From contig NC_079492.1 in NCBI RefSeq assembly GCF_020520425.1, positions 115,603,157 through 115,667,156 on the forward strand: DNA of 64,000 nucleotides, read 5' to 3'. This stretch comes from Spinacia oleracea. Lineage: Eukaryota > Streptophyta > Magnoliopsida > Caryophyllales > Amaranthaceae. The position numbers and the translations under genes are program-made. Below, in pieces: positions 1 to 64,000 of this stretch (position 1 is its first letter; each line of letters opens with the position of its first letter). Under the pieces are notes generated by a model, which was not told where the DNA came from, made no database searches, and saw nothing but the letters and a program-made list of their open reading frames with translations.

Positions 1-1038
1 TCGTAGATGTTGCCGGAAACGGAAACATGGTACGTATCGGAAAATATTATCGGAAATGGAAATATTGCAGAATCGGAAATATTGCCGGAAACGGAAATAT
101 TGTCAGAATCGGAAATATTACCGGAATCGGAAAATAATTCCGGAAACGGAAATTTTAAATGTTTGTTCGAAACGGAAATTAATTCCGGAATCGAAAATAT
201 TAAATATTGTTCGTATCGGAAATGAATTCCGGAATCGGAAAATTTAATCGGAAGCGCATCGTACGAATAAGCATCGGACGAGGCCTGCCGGACGAGGCCC
301 AGCACGAAGCCAGGCCATCGCCCAGCAAGCCAAGCGCGCCGCACAAACAGCAAGGCCAGGCCCAGCAGGCTGCGCGCAGCGCGCACAGCGCGCACAGCAC
401 GCGCAGCGCACAGCGCGCACAGCGCGCGCAGCGCGCAGCGCGCGCGGGCGCTGAGTGGGCTGCTGCTCGCGCGCACGCATGAGGCCCATCGTGGCTGTCG
501 TGCGTGTGTGTGCAAGTGTTTGTGTTCGTGCACGTTTCCTAAAACATGCAGAGTTCGGTTAATGATTAAATTCCTAATTCTAATTGATAAATTAATTAAA
601 TTAGAGTTCTTGTAGGATTCTAGGTTTGATTAATTTGTATCTGAATAGGATTTCGATTCCCTTTCCATACCGCTATAAATATGAGGCTAGGGCTCACAAT
701 TTATAACACAAGTTTAAAAGTATTCAAAGTGAGTTTTTTGAGAGAAAATTCAAACACACATCTTGCTCAAATTGCCGAAATTTTCTAGTACCTTAAGGGC
801 GATTCTAGTTGGTCAATCTTAAGGCGGATCCGGACGTGCTGTGGACTATCTACGGAGGGACGACACTTGGAGTCCTAAAGACTTGTTCTTGTTCGGTTCG
901 GGCGCAGCTAGGGAAGGCACGCAACAAAGAGTATGCATCTAATCTATGCTAAATGATTATGTGTAAATAATATGTTTTCCTGGGTTTATGGTTTTTTCCG
1001 CATGATTTATGAATTGTCATATGTATCATAACCTAACA
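1..1038 (+). repeat. 5' LTR of element 1 (partial)
   Basis: Aligns to 9055-10133. It holds the CGGAA-rich array (1-245), a GC-rich GCGCACAGC array (about 355-460), a TATA box TATAAATAT at 674-682, and ends ...CTAACA at 1038 directly before the primer-binding site. The matching TATA box in the 3' LTR is at 9770-9778. Transcription should start some 30 bases downstream of the TATA box; this is inferred, not shown. Confidence 0.93.
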
Positions 1039-1039
1039 G

Positions 1040-1051
1040 TGGTATCACGAG
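1040..1051 (+). other. Primer-binding site of element 1
   Basis: TGGTATCA follows the LTR after a single G, as expected for a site complementary to the 3' end of initiator methionine tRNA. Only the first eight bases match the usual TGGTATCAGAGC well. Element 2 has the same TGGTATCA at the same 1-nt spacing. Confidence 0.85.
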
Positions 1052-1789
1052 CCCCTTATTATTTTCATAATCTAAATTGCATAAACATGGTTAAATATTA
1101 CAAATTTGCAAGAATTAAAAGGGGTGATTAATTTTCGTAATTGTTAATTAATTGCAAATTGCGTTTATTTAATTATACGTACGCAGTTTTTCGGCAGTTG
1201 CTTCGTTACTCATCCGAATTGAGTGATTTTTGTGTCAATTCCGCATGTAAAAGGCATTCTAAAATTTTGACAAAAAGAGTATTTTTCTGCCGAACCCAGA
1301 ATTCTCAAATTCGAAGCCTAACTATGACTTTTCGAAGGTTTTAGTTTTTCGAATGCAAAATTTCGTAAATTTAAGATGTTAAATTAAATATTTGCGATTC
1401 TTGTTGATAAATCTTGAATTTTTGATTGACCTACTGCATATGTTTAACAAGTTTGAATGCCTAGTCTTGTTAATTATGCAATCTAATTTGTAATTATGAT
1501 TAATTTGTTGAAAATTAGAATAATTTAGAATTAATTTGATTTTCATAATTAATTGTAATTTAATTAGAAACCTATGATTAAAAACCACCATAAAAATTGT
1601 AAATTTACGATAAATTTTAAATTTTTATGACCTAGACTTGAATCCATAACAATCGGAAATCAATTGGATAATAAATTTTCGATTTTTTCGCCCTAAAATT
1701 ATGAAATTAATATTATTTATTAATTTGTCATTAATTTTGAAAATAAATTTTAAATTTTTATGCGATTCGTTCATAAAACTTGCACGCAC

Positions 1790-2410
1790 GAAGCAATGGA
1801 CGCTTCGTGTTACCCTTAAGGGGTGTTGTATAATGCGGGCATGCGACGACGAGCAAGGGAGCTCGTCGCCCGTGCGGCACGAATGCAATGAGCAAGGGCG
1901 TAGTGCACGAGCACAAGGCAGCAGCCCTGCCTTGTGTCGTGTGCCACGAGCAATGAACGAATGGGCATGGGCGAAGAGCGAGCCAAGGCAGTCGCGTGTG
2001 GGCAGCAAGCGAGCTGCGCCACAACGCGCGCTGCCTCGCACAAGAGCGCGCAGCCTCGCGCGCAGCGAGCGCAAGCTCGCGTGCCACGAGCGCTGCGCCC
2101 AGCATTACTCGCGCGCACAGCGAGCGATGTCGCGCGCCCAGCGAGCGATGTCGCGCGCCCAGCGAGCGATGGCTCGCGCGCCCAGCGAGCGATGTCGCGC
2201 GCCCAGCGAGCGATGTCGCGCGCGCGCACTGCGAGCGATAGCTCGCGTGCGATGAGCGCTGGCGCGCGCAGCAAGCACCAATGCGTGCGGAGGCTTGCGA
2301 TAGGGAAGCAGCAGCTATGCGACGAGCGCATGGGCTGCGCGCACATGGCCAGCAATGGCTGTGTGCGTACGGCCCATGGGCGTGCAACGCGTAGGGTGTT
2401 TGCGTTACGA
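1790..2410. repeat. GC-rich tandem-repeat island in leader
   Basis: A sharply GC-rich insert in AT-rich DNA. Between about 2117 and 2240 a ~20-bp unit built on GAGCGATGTCGCGCGCCCA recurs about six times; outside it GCGCGC/GAGCAA motifs are less regular. It resembles in style, but does not copy, the GCGCACAGC array in this element's LTR. Element 2 has a smaller unrelated GC-rich patch (about 30000-30240) in its own leader. Confidence 0.75.
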
Positions 2411-2965
2411 TTAGATCGTTTTGAATGTTTAATTTGAAAATTTCAGTTCACGTAATTTTAATTAATTTTAAAATTAATAATTTGAATTATTTTCTTGGAT
2501 TTTAATTTTGAATATTATAATTATAATAAATGTTATTTATTCTAATTATTTTACTAAAATTAAAATCATGAATTAATTTAAATACGACTGAAATTAAATT
2601 AAATTTTTGGATTCAATTATAAATTGATATGAGCTTTAAATTTTAATTAAATTTGTATGTTTCCGGTTGGACTAGAAATACATTTTTATGTTTAAAATTG
2701 GTAAAGCATATGAATTTATTGGTTTAAGTGGGAGCGCTTTTTAGTCATAAACTCTTGATTAGGTCTACAAATCCTTAAGGTTAAAACAACTTGATTAGAA
2801 TTAATAAGGACTGAATAATTGGTAGATTATTGGTGCCCTTGATTAATTGCTGCAAATGTTTACGTGATGCATAATGTGTTTTACTAACCAGCTATGTGGG
2901 CCATTCATGATAATGAATGGGTGAATGGTATATATTGTATATGTACTGTTTTGCAGGTTATGAAG

Positions 2966-3199
2966 TGACTAGTATGGCCCAAATAGGATAGAAAATATGG
3001 TCTGCGTACCATTAATTTGAATGTAATTGGTCTAAAGTACCAAAGTTATTTTTCAATTCAAATATGGTCTGCGAACCATCAAATAGTTGTAATTAGTTAT
3101 AGCTTATCCTATTTGAAGAAAATGGTGCCTCCCACGGAGATTTTCAAGACGGACTTTGAAGTCAAAGCTTCAAGATGAAGTCGGGCCATACTAGATCAC
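2966..3199 (+). other. Conserved structured leader domain, element 1
   Basis: CTAGTATGGCCC (2969-2980) is exactly complementary to GGGCCATACTAG (3183-3194); the pairing extends outward through GTGA/TCAC with a one-base bulge. Just inside, CAAATAGGATA (2980-2990) pairs with TATCCTATTTG (3105-3115). Within lie hairpins ATGGT-CTGCGT-ACCAT (2997-3012) and ATGGT-CTGCGA-ACCAT (3064-3079). A third, TTGGT-CTAAAGT-ACCAA, lies between them, enclosed by ATTTGAAT...TTG/CAATTCAAAT. The outer arms and CTGCG-loop hairpins recur with compensatory changes in element 2. A role in RNA packaging, dimerisation or translation is inference. Confidence 0.7.
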
Positions 3200-3843
3200 A
3201 AATATCTTATGCATGTTTTAAGTTATTTATTGTTTTAAATATGTCTTAAAATGCATGAGATCAAAAGCTTGATTATGTTGCATGATTAAGGATTTTAGTT
3301 CACTTAAAATCTAACCAACATAGTAAGAGCCTTAAGTTCCAAACTTAAAAATTGAGTTAAAAGGTGCCATGCCAAAATATACACTTGCTTGGATATCCTT
3401 TACATCAATCTAGTAATAGTTTTCGCTCAGCGAGGTGTTACTTATTGGTCCTAAAGGGGCAAGGTACACAAATAATTGTGAGTACATGTTAGTTTTGGTG
3501 AAACTCAACGATATAAGTAAGGAGTCCTTTTATGTCGTGGCAAATTCGATAGGTTTACCTAATAAGTTCTTAGACGTACCTATCAACCAAGAATAGTTTC
3601 TAGACTATTAGCAAAAGGCTTTTGCTTACCTAAGATGTTCTAGGATTAAGTCGACAAACTGTGCTTAGTTCTTCAATGATTTTAGGATCTTGGAATCATT
3701 TTATTCACACCTGCCGGAACACACAACTTGAATAAAATGCTTAATAAACATTGAATTATGCATGTATGCTAGAATTTAAGTTTATTAAGAGAAACTGTGA
3801 ATGGTTATTTATTTGTTTATTCTTTTCAATTGTAGTTTTTAAT

Positions 3844-6800
3844 ATGGCAAACAACAATTCATTCAACATTCGATCAATTCTCGAAAAAGAGAAGTTGAAC
3901 GGGAAAAACTTCCTTGACTGGCAAAGGAACTTGCAAATAGTTCTTATGCAGGAAGGAAAGGAGTATGTCCTAGATGAGGCGATGCCCGAAGCTGCAGGCG
4001 ACGGGGTCACTCAGGCAGCCCTCAATCGTTGGATTGATGCCAACAAGGATGTGAAATGTCTAATGCTCGCCACCATGAGTGCGGATCTGCAGAAAACGTT
4101 CATCAACTCAGATGCTTTCACAATCATCAGTGAGTTGAAGAACATGTTCCAAGATCTGGCTCGAGTCGAAAGATTCGAGACTCATAGGCAAATTCTTGAG
4201 ACCAAGCTTAAGAAAGGCGAGCCCGTAAGTCCACATGTTCTCAAAATGATTGGACTCATTGAGAATATGAGTCGGCTGGATCAGCAATTTTCTCAGGAAA
4301 TGGCTATAGACACCATCCTCCATTCTCTTCATAGCGGGTATGATCAGTTCAAACTGAACTACAGTATGAATAGTCTGGACAAAACGCTCACTGAGCTTCA
4401 CGGTATGCTGAAGACCGCTGAAAAGACGCTCAAAAGTGATAAGCAGGATGTGCTTATGGTGCGTGGGGGCAAGTTCAAGAAATCTGGAAAGAAGAGGAAT
4501 GCTAAGAAAGGTGGCAACAAGGCCAGCCCAACTAAGCAAACTGGCGCCAAATCTGCAAAGAGGAAGGTCAGTCAACCCACTTCTGAATCCGAATGCTTCT
4601 ACTGCAAGAAGAAGGGGCATTGGAAGAGAGATTGCTTGAAGCTAAAGGAAGATCAGAAGAACGGAACAGTCGTTCCATCTTCAGGTATTTTCGTTATAGA
4701 CTGTATACTTGCTAATTCAACTTCTTGGGTATTAGATACAGGTTGTGGCTCACACTTATGTTCCAATCCACAGGGACTAAGAAGAAGTAGAAAGTTAAGC
4801 AAGGGTGAAGTCGACCTACGAGTGGGAAATGGAGCACGGATTGCTGCATTAGCTGTAGGAACTTACTATTTGTCGTTGCCCTCCGGGCTAGTTTTGGAAC
4901 TGGAAGAATGTTTCCATGTTCCAAGTCTTACTAAAAACATCATTTCAGTTTCTTGCTTAGATGCTAAGGGATTTTCCTTTATAATAAAAGACAATAGTTG
5001 TTCGTTTTATTTTAAAGAGATGTTTTATGGATCTGCTAGATTAGTCAATGGACTTTATTTATTAGATCACGACAAACAAGTATATAACATAAATACCAAA
5101 AAGGCCAAAAAGGATGATTCAGATCTCACCTATCTGTGGCATTGTCGATTAGGCCATATAAACTTGAAACGCTTAGAAAGACTTCAAAGGGAAGGAATTC
5201 TAGAACCATTTAACTTAGAGGATTATGGTAAATGCGAATCATGTTTACTTGGCAAAATGACAAAGCAACCTTTCTCTAAAGTTGGAGAAAGAGCAAATGA
5301 ACTACTGGGTTTAATCCATACAGATGTATGTGGACCAATGAGTACAAATGCTAGAGGTGGTTTCAGCTACTTTATCACTTTCACTGATGACTTCAGTAGG
5401 TATGGTTATGTCTACCTAATGAAGCATAAGTCTGAATCCTTTGACAAATTCAAGGAATTTCAGAGTGAAGTAGAGAATCAATTAGGCAAGAAGATTAAGG
5501 CACTGCTGTCTGATAGAGGCGGTGAATATCTGAGCTATGAATTTGATGACCATCTGAAAGAATGTGGAATTCTATCAGAATTGACTCCTCCTGGAACACC
5601 ACAATGGAACGGTGTGTCGGAACGGAGGAACAGAACCTTGCTAGACATGGTCAGGTCAATGATGGGTCAGGCCGAACTTCCATTAGAATTTTGGGGACAT
5701 GCACTAAATACAGCTGCACTCACTATAAATAGAGCTCCGTCTAAAGCTGTCGAAAAGACTCCATACGAATTATGGTTTGGAAAGCCTCCAAATGTGTCTT
5801 TTCTTAAGATTTGGGGATGTGAAGTATACGTCAAACGATTAATTTCAGACAAACTTCATCCAAAATCTGACAAATGTATCCTTGTGGGCTATCCAAAGGA
5901 AACAAAGGGGTATTACTTCTACAATACATCTGAGAACAAAGTGTTTGTTGCTCGAGATGGTGTCTTTTTGGAGAAGGATCACATTTCCAAAATGACAAGT
6001 GGGAGAAAAGTAGACCTCGAAGAAATTCGAGTCGAACAACAAACTCTAGAGAATGCTCAAGATGACATTCAGGATGAAACTCAGAGATCTTTAGAAGAAT
6101 CTGGTGAGAATCATGGTCAATCTAGAAATGTTACCCCGCGTAGATCGCAAAGATATAGATCTCAACCGGAAAGGTACTTGGGTATTTTGACGAACGAGAG
6201 CTATGACGTTCTATTACTTGAAAGTGATGAACCTGCGACTTACAAGCAAGCTATGACGAGCCCTAGCTCCAAGCAATGGCAAGAAGCCATGCAATCTGAA
6301 TTAGACTCCATGTCTGAAAACCAAGTATGGGATTTGGTCGATTTGCCAGATGGCTACCAAGCCATTGGAAGCAAATGGGTTTTCAAACTGAAAAAGGACA
6401 AGGATGGGAAACTTGAAGTTTTCAAAGCTAGATTGGTTGCAAAAGGTTACAGGCAAGTCCACGGTGTGGATTACGATGAAACCTTTTCACCAGTTGCAAT
6501 GCTAAAGTCTATTCGAATAATGTTAGCAATCGCTGCATATTACGATTACGAAATATGGCAGATGGATGTCAAAACTGCTTTCTTAAACGGCGTTTTAACA
6601 GAAACTGTGTTTATGACACAGCCTGAAGGTTTTGAGGATCCAAAGAATGCTAAAAAGGTATGCAAGCTAAAGAAATCAATCTACGGATTGAAGCAGGCAT
6701 CCAGGAGCTGGAATATACGTTTTGATGAAGCAGTCAGTGACTTTGGTTTCATCAAGAACGCGGACGAATCTTGTGTATACAAGAAGGTCAGTGGGAGCAA

Positions 6801-7809
6801 AATTGCTTTCCTAGTATTATATGTCGACGACATATTGCTTATCGGAAATGACATTCCTATGTTGAACTCTGTCAAGATTTAGCTTGGGAAATGTTTTTCG
6901 ATGAAGGATCTAGGAGAAGCACAGTACATATTGGGCATCAAGATTTACAGAGATAGATCTAAAAAGATGATTGGACTTAGTCAAAGCACTTATATCAATA
7001 AGGTGCTTGATAGGTTCAAGATGGCGGACTCCAAGCGAGGCTACCTACCCATGTCTCATGGAATGACTCTAAGCAAGACTCAGTGCCCAAAAACACTTGA
7101 TGAGCGTAGACGAATGAATGGGATTCCATATGCATCATTGATTGGTTCAATAATGTATGCTATGATATGTACACGCCCGGATGTTGCGTACGCACTCAGT
7201 GCTACGAGCAGATACCAGTCAGACCCAGGAGAGGCGCATTGGACTGCTGCCAAGAACATTCTGAAGTACCTGAAAAGGCACAAAGATGACTTCCTGGTCT
7301 ATGGTGGAGATGATGAATTAATTGTTAAAGGCTATACGGACGCAAGTTTCCAAACCGACAAAAATGATTTCAGATCACAGTCTGGGTTTGTCTTCTGCCT
7401 CAACGGAGGAGCAGTAAGCTAGAAAAGTGCTAAGCAAAGCACCATTGCGGATTCTACAACTGAAGCGGAGTACATTGCTGCACATGAAGCAGCAAAGGAA
7501 GCTATATGGCTAAGGAAGTTCATAGGAGAACTTGGTGTAGTCCCCTCCATTAAAGGACCAATAGCCCTGTATTGTGATAATAACGGAGCTATTGCACAGG
7601 CAAAAGAGCCTAGACACCACCAGAGAGTCAAGCATGTACTTCGTAGATTTCACCTTCTACGAGAGTTCGTTGAAAGAAAAGAAGTCGAGATAAGCAAAAT
7701 TGGAACTGATGACAACATATCAGATCCATTAACTAAACCTCTGCCACAAGCGAAGCACAACTCGCACACTGCAGCTATGGGAATCAAGCATATTGGAGAA
7801 TGGCTTTGA
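3844..7809 (+). pseudogene. Copia gag-pol polyprotein, two in-frame stops
   Basis: The frame runs from ATG at 3844 (MANNNSF...) to TGA at 7807-7809, 1322 codons, with no frameshift. It is interrupted by TAG at 6880-6882, in the RT just past the YVDD motif, and TAG at 7420-7422, in RNase H. Element 2 has tryptophan at both places. Visible in order: Gag; CX2CX4HX4C zinc knuckle (4594-4635); protease DTG (Asp at 4735-4737); integrase zinc-binding LWHCRLGH; DDE core (TDVCG, LSDRGGE, GVSERRN); RT with TAFLNG and YVDDILLIG; RNase H with TDASFQ and TEAEY. The ATG at 3751 opens a non-conserved hydrophobic N-terminus. The 3844 start matches element 2 and follows an acceptor-like TTGTAG. Confidence 0.93.
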
Positions 7810-8673
7810 TGTCTCTGTTTAATGTTTTAAAGTTTTAGAGTTTAAATCTTTGTAAAACATTATTGGTTAATCATTCACAATAAATGAAAGGAATTCATTT
7901 TTCCATTTAATTTGTGGTTTATTAAATGATGAGTCCCTTCAACTTGACGATATATTCAAGATAGACTGTCAGGACCAGTCCTGTGACTAAGAAATGTCTA
8001 TCAAGTGAACTTGAATGTCAAAGGTTGAAAATGGTCCCTAATCGGAGTTTTCTATAAAATTGGACGCATAGAAAACGTTAGACGATTAGAATGCAAGATG
8101 ACTAGTAGTTCTATTTCTTGAACTATGTGGACATGGCAATGTCATAATCATTTGCATAGATACTTACTTTGGGAAGACTAGTATCGGACAAGACCTATGA
8201 AACTTTACTGTAAGAGATGAAAGTCTGTCATAAGTAAATTTCATTAAATTATTAGACACTAAATCCTCAATACCTGAGTGATTTGAGATTACTTGTTTGA
8301 GAACTGGTTGCTTTGACGTTGACCAACCGTCGCACCGTAAAAGGAGGCTATAAAGGCAACGCTCAGGTAATCACCTATCAAACGAAGTCTAATCTCAAGA
8401 TCGCAAGATTGGGATTGTCCTCCCATAAATCGGGATGAGATGCTTAAAAGTTGTACAAGGCCACTCGGAGAGCTAGAAACTGTGAAATGCATGGCCGTGC
8501 TCGGATGAATCATAGGCTATGATTATCTGTTTATTTGATCAGTTGAACTCTGAAACCGAGGAACACCTCTGGACATAATAAGGATGACAACTCTTACCTT
8601 ATGTTCAAGAGCAAGCATCGAGCGACAAAGGAATTAGGAAATGCACACTTGTCCCTAAGGACAAGTGGAAGAC
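7810..8673 (+). other. 3' noncoding region of element 1
   Basis: Noncoding stretch between pol and the 3' LTR. Two blocks are conserved with element 2: 8311-8359, containing CCGTAAAAGGAGG then TATAAAGGCAA, and about 8475-8560, containing GCATGGCC and TTTATTTGA. It ends in a weak polypurine tract, GACAAGTGGAAGAC, abutting the LTR at 8674; element 2 has the cleaner GACAAGTGGGAGAT. Confidence 0.75.
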
Positions 8674-10133
8674 TGAAGGAAATAATGCCCTTGGTCCAAG
8701 TATGCATTCTATGTTAAGTCTAATAAATGCGGTTCAGTATTAATTGACAAGTTAATAATTCAGTGAGATCAAGTGAGCTGAATGCCTAGCTAGAGGCCGC
8801 TTCAGTTCAAGTGGAATTAATGATATTAATCCACAGCTTACTCTTGACTGAACCCGTAGGGTCACACAAATAGTACGTAAACGGATCAAGTATCTAATGG
8901 CATTAAATACTCCATCTATGAATATTCGGAACCGACGGATCTTGTTTTCAGTGGGAGCTAAGATCGTCACAGGCAAGAAATGAATACTCCGGAAACGATG
9001 ATATTGCCGGAAACGGAAATATGGATCGTATCGGAAATATAAATATTATCCAAGTCGTAGATGTTGCCGGAAACGGAAACATGGTACGTATCGGAAAATA
9101 TTATCGGAAATGGAAATATTGCCAGAATCGGAAATATTGCCGGAAACGGAAATATTGTCAGAATCGGAAATATTACCGGAATCGGAAAATAATTCCGGAA
9201 ACGGAAATATTAAATATTTGTTCGAAACGGAAATTAATTCCGGAATCGGAAATATTAAATATTGTTCGTATCGGAAATGAATTCCGGAATCGGAAAATTT
9301 AATCGGAAGCGCATCGTACGAATAAGCATCGGACGAGGCCTGCCGGACGAGGCCCAGCACGAAGCCAGGCCATCGCCCAGCAAGCCAAGCGCGCCGCACA
9401 AACAGCAAGGCCAGGCCCAGCAGGCTGCGCGCAGCGCGCAGCGCGCACAGCGCGCACAGCACGCGCAGCGCGCAGCGCGCACAGCGCGCACAGCACGCGC
9501 AGCGCACAGCGCGCACAGCGCGCGCAGCGCGCAGCGCGCGCGGGCGCTGAGTGGGCTGCTGCTCGCGCGCACGCATGAGGCCCATCGTGGCTGTCGTGCG
9601 TGTGTGTGCAAGTGTTTGTGTTCGTGCACGTTTCCTAAAACATGCAGAGTTCGGTTAATGATTAAATTCCTAATTCTAATTGATAAATTAATTAAATTAG
9701 AGTTCTTGTAGGATTCTAGGTTTGATTAATTTGTATCTGAATAGGATTTCGATTCCCTTTCCATACCGCTATAAATATGAGGCTAGGGCTCACAATTTAT
9801 AACACAAGTTTCAAAGTATTCAAAGTGAGTTTTTGAGAGAAAATTCAAACACACATCTTGCTCAAATTGCCGAAATTTTCTAGTACCTTAAGGGCGATTC
9901 TAGTTGGTCAATCTTAAGGCGGATCCGGACGTGCTGTGGACTATCTACGGAGGGACGACACTTGGAGTCCTAAAGACTTGTTCTTGTTCGGTTCGGGCGC
10001 AGCTAGGGAAGGCACGCAACAAAGAGTATGCATCTATTCTATGCTAAATGATTATGTGTAAATAATATGTTTTCCTGGGTTTATGGTTTTTTCCGCATGA
10101 TTTATGAATTGTCATATGTATCATAACCTAACA
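8674..10133 (+). repeat. 3' LTR of element 1
   Basis: 1460 bp, starting TGAAGGAAATAATG after the polypurine tract and ending CTAACA. Only the last 1079 bases have a partner in the window. It contains the CGGAA array (8990-9300), the GC-rich array (about 9415-9545) and a TATA box (9770-9778). It differs from the left copy by about 41 bases of extra GC-rich repeat and scattered substitutions. Confidence 0.93.
8990..9300. repeat. CGGAA-motif array in LTR U3
   Basis: About two dozen CGGAA/GGAAA words, many as CCGGAAACGGAAATATT or palindromic TTCCGGAA, recur every 10-18 bases upstream of the LTR TATA box. The left LTR has the same array from 1 to 245. Such clustered short repeats upstream of a promoter resemble an enhancer; no protein is identified that binds it. 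Confidence 0.7.
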
Positions 10134-11993
10134 GTATTTATAGTGTAGACTGGTAGAATTCCGATAGAATTATGATCTCTTCAACCAGATTTAAATCTCT
10201 TTTGTTTCTGGCTGAAACTGTATTGGGCGCAAGAAATTTCTCGCGCGCAACACCTGGGGGCAAGAATATTCTCGCACTGGTATTTGGGCGCAAGAATATT
10301 CTTGCGCTGCCCAGATCCGCTTTTTCCTGGAACTTTGATCTTTAACAGCTCATAACTTCTTCATACAAACTCGAATTCCAGAAACTAATATCTTGTTGGA
10401 AAGCTACGGAATCCAGCTTTCAAATGGCACCGGTCTTGCATCAATGGGATTCTTAAATCTCGAGTTATGACCCAAAGAGTGAAAGTCGGTCCGTTTTGGC
10501 AAAACCCAACTAAATGTCTTATAACTTATTCGTTTTATATCGGATTTGGGCTTATGATAAGTCTATGAAAAATCTTATTCCAAGGCCTATACAACCACGT
10601 AATGTGCGTGATCCAAATCATAATTTATAAGAATTTTAAATAATTAAACTTACGGCCCGACCCAAGTCAAATAAAATAAAATAATGAAAAATTCCACCGT
10701 TAGCCCCTTCGTGCAAAAGTAAGCCCAAAACCCAAAATTAGGCCTTGAACTGAAACTGAAGCAAAAGTGAAAAAATCGATGCAACGAGGCATGGGCTTGC
10801 TCGCAGCCATCGCTGTTATAACTACGAAAGATGAACATAGTGCATAAATGAGTAAGTTACCAGTTGTTTATCTTTGTTACCACGACGAGTTCCTCTTCTT
10901 TTTGTAATTTTTCTCTCTAGCTGATTAGCATCGTACATTATGCCGCCTGTATTGTCAGGACTCTTCTTAGTTGGAGCCTTGTCGGGTGTTTTCTTTTCCA
11001 CCGGACTCGTCACAAGATATTTTTTCTTTTTATTGACCACATCAAGAATTGAGAATTCCATTAAAGTGTCCATACCATCAGGAAACTGGGATGTCGTGAA
11101 GTGGATATTTCTAATGTTGATTGTTGGACACCATCGTCATCCAAATATACTCCGTTTTTATCCGGGTCAATAATCAACTTCCTTTTCACATAATTCCCGA
11201 CTGGATTTAAGAACGGAGAACATCCTCAATTACCCTTTAGGCTGTTGTCGTTGATAGAGAATGGGGAATTCGGAGAACATCCTCGATTACCGTCCCTTGT
11301 TTTCATCGACTTAATTATGAGGTCCTTCACTTGATTCAATGTGTAACCCATGTTGGATATCCTCCAATTGAGTTGAATCACATGGTTTTCTATAACACTC
11401 ATTCGCTACTCAAGCAACCATGACATAAGAGAAAACAAATAAGCAATTATTCAAACCCAAAAACAAATGAAAGGCTTTTGTAATTCAAAATTTAATCTAC
11501 TTACATCTAAAACAATTTCAAGGGAACCTTTTCCATTTGCATCTTGTATCCCTTCGAACATGACCAGTACGGTAGTTTTCCGTTACTAACCTGTATTTGG
11601 GAAGTAATCCGGATACCTTCGCTTGCATTTACAAAGAAACAAGGACTCATAATCATCATAAATTCTACAAATTATAAATTAATGTACAATTCAATTAGGG
11701 TTTAATGCTCAATTCACCTGAGAAGGGGCTTAAATTGAAATTAAAGAGAGCGAAATTAGGTTTTAGAAGAATAGAATTTATTAGGGTTTGAATGTACAAT
11801 TCTGGGAGTGGGTTAAATAGAGAGAAATTAGGTTTTAGAATAATAGAATTTAGGGTTTGAATGTACAATTATAGGTGTAGGTTAAACAAGAAAGTGGAGG
11901 GCAGAAAGCGGGAAATAAAGTAGAAGGGTTTCACCGTCGGGAGAAAAAATGGGGAATTTACGGACACGTTGTACTAAATCATCATTTTTAATT
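10134..11993. other. Intergenic, decayed repeat DNA
   Basis: No intact gene is seen. At 10220-10310 GGGCGCAAGAATATTC-type words repeat three times, with self-complementary AAGAATATTCTTGCG. On the minus strand, about 11360-10822 has broken open stretches such as NPVGNYVKRKLIIDPDKNG and an 83-codon frame rich in Lys (11073-10822). This may be a decayed coding fragment, but I cannot assign a family and stops separate the pieces. Confidence 0.4.
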
Positions 11994-12190
11994 GTGTTTG
12001 GATACTATCCATGAATGATGTTGGTAATATCCATAATAACTTACGATAGGTAGCTACCAACAATGTGTTTGGATACTACCTTGCAGATGTTAGTAATTTC
12101 CTAAGGACATAAGGATGGTAACTCGACCACCAAAGTGTTTGGATACTATCCATACATGATGTTGATAATGTCCAGAAGAACATGAGGAAT
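11994..12190. repeat. ~70-bp diverged tandem repeat, three copies
   Basis: GTGTTTGGATACTA(T/C)C begins copies at 11994, 12065 and 12135 (periods 71 and 70), each followed by diverged GATGTTGGTAAT-like sequence. It abuts the hAT-like element on its left. Confidence 0.65.
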
Positions 12191-12193
12191 GAA

Positions 12194-12642
12194 TAGAGCT
12201 GGCAAAATCTGACACGACACGATAACACGACACGAACCGGATACGAAAAAAGCGGGTTAGTGTCAAGGTTTTACGACCCGTTTAATTAAACGGGTCAACA
12301 CGACACGACACGTTTAATTAAATGGGTCAAGTTAGTGTTGAGATTCTCAACACGAAACTAACACGACTTAAACCGATTAAGAAAAATCAATCAATAATTT
12401 GATGTAATCGGTTAAAAACCTTATAATAAAGTCAACTTTATCGAGCAAACACGACAACACGACACGAACCGGACACGAAAAAAACGTGTTAGTGTCAAGA
12501 GATTATGACACGATTAGTTAAACGGGTCAACACGACACGACACGTTTATTAAATGGGTCGGGTTAGTGTTGAGACTTTTCCAACCCGTTTATATTCGACA
12601 CGAACACGAACACGACCCGACACGACACGTTTGCCAGCTCTA
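12194..12642. mobile_element. hAT-like non-autonomous DNA transposon
   Basis: Perfect 13-bp terminal inverted repeats, TAGAGCTGGCAAA (12194-12206) and its complement (12630-12642), are flanked by GGAATGAA (12186-12193) and GGAATGAT (12643-12650). That is an 8-bp target duplication with one mismatch, the size made by hAT transposases. The 449-bp body is built of CACGACACG, CGGGTCAACACGA and TTAATTAAA motifs and has no coding capacity. Confidence 0.75.
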
Positions 12643-12650
12643 GGAATGAT

Positions 12651-14966
12651 GGGGTTGATTTGTTGGCCATCGGAACTCCGGCGAGAATTAGTGATAACAT
12701 TGGATTAGCTTAAGCAAGAGGAGAGAGAAATAAAGTTAATTGTTAATTAACTTTTCTAATTATTTTGTTTATTAATTTCCGAAAATACTAATAATTAATT
12801 TTGAAAATTTCAAAAATTACAAAAACTATTTTCATAAAATAAATTGTGTATTTAAATTTAAAGATAGAACAATTAAATTGATTAAAATATATTATTTTTA
12901 TTAAATTTAAAGGTAAAAAAAAGAATTTTGTATAACCCATATTAATTCTAAACGATGGTCATTTTTACTATGACCATAGCATATAGACAAACATAAAACG
13001 AATTAATTAGTGTGTCTGAGATTACATTTTACATCTAACCGATTTTGTACAAATTACAAACTTCGATGATAAACTAATTAATGTTAAGCCTCTAGCCTAT
13101 ACGTGTAGGACTGTAGGTAGTAGAGAAGAAAAATAAATAAAGCATATTTTGAGATTAAAAAAAACGCGAAAGAGACTTTTGTCTACTTGACTACTAAAAG
13201 GCGCCACCGCCATCTAATTTAGCCTAATTAAATATCCTCCTTTTATTCTTTTCATTTTAATTACTACGTGCTAATTATATCTCTTTTGGCAAGTCATGGT
13301 GTATGTCACTCGTGACGTGCTGTTAGTGTCATCACTATTCACAAATCACTAATAGTCCAATACACTATTTTAAGCTCATGAATCATGCTCTAATTGCAGT
13401 AACTTGATTGATAGGAGGATTTGGTTATCACATGTAGATGTAGTACTCATTCATTAGTCATCGCAATTTTATCTAGGTTCGTGCAACATGAGGCTGTTGT
13501 CGGCGCCTATTTTTTTTCCTTTCTATTATTAAGGAATTCTTACCACGTTTAGTGAGTAGACTAATTTTTTGCGGGAGTTTAAATGAATATCTCGATGGAC
13601 AGCATCCCTCCAACTGAGACTTTTCTATACCCAAAACTCGAACCCAAGACAGAGCTTAGTTAAACTCGATTGGGTGCTTAGATTACTTAAGTGTTCACAA
13701 GCGTAGCGCGACATATAAAGAGGGTTCCAACACCTCCACCACCCCACCCCACCTCACCCCCCGTCGTGGATGGTAGTAGTAATTGGTTACTGCCTTACAA
13801 GTCTATTTTAAACCTTGTAGTGACAATATTTTCAAGTTCATGCGACAATGAGGCTGATGTCTACTCGATCCACTCCTTTCCAGCTTGCCACGTTTGATTT
13901 TAATTTTCTCCTTTCTTCGTATTCATCGTCCAAGTAATCAACGTCATCAACTATAAGAGATTCGGACAATCTAACAATTATCTGCCGACGATTGAGTACG
14001 TATTAGTTGAAACCATGCATGAGTGCGGAATAAATTTGAATGTGAATGGTACTTGAACATAATTCCAAGTTGAAACATTAAGTTTGACACCGGACAAGAA
14101 TCAAAGTGACGCTGAGTGAGTTTTACTCTACCGACATCATGCACTCACGTACACTAGCTAATATCTACCTTATTTCATCCTAATTCCAAACATACTGCCA
14201 TTTAAGACTCTCTTTGTTGGAATTTGACCAACCAACCAAGCAAAACCATGCAAATCTACTTAATTCGTCCAAAACTACAAGTCAATTAGTACCCATTGAA
14301 CCTTACTATGAAGTTACTACGTATAACATAAGTCAAAACAATGAAAAGCTATTCCAAAGTCTTCTATATATACTACTATAGTATTATAGAACTATGGTCT
14401 GTGGAGGAATAAGTACACTTAGAAATATAGAATTGTCAACAAACATCCCTCCAAACAAATTACATCGTGTGGCCGGGCGTAAGAAACGGGTTATCGGTTT
14501 CTCCCTCCGCCTTTCACTTAAAGATCCTATGATCAAACTGAGCACAACTCGTCTCTTCATCGTCTTGATCGATACTTCGTAAGTAGTAACAAATTAAACA
14601 AGCTAAGTATGATATAAACCCGGCCAATTTGACACAATCACAATTCATATAGTTGAAGTTTTTTCTAGAGATAAATTAAAGTATTTTATACATACAATTC
14701 CATGTACATTACACAAATGGGCGAAACTCTTGTATATGTCATTTCTGTGTACACTAATATATAAACAAATAAACAAACAAACCAACCCAATGTGGAATAC
14801 AATAAACAAATGAATCCTGATCTTGTTTTTTTTGTCAGTATGAAGTAATAGACCCCATTCCGTGACCTGGCCTGCTCAATAACCAGGTTTATGAACTAAT
14901 TCTACCAAGTACCAACTTCCTCTTAGTAAAAATTTCCTAAAAAAACTAAGAGGCAAAGTATTACTT
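12651..14966. other. Intergenic region downstream of the WRKY gene
   Basis: AT-rich DNA without a supported gene. At about 13590-13690 the minus strand contains GGTTCGAG (a pol III box-B-like word), so a decayed SINE is possible but no clear box A or target duplication was found. Short open frames at 13691-13897 and 14394-14582 show no recognisable domain. The last few hundred bases before 14967 probably hold the WRKY 3' UTR. Confidence 0.4.
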
Positions 14967-17559
14967 TCAGCAAAGCAATGACTCAAAAAGCATGTCTTCT
15001 TTTGGTTCCTCCTTGGCTTTAATAGTAGAAGTAGTTGTAGCAGTAGTATTAGAAAACATGTTGTTGTCTGAGTATTGAGGTTGATTCAAGTAGCCAGAAA
15101 ACCCGAAACTCCCCGGATTTTGCAACAACTGTAATGTAAAAGGTGATAATGGTCCTGCCCCGTCGAAAGACGAGGGCATTCCTCCTTGATTACTAGTCTG
15201 GAACGAATGAGCGTTACTTGTATAGTTAACAGCTGATGGCTTTATAGCCATTAAAGAAACTGGAACATTGTTAGGAGCCATGGCTGCCCTGCTCATCCCG
15301 CTGCCTCGGGGAGCTGGCACGTCATGGTTGTGCTTTCCTTCGTAGGTTGTGATCACTGCCCTAAGATCATGAGCTGCCCGTTCCACGTGTTTCCTCACCG
15401 GGCAACCTGGCTGCGTGCACTTGTAGTAGCTCCTGTAATTTCGCATCATGTAGAACTCCATTAGATGATCGAAATGTTTTAAATGTTGCAATAGGTTTCC
15501 AAAATATAGCTACTGTATGTATGAACTCAGCTTCGACTAATTGAAATGGACCTAATCATACATGTATCCATAACTAATTAAAGATCCCGGACTGGATAAT
15601 CATCAAATTAAATTAATTATATTTCTAATTAGCAAAGTAATGATCACCACTCATCTATAAGGAACTTTTTTTATTGCCTAGCTAGACCCAAAAATGTGTT
15701 GAAAAGGCAGACAAATTTCAATACAAAAATGTCCACTAATTAGTATCTAGACACGGATTAATACTTCCATTTAGAGATTGATTTAATTACCTTGGATTAG
15801 GATTTCCCTTAACCACTTTTTGACCATATTTTCTCCATCTATATCCATCATCCAAGATATCAATATCACTAGTTGTTTGAACTACAACTCTTGGCTCCCT
15901 CACTGCTCGACTCCCTGGTGCAGCTGACATGCATTCATTCTGATCAACTTCTCCTCTCCTGATTTCACCAAAACATATCAATTAATTAGCAAATTATCCC
16001 CCAAAAAAACATTTAAAAATTCATGAAACTCAAACAAGTTAAAGGCGTACCATCTTTTAGCCTCGGGTTCATCACCATCAGCTGATGATCTACTCCTATG
16101 AGAACCCATGTCAACCTCATCATCAGCCATCGAAATCGACGAATTCTCTGGGGTAGCACCGGAATCCATTTGCCCCGAGGATGATCTCTGCGGACCTAAT
16201 GAATGATCATGGTAATCATTTGAGGACGATGGAGGAACAGAACCGTTTTGAAAAGCTGCAGAAACAGCTGAAGCGGCTGCAGAAGATCTCCGAGTATTCA
16301 CAGGCTTAGGATGATTATGACTACCCTTATAAACAATCTCAGTAATCTGACCATCTATTGCTGTCTCAATCTTCTTTTTCATTGGACAATTGGGAAACGT
16401 GCATTTGTAATAACTTCTTGGATTTTCACTCCCTTTTACCTGTTTTTGTCCATATTTTCTCCAATTATACCCATCTTCTGATCTTCTCTGTTCTCTTATG
16501 TATTGAGCTGGTTGGTAGGGAGGGTTTTGGTCTGTCTCATACTTTACAACGCTTCCTTGGTTGTAATTCTCACCAGGAAACTCTGATTTCACCATAGCTG
16601 TAATTGAGTTCGAAGATCCATCATTCTTTTGATCGAAATTCCATGATTGTTGTTGGGGTTGTGCTGGTTGTTGTACTGGTTGGTTTTCCCTTCCTCTTAC
16701 AGCCTGTTCCTGAATTTTTTTTAAAGATAGAATAAAACTGTTATTAACAAGTAAGCATAACACGCGTATTTCCTCACAGTCGTCTAGGTAGAAAATATTT
16801 AATTAGACGCGTAATTTGGATACTTCTATAATAAAGTTTCCAAAATCGGTATTAAATCTTTAGTAAGTAAAACAATAAAAGAAAGTTACTTACATTAAGA
16901 AATGAAGGTTGAAACATGTTGGATGAAACATGATTAGGCCTTGTTTGGGTTTGGAAAGTAAAATCTGAATATTTGTTCACATCTTCTTGTTTGTTGTTGT
17001 TGTTGTTGCTGCTGTTGTTGTTGGAATACGATTTCCAGTTTGCCGCAAAAGCCCCCGTTGTCGGAGATGGCAACACCTGCAAATTTTACACAATAAACCT
17101 TCATCATTACACAATCCGAATGCTACGAGAATACTTGACGTAATTACGCAATATTATCGAGAATATTTTAAAAGTGTTTTAAGCTAATAATTATTGTAAT
17201 TATTGGTTTGATTAATGATTAATTCAACGTTGTTGAAGAGTAAGAGATGAAAAACTCACATGAGAAGAGGAGAGAAGAACAGGGGAGTCTAAGAGATCAG
17301 TAGGACTTAAACCAGGAGGAAAAGCAAAATATGACGAAGGTGAGACCGGAGGTGGAGATAATGGGATTGAAGGAGGTGGTAAGGACTTGAATTTCGGGAT
17401 ACCGGAGCCGGTTCGGTCGGCGATACGATCGGATAAGCTCCGGTTAGGTACGGTGAGCTTGGAAGAGTCGTCGGCGCCGGAGTTAAGCAGGTCGGTGAAG
17501 GAGGAGTTGGTCATGAAATTGTAATTGTTGTTGTCTAAGCTACCATTTGAGAAGCCCAT
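14967..17559 (-). CDS. WRKY33: Group I WRKY transcription factor, WRKY33-like
   Basis: Five exons on the minus strand: 17559-17260, 17076-16894, 16709-16051, 15958-15791 and 15432-14967, all GT/AG, giving 591 residues. The N-terminus has the Ser-Pro-rich cluster ([20 protein letters not shown], then [14 protein letters not shown]) that in WRKY33-type proteins is phosphorylated by MAP kinases. Two WRKY domains follow, each WRKYGQK plus a zinc finger. The first has [11 protein letters not shown]...HNH (exon 3). The C-terminal DNA-binding one has [11 protein letters not shown]...HNH and is split after NPNPR by the phase-2 intron typical of group I/II C-terminal domains. Such proteins bind W-boxes (TTGACC/T) in the nucleus and act in defence. 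Family certain; orthology to WRKY33 itself is likely, not proven. Confidence 0.93.
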
Positions 17560-17663
17560 AGCCCATAAAAATGATAAAAATGGAGAGACGGTTTTTTGGA
17601 TGAGATGATGAGTTGGTGGAGACTGGAGAGAGAGAAAATTATAAAAAGGTAGAGTGGGAGAGA

Positions 17664-17672
17664 GTTTTATAG
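17664..17672 (-). promoter_or_regulatory. TATA box of WRKY gene
   Basis: CTATAAAAC on the minus strand lies about 105 nt upstream of the WRKY ATG, followed by a CT-rich stretch typical of plant 5' UTRs. A TGACGT word (bZIP/as-1-like core) sits near 17718. No W-box was seen between 17560 and 17780. Confidence 0.5.
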
Positions 17673-17783
17673 GGTTGAAGAGAAATGGGGTGGAAATTGA
17701 TGTGTATTTTACTAGTTATGACGTACTCCGTATATTACTCCGTATTAGACATGGGAGTCTGTATTTAAGTGGAATGTTAAATA

Positions 17784-18429
17784 CTCCCTCCGTCCCGGAA
17801 TAATTGATCTGTTTTCCTTATTGGGTCGTCTCTTAATACTTGACCTTTTTCTAAAAATGGAAATATTCTAACAATATTATATTATTTCTCACTCCACCCC
17901 TATTAATCCACCTACCCCTACTCCATACAAAAAATAATTAAAAATTCAACTTCTACTCTCCCCCAACTCCACCCCTTTACACATTTTCCACTAACTACAT
18001 TAAAATAATACCCCACTATCAACTATTACCTACTCCCTCCGTTCCATAATTATCTTCCTGTTTGACCAAAAATACGGATTTTAAGAAAAGTGGAATATAG
18101 TACATGAAAAAGTGGAATAAAGTACAAATGATGATTGAGTTGTATGGAAAAGTGGAATAAAGTACATGTGAAAGAGAATATAGTACATGGAAAAAGTGGA
18201 ATATAGTACTTGGGTGAGGTTTTCAATTCAATTTTAATTAATATAGTACATGAGAAAGTGGAGACCTTAGTAGCCAAAATTAGAAACAGGAAGATAATTT
18301 TGGGACGCTCGTTTAGGAGAACAGGAAGATAATTTTGGGACGGAAGGAGTATTAAATTAAATAAGTCAATTCAAGTCCCTTAAACTCTGTGCCGGTCAAA
18401 CCGGGTCGAGTATTCCGGGACGTAGGGAG
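17784..18429. mobile_element. Stowaway-like MITE, interrupted by a second MITE
   Basis: Termini CTCCCTCCGTCCCGG and its inverse, flanked by TA (17782-17783 and 18430-18431). The body contains CACTCCACCCC and CTCCCCCAACTCC stretches. A second MITE occupies 18033-18349. A diverged copy of the same family, in opposite orientation, is the level-2 host in the nest at 34412-40597. Confidence 0.85.
18033..18349. mobile_element. Inner Stowaway-like MITE
   Basis: Begins CTCCCTCCGTTCCATAATTA and ends in the inverse, with TA on both sides. It contains AGTGGAATA(T/A)AGTACATG repeats. A truncated relative begins at 42067. Confidence 0.85.
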
Positions 18430-18492
18430 TATTTACTACTGTATGCAGTAAAAAGTTAACTATAAATATCAAGTACAAGTATATATAAACTT

Positions 18493-19974
<1,482 letters not shown>

Positions 19975-20095
19975 CCTAACCTATGTATGACAATGAGTCT
20001 ATATATCGTAATGCTATTGAGGATTGAACTTGAGACTTTTCCTACGATATATGAGAAGCTACCATCAAACTAATCTTCCATCTGTCATATACCAC
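19975..20095 (-). mobile_element. Possible tRNA-derived SINE fragment
   Basis: On the minus strand GATTAGTTTGATGGTAGC (box A-like) precedes AAGTTCAATCC (box B-like) by about 35 bases, the usual spacing for a tRNA-derived promoter. No target duplication was found, so the ends are approximate. Confidence 0.4.
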
Positions 20096-20738
20096 GTATA
20101 TACTAGTACATGTTTGATCACTTGATGTATTCGTAGCTCTTAGAGCAACATTATCAATGAACAAAAATAAAATGTCATCATCTTTTCTCTAACTTTCTCT
20201 CTCCTCCGCTTCATATGTCATGAACAACGGTACATTTTATTCCTTAACCATGAACCAAAGTAGAAGTTCATCCCTTTTTTCTTATCTCTTCAACATAAAT
20301 ATAACAAAAGTACAAAACTAAAAATTATATTAAAGTGAATGTTTTGTTGAGTACAAAAAATATAATTTCATGGTGGAGATTTTTATTATGTTTTCTGAAT
20401 TTTAGATTTTGAAATAATGAAGCTCGCTTGTATTATCTTTATTTTCTCTCTCCTAAAATACCGTGTTATATCACTTGCTCAATGATTGTGCCAGAAGTCA
20501 TCAACTCTTATTCTACAGCGGACGTTAGCTCAAACACTAATAAACGTTTTCAAGTGTTCCTTCAAGTATTTGATAAATCAAATATTGTTTTGTTCATTAT
20601 TAGTACCAAAAGAATATTGTCCATCAAATATAAAAAAAATATTTTGTCCATGGCTAAGGTTTTGTTTTGTTCACCTTATTTTCTCTTATTTCAGTAAAAA
20701 TAAATTTAGAAAAAATAAGGGTTGATCAATTAAGTATA
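20096..20738. other. Intergenic AT-rich DNA
   Basis: Nothing recognised. Open frames at 20428-20725 have no domain or conserved character. Confidence 0.4.
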
Positions 20739-20998
20739 CTCCATCTGTCCTTTAATACTCGACCTGTTTTGACCGGACACGCTTGCCGATGCACAACTTT
20801 GACCACCTATTTCTTTAACTACATATTATAAAAACTTATAAAAATATTAATATTTTGAAAATATATATTAAGATGAAGCCAACAATATATTATATACTAA
20901 CATTTATTTTCATATACTAGAAATAAAATAGGGTCAAAGTGAATTATGTGAATAGTACAAAAAGTCAAAGCATGTCAAGTATTAAGGGACGGAGGGAG
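20739..20998. mobile_element. Stowaway-like MITE, ~260-bp family
   Basis: Ends CTCCATCTGTCCTTTAATAC and ATTAAGGGACGGAGGGAG between TA dinucleotides. Internal words TTGACCGG, GCACAACTTTGACC and AATAGGGTCAAAGTGAATTA match, in inverse orientation, the MITE at 61112-61349. Confidence 0.85.
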
Positions 20999-22271
20999 TA
21001 ATTTATAACTAAAATAAGTTTTGATAAGTTTAGATAAATTCAGTTAAAATAAGATAAGTTCCGGAAAAATAAGTAAAAATCAGGTAAATAAAACACACTC
21101 TAAAGATGATGTTAGTGTGCGTCTCTTTCAAATAATGGTAGATGATGAAATATTTGTGTTTATTTAATAAAATTACTATATATGTATAATGTATAATGTA
21201 TATGCCCTTTTAATTTATAAACAAGAAAATAGTCACTATTGAAAATACAAAGTATAAAACTAAATGAACTTGGTATTTTAATATGGCAAGATTGGCATCC
21301 CAATTCGATCAGACTTGATACTCCGTACTAACCATTTTTCATATACTCAATAGTCCGTACTCAAAATTCGATCATATAAAAAAAGTATATACGATGTATA
21401 TGGTTTGAATTAACTGCCAAATTGTCTTATTGAAAGGAAATTACATGGTCATAATAATCCATTAATCTATAACAGAACTATTTTGAGATGTATTTTATTT
21501 GATTCTGTTAATAATTGATCAACTTTTGGAAGACAAGATGAACTTATGTAACCCCACGCCAACTTTTAAAACAAGACAGGCTTCTAGATAAACAAGGATC
21601 CCAATTGTCGTCTCTCACACGTTTGATGAATTGTAGTGATGCTGGATTAAAATCATGGTATCACACTTCCCAATTTCGTCCGTCTGTCACTCCTATAAAT
21701 CCCAAAAGCATTTCTATTTTCAGACTTACCCTTTCTCTCTCCTTTCCGGGTTTGGGTTACGGGGCCTGGTGTTCGTGGGCAGGCCCCTATTTAACAAGAA
21801 CGCATACCCTGATCATAAGTACAAAACACAACGCACAAGTCCAACGTATGATATTTTTTAAGGAAGATTTTCGTGTTTTAGATGCCGGAGTAACGAGTCT
21901 GTTCTTAGGCGAAAGATAAGCTACCCAAAACGTCTCCTATTCGGGCAGGATATACAATGTATGAAATCTTGTCAACCAAGGTGGTTGACAATGACATCAA
22001 TCCAACCGTATACGCTATCTAATCCTATATAATAACATTATCACAAAGTTGACAGACGTACAATAATAATAATTTTAATTGATAACAAAATTTCTGTTAA
22101 ATTAAGTCCTTATCAAGTTGTTGTCCCTCATTATATGTAAAGATCATGGGATTTCTCATTTCTCATTAAAAATACAAACAAATCAGGGCAAAAGTGAAAG
22201 AAAAAAACTAAAATAAAATAAGTAGATGTGTTCTTCTGCCTGGTCCAAATGTAATGGGTCCTGAGTGTCTA
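20999..22271. other. Intergenic between MITE and FBL3 3' end
   Basis: No gene supported. A non-AT-rich patch at 21590-21960 carries frames of 68-104 codons without recognisable domains. The bases next to 22272 should include the FBL3 3' UTR on the minus strand. Confidence 0.4.
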
Positions 22272-23317
22272 CTACGGAGTACTTTGTAGGTTCCAGTTCA
22301 ATGGGTCTGTGTCAACCTGCTCAACTCATAAAGGAATTTTCTCAGTCATTTGTCAACCATCAAGTAGTACTCCCTATATTTTAATGCATCTTGTCTAGAA
22401 TTCAATGATTCGGATTTTCTCGGTCATTTGTTATTAAACACAAGAAAAGGGATTTATCGAGGGAGATCACCTGAGGTTGAAAGGCTTTGTCTCTCCAGTG
22501 AAATATACAGCCGCGGCTCTCCATGTGATTTAGAAGAGATTGAGGAAGCATAGCTTTAAAGGATTCATGGATCTTCGCTTTCTTTAATCCCCTGCAGGCC
22601 AGCAAGGCTGCTGCTAGTCCATTTGGGCTCAGTCCGGCCAAATGTAATATCGTAATGTTCTGCAACGGGCTCCTGCTCGCTAATGCTAACAGCCCAGCGT
22701 CAGTAACTGAGCAATATGACAGATTTATCTGCCAACATGTGTAAACAAGGCCTGTCAGAGTTGTGTAATCAGGATAATGAATCAAGAAATAAAAAATAAG
22801 AGTTTGATCAATACCTGTTTGAGGTTTAAGGAATGACGAGCTAGAGGAATCATTCCAGAGTTGTTGATTTTGTAACACTTTTTTATGTCTAGTACCATAA
22901 GTTGCCCACATCCAGCAGCAATGGACGCTAGACCTTTTGATGTGATAAGCGAGCACCCTCTGGCTTCCAATGCTTTTAATCTCCAACATTTTGATAACGA
23001 TATTAGAGAGACATCGGTAACTTGATCACAATATGCAATGTTGATCAACTCAAGAATAGGGCAGCCTTGAGCTATTGATGCAATGCCTTCATCAGATATT
23101 CTTATGGCCCTGATAATGAACAAAGCCAAAAGTTACCGAAAGTTACCAAAAGTATTGGAAGCTAATGTTATTTGAGTTTGCATTTCTGGAAAAGTATTTA
23201 AATGATTTTGTCATGAACTCAAGCAATCAATCTATTAATCCATCTATTTACCTGTATAAATCAATCTCTTTTAACTGAGAGCAACGCATCCCGACTTGAA
23301 TCAGGCCTTCATCACTT

Positions 23318-23968
23318 TGTAGGAACATATAGATGCATAAAGCGGAATTTCAGGAAACAATTTCCTAACATCTATCACAGGATCTCATGCATAACAATAG
23401 TATAGATCAGATTAAGTCGAAAGAATAATCACCTTTGAAGCGTGTTCTCCCGTTCGTATGCAAGCTTCGAAGATCTTAGAGCCCCACTTGTTGCTCCTCT
23501 ACTCAGTCCACAAGCACGAATTGAATCCCACGTATGCTAGTACGGAAGAGAACGATCACAATCTGTCTCTTGCTTTGTTTGGGATGTACGGCGTTTAGAG
23601 AATTAGAATTAGGGTTTTGGTGTTTTCCTTTTTGTCAGATATTGAATGAACGTGATTTCTAAATCCCTGACATTATAACTATTATAATGTGAGAGTTTTA
23701 GGTTAACACAAAACCAAAGCCCAACATTCTTCCCTTAACAGACCGGTTGCCATCGGGCCTTTTGGGCCCATTCCAATTAATGCTTATATGTGTGACCTTA
23801 TAGGATTAATATATTTTAGTTGTAGGTCCAATCAATATTGTCCTGCTAATCACATTTATTCTCTAGCAAGCAAATATGATTACTAAAATAATTAACTTAT
23901 TATCTTCATAATTAATTCCTATTTATATTTAGTAATTGCCGGAAATGTCTAAGGACATAATTCCTTCA
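23318..23968 (-). repeat. 3' LTR of element 2
   Basis: 651 bp, reading TGAAGGAATTATGTCC to ...TTCCTACA on the minus strand. I saw no difference from 30767-31417 on visual comparison. In FBL3 orientation the LTR adds GTG AAG GAA TTA TGT CCT TAG to the interrupted frame at the other end (31417). Confidence 0.95.
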
Positions 23969-23982
23969 ATCTCCCACTTGTC
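23969..23982 (-). other. Polypurine tract of element 2
   Basis: GACAAGTGGGAGAT directly precedes the 3' LTR on the minus strand, the expected plus-strand primer for reverse transcription. Confidence 0.85.
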
Positions 23983-24728
23983 CGAAGACAAGAACGCAAT
24001 GCTAAATTCCTTAAGTCTCTTAATGCCAAAATTTGATAACACACTGTTATTCTCAAACTCTAGTTTCTTGATCGCCGAGTTCGAACTGTTCAAATAAAGA
24101 TTAACTTTTAATCCCATTCCGCATGGCCATGCAATTTTCAGTTCTCGCTCATCAAGAGGCCCAGACACCATTCCTATCAAATAGGAGGACTTATTCACTC
24201 TTGTATGACCATAACTCCCACTCAATTCTTAGCCCACCTGATCATTGCCTTTATAACCTCCTTTTACGGCGCGGCGTTTAACAGCGTCAAAGTTAAACTA
24301 ATTGTCTCGTGGTTATTAAGACATACTCATGTCTAAGGAATCCACTAAATATAGAAGTTTGATTCTACTTTTAGAATCTAGTTAGGTCAAGTCACAATGC
24401 ATCAAGTATACATCCATATAATCAATTAGACATCCCTATGTCTCCATAGCCCATGGAACTGCACTATCAATTAATTACATGCTAGTCTTCTCATAAATCA
24501 CTTATGTCCAATTTAGTGATTCAGACTAGGGACTTAATAAGTTGTGATTTCAGTTCACTTTAAAGGGTTCCATTATCAAAACGTTTTCGATAATCCTATT
24601 TGAAAACACAAGTTATTTGGACATTTTATTTAATACTAAACCAAACAATTAAATAAGAATGAACTTTTATTGATAAACATTCAAAGCATAATAAATGTCT
24701 TTACAATTGTAAACATAAAGTAAACAAA
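23983..24728 (-). other. 3' noncoding region of element 2
   Basis: Contains the two blocks shared with element 1: 24292-24245 (CCGTAAAAGGAGG then TATAAAGGCAA) and about 24146-24063, with palindromic GCATGGCCATGC at 24121-24132. A 98-codon frame at 24225-23929 has no recognisable domain and runs into the LTR, so it is not called. Confidence 0.7.
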
Positions 24729-27700
24729 CTAAAGCCATTCTCCCATATGCCTAAGCCCCATAGACCTAGTATGACTCTCATGCTTAGGTTGAGCAAGCGG
24801 TTTAGTCAGAGGATCAGCCACGTTATCCTCAGTATGAACCTTGCTTACTTTCACATCCCCTCTTTCAACGATCTCTCGAATAAGATGGAATCTCCTGAGC
24901 ACATGTTTGGATTTTTGGTGCGATCTGGGTTCCTTGGACTGGGAAATGGCACCATTGTTGTCACAATACAACTCAATGCCATTTTCAATGCTAGGAACTA
25001 CACCAAGTTCACTAATGAACTTTTTGATCCAAACAGCTTCTTTTGCTGCATCACTTGCTGCAATATACTCAGCCTCTGTTGTAGAATCTGCGATGGTACT
25101 CTGCTTAGAACTCTTCCAGCTCACAGCCCCTCCATTGAGACAAAATATGAAACCAGATTGTGATCGGAAATCATCTTTGTCACTTTGGAAGCTTGCATCG
25201 GTGTATCCAGTGGCAACCAACTCATTATCTCCACCATAGACCAAGAAATCATCCTTAGTCCTTCTTAAGTACTTAAGGATATTCTTTGCTGCCATCCAGT
25301 GCGCCTCTCCTGGGTTTGACTGGTATCTGCTGCACATACTCAAAGCATATGCAACATCCGGTCGAGTGCATACCATGGCATACATAATGGACCCTACTGC
25401 AGAGGCATAAGGAACATTACTCATGCGCTTGACCTCATCAGGTGTCGAAGGACACTGAGTCTTGCCAAGTGAAATGCCATGTTGCATGGGAATGAAACCT
25501 CTTTTGGAGTTTTCCAGCTTGAACCTTGCAAGAACCTTATCAATATAAGTCTCTTGGCTAAGTCCAATCAGCCTTTTGGATCTATCTCTATGGATCCTTA
25601 TTCCCAAGATGTATTCAGCTTCTCCTAGGTCTTTCATGGAAAAACAACTTTTAAGCCATTCCTTGACTGAATCAAGCATGGTCTTGTCGTTTCCTATGAG
25701 AAGTATGTCATCCACATACAAGACTAGGAAAGCAATACTACTCCCACTCAACTTCTTGTATATACAAGATTCCTCTTCATTTCTGAGGAAGCCAAAAGAT
25801 TTGACTGCCTCATCAAATCTGAGGTTCCAACTCCGGGATGCTTGCTTAAGCCCATAAATGGACTTCTTAAGCTTGCAAACTTTTCTTGGACTGTTTGGAT
25901 CTTCAAAACCTTGTGGTTGTGTCATGTACACATCCTCTTTCAAGAACCCATTCAAGAAAGCGGTTTTGACGTCCATCTGCCAGATCTCATAGTCATGAAA
26001 GGCAGCAATCGCAAGAATTATCCTAATGGATTTCAGCATGGCTACTGGTGAGAAGGTTTCATCATAGTCAATACCATGAATTTGTCTAAAACCTTTTGCC
26101 ACTAGTCTTGCCTTAAAGACATCAATGTTTCCATCTTTGTCCTTTTTCAGTTTGAAAATCCATTTGCAACCTATGGGTTTAACCCCATCAGGCAAAGCAA
26201 CCAAGTCCCATACTTGATTTTCAAACATCGAATCCATTTCGGATCTCATGGCTTCAAGCCATTTCTTGGAGTCTTGACTCGTCAAAGCATTTGTGTAGCT
26301 AGTAGGTTCCTCATGTTCTAAAATCTCTATTTCAGAACTTTCAGTCAAAAGGAAATCAATATATCTCTTTGACGGAATGACAGTCCTACTAGACCTACGT
26401 TGGGGAACAACAGGAGAAGTTTCCACCTCATTAGGTTGAGGGACTTCGCATGGATTATCTCCAAGTGGGACGGTAGAAGGCGCATGAATGGAATGTACCG
26501 CCTCCTGAGCATTTTCATGCTGGGTCGTCTCTGACGAGGTGTGAACCTCATCCATTTGTTGCTCATCTCGAATTTCTTCGAGATATACATTACTCCCACT
26601 TGTTTTTCTGGAAATAAACTCCTTTTCCAGAAAGACACCATCGCGAGCAACAAACACTTTGTTTTCGCTTTGGTTGTAGAAGTAGTATCCCTTAGTCTGT
26701 TTTGGGTAACCCACAAAAAGACACTTATCGGACTTGGGTGAAAGCTTATCAGAAAGTAAACGTTTTACATAAACTTCACAACCCCATGTCCTTAGAAAAG
26801 ACAATTTTGGAACTTTTCCAGTCCACATCTCATATGGCGTCTTTTCTACTGCTTTGGACGGAGCTCTGTTGAGTGTGAATGCCGCTGTTTCAAGCGCAAA
26901 TCCCCAAAATGAGGCAGGAAGGTTAGCAAGACTCATCATGGACCGAACCATATCTAATAAAGTTCGATTCCTTCTTTCGGAAACCCCATTCAACTGTGGT
27001 GTCCCTGGTGGAGTCAATTGCGAAAGTATTCCACAATCTTTCAAATGATCACCAAACTCTTGAGATAAATATTCACCACCACGATCGGATCGCAATGCTT
27101 TAATTTTCTTTCCAAGTTGGTTTTGTACTTCATTTTGGAATTCCTTGAACTTTTCAAAGGATTCCGACTTATGTCGCATGAGGTAAACATATCCAAATCT
27201 GCTCACATCATCAGTAAAAGTAATGAAATACCCGTACCCTCCCCTAGCCAAAGTACTCATAGGTCCGCAAACATCAGTATGTATGAGGGCTAAAAGATCA
27301 TTGGCCCTTTCACTTGAGCCTGTGAAAGGAGACTTTGTCATTTTCCCCATTAAGCAAAACTCACATACTTCAAATGATTCAAAATCAAATGATTTGAGAA
27401 TTCCATCCTTATGAAGTTTCTCTATGCGCTTTGAGCTTATGTGGCCTAATCGACAATGCCATAGGTAAGTAGGGTTCAAATCATTTGGTTTGTGTTTCTT
27501 GTTTTCTATGTGATAGATATGGTTTTGTAAGTCTAGTACATACAAACCATTTGATAATTTAGCAGAGACATAGAACATACCATTCAAATATGCTGAACAA
27601 CAATTATTCATAATTTGAAATGAAAAACCTTCCGAATCCAAAATCGGAATAGAAATTATGTTCTTGGTAATAACTGGAACGTAATAACAATTATAAAGTT

Positions 27701-28766
27701 CTAATATTAAACCAGAAGGCAAGCGTAAACTATAATCTCCTACAGCTAAAGCAGCAACTCTTGCTCCATTGCCTACTCGGAGATCCACTTCGCCTTTGCT
27801 CAAGCTCCTACTTCTTTTTAGTCCCTGCACATTACCAATAATGTGAGATCCACAAGCGGTATCAAATACCCAAGAAGCAGTTGTAGCTAAATTAACTTCT
27901 ATGACATAGATACCTGAAGTTAAAGCACCAGTCTTCTTATCCTCCAGATATTTGGGGCAGTTCCTCTTCCAATGACCAATCTTGTGGCAGTGGTAGCACT
28001 CATGTTGAGCAGCTACCTTAGCCTTGGGAGTGGCCTTTGGCTTGGTTGAAGAGTTCTCATTGGCAACTACCTTGCCCTTGTTCTTCTTCATGGGAGCCCC
28101 TTTCTTCTTGAACTGCTTACCTTTACTAACCATTAGAACATCCTTATGTTTAGGTTTACTTGGTAAGTTTCTCTCAGCCTGAATTAGTGAACCATGCAAC
28201 TCTTGCAGGGTAGCCTCCCCTCCTTGCATGTAGAAGTTCAACTTAAAGTTATGAAAATCTTCAGGCAAGGATCTGATGACTATGTCAGTTGCCAGGTCCT
28301 TAGGATAAGGGAAACCCAATTTCTCCATGGTCTGAAAATGTCCAATCAAATCGAACACATGCGGACCAACGGGCTTCCCCTCTTCCAACTTGGAATCCAG
28401 AAGTTTGCAGTTTGCTTCAAATCTCTCCAATCTAGCATTTTTCTGAAACAAAGTTTTCAGTTGCTGGATTATGCTGTAGGCATCCAGACCATCAAAACGT
28501 TTTTGATACTCTGGTTCCATGCAAGCAAGCATCAAGCATGTTACTTGCAAGGAGTTATCCTCTAGAGTTTGTCTAGCTCGCTTTTGAGCTGCAGTAGCAT
28601 TTTCTGGCAAGGGTTCAGGGAGAGGATTGTCAAGAACACTTTCTTTTCCTTCCGCTCTGAGAACAATTCTCACAGCCATTTGCCATTGTAGGAAGTTGGT
28701 AGCATTCAGTTTGTCTTTTTCAATTAGAGGACGCAAGTTAAAAGTAGAGTTGTTTGCACCAGACAT
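24729..28766 (-). CDS. Copia gag-pol polyprotein, intact
   Basis: 1345 residues from MSGANNS to ...MGEWL, no stop or frameshift. Order: Gag (about 1-250); zinc knuckle CYHCHKIGHWKRNC (about 265-280); aspartic protease; integrase zinc-binding LWHCRLGH (about 435); DDE integrase core (TDVCG, LRSDRGGE, GVSERRN; about 500-620); RT (about 860-1100; TAFLNG, YVDDILLIG); RNase H (about 1190-1330; TDASFQ, TEAEY, CDNNGA). It would copy and integrate the element from cytoplasmic particles. Oddity: the protease active site reads DTACGSH (codons GAT ACC GCT) where element 1 and retroviral-type proteases have DTG/DSG. The start nine codons upstream (28793) is less likely: it precedes the TTGTAG acceptor-like site and lacks similarity to element 1. 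Confidence 0.95.
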   Translation of the reverse strand: MSGANNSTFNLRPLIEKDKLNATNFLQWQMAVRIVLRAEGKESVLDNPLPEPLPENATAAQKRARQTLEDNSLQVTCLMLACMEPEYQKRFDGLDAYSIIQQLKTLFQKNARLERFEANCKLLDSKLEEGKPVGPHVFDLIGHFQTMEKLGFPYPKDLATDIVIRSLPEDFHNFKLNFYMQGGEATLQELHGSLIQAERNLPSKPKHKDVLMVSKGKQFKKKGAPMKKNKGKVVANENSSTKPKATPKAKVAAQHECYHCHKIGHWKRNCPKYLEDKKTGALTSGIYVIEVNLATTASWVFDTACGSHIIGNVQGLKRSRSLSKGEVDLRVGNGARVAALAVGDYSLRLPSGLILELYNCYYVPVITKNIISIPILDSEGFSFQIMNNCCSAYLNGMFYVSAKLSNGLYVLDLQNHIYHIENKKHKPNDLNPTYLWHCRLGHISSKRIEKLHKDGILKSFDFESFEVCEFCLMGKMTKSPFTGSSERANDLLALIHTDVCGPMSTLARGGYGYFITFTDDVSRFGYVYLMRHKSESFEKFKEFQNEVQNQLGKKIKALRSDRGGEYLSQEFGDHLKDCGILSQLTPPGTPQLNGVSERRNRTLLDMVRSMMSLANLPASFWGFALETAAFTLNRAPSKAVEKTPYEMWTGKVPKLSFLRTWGCEVYVKRLLSDKLSPKSDKCLFVGYPKQTKGYYFYNQSENKVFVARDGVFLEKEFISRKTSGSNVYLEEIRDEQQMDEVHTSSETTQHENAQEAVHSIHAPSTVPLGDNPCEVPQPNEVETSPVVPQRRSSRTVIPSKRYIDFLLTESSEIEILEHEEPTSYTNALTSQDSKKWLEAMRSEMDSMFENQVWDLVALPDGVKPIGCKWIFKLKKDKDGNIDVFKARLVAKGFRQIHGIDYDETFSPVAMLKSIRIILAIAAFHDYEIWQMDVKTAFLNGFLKEDVYMTQPQGFEDPNSPRKVCKLKKSIYGLKQASRSWNLRFDEAVKSFGFLRNEEESCIYKKLSGSSIAFLVLYVDDILLIGNDKTMLDSVKEWLKSCFSMKDLGEAEYILGIRIHRDRSKRLIGLSQETYIDKVLARFKLENSKRGFIPMQHGISLGKTQCPSTPDEVKRMSNVPYASAVGSIMYAMVCTRPDVAYALSMCSRYQSNPGEAHWMAAKNILKYLRRTKDDFLVYGGDNELVATGYTDASFQSDKDDFRSQSGFIFCLNGGAVSWKSSKQSTIADSTTEAEYIAASDAAKEAVWIKKFISELGVVPSIENGIELYCDNNGAISQSKEPRSHQKSKHVLRRFHLIREIVERGDVKVSKVHTEDNVADPLTKPLAQPKHESHTRSMGLRHMGEWL

Positions 28767-30757
28767 GATAACTACAATAAAAAAATAAAGCAAGATTCAA
28801 TATAATGTTTATCAAAAGTAGCAATTAAACAAATTCAATTCACTACCACCCTTTATTCAAAATTAGAAGTCCCCATTGAATAAAGAATTAACCAAGATCC
28901 CCTCCCACTACAATCAAACGGACTTTGGCCCTGCTACTTTAATTTATAGTATTCGAGGTAAGTAAACATTTTACTAATTATAACTAATTATAACTCTTGG
29001 TAGACAGGTTAACAACTCTTTGTATTTTCCTATCTCTTAGCTTCAAAACCCAAAACTTTGTATTTTGATAGTTTTGTTGAGTTAAACCATACATTGACAT
29101 GTAAGTTTCAAAAACCTACCCTACTATCCCCGGAATTATAAGCAACACCCTGCTTTGGCAGAACCTATTACTCATGATCTAAGGCTTTATAGGCGTTGTA
29201 TGGAAAAGCACTTAAACTCAATATTATTTTGGGACCTAAGTTTACTATGTTGGTTAATTTAAAAGTGAACACATTGCTTTAAATAACCACATACATAAAC
29301 TCAATAAGCATTTTAAGGCAATATAAAATGCATAAAAATTAAATGTGATCCTAGTATGGCCCCTAAAAAACAAGCTCAAATCTTCTTGGGTTTCTGTTCA
29401 TCTTTCTTGGATCTCCATCCTTGAATTTCTGATTGAACCTTCTTACTCCATCGAGCTTATAATACGAACTTTATAATCTAATTTAAACTTTTAAATTAAA
29501 TTACAACAATACAGAACGATGCGCAGATCGTATTTCAAAGTTTACAAGAATACAAAACGATACGCAGATCGTATTTTCTATCCTATTTTGGGCCATACTA
29601 GTCACGTGCCTGTAACAAAATATCATATATTCCATACACGCATATCATATAATATCAAAATATTATCATTCATTCATTTACTTAATTAAAGTAAATGACC
29701 CTAATTTACTATTAATCATATTAATAATTATCTTATTTTTAATTAATTAGCCTAACTTTAATTAATTAAAACAATTATCTTATTATTTTGATTCAACCAA
29801 CATTTCAACGTGTCTAATGTATATATGGAATTGTTTGGTCAATATGCTTTGTAGTTTGCGGTACTAACGAAGTAAACCAAAACCCAATGGATCATGTATT
29901 CACGTGATTTTGAAAACCGAGTCACAGCACCACAAAACCCCAATTCAATTAGGTAGCGCCTACTTCATCAGTTCATCCCCTTCACCATAGAATACAACCA
30001 CGTCGGAAACCAAGCAACAATTACGAGGTTTCTCCCGCAGCTTCGCTTTTCGGCATCGATCTAGTAGCAGCAACGGCAAAACGAGCCACCGCGCAGCCAC
30101 CAGCACAGAACAGAGTCACCACGGAGCATCCACGCAACTGTTGCGCGAGCCCACCGATTTTCCCGCTTGTGCAGCCTTGCTCTACAACCCCGAGACCCCA
30201 GAAAACCTTGCCCCCGCACAAGCTGCGCACAATCCCCTTTTCTCCCACTAAATTCGTGCAACAATTTGCGTGAATTTGGTAAGATTTCAAGCAACAATTT
30301 GATTGAATTTGGGGGGTGTGTAATTTTCATAAAATTAGGGTTCATAGAAGAATTGGGCATAATTGGGTACGAAATCGAATTAAATAGGCTAAATAATCAA
30401 ATTATTTACATATAAATTTCGAATTGTTCTTGATAATTTTCAGATTTATATTTACATGAAAATCGAATATTTTCAATGTCTTTATAAATTTGTACAATTA
30501 ATCGTAATTAGTTGCATAAATTTAAGAAATAAATCAAAACTTTGTTGTGAAGCTCAAGTTTCGGGTATGGCAGATGTGTTTTGACGAGAGTACTTTGTAT
30601 AAGATCAATATTTTATACAACCCAAACAATTTAAAATCAATATTTTAATTAATACATATATAATTTTCTGTCGTAATTGAATCAAAATAATCAAGAATAT
30701 GCATCAAAAATTTAAAACTTTAATCATGATCAAAATTAAGGTATGCAAGGAGCTAAC
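28767..30757 (-). other. Untranslated leader of element 2
   Basis: About 2 kb from primer-binding site to gag. It contains the structured domain (29605-29345), a TTTTGTTACAG acceptor-like site just before it, and a second acceptor-like tract, T-rich and ending TTGTAG, 5 nt before the gag ATG. A GC-rich patch at about 30000-30240 holds a 99-codon frame with no recognised domain; it may be captured DNA. Confidence 0.75.
29345..29605 (-). other. Conserved structured leader domain, element 2
   Basis: On the minus strand GTGACTAGTATGGCCC (29605-29590) pairs with GGGCCATACTAG (29362-29351) plus GATCAC. Enclosed are hairpins ACGAT-CTGCGT-ATCGT (plus coordinates 29557-29572) and ACGAT-CTGCGC-ATCGT (29516-29531). 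The inner AAATAGGATA arm is present but its partner, seen in element 1, is not found here. The last hairpin ends about 750 nt before the gag ATG, against about 765 nt in element 1. Confidence 0.7.
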
Positions 30758-30765
30758 TGATACCA
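30758..30765 (-). other. Primer-binding site of element 2
   Basis: TGGTATCA on the minus strand, one nucleotide inside the 5' LTR (30767-31417), complementary to the initiator methionine tRNA 3' end. Confidence 0.85.
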
Positions 30766-30766
30766 C

Positions 30767-31417
30767 TGTAGGAACATATAGATGCATAAAGCGGAATTTC
30801 AGGAAACAATTTCCTAACATCTATCACAGGATCTCATGCATAACAATAGTATAGATCAGATTAAGTCGAAAGAATAATCACCTTTGAAGCGTGTTCTCCC
30901 GTTCGTATGCAAGCTTCGAAGATCTTAGAGCCCCACTTGTTGCTCCTCTACTCAGTCCACAAGCACGAATTGAATCCCACGTATGCTAGTACGGAAGAGA
31001 ACGATCACAATCTGTCTCTTGCTTTGTTTGGGATGTACGGCGTTTAGAGAATTAGAATTAGGGTTTTGGTGTTTTCCTTTTTGTCAGATATTGAATGAAC
31101 GTGATTTCTAAATCCCTGACATTATAACTATTATAATGTGAGAGTTTTAGGTTAACACAAAACCAAAGCCCAACATTCTTCCCTTAACAGACCGGTTGCC
31201 ATCGGGCCTTTTGGGCCCATTCCAATTAATGCTTATATGTGTGACCTTATAGGATTAATATATTTTAGTTGTAGGTCCAATCAATATTGTCCTGCTAATC
31301 ACATTTATTCTCTAGCAAGCAAATATGATTACTAAAATAATTAACTTATTATCTTCATAATTAATTCCTATTTATATTTAGTAATTGCCGGAAATGTCTA
31401 AGGACATAATTCCTTCA
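30767..31417 (-). repeat. 5' LTR of element 2
   Basis: 651 bp, apparently identical to 23318-23968. It abuts target duplication CACTT (31418-31422) within FBL3 exon 5. Confidence 0.95.
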
Positions 31418-33916
31418 CACTTATGCCAAGGCAGATCCCTAACTTAAAGCAGGAAAGCCTGGAGCATCTAGATATAGATTTTAGACCTGCAATAGGAGCT
31501 GTCATAAGCTTGCTACTAAAACAGAGTGCGAACGGATTTCCAAGCTGGTGTATAGAAGTGAACCTTCATCATCTATATTATTATCTGTTGCATCTAACTC
31601 CTCTAGGACTCGACACCGTTGTCCAATGAATACAAAAGCATCTGCAGAGATACGAGAGCAAGCCTCCATCTTAAGGGAAGTGAGAGCAGTACATGAACTT
31701 GTGATGCAGTCAATAGATACAACTGATATCTTACGGCAACATGTGATATCTAATTTTCTCAATTGAGTATGCTTCCTCACGATACAGGCAATGCCTTCAT
31801 CAGTTACACCCGAGCATTTACTCAAGCTAAGCTCTCTGAGAGAACAAGACAAGTTTCCTATCATCCTCAATGCAGAACAAGTGACCGGGGAACCATCTAA
31901 ACTAAGACATTGCAACATTGAGAAATTCTCAAGACATTTTGCCACGTCAAGTGTAACCTGTACTCAAACAAATAACAATTAACCAAACTATACCCTCTTA
32001 GATAACTTGTAAAATTGTGCATACATCACTTGGTGGTTGTTACTTACAGCTGAGCCATATGCTAATATAATTTCTTTCAGACATCCAGCACCTCTAGTCA
32101 AATTTGCTATACCAGTGTGACTGATGTTCTGACGGTTGGATAAATCAAGTGTCTAGTGGAGCAATAATATGAATAAAAAGCAGAGTCAGAAACCACGAAT
32201 AAGTAGGTACGGAGTGTCATTTAAAGATATCGATCAGCCGAAATCGTGAAAACAGGAAAAGTAATTAGAAGCATGAAATTGCAGACCTTCAACATAGTGT
32301 GACCTTTATCAAGAAAAGCAAGCCCGTCATCATCAATGCCAAGACATCCCACTAACACTAGATCTTCTAGATAAGATAGTTGCAATATAGGCGTAAGGCT
32401 TTTCTCTGTAATCTGCAATACATGTTATTAAGGATGGATAAGTATTTTTCAAGCCCAAGATTAGTTATTGTGCAACGATATATTGCCCAAACAAGAAACG
32501 GAATTTGGCTATATAGGCTGAAGTCTTTTCTCAGTAATCTGCAATGCATGCTTACAAGTTACAAGCCGGAGCTTGCAATGGAAGAGCAGCTCAATCACAT
32601 CACATAGATGCTTCGAAGAGAAAATTAGATAACTATCCCACGGACTCCTAATTTGACAAGTTTTTTGTAAGAAAACTAGATTAAGTCAAAATGTTCTACA
32701 CCAGGAGCTTTGTATTAGCTAGGTAGCTTAGAAGGGTAAGTCAATTACTCATAGAGCCTCATTTGTGTCTGATATGTATCCAAAGTTGTCACGATAATGA
32801 CATCTGATATGTTCGAAGTACTACGTAAGAGATATATGACTTGCTTACGCTAATAGAGGAAATCTTCCAATTGTGCAACAGTGAGAATCATGCAATATTA
32901 TGTTAGATGACTCTACAATCTACTCTACATTCATAAGGGTAATCATTAAAAACAAAGTCTACAAACAGAAGTCCTCTAACATTATATTGCATGATTCTCT
33001 CCTAGTGAGCTCACAAAATTCCTCATTCACACTTATAGAATGTAATATTAATCTCTAAGTCAATTACTCAATCAACCAATAACATAATTCCATCAAATAT
33101 TATTTATCCATTTAACCAAACATTATGCCACTTTCAATTTCCAATGCAATACCATCCAGTTATGCAGTATAAATGAAATACTACTACTTCTGCCCCATTT
33201 TAATCTTTCTACCATAAACATTCGATCATAAAGCCGAAACTTTAACCATACATTAATTTTAAAATGGGAAGAGCAAATACCGGGACATAAGACAGATCCA
33301 AGCTGCAAAGGTCCTTGCATTTGAGAGCAAGAAGACCAACCCCTAAATCAGTAACCCTTAAACACCATTTCAGACTAATCCTCTTCAATTTCTTACACCC
33401 AACAGCAATACACCCGATTCCCATATCTGATACCCGTTTACACCTCACCATTAACAACCTCTCCAAATTCCGGGCCCGGGAAATGGCGGCGGCGGCGGAG
33501 TCACTAAGTTCAGTGGCATTACTAAGGTCCAGCTCCACCAAATTCGGGCATTTTGATACCAGATCCGAGACCCCTAACCCGGTAACAAACCTGCATAAAG
33601 TGAGCTTGAGGGAACGCAAGGCGGGTCCTAAAGACGACGCCGTTTGGAGTTGAGAGTCGGTGATGCGGGGGCAGAGAGAGAGGTCGAGATGAGATAGGAA
33701 GTGGTAACGACGGAGGACGCAAGGGAGGAATTCGGGTCGGAGGAGTTTGGCTGATCCTCTGTGTTTTGATTCGGCGGAGTGGAATGATTTGGAGGAGAGA
33801 GAAAATGATTTTACGGCGAGGTGGTCATCTTCGATTGAGAGATGATCGAGGATTAAGAAGAGGATTTCTTCGTTGAGGAGGTCAAAGTAATTTTCTTGCT
33901 TCATGGATTTTGCCAT

Positions 33917-34120
33917 TAGAGGTTTGTTGGAGTTGGATAGAGAAAATGGTGGGAAGTACAGAGAGAAGTACTTGCTTTTTAAAAGGAAAGGGAAGTAATG
34001 AATAATGATGATGAGGGAGATTACCAATACTACCCTTGTCCCTTGTGCCGTGAGCAAAATCGGACATCCGATTCGATTTTTAAATGTCTAGAATTTGGTA
34101 GAGTTGTTAAAACAGTAAGA
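33917..34120. other. FBL3 5' flank
   Basis: About 200 bp between the FBL3 ATG and the transposon nest. It should hold the 5' UTR and perhaps part of the promoter; no convincing TATA box was identified. The nest starts so close that upstream control sequence may have been displaced. Confidence 0.4.
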
Positions 34121-34498
34121 GGTCGTTTGGTTGGAGAAGGGGAAAGGGAAAGAGAATGAGAATGGGAATCAAGGAGAATGGAATGAAAATTCTTTGTTTA
34201 GGAATGTTGTTTGGTTTGTCTATTTTTCTCCTCTCTCTCTCCTAAGTAAGATAATAAATAATAAATAATAAATAATTATTAATTAATATTTATTATTTAT
34301 TATTTATTACTAATTATTTATTAATCATTATTTATTATTTATTTATTATTTAATATTCATTATTTATTATTAATTATTTATTATTAATTATTTATTATTA
34401 ATTATTAATTACTCCCTCCGTCCCGGAATACTCGACCCGGTTTGACCGGCACAGAGTTTAAGGGACTTGAATTGACTTATTTAATTTAATAGATAGTA

Positions 34499-34751
34499 CT
34501 ACCTCCGTTTCTTAATGTTCTTTACGCTTTGAAATATGTGTCCAAAATATGAAAACTTTGGTCGTGGATTCTCACTGTTATACATCAAAATGTTATCATG
34601 TAAGATATTGTTAGATTGGTCTCGTTATGTACTTTAATATATCAAATTTTTATAATTTTTCCACATACGAAAATGGATATATAAGTCGTTAAATATTGCA
34701 TTGGAGTCCGTGCAAATAGTAAGCGTAAAGAACATTAAGGAACGGAGGTAG
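34499..34751. mobile_element. ~255-bp MITE (level 3), CTACCTCCGTT family
   Basis: CTACCTCCGTTTCTTAATG to its inverse ...AACGGAGGTAG, with TA on each side. Relatives lie at 60663-60918 and 62870-63124. It is inserted in the level-2 MITE only a few bases from where another MITE entered the 17784-18429 copy. Confidence 0.85.
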
Positions 34752-34794
34752 TAGTTGATAGTGGGGTATTATTTTAATGTAGTTAGTAGGAAAT

Positions 34795-35190
34795 CACTAC
34801 AAAAAAACAGGATTCATAGTGACGCTTTTTTGGTCGAAAAGTGGCGCTAAAAAGCGTCACAATTTTCTATTATGACGCTTCACCAAAGCGTCATTATTGT
34901 TTGGGCCACTATATAATGACGCTTTTAGTAGCCACAAAGCTCAAATTTTGTGACGCTTTTTTAAGCCACTCCCTTAATATAAGGACGCTTTTAATGGTTG
35001 ATTTTTGTCGAGCTGCATTTGAGCCAAATCGATTGTGATGCCACAAAGCGTCACAATTTACCTCCCCATATTTTCCACCAAAACTATTATGATGCAAAAA
35101 AGCGTCACAATTTACCTCCCCATTATTTCCCACCCAAACACCTTTGATGCAAAAAAGCGTCACAATTTACCTACCAATCATATTTTTTTA
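34795..35190. mobile_element. CACTA-type transposon left end (level 3)
   Basis: CACTACAAAAAAACAGG at 34795 is a canonical CACTA (En/Spm) terminus. It is followed by dense subterminal repeats AGCGTCACAATTT in both orientations (about ten copies to 35163), as these elements carry. No matching ...GTAGTG right terminus is visible near the other junction (about 40402), so the element is truncated or has lost its right end. Confidence 0.65.
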
Positions 35191-35918
35191 TATTTTTCTA
35201 AATAGATAAACTTTATAACCAAAACTTTATAGCAGCAACACTATAAAACCTGCAAACAGCTCAGCAACCAACCACAACAGAAACAACTGACTGCAACAAC
35301 AGAACAAAACAGCATATTTGCATTGTCCAGTAATCAAACGTACTTGTAATCACATACTTAATTTTAATAAAAAACATCAATGTGCGTATTTGCATTGTCC
35401 AATAATCAAACTAGTTAAGAACATACCAAAATAAAAATAGGATCCTATATTATATATCCATACATGAAATTTTTGTCTTATATCAAATCACACTAGAAAT
35501 AAAAATAACTAATTTCGTTCCTTTAACATCAAAGAACTGTTGGTTCCTAAATCCCCGTGATTGAGATCGAAGCTTCATATCTTGATCTAATTGTTATCTT
35601 TGCCACCTTAATCATCATTAATCTACACATAAAAAAAATTATGTCATATTTGTGAAATGTAAAAAGTATTAACACTATTTTGGAATAACCAAAAAATCAC
35701 TATAGAAGAAGTCATTTTATATAGTCTCACAGAAATATGGTCATTTCATTTCAGGTATGATCAACAAAAATCAAGAAAATTACTATACGTATAATCTGTT
35801 CATTACATTTCAGGTATTACTCTCTCTAGTCTCTTTCCTATTTTTTTTATTGATTATGAGTTTTTCTTGATGTTTTGCGGTTGAATGCAATATTTTATGC
35901 ACCAGATATAGTGGGACA

Positions 35919-38267
35919 CTAGTATAGTACCCGTGCGATGCACGGTTTATAATCTAAATATAAATTTATATGAAATCTGGTAGACAATTATCATCAAAGT
36001 AGAGCTTATAGATATTCTCCAAATTAAAATGAATGATGGGTAAATTTGTTATTGCTCATTCGACGCGTCTTATTTATTAAAACAATTAAAACCAATAAGG
36101 GTACAGAGATAAAATTATTTTCATTCTCATTCACCACTTGTGTCAAGCATAAAATTATTTCAACCACATTTCACTTCAATAGTAATATCCACTTATTACT
36201 CGCACACTCGCCCCATCAACCTAATTACCCGATCATTTAACACCTACCTATCATTTACTTGATTCAGTTAGAGATGACTTTAAGGCGGGGTGGTCCTTTA
36301 CACATGTACCCACCTACAATTCTCATCCCCATCCCTGCCGTCCACGATAGGATTGATACACACCCATCCAAATCCTCGTTTCGAGAGATAGAAAATAAAA
36401 ATTCATCATCGCTTCATCACCCCACATGTATCCACAACCGCCTCAAATTCACCCCTAGACCCAATAAGTTTTTTTTGGTAAGACAATTTTGAAATTTAAA
36501 ACTTTATTCTAAAGTCTTTGCACAAATCGTTTGTCTGATAAAGATAAAAAGAGTAAATAAACAAACCATTATAATATGTTTTTTTTGTGTGTAAATGAGG
36601 CACAAGGGCGGGGATGAGAAACAATCCCAAAATTACCTGGAACCGGGTTAGAAGCTCTAACTAACTGAGCTATCCATCACTCTCACAAACCATTATAATA
36701 TATACTCCTAAGTTAGTAGTATTATTTTTTCTATATATGTAGGATTAACAACGCAGGCGGGTCAAATCTAAAATCCATCACCGCTCGTTCACCCCGCAAC
36801 GTATACATTCTTTTACCCCTCATCCATCAAAATTTCCTCGATCTCCGCCCACTTATGGAGGATACACATGCGGATCCCCCAAAAAACTTGCCCCACTAAC
36901 ACTTTTAGCCTGCATATCCGCACTCATCTACAATTCTTATCCCTATCCCCTCCATCAAAGATAGGAATGATATTCATCCCTCCAATCCCCGTTTTGAGAG
37001 GTACAAAATAAAATGCATCCTCTCTTCATCACCCTCTCCCGTGTATCCACATGCACCCGCCTCAAACCCACCCCTATACTCAACATTTTTTTTTTGGTAA
37101 GACATTTTTGAATTTCTATTCTCGAGTATTTGACAATTCGTTTGTCTGATTTGAATAATTAAGTAAATAAACAAAATTATAATAAGTAAGTTATTAGTAA
37201 AAAAATTTTATATTCATAACAACGTAGTAGAACTTTTAGTAAGTGTTAGTTATGCATATTATATTTGGTAAAAAGAAATGAACCATTTGATATTACGATT
37301 CTCGGCCCTATATTTTCGAAATATGTATACTATTTGCGTGACATTATAGGGCTGTAAAATATTTGATGTTGTAAATTATTTTAAGTTTAATTATTTATAT
37401 TAACGAAGAGGCGAATCAATGAGTGACATTGGTCATCACCACATTGATTTCCACTATTTTAGTATAATTTTTGATATTATAAGATAATCAAATAAAAGAA
37501 CAGCACTTGTCAGCACCATGTATTTAACTGTATAAGATATAACCATTACAACGTCTATGGCTTATGATATAATATATTAAATTTGTATTATGTAAGTATT
37601 TAGACAAATCTTACAAAATGATACGGAGTACATGACTATGTTCATCATAGTCACCAAGAGATGTGTAATATAATAGTTAGTGTAAAAATAAAAGAGTTAC
37701 ATCTAAAAAATTGAGGAGTTACATAGTAGAGTAGTAGATAGATTAGGTTACGTAAGTTTTTCTCTTGTTTAAGGAAGTTACATACTCCGTACTTTCTTTT
37801 TTAAAGTAATAAAATATTACTTATAATTATCGAATTTAGTTGTCAAAATATTATACAATATTATAGTAACCTTTTTTTTTATACTATATTCATACTTCAT
37901 TGATTTTCTAATTTATTTGTATTCTAGTTATGTAAGTACAAATCGGTAGATTACATTAATTATTTTTTATAAATATCCTACTACGTAATCCGTTTAATGG
38001 ATTATTTAAAAAAAATATATATAATCATATATTGTTATATTTGTTACCAAAATATAAAAACAGATTTTATAAAGTATTACTCATGTATAGAATGACATTT
38101 TTTTTAGGAAAATAGAATCAAATACTTTATTGGGTAAAAAGGTAACAAAATAATTTACAATCAAGTATTTTATTTTTTAATTTTTTTATATCTAAAAGAG
38201 AGGCCAATCAATGAGTGACATTTGTCATCACCACATTGATTTTCTCTCTTTTAGTATAATATATAGA
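35919..38267 (-). mobile_element. Helitron, non-autonomous (level 4)
   Basis: On the minus strand it starts TCTATATATTATACTAAAAG at 38267 and ends with hairpin CCGTGC-ATC-GCACGG then a short spacer and CTAG at 35922-35919, inserted between A and T with no target duplication. These are Helitron hallmarks. Removing it rejoins the CCCH exon in frame. An extra 5'-end-like copy lies at about 37408-37475 (AATCAATGAGTGACAT shared with 38208). A ~220-bp direct repeat (about 36310-36530 and 36915-37145) lies inside. No helicase coding is present. Confidence 0.75.
36578..36684 (-). mobile_element. Short tRNA-derived SINE (level 5)
   Basis: On the minus strand: box A TAGCTCAGTTAGTTAGAGC, box B-like GGTTCCAGG, then a short A tail (T run at 36579-36586 on plus). 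It is flanked by a perfect 17-bp target duplication, ACAAACCATTATAATAT at 36561-36577 and 36685-36701. Only 107 bp long. The duplication proves LINE-type retroposition into the Helitron. Confidence 0.85.
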
Positions 38268-39399
38268 TTGGCTGCTAGAGTAGCACGTTGTGGTCAAGCA
38301 AATGCATTAAAAGCTGCTCTTACTGCTGTGGCGAAGAGCAATGAGCAGATTGACCACGACCTGTTTGTAAAAATTCTAAGTAATCCGACAATTTTAGAAC
38401 AGTTAGTTAGGCATCAAGGTCCTCAGAGTATCTCCAAGCCTTTATCTTCTGGAGCACCCGTGTACAGGATGGATACACCAGCTCAGTATAATAATATGGA
38501 AACAGGATCATCCTCATCCCCAATGATGATGTCAAATGGGTTAGTTTACCCGTATACTAATGGTACTGGACCTATGACCCATCAGCAATCAATCCCACCG
38601 CTCTCTGTACAGTCTGGTTCTGGTTCTCAAATGAAGGATCTCAACTACTACAAGAACTTGATTCACCAACATGGAGGAGAAAGGCAAGGCGAGCCTCAAA
38701 CCTCAAGCTCAAGCTCAACCTCCATTTTCAACCCATCCCATTCCCATCCATCAGTCAGGAATAATAGATCAAGAAGTAGATAATTCAAAACCAAGGGATG
38801 CAAAACATAAGGTGATGAAGCCTTGAATTTATTTCAATAGTTTAAAAGGTTGCAGACATGGTGTGAATTGTATTTATCAGCATGACATGTTGCTCCAGCA
38901 ACGGGTTAGTAGCATCTCAGAAATGCAGAGTGCAAAGAGAATGAAGATGGATAGAGAGATTAGAGGACCACATTCATACAGTTAAGTTAATCTGATGATA
39001 ATTTCTTTTTGGTTCCAGGAGATATCCTTAATCAATCTCCTGAAAGAATTGTGCCAGATTCGTAATCCTGATCTTTGGACATACATGAATGGAATCCTGG
39101 TTCTCCAAAAAGCATTCTTGTGGGAGAGATTTCTGTCTTCCCTACAGATAGCTTCGTCCTCGTGTGCATACAAATTTTAATCCAGGAAGAAAGAGTTTTC
39201 ACCCTCATTTGGCACCTTTGTATACTGCTTCGGCTATCTTTATTTGTTTCCTGAGGTTTTTATTTCGTTTCTTGCTAATTTATTTCTCTTGCCCCCCTTT
39301 CAGCACACCATATATCAAGTTGAAATAAATAACTAAACTAGTTGGCCTGTATGGAATTATGTAACTAATTTTTTTATGTACCTTGGACATATCATCAAT

Positions 39400-40160
39400 C
39401 GTTATTTATCTTAAATGGTTTGACATCACGTAATACAGATGGATTATGGAGGTATATGAGCAAAACCAGTATATTAATTGTTCTCTCAAGGAAAAGGGTT
39501 TGGACATGTTTCATTAACCTCCTGTGTAGAAGCTCCTTGTTCCGAAGTTTGAGATGTAAATTGAGAGGCAACAACAGGATTAACAATTAGAGAGGGTGTC
39601 TGCCTATGTAAAGAACGATAGTTAGATAATTTAGGAGCCGTAGAAACATCTGGATGCAGGAATGTAAAGCTGAGCTTAGGGTAACTGGTTGTTCTCTCAA
39701 TATTATGCTGAGAAGGAAGCCGAAAAATCTTTGGTTTACTGGATTGAAACATAGACTTGGATTTGTATGTTGAAAGATAAATGTCGGCCAGAAGTAGAAA
39801 CTGTTGGAAAGTGAAGAGCGTGACAGGGACTGAGGCAATAAGAGCAACCGGAATAGGAGCCCAGCTCATGCCCTCTCGGAAAGTGATGAAGAATGTTGCT
39901 ATTGAGATGAGTAGCAAGATGAGCCCATTCATGAGCTTTAGAGGCAAGAATTTGTGGCAGAGAGAGCTGTCCAGATTCAATATGGTCCAACTGATCCCGT
40001 TCTCTTCTGTTTTGGATGTCGTAATAAAGAAGATAACTTCTTATATAGTGATTTTTGGTTATATATGGTCCAACTGTCGCTTTTTACTTTTACCATTGGT
40101 GTATTCTCTAAGGTTCTTATCGTCTATAATAAAATCTTCATCAGTTCAGTAGTCTAGTTG
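39400..40160 (-). other. Possible captured gene fragment, membrane protein-like
   Basis: A 164-codon minus-strand frame (39980-39486) has two hydrophobic stretches (LILLLISIATFFITF, PVALIASVPVTLFTFQQFLLL) then a Ser/Thr/Pro-rich tail. Another frame over the same DNA (DHIESGQLSLPQILASKAH) also looks gene-like, so a frameshift may exist. I do not recognise the family. It lies next to the CCCH fragment inside the same insertion. Confidence 0.3.
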
Positions 40161-41107
40161 CCTAATCTATTTCGTGACGTGTAAGACTTCATGAATAAAT
40201 TAGTAACCAGTATTACTATTCAAAATTAAAAGGTATTATTTATTTTTCTTGCATCATCAAATAGATTTTTTAATTTATGTTCTTGCAACAACCAGCAGCA
40301 AAGTATTCATATTTTATAATTTTTGATATTATTTGATCAAAAGAGTTCATTCTTTTCATGTTCTTCTCCTCCAAATTCTAAGTTCCTGATCAAAATTCCT
40401 ATAAAGGGTGGGGTTGGGGGAGAGTAGGAGTTGAATTTTTAATTATTTTTTGTATGGAGTAGGGGGTAGGTGGGTTAATAGGGGTGGAGTGAGAAATAAT
40501 ATAATATTGTTAGAATATTTTCATTTTTAGAAACAGGTCAAGTATTACGGGACGGCCCGATAAGGAAAACAGGTCAAGTATTCCGGGACGGAGGGAGTAT
40601 TAATTATAATTATTAATTATTCATTATTTATATTTATTATTTATTATTTATTATTTATTATTAATTACTAATTATAAAGTATTAATTATTAATTACTAAT
40701 TATAAATTACTAATTACTAATTATTAATTACTAATTACTAATTATTAATTATTAATTATTAATTATTAATTATTAATTATTAATTATTAATTATTGATTA
40801 TTGATTATTAATTACTAATTACTAATTACTAATTATTAATTGTTAATTATTAATTATTAATTATTAATTATTATTAATTATTATTAATTATTATTATTTA
40901 TTATTTATAGAGAGTGGTCAAGGGAAAGGGAATGGGAATGGCAAACCTTGGGGGGTGGTAGGGTATCATTGTAGAGGGATTTGGGGGCAAGTGAAAAAGA
41001 AAATAGGGTAAAGGGAATGACAAAAACCACCAAACAAACAACAACAAATGGAATGAAACCTCATCATTCCCTTTCCCTTTCCTGAAAACCCCCAACCAAA
41101 TGCCCCC

Positions 41108-41945
41108 TTACTTCAGTCGATTTCGGGTATGGTCATCTCGGGTTTTGATCTGGTCAGGTCGTGTCGGGTCATTTTATTACCGGTGTAGACCGGGTTCAAT
41201 CTGGGTTGATTATTTGTCGGGTCATGTCGGATTATATTTTTCATTTCGGTATAGGTGGAGTTTGGGTCGGAGCTTTTCTAGTCGGGTACAATTTTGGATT
41301 CGAGTCTTAACGAGTAGGGTTTGAGTCAAACTTGTAGCAGTTAATTTCGGATTCGGGTCAAGTTCGGATTGGATATTTATTGGGTCGGTTGAAATTCAGA
41401 TGAAGTTCACGACACGAGTTAAGATCAGGTCAGATAACTATCAGGACTAGTCAAATTTAAACCTTATAATTGACTTTTGTAAAATTGGTTTAACGCTTTT
41501 CACTTGTTTTAGATTAGGTAATTATAAACAATAATATTAACTTGATTTAAGTTATTATTTAGTTAGGTCAATGACAAATCGGTTTATCAACAAGTCGCGT
41601 AAAATCAGGTAACGAGTTGTCATGAGTTGGGTCAATAACAGGTTTCATGGGGTTATAATCGGTTTTGGGTTGACATCGGGTTGGGTGTTGAATCAGGTCC
41701 GAGTCATTATTCGATCGGGTCAGTTGACTCAATTCCGTTATCGGTTATATTTCGACCGGGTGCCAAGTCCGGATCATGCATAAACGAGTCGCAATCGGTC
41801 TTCGATTTTAACGGGTTGGATACGGTCGGGATACAAGTTTCCTATTTTAACAACATTTCAGGTCTCGTGTAGGGTCTGAGTCCTTAAAAATATTGGTCGG
41901 TTCAGATCGATTCCTCGGGTCAGGTCAGTTTTTGACAACTCTAGT
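41108..41945. repeat. CGGGT-rich decayed hAT-like sequence
   Basis: About 800 bp of recurring GGGTC/TCGGGT/GGTCGGG words, ending TTTTTGACAACTCTAG, which resembles the inverse of a hAT terminus (TAGAGTTGTCAAA). The left terminus was not found. No coding sequence. Confidence 0.45.
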
Positions 41946-42066
41946 ATTTGGGCATGGGCGCTGGACTAGTACGTAAATAATAATAATTATTACTTCCATC
42001 CATGAAATCCTGTTCAAAATTATTAATATGAGTATTGATTTTGCTAACTGAACACATAAAATGCTA

Positions 42067-42200
42067 CTCCCTCCGTCCTAAAAATTATAGTCATGTTTGA
42101 CTAAAAATACGGGTTTTAAGAAAAGTGAAATATGGTGTAATAGGAAAGTGGAAAAGTAAATATAATGTATGGGAAAGTGTAAAAGGTGGAATATACTCCC
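42067..42200. mobile_element. Truncated Stowaway-like MITE
   Basis: CTCCCTCCGTCCTAAAAATT followed by TTTGACTAAAAATACGGGTT matches the left half of the inner MITE at 18033. No right terminus was seen. Another CTCCCTCCG start at about 42197 begins a second partial element. Confidence 0.6.
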
Positions 42201-42264
42201 TCCGAATTTTATTAAAGGATATACTTTGCATAAACGACCGTATTTTATTAAAGGACACACATTC

Positions 42265-42641
42265 TTTACAAGCTTAATCCAGACAAGAACGCAGAAACAA
42301 ACACTGATGATGAGGGAACTTCCAGAAAGAGCAAATCTGGAGACAACAATTTTCAAGAGGATTTAAACAACAAAGTCATATGTCAACAGTAATGCACAAG
42401 GAATAAATATATCACTCGTCTTCAACAGTAATGTGAAAGAAAGAAAGAAACCCTGGCGTCCATGTGGTCACCAGCAGAATCTATAAAGCCAGGAAAAAAG
42501 AGAGGGGGATGCTTGACACACACAAGGCTGAGGTCACCAGCATCCCAAGTCTTTGAAGATCAAGACGGTGAGACGAATACTATTGTTGCTGAGGTAAATG
42601 GTGCTGATGTGCCTGTTGGCTGTTGCTGCATACTGAGCTAG
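42265..42641 (+). pseudogene. Possible exon remnant ending in a CaaX-like motif
   Basis: One frame reads hydrophilic sequence NPDKNAETNTDDEGTSRKS... to a TAA at 42390, a second TAA near 42426, then a 59-residue frame (42462-42641) with WSPAESIKPGKKRGG and C-terminus PVGCCCILS. The final CILS fits a CaaX prenylation box with adjacent cysteines and an upstream basic patch. Composition looks exonic, but the stops, the duplicated CAACAGTAATG around them and lack of a recognised family keep this tentative. Confidence 0.3.
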
Positions 42642-45107
42642 TGAGTAAAAGATAGCTAGTGTATCCAACTATAACCATAATCCCATAAAAGATAGCTAGT
42701 GACTTCTCTGGTTGTGCTCATTAGTCACCCAGATACCTCAATATAATATAGCAATATAAGTTTCTATCATAAACAACATGGGGTTTTGTATTATTCAATT
42801 CGCTTACTTAATTTATTTTAGAGATTACAGTGTAATTCCAATCGGAAAACCTACACCAGAAACCATAGTCGAAACATAATATATGCAAGTACATGAAGTT
42901 TAAAAGACAAGGTAAACTACCACTTCCATCTTTAGGGAGGTAGATCGAACAACCAATCCCTAAAACTATTATATGCTGCATAATAACCAACTAGTCAATT
43001 CAAGTAGAGGACATATGGTAGTTGATATGTAAGGTTTCAGGAAGGTAAATTGACTTCTGCTGAGTTCATTAGCTTAATTTTGGGATAATATACTAACATT
43101 GCTAACTGAAGATTTATAAAAGCATTATAAAAGAAAAGAGAGAAATTGAGAATCACATGGCATCGGTACATCGGATAGCATCATCCCCAAAATTCATCCT
43201 TGAAATAAATTAAAGAAACAAATTACTTGAATATCTAAAATTTACATGACATGGTATACAATGCAGCATCATAAACTCAGAACAACAAATATGTGAACCA
43301 TCAAACTGTGAAGGGGAAAAGCACATTGATCACTCACAGAAAAAGGAATTTTGTACCTTTATATGATGAATTTAGATATCTAATTCAATACAGGTAACCT
43401 TAAGTCCTTGACAACCCAAAGAGAAGAAGAGATGACTGTATCAAGTGAAGGAAGAACTAAAACAAAGGGCTATGAGGTTAGAAGGCAAGAGTAAATATTG
43501 TGTTGGTAGAGAGCAGGATAACAAAAAAATGGCATTGAAATAGAGAAACTGAAAGAAGGTTTCAGCTAAGTTAAGACACAGAAATGGAGATGTAAAGAAG
43601 ATATTGCTTGCTACATAGAACAGAAAATCAGGATATCCCTTTAACTTATTGGAAGTGCTTGATGCCGTAAGATTTTCACACTACACCAATACTATGCTTC
43701 ATTATATAACTGCATAAATGTAGTACTACAACTGTCCGAGGCATTTCACCTTCTTTCTTCCTCCCAAGTCCTCTAACATAATTCTAAAAAGGCATCCGCA
43801 ACTCTGCAAGTCCGCAAAACAAACTTGATATTCCCTTGTCAAGGAAACACATAGCATAAAAAAATCCGTAACAAAACTCAAAGAACCAGCAAATTCAGAA
43901 ACACACTCATTAAATCGATCAGATCATTTAACAACCTTTGCTACTAATTCTAAAGTAATGGGTAATTCTCTATGTCTTAACGGCTACCTAAAGATAGTAG
44001 ACGGGGATTACACTAGTCACTATCAAACAGTTAAAATCCAACTAAAAGGAAATCATACAGACGGGAGAACGGTTGCAGTGCTTAAGGCTCATCTGCGACA
44101 TGATTCTGGAAATTGAAGCATGAAATTGGTAAGCTCTTGTCTACCACATCAGTAGAAACATGAGCTGTTGCAGAAGGTGTCATGGTAATAACTACATTGT
44201 CATAAGGTTTCAATAAAAGAAAAAAGCCCACTATAACTTTGTAAACTTCCACAATCAATGACAATTAGATAGACACAAAATGCTTTTACCTTGATAATCA
44301 ACCAATCATAGTAGTTTATTAAGAAATGAGCAAAATTGAATCAAAATAATGAACAATTAAATTTTCTCATTTGAACAAATGAAGAATTATAATTTTTCTC
44401 ATTTGGAATAAATGAGCAAATTTTTCAGTACAACCAGCTTCAGAGTAGATTCTAAAAGTATTTGCTCATCTGTGTCAACAATCCGAAAACAATTGCGCAA
44501 AGAAACAGAATTCAACATCACATATTCAATCATTTAATCATTTGAGGAGCTTCAAATTAATCAATTTTAACTAACCAACACTGTAATCATCAACACAAAA
44601 TCACAGGAAAGAACAATCAACAACCTACTCAATTGCAGAAAATTCCAACAGGAACTAGAACCCTTAAATTTAATAAAACCCTAAAAATAACTCACGATAG
44701 GAGAAGACGTATATATGGTGGCGGTCGGAGATGGAAGGGTGGAGATGGTGGCGGCGCGGTGGATGACGGTAGCGTTGAGATGGTGCCGGCGCGGTGGTTG
44801 CAGCAGGTGAGGAGAGGAGAGAAAATCACGAAGGAGCTCCTGAGAGGGAACTCGTGAGGAGAGAGAAAATGGAGAACTAGAATTCAGGAGAGAGAAAACC
44901 ATTGTTCTTTCATTTGATGATGATGCCGATTTTTTTTTGTAATATTTACAATAATGCCATTACTAAAAACGCAATAGGAGCGGTTAGATCGAATCTCTGC
45001 GTACGCACGGGATCACTTCTCATTTTAAGCTTCTTTCTCATTTGAGTATTGTAAATCGCCAAATCGGTGCATACCTATCTGTATATTAATTAGGACTTTT
45101 TGCCAAA
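42642..45107. other. Region without a supported gene
   Basis: At 44950-44690 the minus strand has a CT-rich, GC-richer stretch followed by a good donor (CCTATC then GTGAGTTA), like a first noncoding exon. A 60-codon minus frame at 44264-44082 is the only other notable open stretch. A minus-strand noncoding or short-exon transcript is possible but not shown. Confidence 0.3.
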
Positions 45108-45891
45108 ATGATCTTTTATAAACGTTTTTTTTGCGAGAAAGGACCTTTTGTGAAAAAAGTGGTGAAATGGGACCTAAAACATAAAAAAATTTGTTGACTG
45201 GGACCTTTTACCGGTTTCTTGGAGTTCACCCAAGATCCCGACAACAACTTTGACACGTGGCAACCGGAGAAGGCAACATGTCGATTTAAAGATTTAAAAA
45301 AAAAAATATAGCCCAAAAAAATTTTTTTTTTTTTTTTGCCCCATATCGATTTTTTTTTTTTGCCCCAAATCGATTTTTTTTTTTACCCCAAATCGACTTT
45401 TTTTTAGGCCCCAAATCAAATTATTTTTTTTGCTCCAAACCGATTTTTTTCCCCAAATCGATTTTTTTTTTTTGCCCCAATTCTCCCTCCAAAATCTCAA
45501 CTGCCTTAAAGTTCGTCACTGAAATTGTGTGCCACACATTGTTATTCATAGCCACACGAATCAGGTTTGCTATTTTTTCGCCTCAAATTCCTCATCAATT
45601 GTTCTAATTTTGCGTTGAAAAAATTAGGATTCTTCGTAAAATTGGGCAAAAAAAAAAATCGATAATTTTTTTGGGCAATTTTTTTTACTTTTTTTAGGCA
45701 ATTTTTTTTTTTTTTTTGCATTTTTTTTTAAACATTAAATGGACACATGGCCTTCTCCGGTTGCCACGTGTCAAAGTCGTTGCCGGAATTTTGGGTCAAC
45801 TCCAAGAAACCGATAGAAGGTCCCAGTCCACAAAAAAAATTATGTTTTAGGTCCCATTTCACCACTTTCGTAAAAAAAGGTCATTTCTAGC
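45108..45891. mobile_element. Long-TIR element, Mutator-like MITE
   Basis: About 185 bp at 45108-45295 is repeated inversely at about 45725-45891. Shared words: GGACCTTTTACCGGTTTCTTGG, GACACGTGGCAACCGGAGAA and GGTGAAATGGGACCTAAAAC with their complements. The centre holds T runs alternating with GCCCCAAATCGA. Long imperfect terminal repeats and no coding fit a MULE-derived element; no 9-bp target duplication was identified. Confidence 0.6.
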
Positions 45892-46223
45892 AACTCCAAG
45901 AAAATGGATTGCTAATGAATTGTACTTGAAAATTTGGGAGAGAATTGAGTGTAAGGTTGCGAATTTTTGAGCAATTTTTTGGAGAGAGGTTTGACAATGG
46001 AGGCTCTGTTCAATGGGAGGAAGAAGGAAGAAAAAGTGGAGGGAAAATTAATTTTGGGTCGTTGGTTGTGGGCCCCACATACGGAATTGTAGACGGACGT
46101 TAGTATTTGGTGGTGATTTCTAAAACTTTGAACATAAAAGGTGGTTTTTTTTTTAAAAAAACATATAAGGTGGTTTTTTCAAAAAGTTGAACTTTAAAAG
46201 GTGGTTTTATCCAAAAAATCCTA
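45892..46223. other. Flank between long-TIR element and LTR element 3
   Basis: AT-rich; includes repeated AAAGGTGGTTTTTTC words at 46130-46210. No gene. Confidence 0.4.
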
Positions 46224-46228
46224 ATTAT

Positions 46229-46382
46229 TGTTATAAATGTATTGTATTGTGGATGCCCATTATACCCTAGCATCCTTATCATATATAATACATGTATATG
46301 TACATATTATATTGATGGGAATAAAATGATAACCGCCTATTTCTCTCTTCCCCTCTCTCCCTTTCTCCCTAATTTCATAACA
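46229..46382 (+). repeat. 5' LTR of element 3
   Basis: 154 bp, TG...CA. The following bases (GTGATCAGCACC) do not match the usual tRNA-iMet primer site, so the primer is unclear. Confidence 0.85.
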
Positions 46383-49300
46383 CGTGATCAGCACCATCGC
46401 TCATCGACAGAAGATAACAATGGGAACGAAAACGAAAAGAAAAGGAGATCATCACTAATGTAAGTTCAGTTTGATTGTTTGATTAATTTAAATTTGATCA
46501 CTATGTACGGACAAAAGTATGTTATAGTTCGACTTATGTTTTATATTTTTGGGGCTTATGATTTATCTACTTCGTTCAGTTTTGGGGTTGCGATTAATTT
46601 TTGTTCCTTCTCAATGGATTGTTTGTATTGTGATTTTCAGTTTTGTGCCTCAATTTCTGATTACATGTCATATTATGTTTAAATTTGTGGGATTAACCGT
46701 TTTTTTTTTTTCTTCTTTTTGTTGCAACTTTCTTGCGTGTGTTTTTGTATATGATTGATGTTGTTTTCTTTGGCCGAAGAATACATTGTTAAACGGTTAT
46801 ATAATAATGTGTTATATTGTACATCAGTACATGTTGGTATTAATTTAGGTGTCTAATTATCATGCATATGATGATGTGTTAGTACTTGATCAAATTTTCT
46901 TTTTATATTTCGTATTAGCATTTTTAATTGATGTTGGAGGTTGTATTTCTTAATTTGTTTGTTCTAGCCCGCAATTTTGTCATTTTATATTGCTAATTGA
47001 TGATTAGTGACTACTTCCTAGTCCCCTCATATTAGTGACTACTTCAATTATCCACTAGTATAGTTTACCTACACTAATTGTATTTTTATTGCGGTTGTAT
47101 TATGATTTCATAGTTTTATATGATTTAGACATTGTATTATTTTGGGTGGTTTATATTATGATAAATCTTGTTTATAATTTTAGAGAAATTGGTTTTGGAA
47201 CCATTTGAACATGGTTGATTTCTTGATCACCACTTCTGAAAGAAGTAATTGGTTATTAAAGTCTAACAATGCCTCTCATACATCAATGAGAATAGATCAT
47301 GAAGAGATATATGTTTAGTGGGTATGTAAAATTGTTCCCACAATAGTTAAGAATGAAATATATGCAAAGATCGGGGAGAGATAGCTTTTAAGTTTACAAA
47401 ATAATGGTATATGGACTAAAATGATATATGTATGTTAAATGTGGTACAGGTCTTGTTCATAAATTATGAACACAAGTATGATTTTATGAAATTGATATCA
47501 TCCTGAAGATGAAGAAAGAAATATATGTTTACTGAAACTGATATGTACCACAATTACAACGCATACTCTTGAAGAGTACAAGCCATCTCTCCATAAGTTT
47601 TGTTAAATTGTCTTGCTATTACAAATGAGACACCGGTTTGTGTCGTTATATCACATCACAATATGTTCAAATTATAATATTTTATAATTATAGTGATCAC
47701 TTAGGGAAGATGACCAGCAGTTATCGAATGAAATATTTTATATGATATTGTATATGTACGATGTGATAATTCAGGCCATCAGGGTTTAAGAACACCCATC
47801 ATGAGAATTTGAAAATTCTTGTCAAATAAAAATTTATGTGCTGACATCCCTCATATGTTGTATATATTCAAATGCAAGACATAATGATGAGGTTGAGTTG
47901 TATTTCAATCAAATGGTTATAATGAATCGATTGAGAAAATAAATACAAGAGATATTAATTACTTTGAAAACTTGTATAATGATATGATAGGTGACTTGAA
48001 GTTCACCATGATAGTAAGTGACCTGAAGTTCACCAGAATGATAGTAGGTGATTTTAATATCAACAAGAAGTTTACAAATGTTTTATGATTGATTTAAATA
48101 TCGCAAATCTCTTGATTGGGGCAATCATACGTCAGCACGAAATGAGCAAGTATGAAAAAAATAAAAATAAAATACAACTGCACAGTGCATCTACTCCCCA
48201 TGATCAATGTTAATCTCCAGAAGAGAACGAACGTATGAAACATTTATTAAAACACACGTTGAAAAGTGTATTATCAGTTGGAGAAGGATTTTATGCCCCA
48301 TAATATATTGAAAATATTTTCCCAACTTAGGGGGAGACGAGCTAGAATAAGTTGGCAAAATCGAAAGATAATATATTGATCCTCATATGAGTAAGTGTAA
48401 ATGCCAACTGTATGTCCTCAAAGTATGTTTGGACATAAATATCTATGACTTGATTATGTTAAATTGTTACATGTTCAGATGCATAAATGTGTATAATGGT
48501 CATAGTGCTCGATGTTACTATAATGATCTTGCCAATATCTATTTAAATATCTGCACCTGAAGTGTAGGTTATATATACGGTTCCAACATAATGATGAATT
48601 ATAGATTTATTATGTGAAATGGCAAGATAATGCAGTTGATGATATTATTGAAAAGAAAGAAAACACTATTATATAGTGTATGAAATACCCTTGAAGTGGT
48701 ATAGATATCTGAACTATAATAGATGGCCCGTGTGAAAAAGGTGAATGGTACCTATTGAATAAGTATTCAGATATCATTGATGATAACATGCAAAGTATAT
48801 GTTGAAGAATTTTGATGATACCGGTATATGATGGAACCGAAATATAATGCATATGCGAGAAATAATTGATTTTGAATAGGGGATCGTAAATCTATGTCTA
48901 TTTCGACGGAGACATAACTATAATGATCAAATGAGCTCATGGACCTGAAGTCCAACAAGGTATGTATTTGAAATATTCACACTGTACAGTGTTTTGCATT
49001 TTGAGTCTTACATTCATATGCATGTGTAATAAAATAGGTAAATGCATCATTCATCATACATTTAGTTTGTTTTATGTTTTATCATGATATGATTTTGATT
49101 TATACAATTATAGTTTCATATTACATGTTTCAAAACTATTTTGATGTCGCATATGAATATGCATCCAAAGAATGGTAAGACGGATTTGCATCTTTATGAA
49201 TATTATAAGAGGAGTTTCTGACTCCAATGGGCGAATAATTGCAAAAGAAGTATATATATGATGTTGATTTAATAGCATGTTATGAATCATGCAAATAAGA

Positions 49301-50192
49301 AGAGTTCCTGAAGAACTTATACATGATGTTCTTAAACATCTAGCCCTTTAAGTTTTGCATATGAATGTCATAACATTGATCAAATATTATCTAAACTCTT
49401 GAAGAGTGTTTTTGAACTGTCGTCTCAACCAGTAGTTTGAGTACTTGAGAATTATGAAATATACATATTAGTTTATTCACGGAAGAATTCTTGTACAAAT
49501 ATGAGTTTATTCAAAAATATAAGATAAGAGTATGTAATGTCCTTACTTGAGTTTTATTTTATGGTCCAGAAGAACCATAAATTACTTTATACCCTAAGTT
49601 GGACAGTGATATTATGATTTATCATGTATTGTCATGAAAGTATGACTAGAGAAATTTTGATCAACATTGATGATTACTACTACTTATGACCTCCAGAAGA
49701 AGGTTTATATATGTCCAATATGAAAGGATACATTTTGTAATATTATGTACAAGAAAATATATTTATTTCAGGTATTATTTTCAAAAGTCTGGTGATATAA
49801 ATACTCACCTAGTGCATATAAGTGAAGAATTGAAAATTCAAGTCAAATTGTGGACAATCAACTTTCAAGGAGCTTCACGTTGCTACATTTGGAAAGCTAT
49901 CAACAATTTTAGATTCATTGAACTAGAAGATCTCAAGTGATGTATTCATCAAGGGGAGAAAATACGCGTTGCACTCTTTTTCCCTTAACCATGGTTTTGT
50001 CCCATTGGGTTTTCCTGGCAAGGTTTTTAACGAGGCAACATCCCAAGCGTATTATGATGAGTGTTGTACTATTTTCCTTCACTAAGTTTTTATCCCACAG
50101 AGTTTTCTTAGTAAGGTTTATTAATGAGGCATCATTCCATGTATAGTACAGGGTCATTGTATTATTTTAGATAATGGACATCCAAGGGGGAG

Positions 50193-50345
50193 TGTTATAA
50201 ATGTATTGTATTGTGGATGCCCATTATACCCTAGTATCCTTATCATATATAATACATGTATATGTACATATTATATTGATGGGAATAAAATGATAACCGT
50301 CTATTTCTCTCTCCCCTCTCTCCCTTTCTCCCTAATTTCATAACA
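50193..50345 (+). repeat. 3' LTR of element 3
   Basis: 153 bp, directly after polypurine CCAAGGGGGAG, followed by target duplication ATTAT. Confidence 0.85.
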
Positions 50346-50350
50346 ATTAT

Positions 50351-50762
50351 TAGGAGTTAATGTTTTCCGTCGTGTATTTCTTATATTCTTTAAAATATCT
50401 CTCTTCAGTTGTTATTTTGTTCATTTGCCATATACTATAGCCGTTGTAGTGGAGTTTAAAAACGGAAAACATTAACGAAAAACATCAAATGGTAGTGTTA
50501 GTCAAACAAGCCAAACTAAAATATAATTTTCTTTTTAAAAGATAGCAATTCACAAAACCATCAAACTTAAAGGTAGTGTTTCATCAAATTACCCAATTAT
50601 TACTTATTCATGGAACAGGGGGTTTTCCGCCTTCCTCGATTTCTCTCTCCTCTTCTTTCTTCACTCAAACTGATTAGGGCATCGCAATTTGCTCCCTTTC
50701 CCTCTCATTTCTTCTGCTGCAACTATTTTTCTGCTAGATATTGGTAAACATATTTGACGACA
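50351..50762 (+). promoter_or_regulatory. U2B'' upstream region
   Basis: About 410 bp between element 3 and the U2B'' ATG. Pyrimidine-rich sequence (TTTCTCTCTCCTCTTCTTTCTTC) from about 50640 probably includes the 5' UTR. No clear TATA box, as is common for housekeeping genes. Confidence 0.45.
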
Positions 50763-53700
50763 ATGATGCTATCTGGCGATATACCTCCTAATCAATCCAT
50801 TTACGTTAAAAATCTCAATGAGAAGGTTAAGAAAGAAGGTAAACCCTAATTTTCCGCACTCTTTTTGAGTTTAGCAGCCTTCATTTTTGCAAACCCATGT
50901 TTTTATACTTTTTGTTTGCTTAGTCGTCTTCAATTTCAAACCTGTCGGTATCTAATCTATCTGGCATTTGCCTTTAATTGTACAATTTGTATAATTTAGG
51001 CTATCGATTTCCCCCATTTTTTTTTTTTACTTTTTTATAATTGAATCAGTTCATTTAGCAATTCAGAGATGAGAGATGTAATGGTGTCAGTGTGTGTTAA
51101 TTTAGTTGCTAATTCAAGTATTGGAATTTGTAGCATGTGAGAAATTCTTTTGATTTTGACAGAATTGAAGAGGTCGCTTTACTGCTTATTCTCTCAGTTT
51201 GGGAGGATACTGGATGTCGTGGCTTTGAAGACGTCTAAACTTCGAGGTCAAGCTTGGATTTGCTTTAGTGAAATTACTGCGGCGAGTAATGCTGTTCGGC
51301 AAATGCAGAACTTCCCTTTCTATGATAAGCCTATTGTAAGTACATCCATTTACAGCTGTGTACTCCGTCGTTGCTACACATTGGGTTTTCTTGCTCTGAA
51401 TTTGAGACTGTCACTATCTAGAATGATATTGTGGTTAACAATCTAGAACTGCCTGTCTAGATAAGCTATCACTATACCTTGTAAAGAATTGCAGAAATCT
51501 CTTCTCTTCCTTGTATCTTGCCTTAATGCAACATGCTCTTGCTGATAGCCTGATACACGACATTCTATTCGCCCTTCTTGTGTTGCCCACTATTTCTTTC
51601 TGGATCATCCAAGCTATTTAACCGCATTTTGTTTTTCTTATTCAGTAGGCCAACACTAAAAATATACATGTCCTCATAAGCTACTGGCTAAGAAATAATT
51701 TTAGTTGTGCGACCAATGCTAGTTCAATCAAATTCTATGATTCACATACTTGTTAAACAATGTTGGAGTGATGAACACGTTCTAGTTTGCATGGTTCATA
51801 TAAGGCTCCGGTTGGTTTGGTGTAAAACGTATTCATGTAAAATTAGTTTAGAATTATGTTTTCCCTTGAAAACAGTGAAAACGTTTGGTTTGACGTTTTA
51901 CACCAATCGAAATGGAGCCTAAGTGGAAAAAATATAGCAAGTGCGTGCTACACTCTGAGCTGGAGTTCTCATATCACTAGATGTGTCAGCTTGTGAAACT
52001 TGAAGGCGAGGGATGAGGAGAGAAAAGAGTATACTAATGACTCAAATGAGAATAAGAAAGATACATGGTAGCAACAAGATTGGACACAGCAATCTACTAA
52101 AATTGGTATGAGATCCTAGACGGTGGGGGGCATTTGGTTATCTGATTTGTACTGATGGGCACAGTAATACAACCAAGTACAAGCTGTACAACTTCCAAGA
52201 TTATGAGTCTTCCACTAGTACATAACTTTTGTTTGATTAGGAGATTGCCAATACATATAGTTCAACTGGTCTAGCCTTTGTTTACAAATTTAACATATGG
52301 ACCTCAGTAGTTAGTTGTTTGCAGCTGTGAACTACTGACTTCGGGGTGTACTAAAAACTACATGGGCAAACTGCAAGTGGTTTTAGCTGAACATATACTC
52401 TTGAGTGATGTCTTTTTGTAGTGCACTTCATGTATTGACTTATGTGGTGTTAATTTACTTGTTCCTCCACCCTGTATTCCCGTTGCTATTGTACTCTATA
52501 TATTTTTGTGACTGGTTGAGAATATAGGTGACAATAAACATTCATTTTGAAATCCACATGTTAAGGCTCAAAATATATTGCCATTATTGAACATTTGACA
52601 ACTTAAAGTGGACAATGAATCAGATTATTTGGCTTAGGCTTCAAAGAGAATTAATCATCTTGAAATATAACATTTTGTATATTATCTCAAAGTCCATGCT
52701 TACTACAGATTTACAATTCTATAGACTATTTATTTTCTGGTGCTGGAAACTTTGAATAACCATCCTCCACACTCCACAGTATGTAGTGTTGGGCGGTTGG
52801 GCCTGTTGGCCTGACCTCCCAATCAGTAACGGGTCTTAGTTCAGATAAACTGCAAGCTCTCACATGAAAACAGTACACATGCTAGCCTGTCTAACATTGT
52901 CTTGTTCTGCTTTTTTTCATTTTGTCAGCGGATACAATACGCAAAAGCCAAGTCAGATTGTATAGCGAAAGCAGAGGGGACTTTTGTTCCTAAGGAAAAG
53001 AAGAAGAAACAACAGGAGAAGGGTAATGACCCAATTCTGTTCTTTGACTTATTGTATTGTCAACATTTTCATGTGGTTAGCAATTTATTGATCAGTATAC
53101 TTGTTAGAAAACCATGGTTACACAATTATTTGTCACATTTTGTACCTAATCATTATTGTCTGATAGGGAAAATCTTAGAAAATTGAGTGGCTTGAAAGTC
53201 TAAAGGAGCTGTGGGAGATTAATGTTTCATGTGTCTTTCACCACCTCTCAAACTCCAAAATATTAAGAGAATTGAAGGAAAGGTATCAATTGAGAGCTAC
53301 CAATACCTTGCATGCAGTAGTTGTCCCGAAGAACATATCTTAAGCCCCAATCTTTTGCATCTGAATTTGGTGGATACATGCTTGTTCAATTGACATCTAG
53401 GGTTTGATTTAGGCTTACCTGATTCGTGGTTCGCTTCGGAATGGGTTCGCGATTCGCGGGTTGGTTGATCTTAGGTTCGCTAGAGGGGTTTGGAACTTTT
53501 TGTTTCCGTGGTTTTTTTTTAAAAAATATTCAAAATATCATACTCTGTTCCAACTTTATTGCATCACGGGGGTTTTGTTGATGGAAAAAGTAGAAGAGAG
53601 AAATATAAATATACAAACTTGCCCATGAGTATATAAATCGACAAGAGTAAACATGCAAGGCATATTGGTATTAGTAGGGTAAAAGCAAAAAAAATTATTT

Positions 53701-56700
53701 CCTAAAATGGATATGGTTTTATGAAACTTCCTTAAAAAGGCAAAAGGTGCAATAATATTGGAACGGAGGAAGTGTATTTTTTATTTTATTATTCATACTA
53801 AAAAAAACAGTTAATAAAATAAAGGAAAGAAGAAACAACCCAGATGCATAAGCATTAACCTTTCACATCCGTTATAAAACCATAAAAAAATAAAAAAGTC
53901 AAAGCCCACCAATTCACCACTAAGAGTAAACAATGCACATGAATAAAAATCGACGAAATGGAAATCCACTTGCAGCCATTTGGACTTTGAAAAGACAAAA
54001 GAACGACAATAACAATTGACAATCGCAATCAGCATGTATTTCCTTATAAAACAGAAGCCCCGACATTTTTTTTCCTTCTCTTGCCTTCCCTGACCTTCAA
54101 TCTGTAAAACTAGGGTTTCGGATTCGGCACGACAATACCAGCACTTTGGTTCGCGAACCACAGGGAATTGGTTTGCTGAAGAACTGCGATCCGGTACGGG
54201 CGAACCAATTCGAGATCCGGTAACACTGGTTTGATTACTCAAGTCATTGGTCTGAAACTTTTGTTCATCGGGGATTCCCTCTAAAATATTGAAATAGACC
54301 AATTGATTTGTCCTTCACCAACCACTAGAACCTGAACATACAGTTAAAAATTTCAACTTATAGGTTATATACTGAAGTAATTTAGTGTGTTCTCAAATAG
54401 TAAATTATGGGAAACGTAGGTCAATTCTATTTTTTGGCCGGGGGGTTGGTGGGGGGAAGGAGATTGGATAATGTGGTGACCATGGTTTGAACCATGCAGG
54501 CTACTGATTTGACGTCCTGGAAGTTTCACAGGTGTGATTTAGATGAGTCCAGGGAAGAAACTTCTTTTCACTAGTACTGAAATACTGATTGGGCACAAGA
54601 GACACTTGCTCGGCATTGTGTGCCCAAAAAAAATATCACAGTGCTAAAAAGTTAAACAGTATATAATTTGAAAGTGACGTTGGACAAGTTTGTTTGAAAT
54701 TGGGTAGGAGTATATATTAAGAACACTGGGTAGTATTATCTTGGAGAGGAATAGTTGGTCTGATGGTATTTTAGAGTCCTGCAGCTGTTATCTTCTTCGT
54801 GGACCCTCATGTAAGCGACATTGTGTTGAAGGGGTGAAGCCATGAAGGTATATAAAATTGGTCAAATATAATTCTTTTGGAAGGGGAATTTTGGCAAACA
54901 TGAAGTACTATTATAGTTTTGATGGATTAGATGCTCACAAACTGCTAGCTACTAACAAGTTATTAGATAGTATCTTTGCTAGCTAGAATTGCTAGCTAGA
55001 ATTGAAGTTGAAACTTACAAGCATATGGAAAGCAGAGCAGCTTTTCACCATCAGGCTATTAGAACTTGACCAGCTCTTTGTGCCTTTTTACTTTAGTTTT
55101 ATTTGTCCTGGGCATTAGCGGATTAACCCCCACCCCTTCTTCATTGAATCTTGGCTAATAGTATTAGTCTATTGTGTCTTAGCTTGCAATTCTTTGATCT
55201 AGTAATGTTAAAGATCTTGGTCCTTGCCATTTCCTAGAAATGGAGGGAGTAGTACACAAGGAAAAATCAAAAAGGGGACATGAGAAAAGGAGGCAGTTAG
55301 GCATGTTAATCATTTGTCTAAGTATTCGATCTAGCGGTTAGCCAACTTGGCAACCTGAATGTTCTAGGAGAGAGAAGAATATGGGGTAGCAATGTAGCAT
55401 GAAAAAGGCCGTAATAAAGATAGTTTGACAATTTGGCTTAATGTTAATAAAAGTACAACTAAACTTTTTTATTGAAAAAGAGTAAATCAAAATTTAGCAG
55501 AGATCATAATGTGAAGATTTGAAGAGAGATAAAACGGGACTTCAGGAAATTTTGGCCACTTAGCTAACTATTAGGTATCTAACAATTAGCCAAGTAATAA
55601 GATGAAAGAGTTACTATTTGGCTAACTGTTAGGTATCTAATAGTTAGCAAAATGACCAAAATATAGAGCAGATGGTAGAAAAGGACAGCTTGTGGAAGGA
55701 ATCAACATGAACCTTTTGATTGTTTGGCTATCTACAGAATAATAGTTAGCTAAATTGACATTTTTGAGAAAGATTACATGGATACTTCTATTATCAGATA
55801 TATATCCTAGAGATCAATGCCTAGGACTAATTGTGGGACCAAAGATTCAGCTTGCATGCCTCGATTTTGCCAAAAATTTGCCAAGGTCGGTCATTTTCAA
55901 ATAAGAGAAAGATTGACTTCCAATCTTGCAGATGCTCCCTTCAGAACCATGCCAGCTCTCCAATTGCCATTAAGATAGTCCGCCTTTTCGATCATATGAT
56001 TGTAAGATCACTATTAATCTTTGATCTACAAAGTGGAAGGCAATCTGGATTGGCTCAGGATAGTTTTCGTGGTAGGATCGTAGTAGGATATTTTGAATCA
56101 TACATGATCTAACAGGCTCATGTTTTTTGTTTATTAGATCATTTATGATTGTAAATATTCGTGTATAGAGCATAATAAGCATGTGTATTAATGAACTAGT
56201 GGTGGTTCATAGGAAGTTAGACCTTTGATCATACATGTGTACTGTGTAGTAATGGTTTATTATTGCCCAATAGTGAGAGCTGATTTTTGAGGTCATAACT
56301 TAAAACTCTTTTTGCTTCATCCATAATGTGGGATAATCTGGACAGAAGGTGAAGTGAAGCTAGAAATTAGTATGTATGTACAAGTGCCCCTTTAAAGGCT
56401 GTGTGTAAGTGTGCAACTCATTTTTTGGTTGCTAGCCTGATTGAAATAGAGAAGGGAAGTCTTTTTTGTCCCAATTATTCTCTTATGTTTGCCAGATTCT
56501 GTAGTGTTGGTACTATATGTGACAATTATTTCATTATTGTAAGCTACATTTCAATTTTGTGAAAGCATTTTAATGGAAACTCCCCGTATGATTTTCTTTT
56601 TGGATAGAATTTAAAGGGAAACCTCCCTTCATGTCGACACAATGATCGTCGTATATTTGTGCAAAATAAATGAGAAGGCAAAGACAAATCTTTGGAGGTC

Positions 56701-59415
56701 CCAATTATCCTCTATGTGCATTCATTAGTCACTGGAGCATGTATGAGATCCTCTTGGGGTTTGAGCATCTTCAATGACAAATTAGAGTGTATGGTCTAAG
56801 ACTACGTAAGACAAAGGTTGCAAACTTGCAATCATGGCCATGACGAGTACCCATTAATCCGTATTTAATCACCAAACGAATCTTGCTTATTTCAGAGTTT
56901 ATGGCTCATGCATGTGCGTAGATCATCTTCTATTCCCTCCCCCTTTTTGTAGTAATGGGCTACTACTCAAAATTTGAACTTATCCATGGTTATAGACCTT
57001 GCAGTAGTAGGGTTAGTGGTAATATGTTGTCCATGTATGCGTATCTCAAATTTAGTTAATGCGCTACTACTCAAAATTTTGCTTTCTTGAGGCTCCGTTT
57101 TATTCGACTTATTTTTATTGAACTTATATTATCTGAACTTAACTGAACTTATCTCATTATCTGAACTTATTTTATCTGAAAAAAGCTTATTTTGTTTATT
57201 TGTGTGTAAAAGTATCTGAAAAAACTTATTTTTTCTGAACTTATATTATTTGAACTCATCTGAACTTAACGGACTTATCTGAACCTAACTGAACTTATCT
57301 AAACTTATTTTGTCTAAAATAAGTCAAAATAAGTCGAACAGAGCCTTAATATTTTTCTTGTAGTCTTGCAAAGTGCAGTCCTTAGTGTTATAAGTTGGGT
57401 TTTCTCGCCCTTCTGAAAATTAAAGGATATAATTTGTGCAACAAAAAGTTTTTAGTGGCAGGGAAATCTCAAATAAGTACAGCAAAGATTCATGATATGC
57501 AAGCAACCTTTTAAAGTTACTTGTCATCTCATACTAGTGGTCCCAAAATCTCTTTTAAATCTCATTCCAAAGACTATTGTTAGAAAATTGAACAAAGCCT
57601 CGTGGATTGCTCAGTAGCTACTCCCTTCTGGATTAGTGAAATGACACTTTAGTCTAGATACTTTTGTGAGCTAGACCTTCTTTTGCCTTCATTGGCAATC
57701 AAGAAAGTATATGTTATTAGCCTCAAATTGCCCTTTTAACTTGCAATAAATCTGTGCCTCATTCCTGTATCCTCTATAGCACTTTTGGACGGTGGATGTG
57801 GATTTCAGTAAAATTTGAAGGGAATGCTTCTATTGTTGCCGAAGGGTCTTTTAATAGGCTGATGATCATTGGTTTCAAATATCACGAATCATGACCCATT
57901 GTGTGGTCTGAAGAAGTCTCTTATGTCTTAATCAGCCATTTGGATTTATACTTCTATATTAGGGTGGTTACATAATTTCCCTTGTTGAAAACTTAGTATA
58001 AAAGCCATAACTCACCTATATATCGTTCTGGATAGTGACGCACCATTTTGTTAAACCTATTTTGAACTATAGGATAGTGGATCGGATCAATATGGATAGA
58101 TATGCTACTTGGTCATGTTACCTCTGTTACAAAGGAAATAATTTGAGTATAAAATAGGAGAAAATAATAATGGATGATACAGAGTATGTACAGTGATTCA
58201 TAGGGATGATATGCGAGTAATGTCACAGTTATTCGTATGGATGATATGCGAGTAATGTGACAGTGATTCATACGGATGATATGTGAGTAATGTGACAGTG
58301 ATTCATACGGATGATATGTGAGTAATGTGACGGTGATTCATAGGGATGATATGTGAGTAATGTGACAGTGATTCAAAACTACCTCAGATGGCATCCTGCA
58401 AAAGCTGTAAATCAAGCCCATGAACCCCTTTTAAGTGATAGAAAACCTCAAAGTTAATTTGAGGGAATCCTCGTGTTGGTTCTGAAATGGCCATGAATGC
58501 ATCGATGATATTGTATCTTCCTACCGGATGATATTGACGAAATGTGTTGCAACAAAATTAGGGTAACCTCCTTGGTGGCTTGTGATAACTGATCAGACAT
58601 TGCCATCATGATCATATATACTCCATAACACAGTTCCAAGGAATGTGGTAATGATGGTCATGCTCATGTATCAGAAGCTTTACCAGTTGAGACTAGAGAG
58701 ATCACATTTTATAATTCGAACTATCTGATCCTTCTTTTTTTCTGGAGTTTTGAGTATCCTGAATGGCAATTAAGTGGGTATTGTGGTCTAGTGTACTTGC
58801 ACTAGCAATATTTCTAATCTTTTCAGTAAAGATGGTATATCCGCTTTTGCGTCACTTTGCATGATATTCCTTCCTTCGATTTTGGATATGATATTTTTAT
58901 TTGTCTTTTGCAGGTGAAAGGAAGCGACATGCAGAAGACCAAACTGCTGGCGCTGCTAATGGTCCTGCCGCTCAAACCAATGGTGGCCCATCTGTAAGTA
59001 CTTAGTAGTCTTCTGTTCTCTTCACCCTAGAACAACTTGTATTAGGAGAAATGAGTTCAGTAGTTCCAATGGACCATCGGAATTGGTTCTTGTTGTATAC
59101 TGTTTCGGAGCCTTGGCTTAAAGCTAATTATTACTGTCACAGGCTTCACACTGCAAGACTGGTGCACAGGAAGCAATAGCTCCAAACAATATCTTGTTTG
59201 TACAGAACTTGCCCCATGAAACAACAAGTATAATGCTGCAAATGCTCTTCCAGCAGTACCCGGGTTTCAGGGAAGTGCGGATGATTGAAGCGAAGCCAGG
59301 GATTGCTTTTGTGGAGTTCGACGACGAGGACGAATCTGCAATAGCAATGCAAGCTCTTCAAGGTTTCAAAGTTACACCACAGAACCCCATGGAAATCACC
59401 TATGCTAAGAAATGA
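50763..59415 (+). CDS. U2B'': U2 small nuclear ribonucleoprotein B''
   Basis: Five exons: 50763-50838, 51163-51335, 52929-53022, 58914-58993, 59143-59415; all GT/AG with consistent phase; 231 residues (plant U2B'' ~232). Two RNA-recognition motifs. RRM1 spans exons 1-3, with RNP2-like IYVKNL and RNP1-like LRGQAWICF, then [20 protein letters not shown]2 is in exon 5, with ILFVQNLP and [10 protein letters not shown] Lys-rich then Ala/Gly/Asn linker lies between. The protein binds U2 snRNA stem-loop IV with U2A' and works in the spliceosome in the nucleus. The gene starts ATGATG; the second ATG (50766) matches the Arabidopsis MLTADIPPN start. Intron 3 is 5.9 kb and loaded with repeats. Confidence 0.95.
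51804..51919. mobile_element. Tourist-like MITE in U2B'' intron 2
   Basis: Inverted ends GGCTCCGGTTGGTTTGGTG and ...CACCAATCGAAATGGAGCC, flanked by TAA at 51801-51803 and 51920-51922, the PIF/Harbinger target duplication. 116 bp, no coding. Confidence 0.8.
53400..54260. repeat. GGTTCGCG-rich repeat with an embedded MITE, U2B'' intron 3
   Basis: GGTTCGCGATTCGCGG-type words at 53420-53490 and, inversely oriented, TTCGCGAACC...CGGTACGGGCGAACC at 54150-54220 suggest two ends of one DNA element. A MITE-like segment lies at 53541-53774 (CTCTGTTCCAACTTTATTGCA / GCAATAATATTGGAACGGAGG). The 163-codon minus frame at 54302-53811 spans this repeat and shows no domain. Confidence 0.45.
57091..57345. mobile_element. 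Tourist-like MITE in U2B'' intron 3
   Basis: GGCTCCGTTTTATTCGACTT at the left and AAGTCGAACAGAGCC at the right are inverted. The body is repeated CTGAACTTAT. Flanks TGA and TTA fit a mutated 3-bp duplication. Confidence 0.65.
58191..58375 (+). repeat. 35-bp minisatellite in U2B'' intron 3
   Basis: Five 35-bp units beginning CAGTGATTCATAGGGATGAT and ending GAGTAATGTGA, plus a 10-base partial sixth. Units differ at two to four positions (G/C at the AC/GG step, TGCGAG/TGTGAG). It ends about 540 bp before exon 4. Confidence 0.9.
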
Positions 59416-60176
59416 TTCCATTCCCCTCAAAAAAAAAGAAAAAAAAATTGATTCCATTGTGAACCTCTTATGGGAAATGCCTGAATGTCAATGGCAGCTA
59501 TAGACTGTAATTCTACTGTAGGTGAGCAAAAGAGATAAATTTTGTTCAGAGGTGTCCTACATTAAGTCGAATGTACATCAGATGATATCAGTGACAAACA
59601 TGTTACAATTTGTCCAACTCGCAACTCGCAACTCGTTTTACATCCAAGTAATCTAATATTGTGTGGTGAGTGGTGAGTGGTGAGTGGTGACTACTGAATG
59701 GGATATTTTAGTTTGTTTTCAAGGAGATTGTTTTTTCAGGAACCGGAATGAGGAAGGAGCTTTATATACACTCATGTCATAAAATTCAGATACCAAACTA
59801 TTTCTGGTGTAATTTTTGGACTACACCGTATATTTACCATTACACATACTCTTCCACTAGGATACTGAATTGCCACCAAAATACATGTCGAATCTGGAAA
59901 TGTAAACTAATACGGAGTACACCTGGACGTATGTATGTGTAAGAATTTATAAAGTCCTGCATAGAGTGGATTGGTCACCGGCCAACGACCCTAGAGAAAG
60001 AAATGTGTTTAAAAAAGAGGAAATCCTGTAAAGTAGGAATCGAGATCAGAGAAGGGCGGATGTAAAACAAGGAAGGTTCCTCTACGCACTGACCAAGCCA
60101 GCTTGTAAATGTTGACTGCTTAACCTCTACTCCGTATATATATATAAATACTCCCTAATCCCTATATTTATACTTG
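59416..60176. other. Intergenic between U2B'' and SDR
   Basis: Begins with the U2B'' 3' UTR (A-rich AAAAAAAAGAAAAAAAAATT at about 59430). GAGTGGTGAGTGGTGAGTGGTGA is a short tandem repeat near 59670. No gene. Confidence 0.5.
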
Positions 60177-60185
60177 TATATAAAT
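60177..60185 (+). promoter_or_regulatory. TATA box of SDR gene
   Basis: TATATAAAT lies 108 nt before the SDR ATG and is followed by a CT-rich leader with (TC)n just before the ATG. A second TATATATAAATA lies 40 bases upstream. Confidence 0.6.
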
Positions 60186-60292
60186 CAGGCCACCACTTTC
60201 AATCGCTTCCTATCTTCTTTCTTTTGCTCACTACTCTAATACTCATAACACTATTTCTTCTGCATCTCATTCTCTCTCTCTCTCTTCAAAAT

Positions 60293-62300
60293 ATGCCTGC
60301 AGCTGTCTTATCTGAGAATACCTACCAAGGAGTTTATCTCATGCCCAAAGATAATACCCCTAGTTCTATTTCATTCAGAAGGTAACGTATTAATTATTCC
60401 TCTCTATCTCTTCCTCTTTTCTTTTATTGTACGTGTAATTGTTGTGTATTTTTTTTTGAAACCGGTAACGCGAAAATACATTATTAGGACTCCCTCCGGC
60501 CCTCATTTTGGCCCTCACTAGCTATCTCTAATATTAAACTTTCTACCACATTATATTCATGTATTATATTTATATGGGAAACCAATTAAACCATTCCTTC
60601 ACCCCCTTTTGATCGGAACCATATTTCATCAGTAATGTAAATCCCTATATTATATATACATACTACCTCTGTTCCTTAATGTTCTTTACGCTTTGGAATA
60701 TGTGTCTAAAGTATGAAAACTTTGAACGTGGATTCTCACTGTTATATACATCAAAATGTTATCATGTAAGATCTTGTTATATTGGTCTCGTTATCTATTT
60801 TCAAAATATCAAACTTTTATAAATTTTTCACATACGGAAATGAATATATAAGTCGTTAAATATTGCATTGCATTCCGTGTAAATAGTAAGCGTAAAGAAC
60901 ATTAAGGAACGGAGGTAGTACATTTTTTGATACATGCATACTCCCTCCTTGAATTCCAATCTGTGTGGTTTTCAAATTTTAATTAATTGCATAAAACTAA
61001 TACTCCATACTTCCTACGTTAAGAAAAATTTGAAATAATTTTACAAAGGTGTACGAAGTAGTGAGAATCAAAACAGTCAAAGTTTACATCGAAAAGTCAA
61101 ATGTGCAACTACTCCCTCCGTCCCTTAATACTCGACCTATTTTGACTTTTTCACTATTCACATAATTTACTTTGACCCTATTTTATTTCTAGTATATGAA
61201 AACAAATGTTGACCATCTTAATATATATTTTTAAAATATTAATATTTTATAAGTTTTTATAATATGTAGTTAAAGAAATTGGTGGTCAAAGTTGTGCACT
61301 GACAAGCGTGACCGGTCAAAACAGGTCGAGTATTAAGTGACGGAGGGAGTATTTTTTAAAATCGGGGGCTACGGCCTACGGGTATGAATGTGTTAGTGTT
61401 ATTTACACACAGTACATCTAACTAGAATATAATTAATATTCTTTTGGTGACTTGGTGTGTAGGTTGGAGGGAAAAGTTGCAATAGTAACGGGTGGAGCAA
61501 GAGGAATTGGAGAAGCAACGGTAAGACTATTTGTTAAGCACGGTGCTAAGGTGGTGATTGCCGACGTGGAAGATACCCTAGGCAAATCCTTGGCGGACTC
61601 TCTCTCTCCGTCCGCCACCTTCGTCCACTGCGACGTCAGCCTCGAAGACGACGTCCACAACCTAGTGGACACGGCTGTGTCACTGTATGGAAGACTAGAT
61701 ATACTCTTAAACAATGCCGGGGTGTTAGGGTCCCAAACTAAGTGTAACAAAAGCATCCTTAACTTTGACCCTAACGAATTTGACAGCATTATGTCGGTCA
61801 ACGTTAAAGGGGTAGCCTTAGGGATCAAGCATGCTGCCCGTGTGATGATACCACGAGGCGGTGGCTGCATCATCTCGACCTCTAGCGTGGCGGGCGTCAT
61901 GGGTGGGATGGGCCCCCACGCCTATACGGCGTCAAAGCATGCGATTGTGGGCTTAACAAAGAACACGGCGTGTGAGTTAGGGCGGTTCGGGATCCGAGTT
62001 AATTGTATATCTCCCTTTGGGGTGGCAACTTCCATGCTTATCAATGCATGGAGAAGTGATGAAGATGAAGATGATGAAATGGAATCGGGATTGGGATTGG
62101 GATTGCCACGTGAGGAAGAAGTGGAGAAAACGGAGGAGTTTGTAAGAGGATTGGCTACTTTGAAAGGTGTTACTTTGAAACCAAAGGACATTGCTGAGGC
62201 TGCACTTTACTTAGCTAGTGATGAGTCTAGGTATGTCAGTGGTCATAATCTTGTTGTTGATGGTGGATTTACTACCTCCAAAAATTGTGTTGCTTTATGA
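60293..62300 (+). CDS. Short-chain dehydrogenase/reductase, SDR110C type
   Basis: Two exons, 60293-60381 and 61463-62300, joined in phase 2, giving 308 residues. Classical SDR features: cofactor loop TGGARGIG, acidic VVIADVED after beta-2 (NAD preference), NNAG, Ser of STSSVAG, catalytic YTASK, and [11 protein letters not shown]. The C-terminus [13 protein letters not shown] is typical of the ABA2/SDR2-SDR3/secoisolariciresinol-dehydrogenase-like group, which oxidises alcohols of hormones or specialised metabolites. The short first exon (MPAAVLSEN...) resembles the Arabidopsis SDR2 start. An acidic insert [15 protein letters not shown] follows the catalytic core and looks lineage-specific. 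The substrate cannot be told from sequence. Intron 1 carries two MITEs. Confidence 0.93.
60663..60918. mobile_element. ~255-bp MITE in SDR intron
   Basis: CTACCTCTGTTCCTTAATG to AACGGAGGTAG, TA on both sides. Same family as 34499-34751 and 62870-63124. Confidence 0.85.
61112..61349. mobile_element. Stowaway-like MITE in SDR intron
   Basis: CTCCCTCCGTCCCTTAATAC to ATTAAGTGACGGAGGGAG, with TA at 61110-61111 and 61350-61351. Inverse relative of 20739-20998. It ends 113 bp before exon 2. Confidence 0.85.
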
Positions 62301-62563
62301 CCATTTCCACCCATTCTTTTAACCTAATTTTTCTTCATTATATTATTAGTTCAAACTAGGCAAAAGTGTGTTGCAGAAATTACCAAAGATTTTTAGTATA
62401 TAATAGTGGCACTATAAATTTGGTGCAGGTTTGAGGTTTACCAAAGTCCTTTGAAAATAGGAAGGAGTTTGAAAAGTGGTAGAAAAAAAGAATCAAAGTA
62501 TATTTTATTAATTCATTAATTACACCTCGTACTTGTATCACATGGTTCACTCATATTCATATA

Positions 62564-62822
62564 CTTCCTCCGTCTTTTAATACTCGCAACGTTTGGACTT
62601 TTGCCACTATTCATATAATCTACTTTGACTATTCGTAGTGTTTTTTATATAAGATAAAACATAGTCATGTGGGATCTTGTTAGATTCGTCTCAATGTGTA
62701 TTTTCAAAATATCAACTTTTTATAATTTTTGCATAAAGAGAATTTAAGATATAAATGATCAAAGTTGTGCATCGGCATGCGTGAAACTAACAAACGTTGC
62801 GAGTAATAAAAGACGGAGGAAG
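62564..62822. mobile_element. Stowaway-like MITE downstream of SDR
   Basis: CTTCCTCCGTCTTTTAATAC and AATAAAAGACGGAGGAAG, between TA dinucleotides. Internal GCAACGTTTGG / AACGTTGCG words are also inverted. Confidence 0.85.
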
Positions 62823-62869
62823 TATATCATTATTTATGTGTGTCTAACTCTTTATATACCAAAAACATA

Positions 62870-63124
62870 CTACCTCCGTTTCAAAAAATTCTTTACAGTT
62901 ACTATTTGCACGAACTCCAATGCAATATTTAACCACTGATATATTCAATTTCGTATGTGGAAAAATTATAAAAAGTTGATATTCTGAAAATACGTATCGA
63001 TACCAATCTAATAAGATCTTACATGTAACGTTTTGATGTATATAATAGTGAGAATTTACGGTCAAAGTTTTCATATTTTGGACACATATTCCAAAGCGTA
63101 AAGAACTTTCAGAAACGGAGGAAG
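62870..63124. mobile_element. ~255-bp MITE, third copy of family
   Basis: CTACCTCCGTTTCAAAAAATT to TTTCAGAAACGGAGGAAG, flanked by TA, in opposite orientation to 60663-60918 (ACTATTTGCACGAACTCC shared in inverse). Confidence 0.85.
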
Positions 63125-64000
63125 TATTTAAATTCTAATGCTTCATGTATGTACTCCATTTTACCTACCTAGTAATGAAATGGAGTTTGTTTTGTTTTCG
63201 ATTTATTACTCCCCCGATTGTACATGTAACCATGAAAGTTTTTCAAAATAAAGGTATTTAAAGAGTAAGAAGGTAGTGGTACTATAAGTCAACAAGTATA
63301 TAGGAGGGTCCTTCTCATGGGAGAGCCCCTAATGGATAGAAACCAATAATGGAAAATAGACTACAATTACTACGAAGACTAATATTTAAATAATAAAAAA
63401 CTAAATGGCCGATAATTGCTATCATGGCTACTGACCGATTTGCCGATGAACACTAATTTTAACGATATTTTCAATTTCCTTGAATTCCGTATTTTCAAGT
63501 ATAATTGATGAGCTTGTAATGGTTAACTTTACGTTTGAGTCACCTACTGTCCTAATCTCCTTGAAAGCTAATGGTTGAAATTCCAATTTTCTCAACAAGC
63601 ACTAATGATTGTAAGGATTCGTTGTGCAAAAGTACGAATTTAATTGACTTGTGAGCACATGGTTATCACTTTTGTTTAAATAAATCGAACATGATATATA
63701 GGACTATAGGCGTAACTTTAAGTGATACTTATAAGATCATAATATATAAGACTATAAGAGTATTATATTTCATCTTTTGATTTATATGGATCTCCTGACC
63801 ATCGAAGAGGGTACTCCAACTTAATTTTCTTTCACTTTTTTATGTTATTCAGAATATAAAAAGTCAACTAAGACAAAAAAAGTCAATCTGATCCAATAGT
63901 ACAAGAAAATACCTAATTTGGCACAAATTATACAAATGTTTAATGCTAATGCTATTATAGGTATTACCACTAGGCACTAGCTCACTAGTTAGTGCTGGAT
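63125..64000. other. Intergenic AT-rich DNA to window end
   Basis: No gene, repeat or regulatory site could be supported. Confidence 0.4.

Follow-up and report, generated by a model that had tools for sequence, protein, structure and literature searches.

Two diverged copia retrotransposons in spinach share a short stretch of leader in which two small hairpins lie between a pair of long inverted arms. The question raised by this locus is whether the shared stretch is a selected RNA structure, and what such a structure would do for the elements that carry it. The locus is a 64,000-nt stretch of the Spinacia oleracea genome (NC_079492.1, positions 115,603,157 to 115,667,156 of the forward strand), referred to here as the window; positions are those of the window unless another locus is named. 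Judged from sequence comparison across three families in one genome, the domain is very probably an RNA fold maintained by selection in the genomic transcripts of this copia lineage, a reading given a probability of roughly 0.93.

The two elements

Pfam places both elements in copia, with hits of Retrotran_gag_2 to the gag pieces and of RVT_2 to the RT pieces. Their boundaries are as follows.

1-1040 and 9055-10135, plus strand: LTRs of element 1, 95.6% identical; the start of the first LTR may lie outside the window
1040..1052, plus strand: TGGTATCA, a primer-binding-site-like motif directly after the LTR of element 1, which we take to be a tRNA primer site
31417-30767 and 23968-23318, minus strand: LTRs of element 2, identical over 651 nt

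Element 2 (23318-31417) has an open frame of 1354 aa, which together with its identical LTRs indicates recent insertion. The frame of element 1 is split. The two gags are 46% identical and the RT pieces 78% identical. An alignment of the Gag proteins reveals a CX2CX4HX4C zinc knuckle in both, which Pfam calls for element 1 only. The element 2 gag has named protein relatives in Spinacia, with 85-86% identity over 37% of its length, and in Amaranthus, with 76% identity over 87%.

Self-comparison of the window aligns element 1 with element 2 in two stretches of pol (73-75%) and in one stretch of leader (93%), which joins 2965-3008 of element 1 to 29605-29561 of element 2. This leader piece is therefore better conserved than pol. 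The gag ATG stands at 3844 in element 1 and at 28766 in element 2, preceded by leaders of 2803 nt with 73 ATGs and 2000 nt with 39 ATGs, respectively. The leader of element 1 is AT-rich except for a GC-rich region at 1760-2400 with short repeats (cgagcgatgtcgcgcgccc).

The window also contains repeats of other kinds. Two related arrays with a 14-nt unit lie about 6.3 kb apart (34186-34439 and 40579-40919), and another tandem array has a 35-nt unit (58155-58410). Dispersed related repeats occur in both orientations at 34497-34753, 60661-60927, and 62861-63133, with TACTACCTC starting at 34497 and 60661; these are MITE-like.

A clamp enclosing twin hairpins

The domain consists of two closing arms, together called the clamp, and two small hairpins between them. 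Arms were located by sequence and fold, and hairpins by sequence, fold, and shuffle tests.

2965..2980, plus strand: 5' closing arm of element 1 (fam1), GTGA followed by CTAGTATGGCCC, paired with 3183-3199 in the computed fold
2981..3114, plus strand: inner helix found only in fam1, AAATAGGATA (2981-2990) with TATCCTATTT (3105-3114), from the computed fold
2997..3012, plus strand: hairpin 1 of element 1, ATGGT-CTGCGT-ACCAT
3064..3079, plus strand: hairpin 2 of element 1, ATGGT-CTGCGA-ACCAT
3183..3199, plus strand: 3' closing arm of element 1, GGGCCATACTAG followed by a bulged A and TCAC
29590..29605, minus strand: 5' closing arm of element 2 (fam2), GTGA followed by CTAGTATGGCCC
29557..29572, minus strand: hairpin 1 of element 2, ACGAT-CTGCGT-ATCGT
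29516..29531, minus strand: hairpin 2 of element 2, ACGAT-CTGCGC-ATCGT
29345..29362, minus strand: 3' closing arm of element 2, GGGCCATACTAG followed by a GA bulge and TCAC

The preliminary description placed perfect arms about 200-230 nt apart in both elements, and exact 12-nt arms are indeed found at 2969-2980 and 3183-3194 on the plus strand and at 29601-29590 and 29362-29351 on the minus strand, with gaps of 202 nt in element 1 and 227 nt in element 2. These are the sole exact copies in the window. At up to two mismatches, seven arm sites occur against 2.1 expected, a number that 0 of 100 shuffles reached. GTGA and TCAC extend the arms past a bulge of one base (A) in element 1 and two bases (GA) in element 2, so that the clamp is a bulged helix of 15-16 bp. 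By eye, the fam1 inner helix has no partner in element 2 (W2) or in L022.

The two mini-hairpins per element also lie where they had been described, with a loop of CTGCG plus one base on stems of ATGGT/ACCAT in element 1 and ACGAT/ATCGT in element 2, and the last hairpin ends 765 nt (element 1) and 750 nt (element 2) before the gag ATG, as originally given. Between the two elements, pair 2 of the stem changes from T-A to C-G and pair 4 from G-C to A-T, on both sides. The earlier count of four hairpins bearing these changes stands as an observation, but the four are not independent cases. By eye, the element 2 hairpins both fall within a repeat, about 36 nt long, whose units are nearly identical.

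The loop core TGCG is kept in most copies, and the first loop base is mostly C, at times A, G, or T. Each hairpin is near-palindromic, with a predicted homodimer energy of -14.5 to -18.7 kcal/mol versus -2.8 to -4.8 kcal/mol for the single strand; self-pairing of UGCG needs two G-U pairs. When folded alone, hairpin 1 of element 2 prefers another register, ATACG/CGTAT.

Copies in the spinach genome

The exact 12-nt arm CTAGTATGGCCC occurs 36,666 times (18,290 + 18,376) in the 894-Mb host genome, compared with 9 (5 + 4) for a reversed-pattern control. Arms followed by CTGCG 10-40 nt downstream number 14,450 (7061 + 7389) genome-wide, and the control gives 0 + 0. The main sample comprises 68 loci, picked by exact arm from the early listed plus-strand matches of contig 1, so rare families are missed. 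Both arms, at up to two mismatches, enclose the domain in 66 of the 68, while the domain is interrupted in L021 and L064. It is also found at nine of ten further loci outside the arm-plus-CTGCG listing (interrupted in L076). All six element-2-like loci added later have both arms within two mismatches, with L089 cut at its first base.

Three leader families are distinguished by their stems. Fam1, the type of element 1, accounts for 60 of the 66 loci and usually has ATGGT/ACCAT in both hairpins, with single copies departing from it. Fam2, the type of element 2, has ACGAT/ATCGT in hairpins 1 and 2. Fam3 accounts for the other six loci (L007, L008, L020, L022, L027, and L042); its 5' arm ends in GGCCA, hairpin 1 is ACGGT/ACCGT, and hairpin 2 is ATGGT/ACCAT (ATAGT/ACCAT in L008). 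Fam3 thus shows the change at pair 2 in one hairpin alone, hairpin 1, and both of its stems remain paired. A hairpin 1 with pair 4 changed on both sides has 182 matches in the genome, and since all 100 among the matches listed resemble element 2, this change looks like one old event.

Two findings would have spoken against the RNA reading: a domain present in two copies only, or stems that change without compensation. The genome instead holds thousands of copies, and the third family keeps both stems paired. Scanning of viral contigs found no relatives. A scan of genome contigs with an 80-residue RT piece returned six plant-like contigs in bacterial assemblies, none of which has paired arms at the spacing of the domain. 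Plant-type copia sequences L001-L006 come from contigs filed under bacteria (Solirubrobacter, Labilibacter, Streptomyces, and Geminicoccus) and are likely contamination.

Covariation and folding of the domain

Compared with dinucleotide shuffles, the domain folds at z-scores of -6.2 for element 1, -4.4 for element 2, and -4.8 for fam3. In an ungapped three-family test of the hairpins, the observed value was reached by 9 of 1000 column shuffles for hairpin 1 and by 5 for hairpin 2. This test has three rows, with L018 and L069, which have no second loop, outside them.

A wider alignment of 16 copies combines both window elements with 14 of the 68 loci, chosen for variety, and leaves out L053, L019, and L027. 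Under a model of two local hairpins within the clamp, 98.0% of cells are paired, and three of the eight unpaired cells (out of 400 pair cells) reflect the two-base bulge of element 2 falling out of register in the alignment. The model contains four pairs with two-sided changes and nine two-sided cells, each reached by 0 of 500 shuffles. One measure runs in the opposite direction: the alignment shows 7 further pair types versus 7.9 in shuffles, a value reached by 500 of 500. The stem counts leave out a fuzzy-match hairpin count, which missed hairpins. The clamp itself has no two-sided change in the 16 copies and therefore contributes no covariation.

Computed folds favor a duplex of hairpin 1 with hairpin 2 within the same clamp in all three families. 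In the 16-copy alignment, this duplex leaves 96.8% of cells paired and has four two-sided cells, compared with nine in the local model. Fam3 favors the local hairpins, since it breaks one pair of the duplex (5 of 16 rows) with its local stems still paired, and the duplex is therefore not taken as the conserved state. The proposal of a selected RNA structure is borne out by paired changes in three families, by thousands of copies, and by folds beyond those of shuffles.

Further structure between the domain and gag

The leader is structured over about 900 nt, of which the domain is one part; the structure continues to about 80-105 nt before gag. At least four more hairpins lie in this interval, and those named F, C, D, and E are conserved in each of the three families; they were placed by alignment and stem-pair count.

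3413..3441, plus strand: hairpin F of element 1, kept in three families with compensated changes
3592..3609, plus strand: hairpin C of element 1
3610..3626, plus strand: hairpin D of element 1
3697..3739, plus strand: hairpin E of element 1, within the lowest-z sense window (-11.3)
29142..29171, minus strand: hairpin F of element 2
28961..28995, minus strand: hairpins C (28995-28976) and D (28975-28961) of element 2
28849..28887, minus strand: hairpin E of element 2

In an alignment of element 1, element 2, and L022, 120-column windows were each compared with 200 column shuffles. Seven of 23 overlapping windows reach z-scores of -4.4 to -11.3; all seven lie between the domain and gag and contain F, C, D, and E. 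The first windows of the domain itself are weak in this generic three-family alignment (z -0.3, -2.6, and -1.8) because the clamp is longer than a window and hairpin 2 is misaligned, which is why the hairpins have their separate ungapped test.

A stem-pair count covers 56 hand-placed pairs in the clamp, the twin hairpins, F, C, D, and E. Between elements 1 and 2, ten pairs are compensated on two sides and three changed on one side; element 1 and fam3 differ by six and one, and element 2 and fam3 by eleven and three, with no pair broken in any comparison. Random redistribution of the 3' changes, clamp excluded, matched these results in 0, 3, and 0 of 20,000 trials, respectively. Since the 56 stems were chosen after they were seen to pair, the blind window test and the ungapped hairpin tests are fairer. 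Summed over 16 windows, the energy is -60.9 for the sense strand versus -39.7 for the antisense strand. Single antisense windows are also low, with z-scores down to -15.7, because stems show on both strands, and only the summed energy separates the two. An Rfam search with the element 1 leader (2300-3900) returned only two weak matches, far below gathering scores.

Leader and gag are decoupled

The sequence downstream of the 66 sampled domains varies far more than the leader. Twenty-four loci have gags at 89-100% identity to that of element 1, in some cases over only part of it, eight have gags at 40-44%, four at 30-33%, and three fam3 loci have gags at 71-74%. At the remaining 27, the 1.2-1.7 kb read downstream of the domain contains no recognizable gag. 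The leader that follows the domain in the 60 fam1 loci is 83-99.8% identical to that of element 1 over at least 407 nt, which indicates that the domain comes with its leader. The eight loci with gags at 40-44% (L016, L029, L033, L039, L040, L059, L066, and L071) are leader/gag chimeras, whose leaders match that of element 1 at 89-99%.

One interior is shared by 24 of the 27 gag-less loci; L011, L017, and L038 are unlike it. Matches to the reference L036 run at 92.5-96.7% over about 1 kb in 18 loci, at 88-99% over 547-822 nt in L013, L010, L012, and L068, and at 78% over 511 nt in L008, whose leader is of the fam3 type. In the 24 shared-interior copies, the longest frames free of stops measure 48-63 aa, and the interior appears to be decayed gag-pol. 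In a divergence test of 24 gag-less copies, the median is 4.3% for the domain and 5.4% and 3.8% for the interior, so the domain is not clearly slower; the means are 4.2% versus 9.3% and 12.8%, in a set that includes the non-matching L038. The leader may be kept in gag-less copies through inertia.

A near-identical leader beside a diverged gag, or beside none that is seen, is what a cis-acting genomic-RNA signal would show. Because gag-less copies keep the leader, a role for the genomic RNA is favored over a role in gag translation, without proof and in a sample chosen by exact arm.

Proposed role and alternatives

On genomic RNA, the domain lies between the primer site and gag, 1.2-1.9 kb after the primer site. 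Familiar retroviral signals sit nearer to the primer site than this, which counts against a packaging role. From the sequence data, there is nevertheless about an even chance that the leader to which the domain belongs, carried also by gag-less copies, acts in cis on the full-length genomic RNA and serves its packaging and dimerization. The twin hairpins, as near-palindromes with a potentially self-pairing loop core, would start dimerization, bind the Gag nucleocapsid, or do both; Gag binding by these hairpins is putative. RNAs bearing the leader would then be packaged, and its retention by elements with diverged gag or none would admit their RNA to shared particles, with gag-less copies presumably mobilized in trans. 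Co-packaging would in turn give rise to the observed chimeras. A more far-reaching version, in which the clamp and twin UGCG hairpins are a shared RNA entry ticket by which several copia families with diverged Gags, together with Gag-less parasites, dimerize through the loop core, are co-packaged, and so create chimeras, is speculative and rather doubtful.

The domain might instead control gag translation as an internal ribosome entry or shunt structure through the AUG-rich leader. The length of the leaders, their 73 and 39 ATGs, and a structure that continues almost to gag would suit this function, and structured leaders are known in plant pararetroviruses (compare PMC12786077). However, 24 of the 66 copies keep the leader with no gag in the 1.2-1.7 kb read, and a short upstream frame that ends at the clamp is not conserved by eye, which makes translation control unlikely. 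A CaMV-type shunt with such a frame was rejected, as by eye the frame is present in element 1 (W1), L007, and L020 and missing in element 2, L008, and L012. Control of splicing or export is also conceivable, since the domain lies between two acceptor-like sites and might retain or export unspliced genomic RNA.

2947..2956, plus strand: TTTTGCAG, a candidate 3' splice site just upstream of the domain
3825..3835, plus strand: TTGTAG, a candidate 3' splice site shortly before the gag ATG (3844), with similar sites by eye in element 2, fam3, L003, L004, and L005

By eye, 8-13 nt separate the end of an acceptor-like CAG from CTAG in each family, and a TAG or CAG precedes the gag ATG by 0-9 nt in all three as well as in L003, L004, and L005; pararetroviral leaders recruit export factors (PMC12786077). 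T-rich, AT-rich leaders readily yield acceptor-like sites, however, and inspection by eye found no donor site shared by all families, so this function has a low probability. An origin as DNA, either a fold-back insert or a recently recombined block that merely looks structured, would explain why the clamp is a perfect inverted repeat near-identical across families, and leader/gag shuffling does occur. It is nonetheless highly improbable: the interior of the domain differs among families yet keeps its pairing, the domain travels with the leader in the 60 fam1 loci, and the summed window energy favors the sense strand. Packaging and dimerization of the genomic RNA remain the preferred role. The domain, abundant and covarying, offers a defined target. 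Its natural variation, in thousands of copies with three variants of the stems and some copies lacking gag, opens the packaging specificity of plant retrotransposons, their parasitism, and their recombination to direct test.

Comparison with known systems

A literature search, thin on subscription journals, found no published description of the domain. Gammaretroviruses have a double hairpin with identical GACG loops. The spinach domain resembles it in having neighboring hairpins with the same short loop and a G-C core that may pair between molecules; its loop is a different one, and no homology is claimed. The CaMV pararetrovirus leader is likewise long, rich in AUGs, and closed by a big stem (compare PMC12786077), but the short frame before its stem is not conserved in the spinach leaders.

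Another copia leader, at L004:1741-2190, has four repeats that by eye each bear one and the same small hairpin (CCAYCC..CTTCGGTGG) before a gag of 37% identity. Copia leaders may more widely feature repeated hairpins that have a single loop in common. An 11-nt inverted pair in the L004 leader was set aside as near chance by estimate.

In the literature found, packaging or dimerization signals of plant LTR retrotransposons are named only for BARE, and a recent review discusses RNA pools, granules, and host factors as routes to packaging (PMC12786077). A precedent for the proposed role is barley BARE2, which produces no Gag but is packaged by BARE1 and reportedly retains dimerization and packaging signals (PMC3735527). 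Like the spinach elements, BARE is a plant copia, and its signals are reported to persist in a parasitic subfamily that lacks Gag and relies on packaging in trans (PMC3735527). The likeness is one of description. BARE2 has an 8-bp deletion of the start codon, whereas the gag-less spinach interior that was read has no long frame.

Yeast Ty1, also copia-type, has a structured 5' domain of its genomic RNA with PAL palindromes, a pseudoknot, and a packaging region at +230-580 (PMC8396678). Palindromes in structured RNA, which are dimer sites in Ty1 and candidate dimer sites in spinach, are common to both systems, and the Gag binding is that of Ty1 (PMC8396678). The Ty1 domain lies at the 5' end of the RNA with the primer site, whereas the spinach domain lies 1.2-1.9 kb farther, in a non-coding leader, and has a clamp and twin hairpins.
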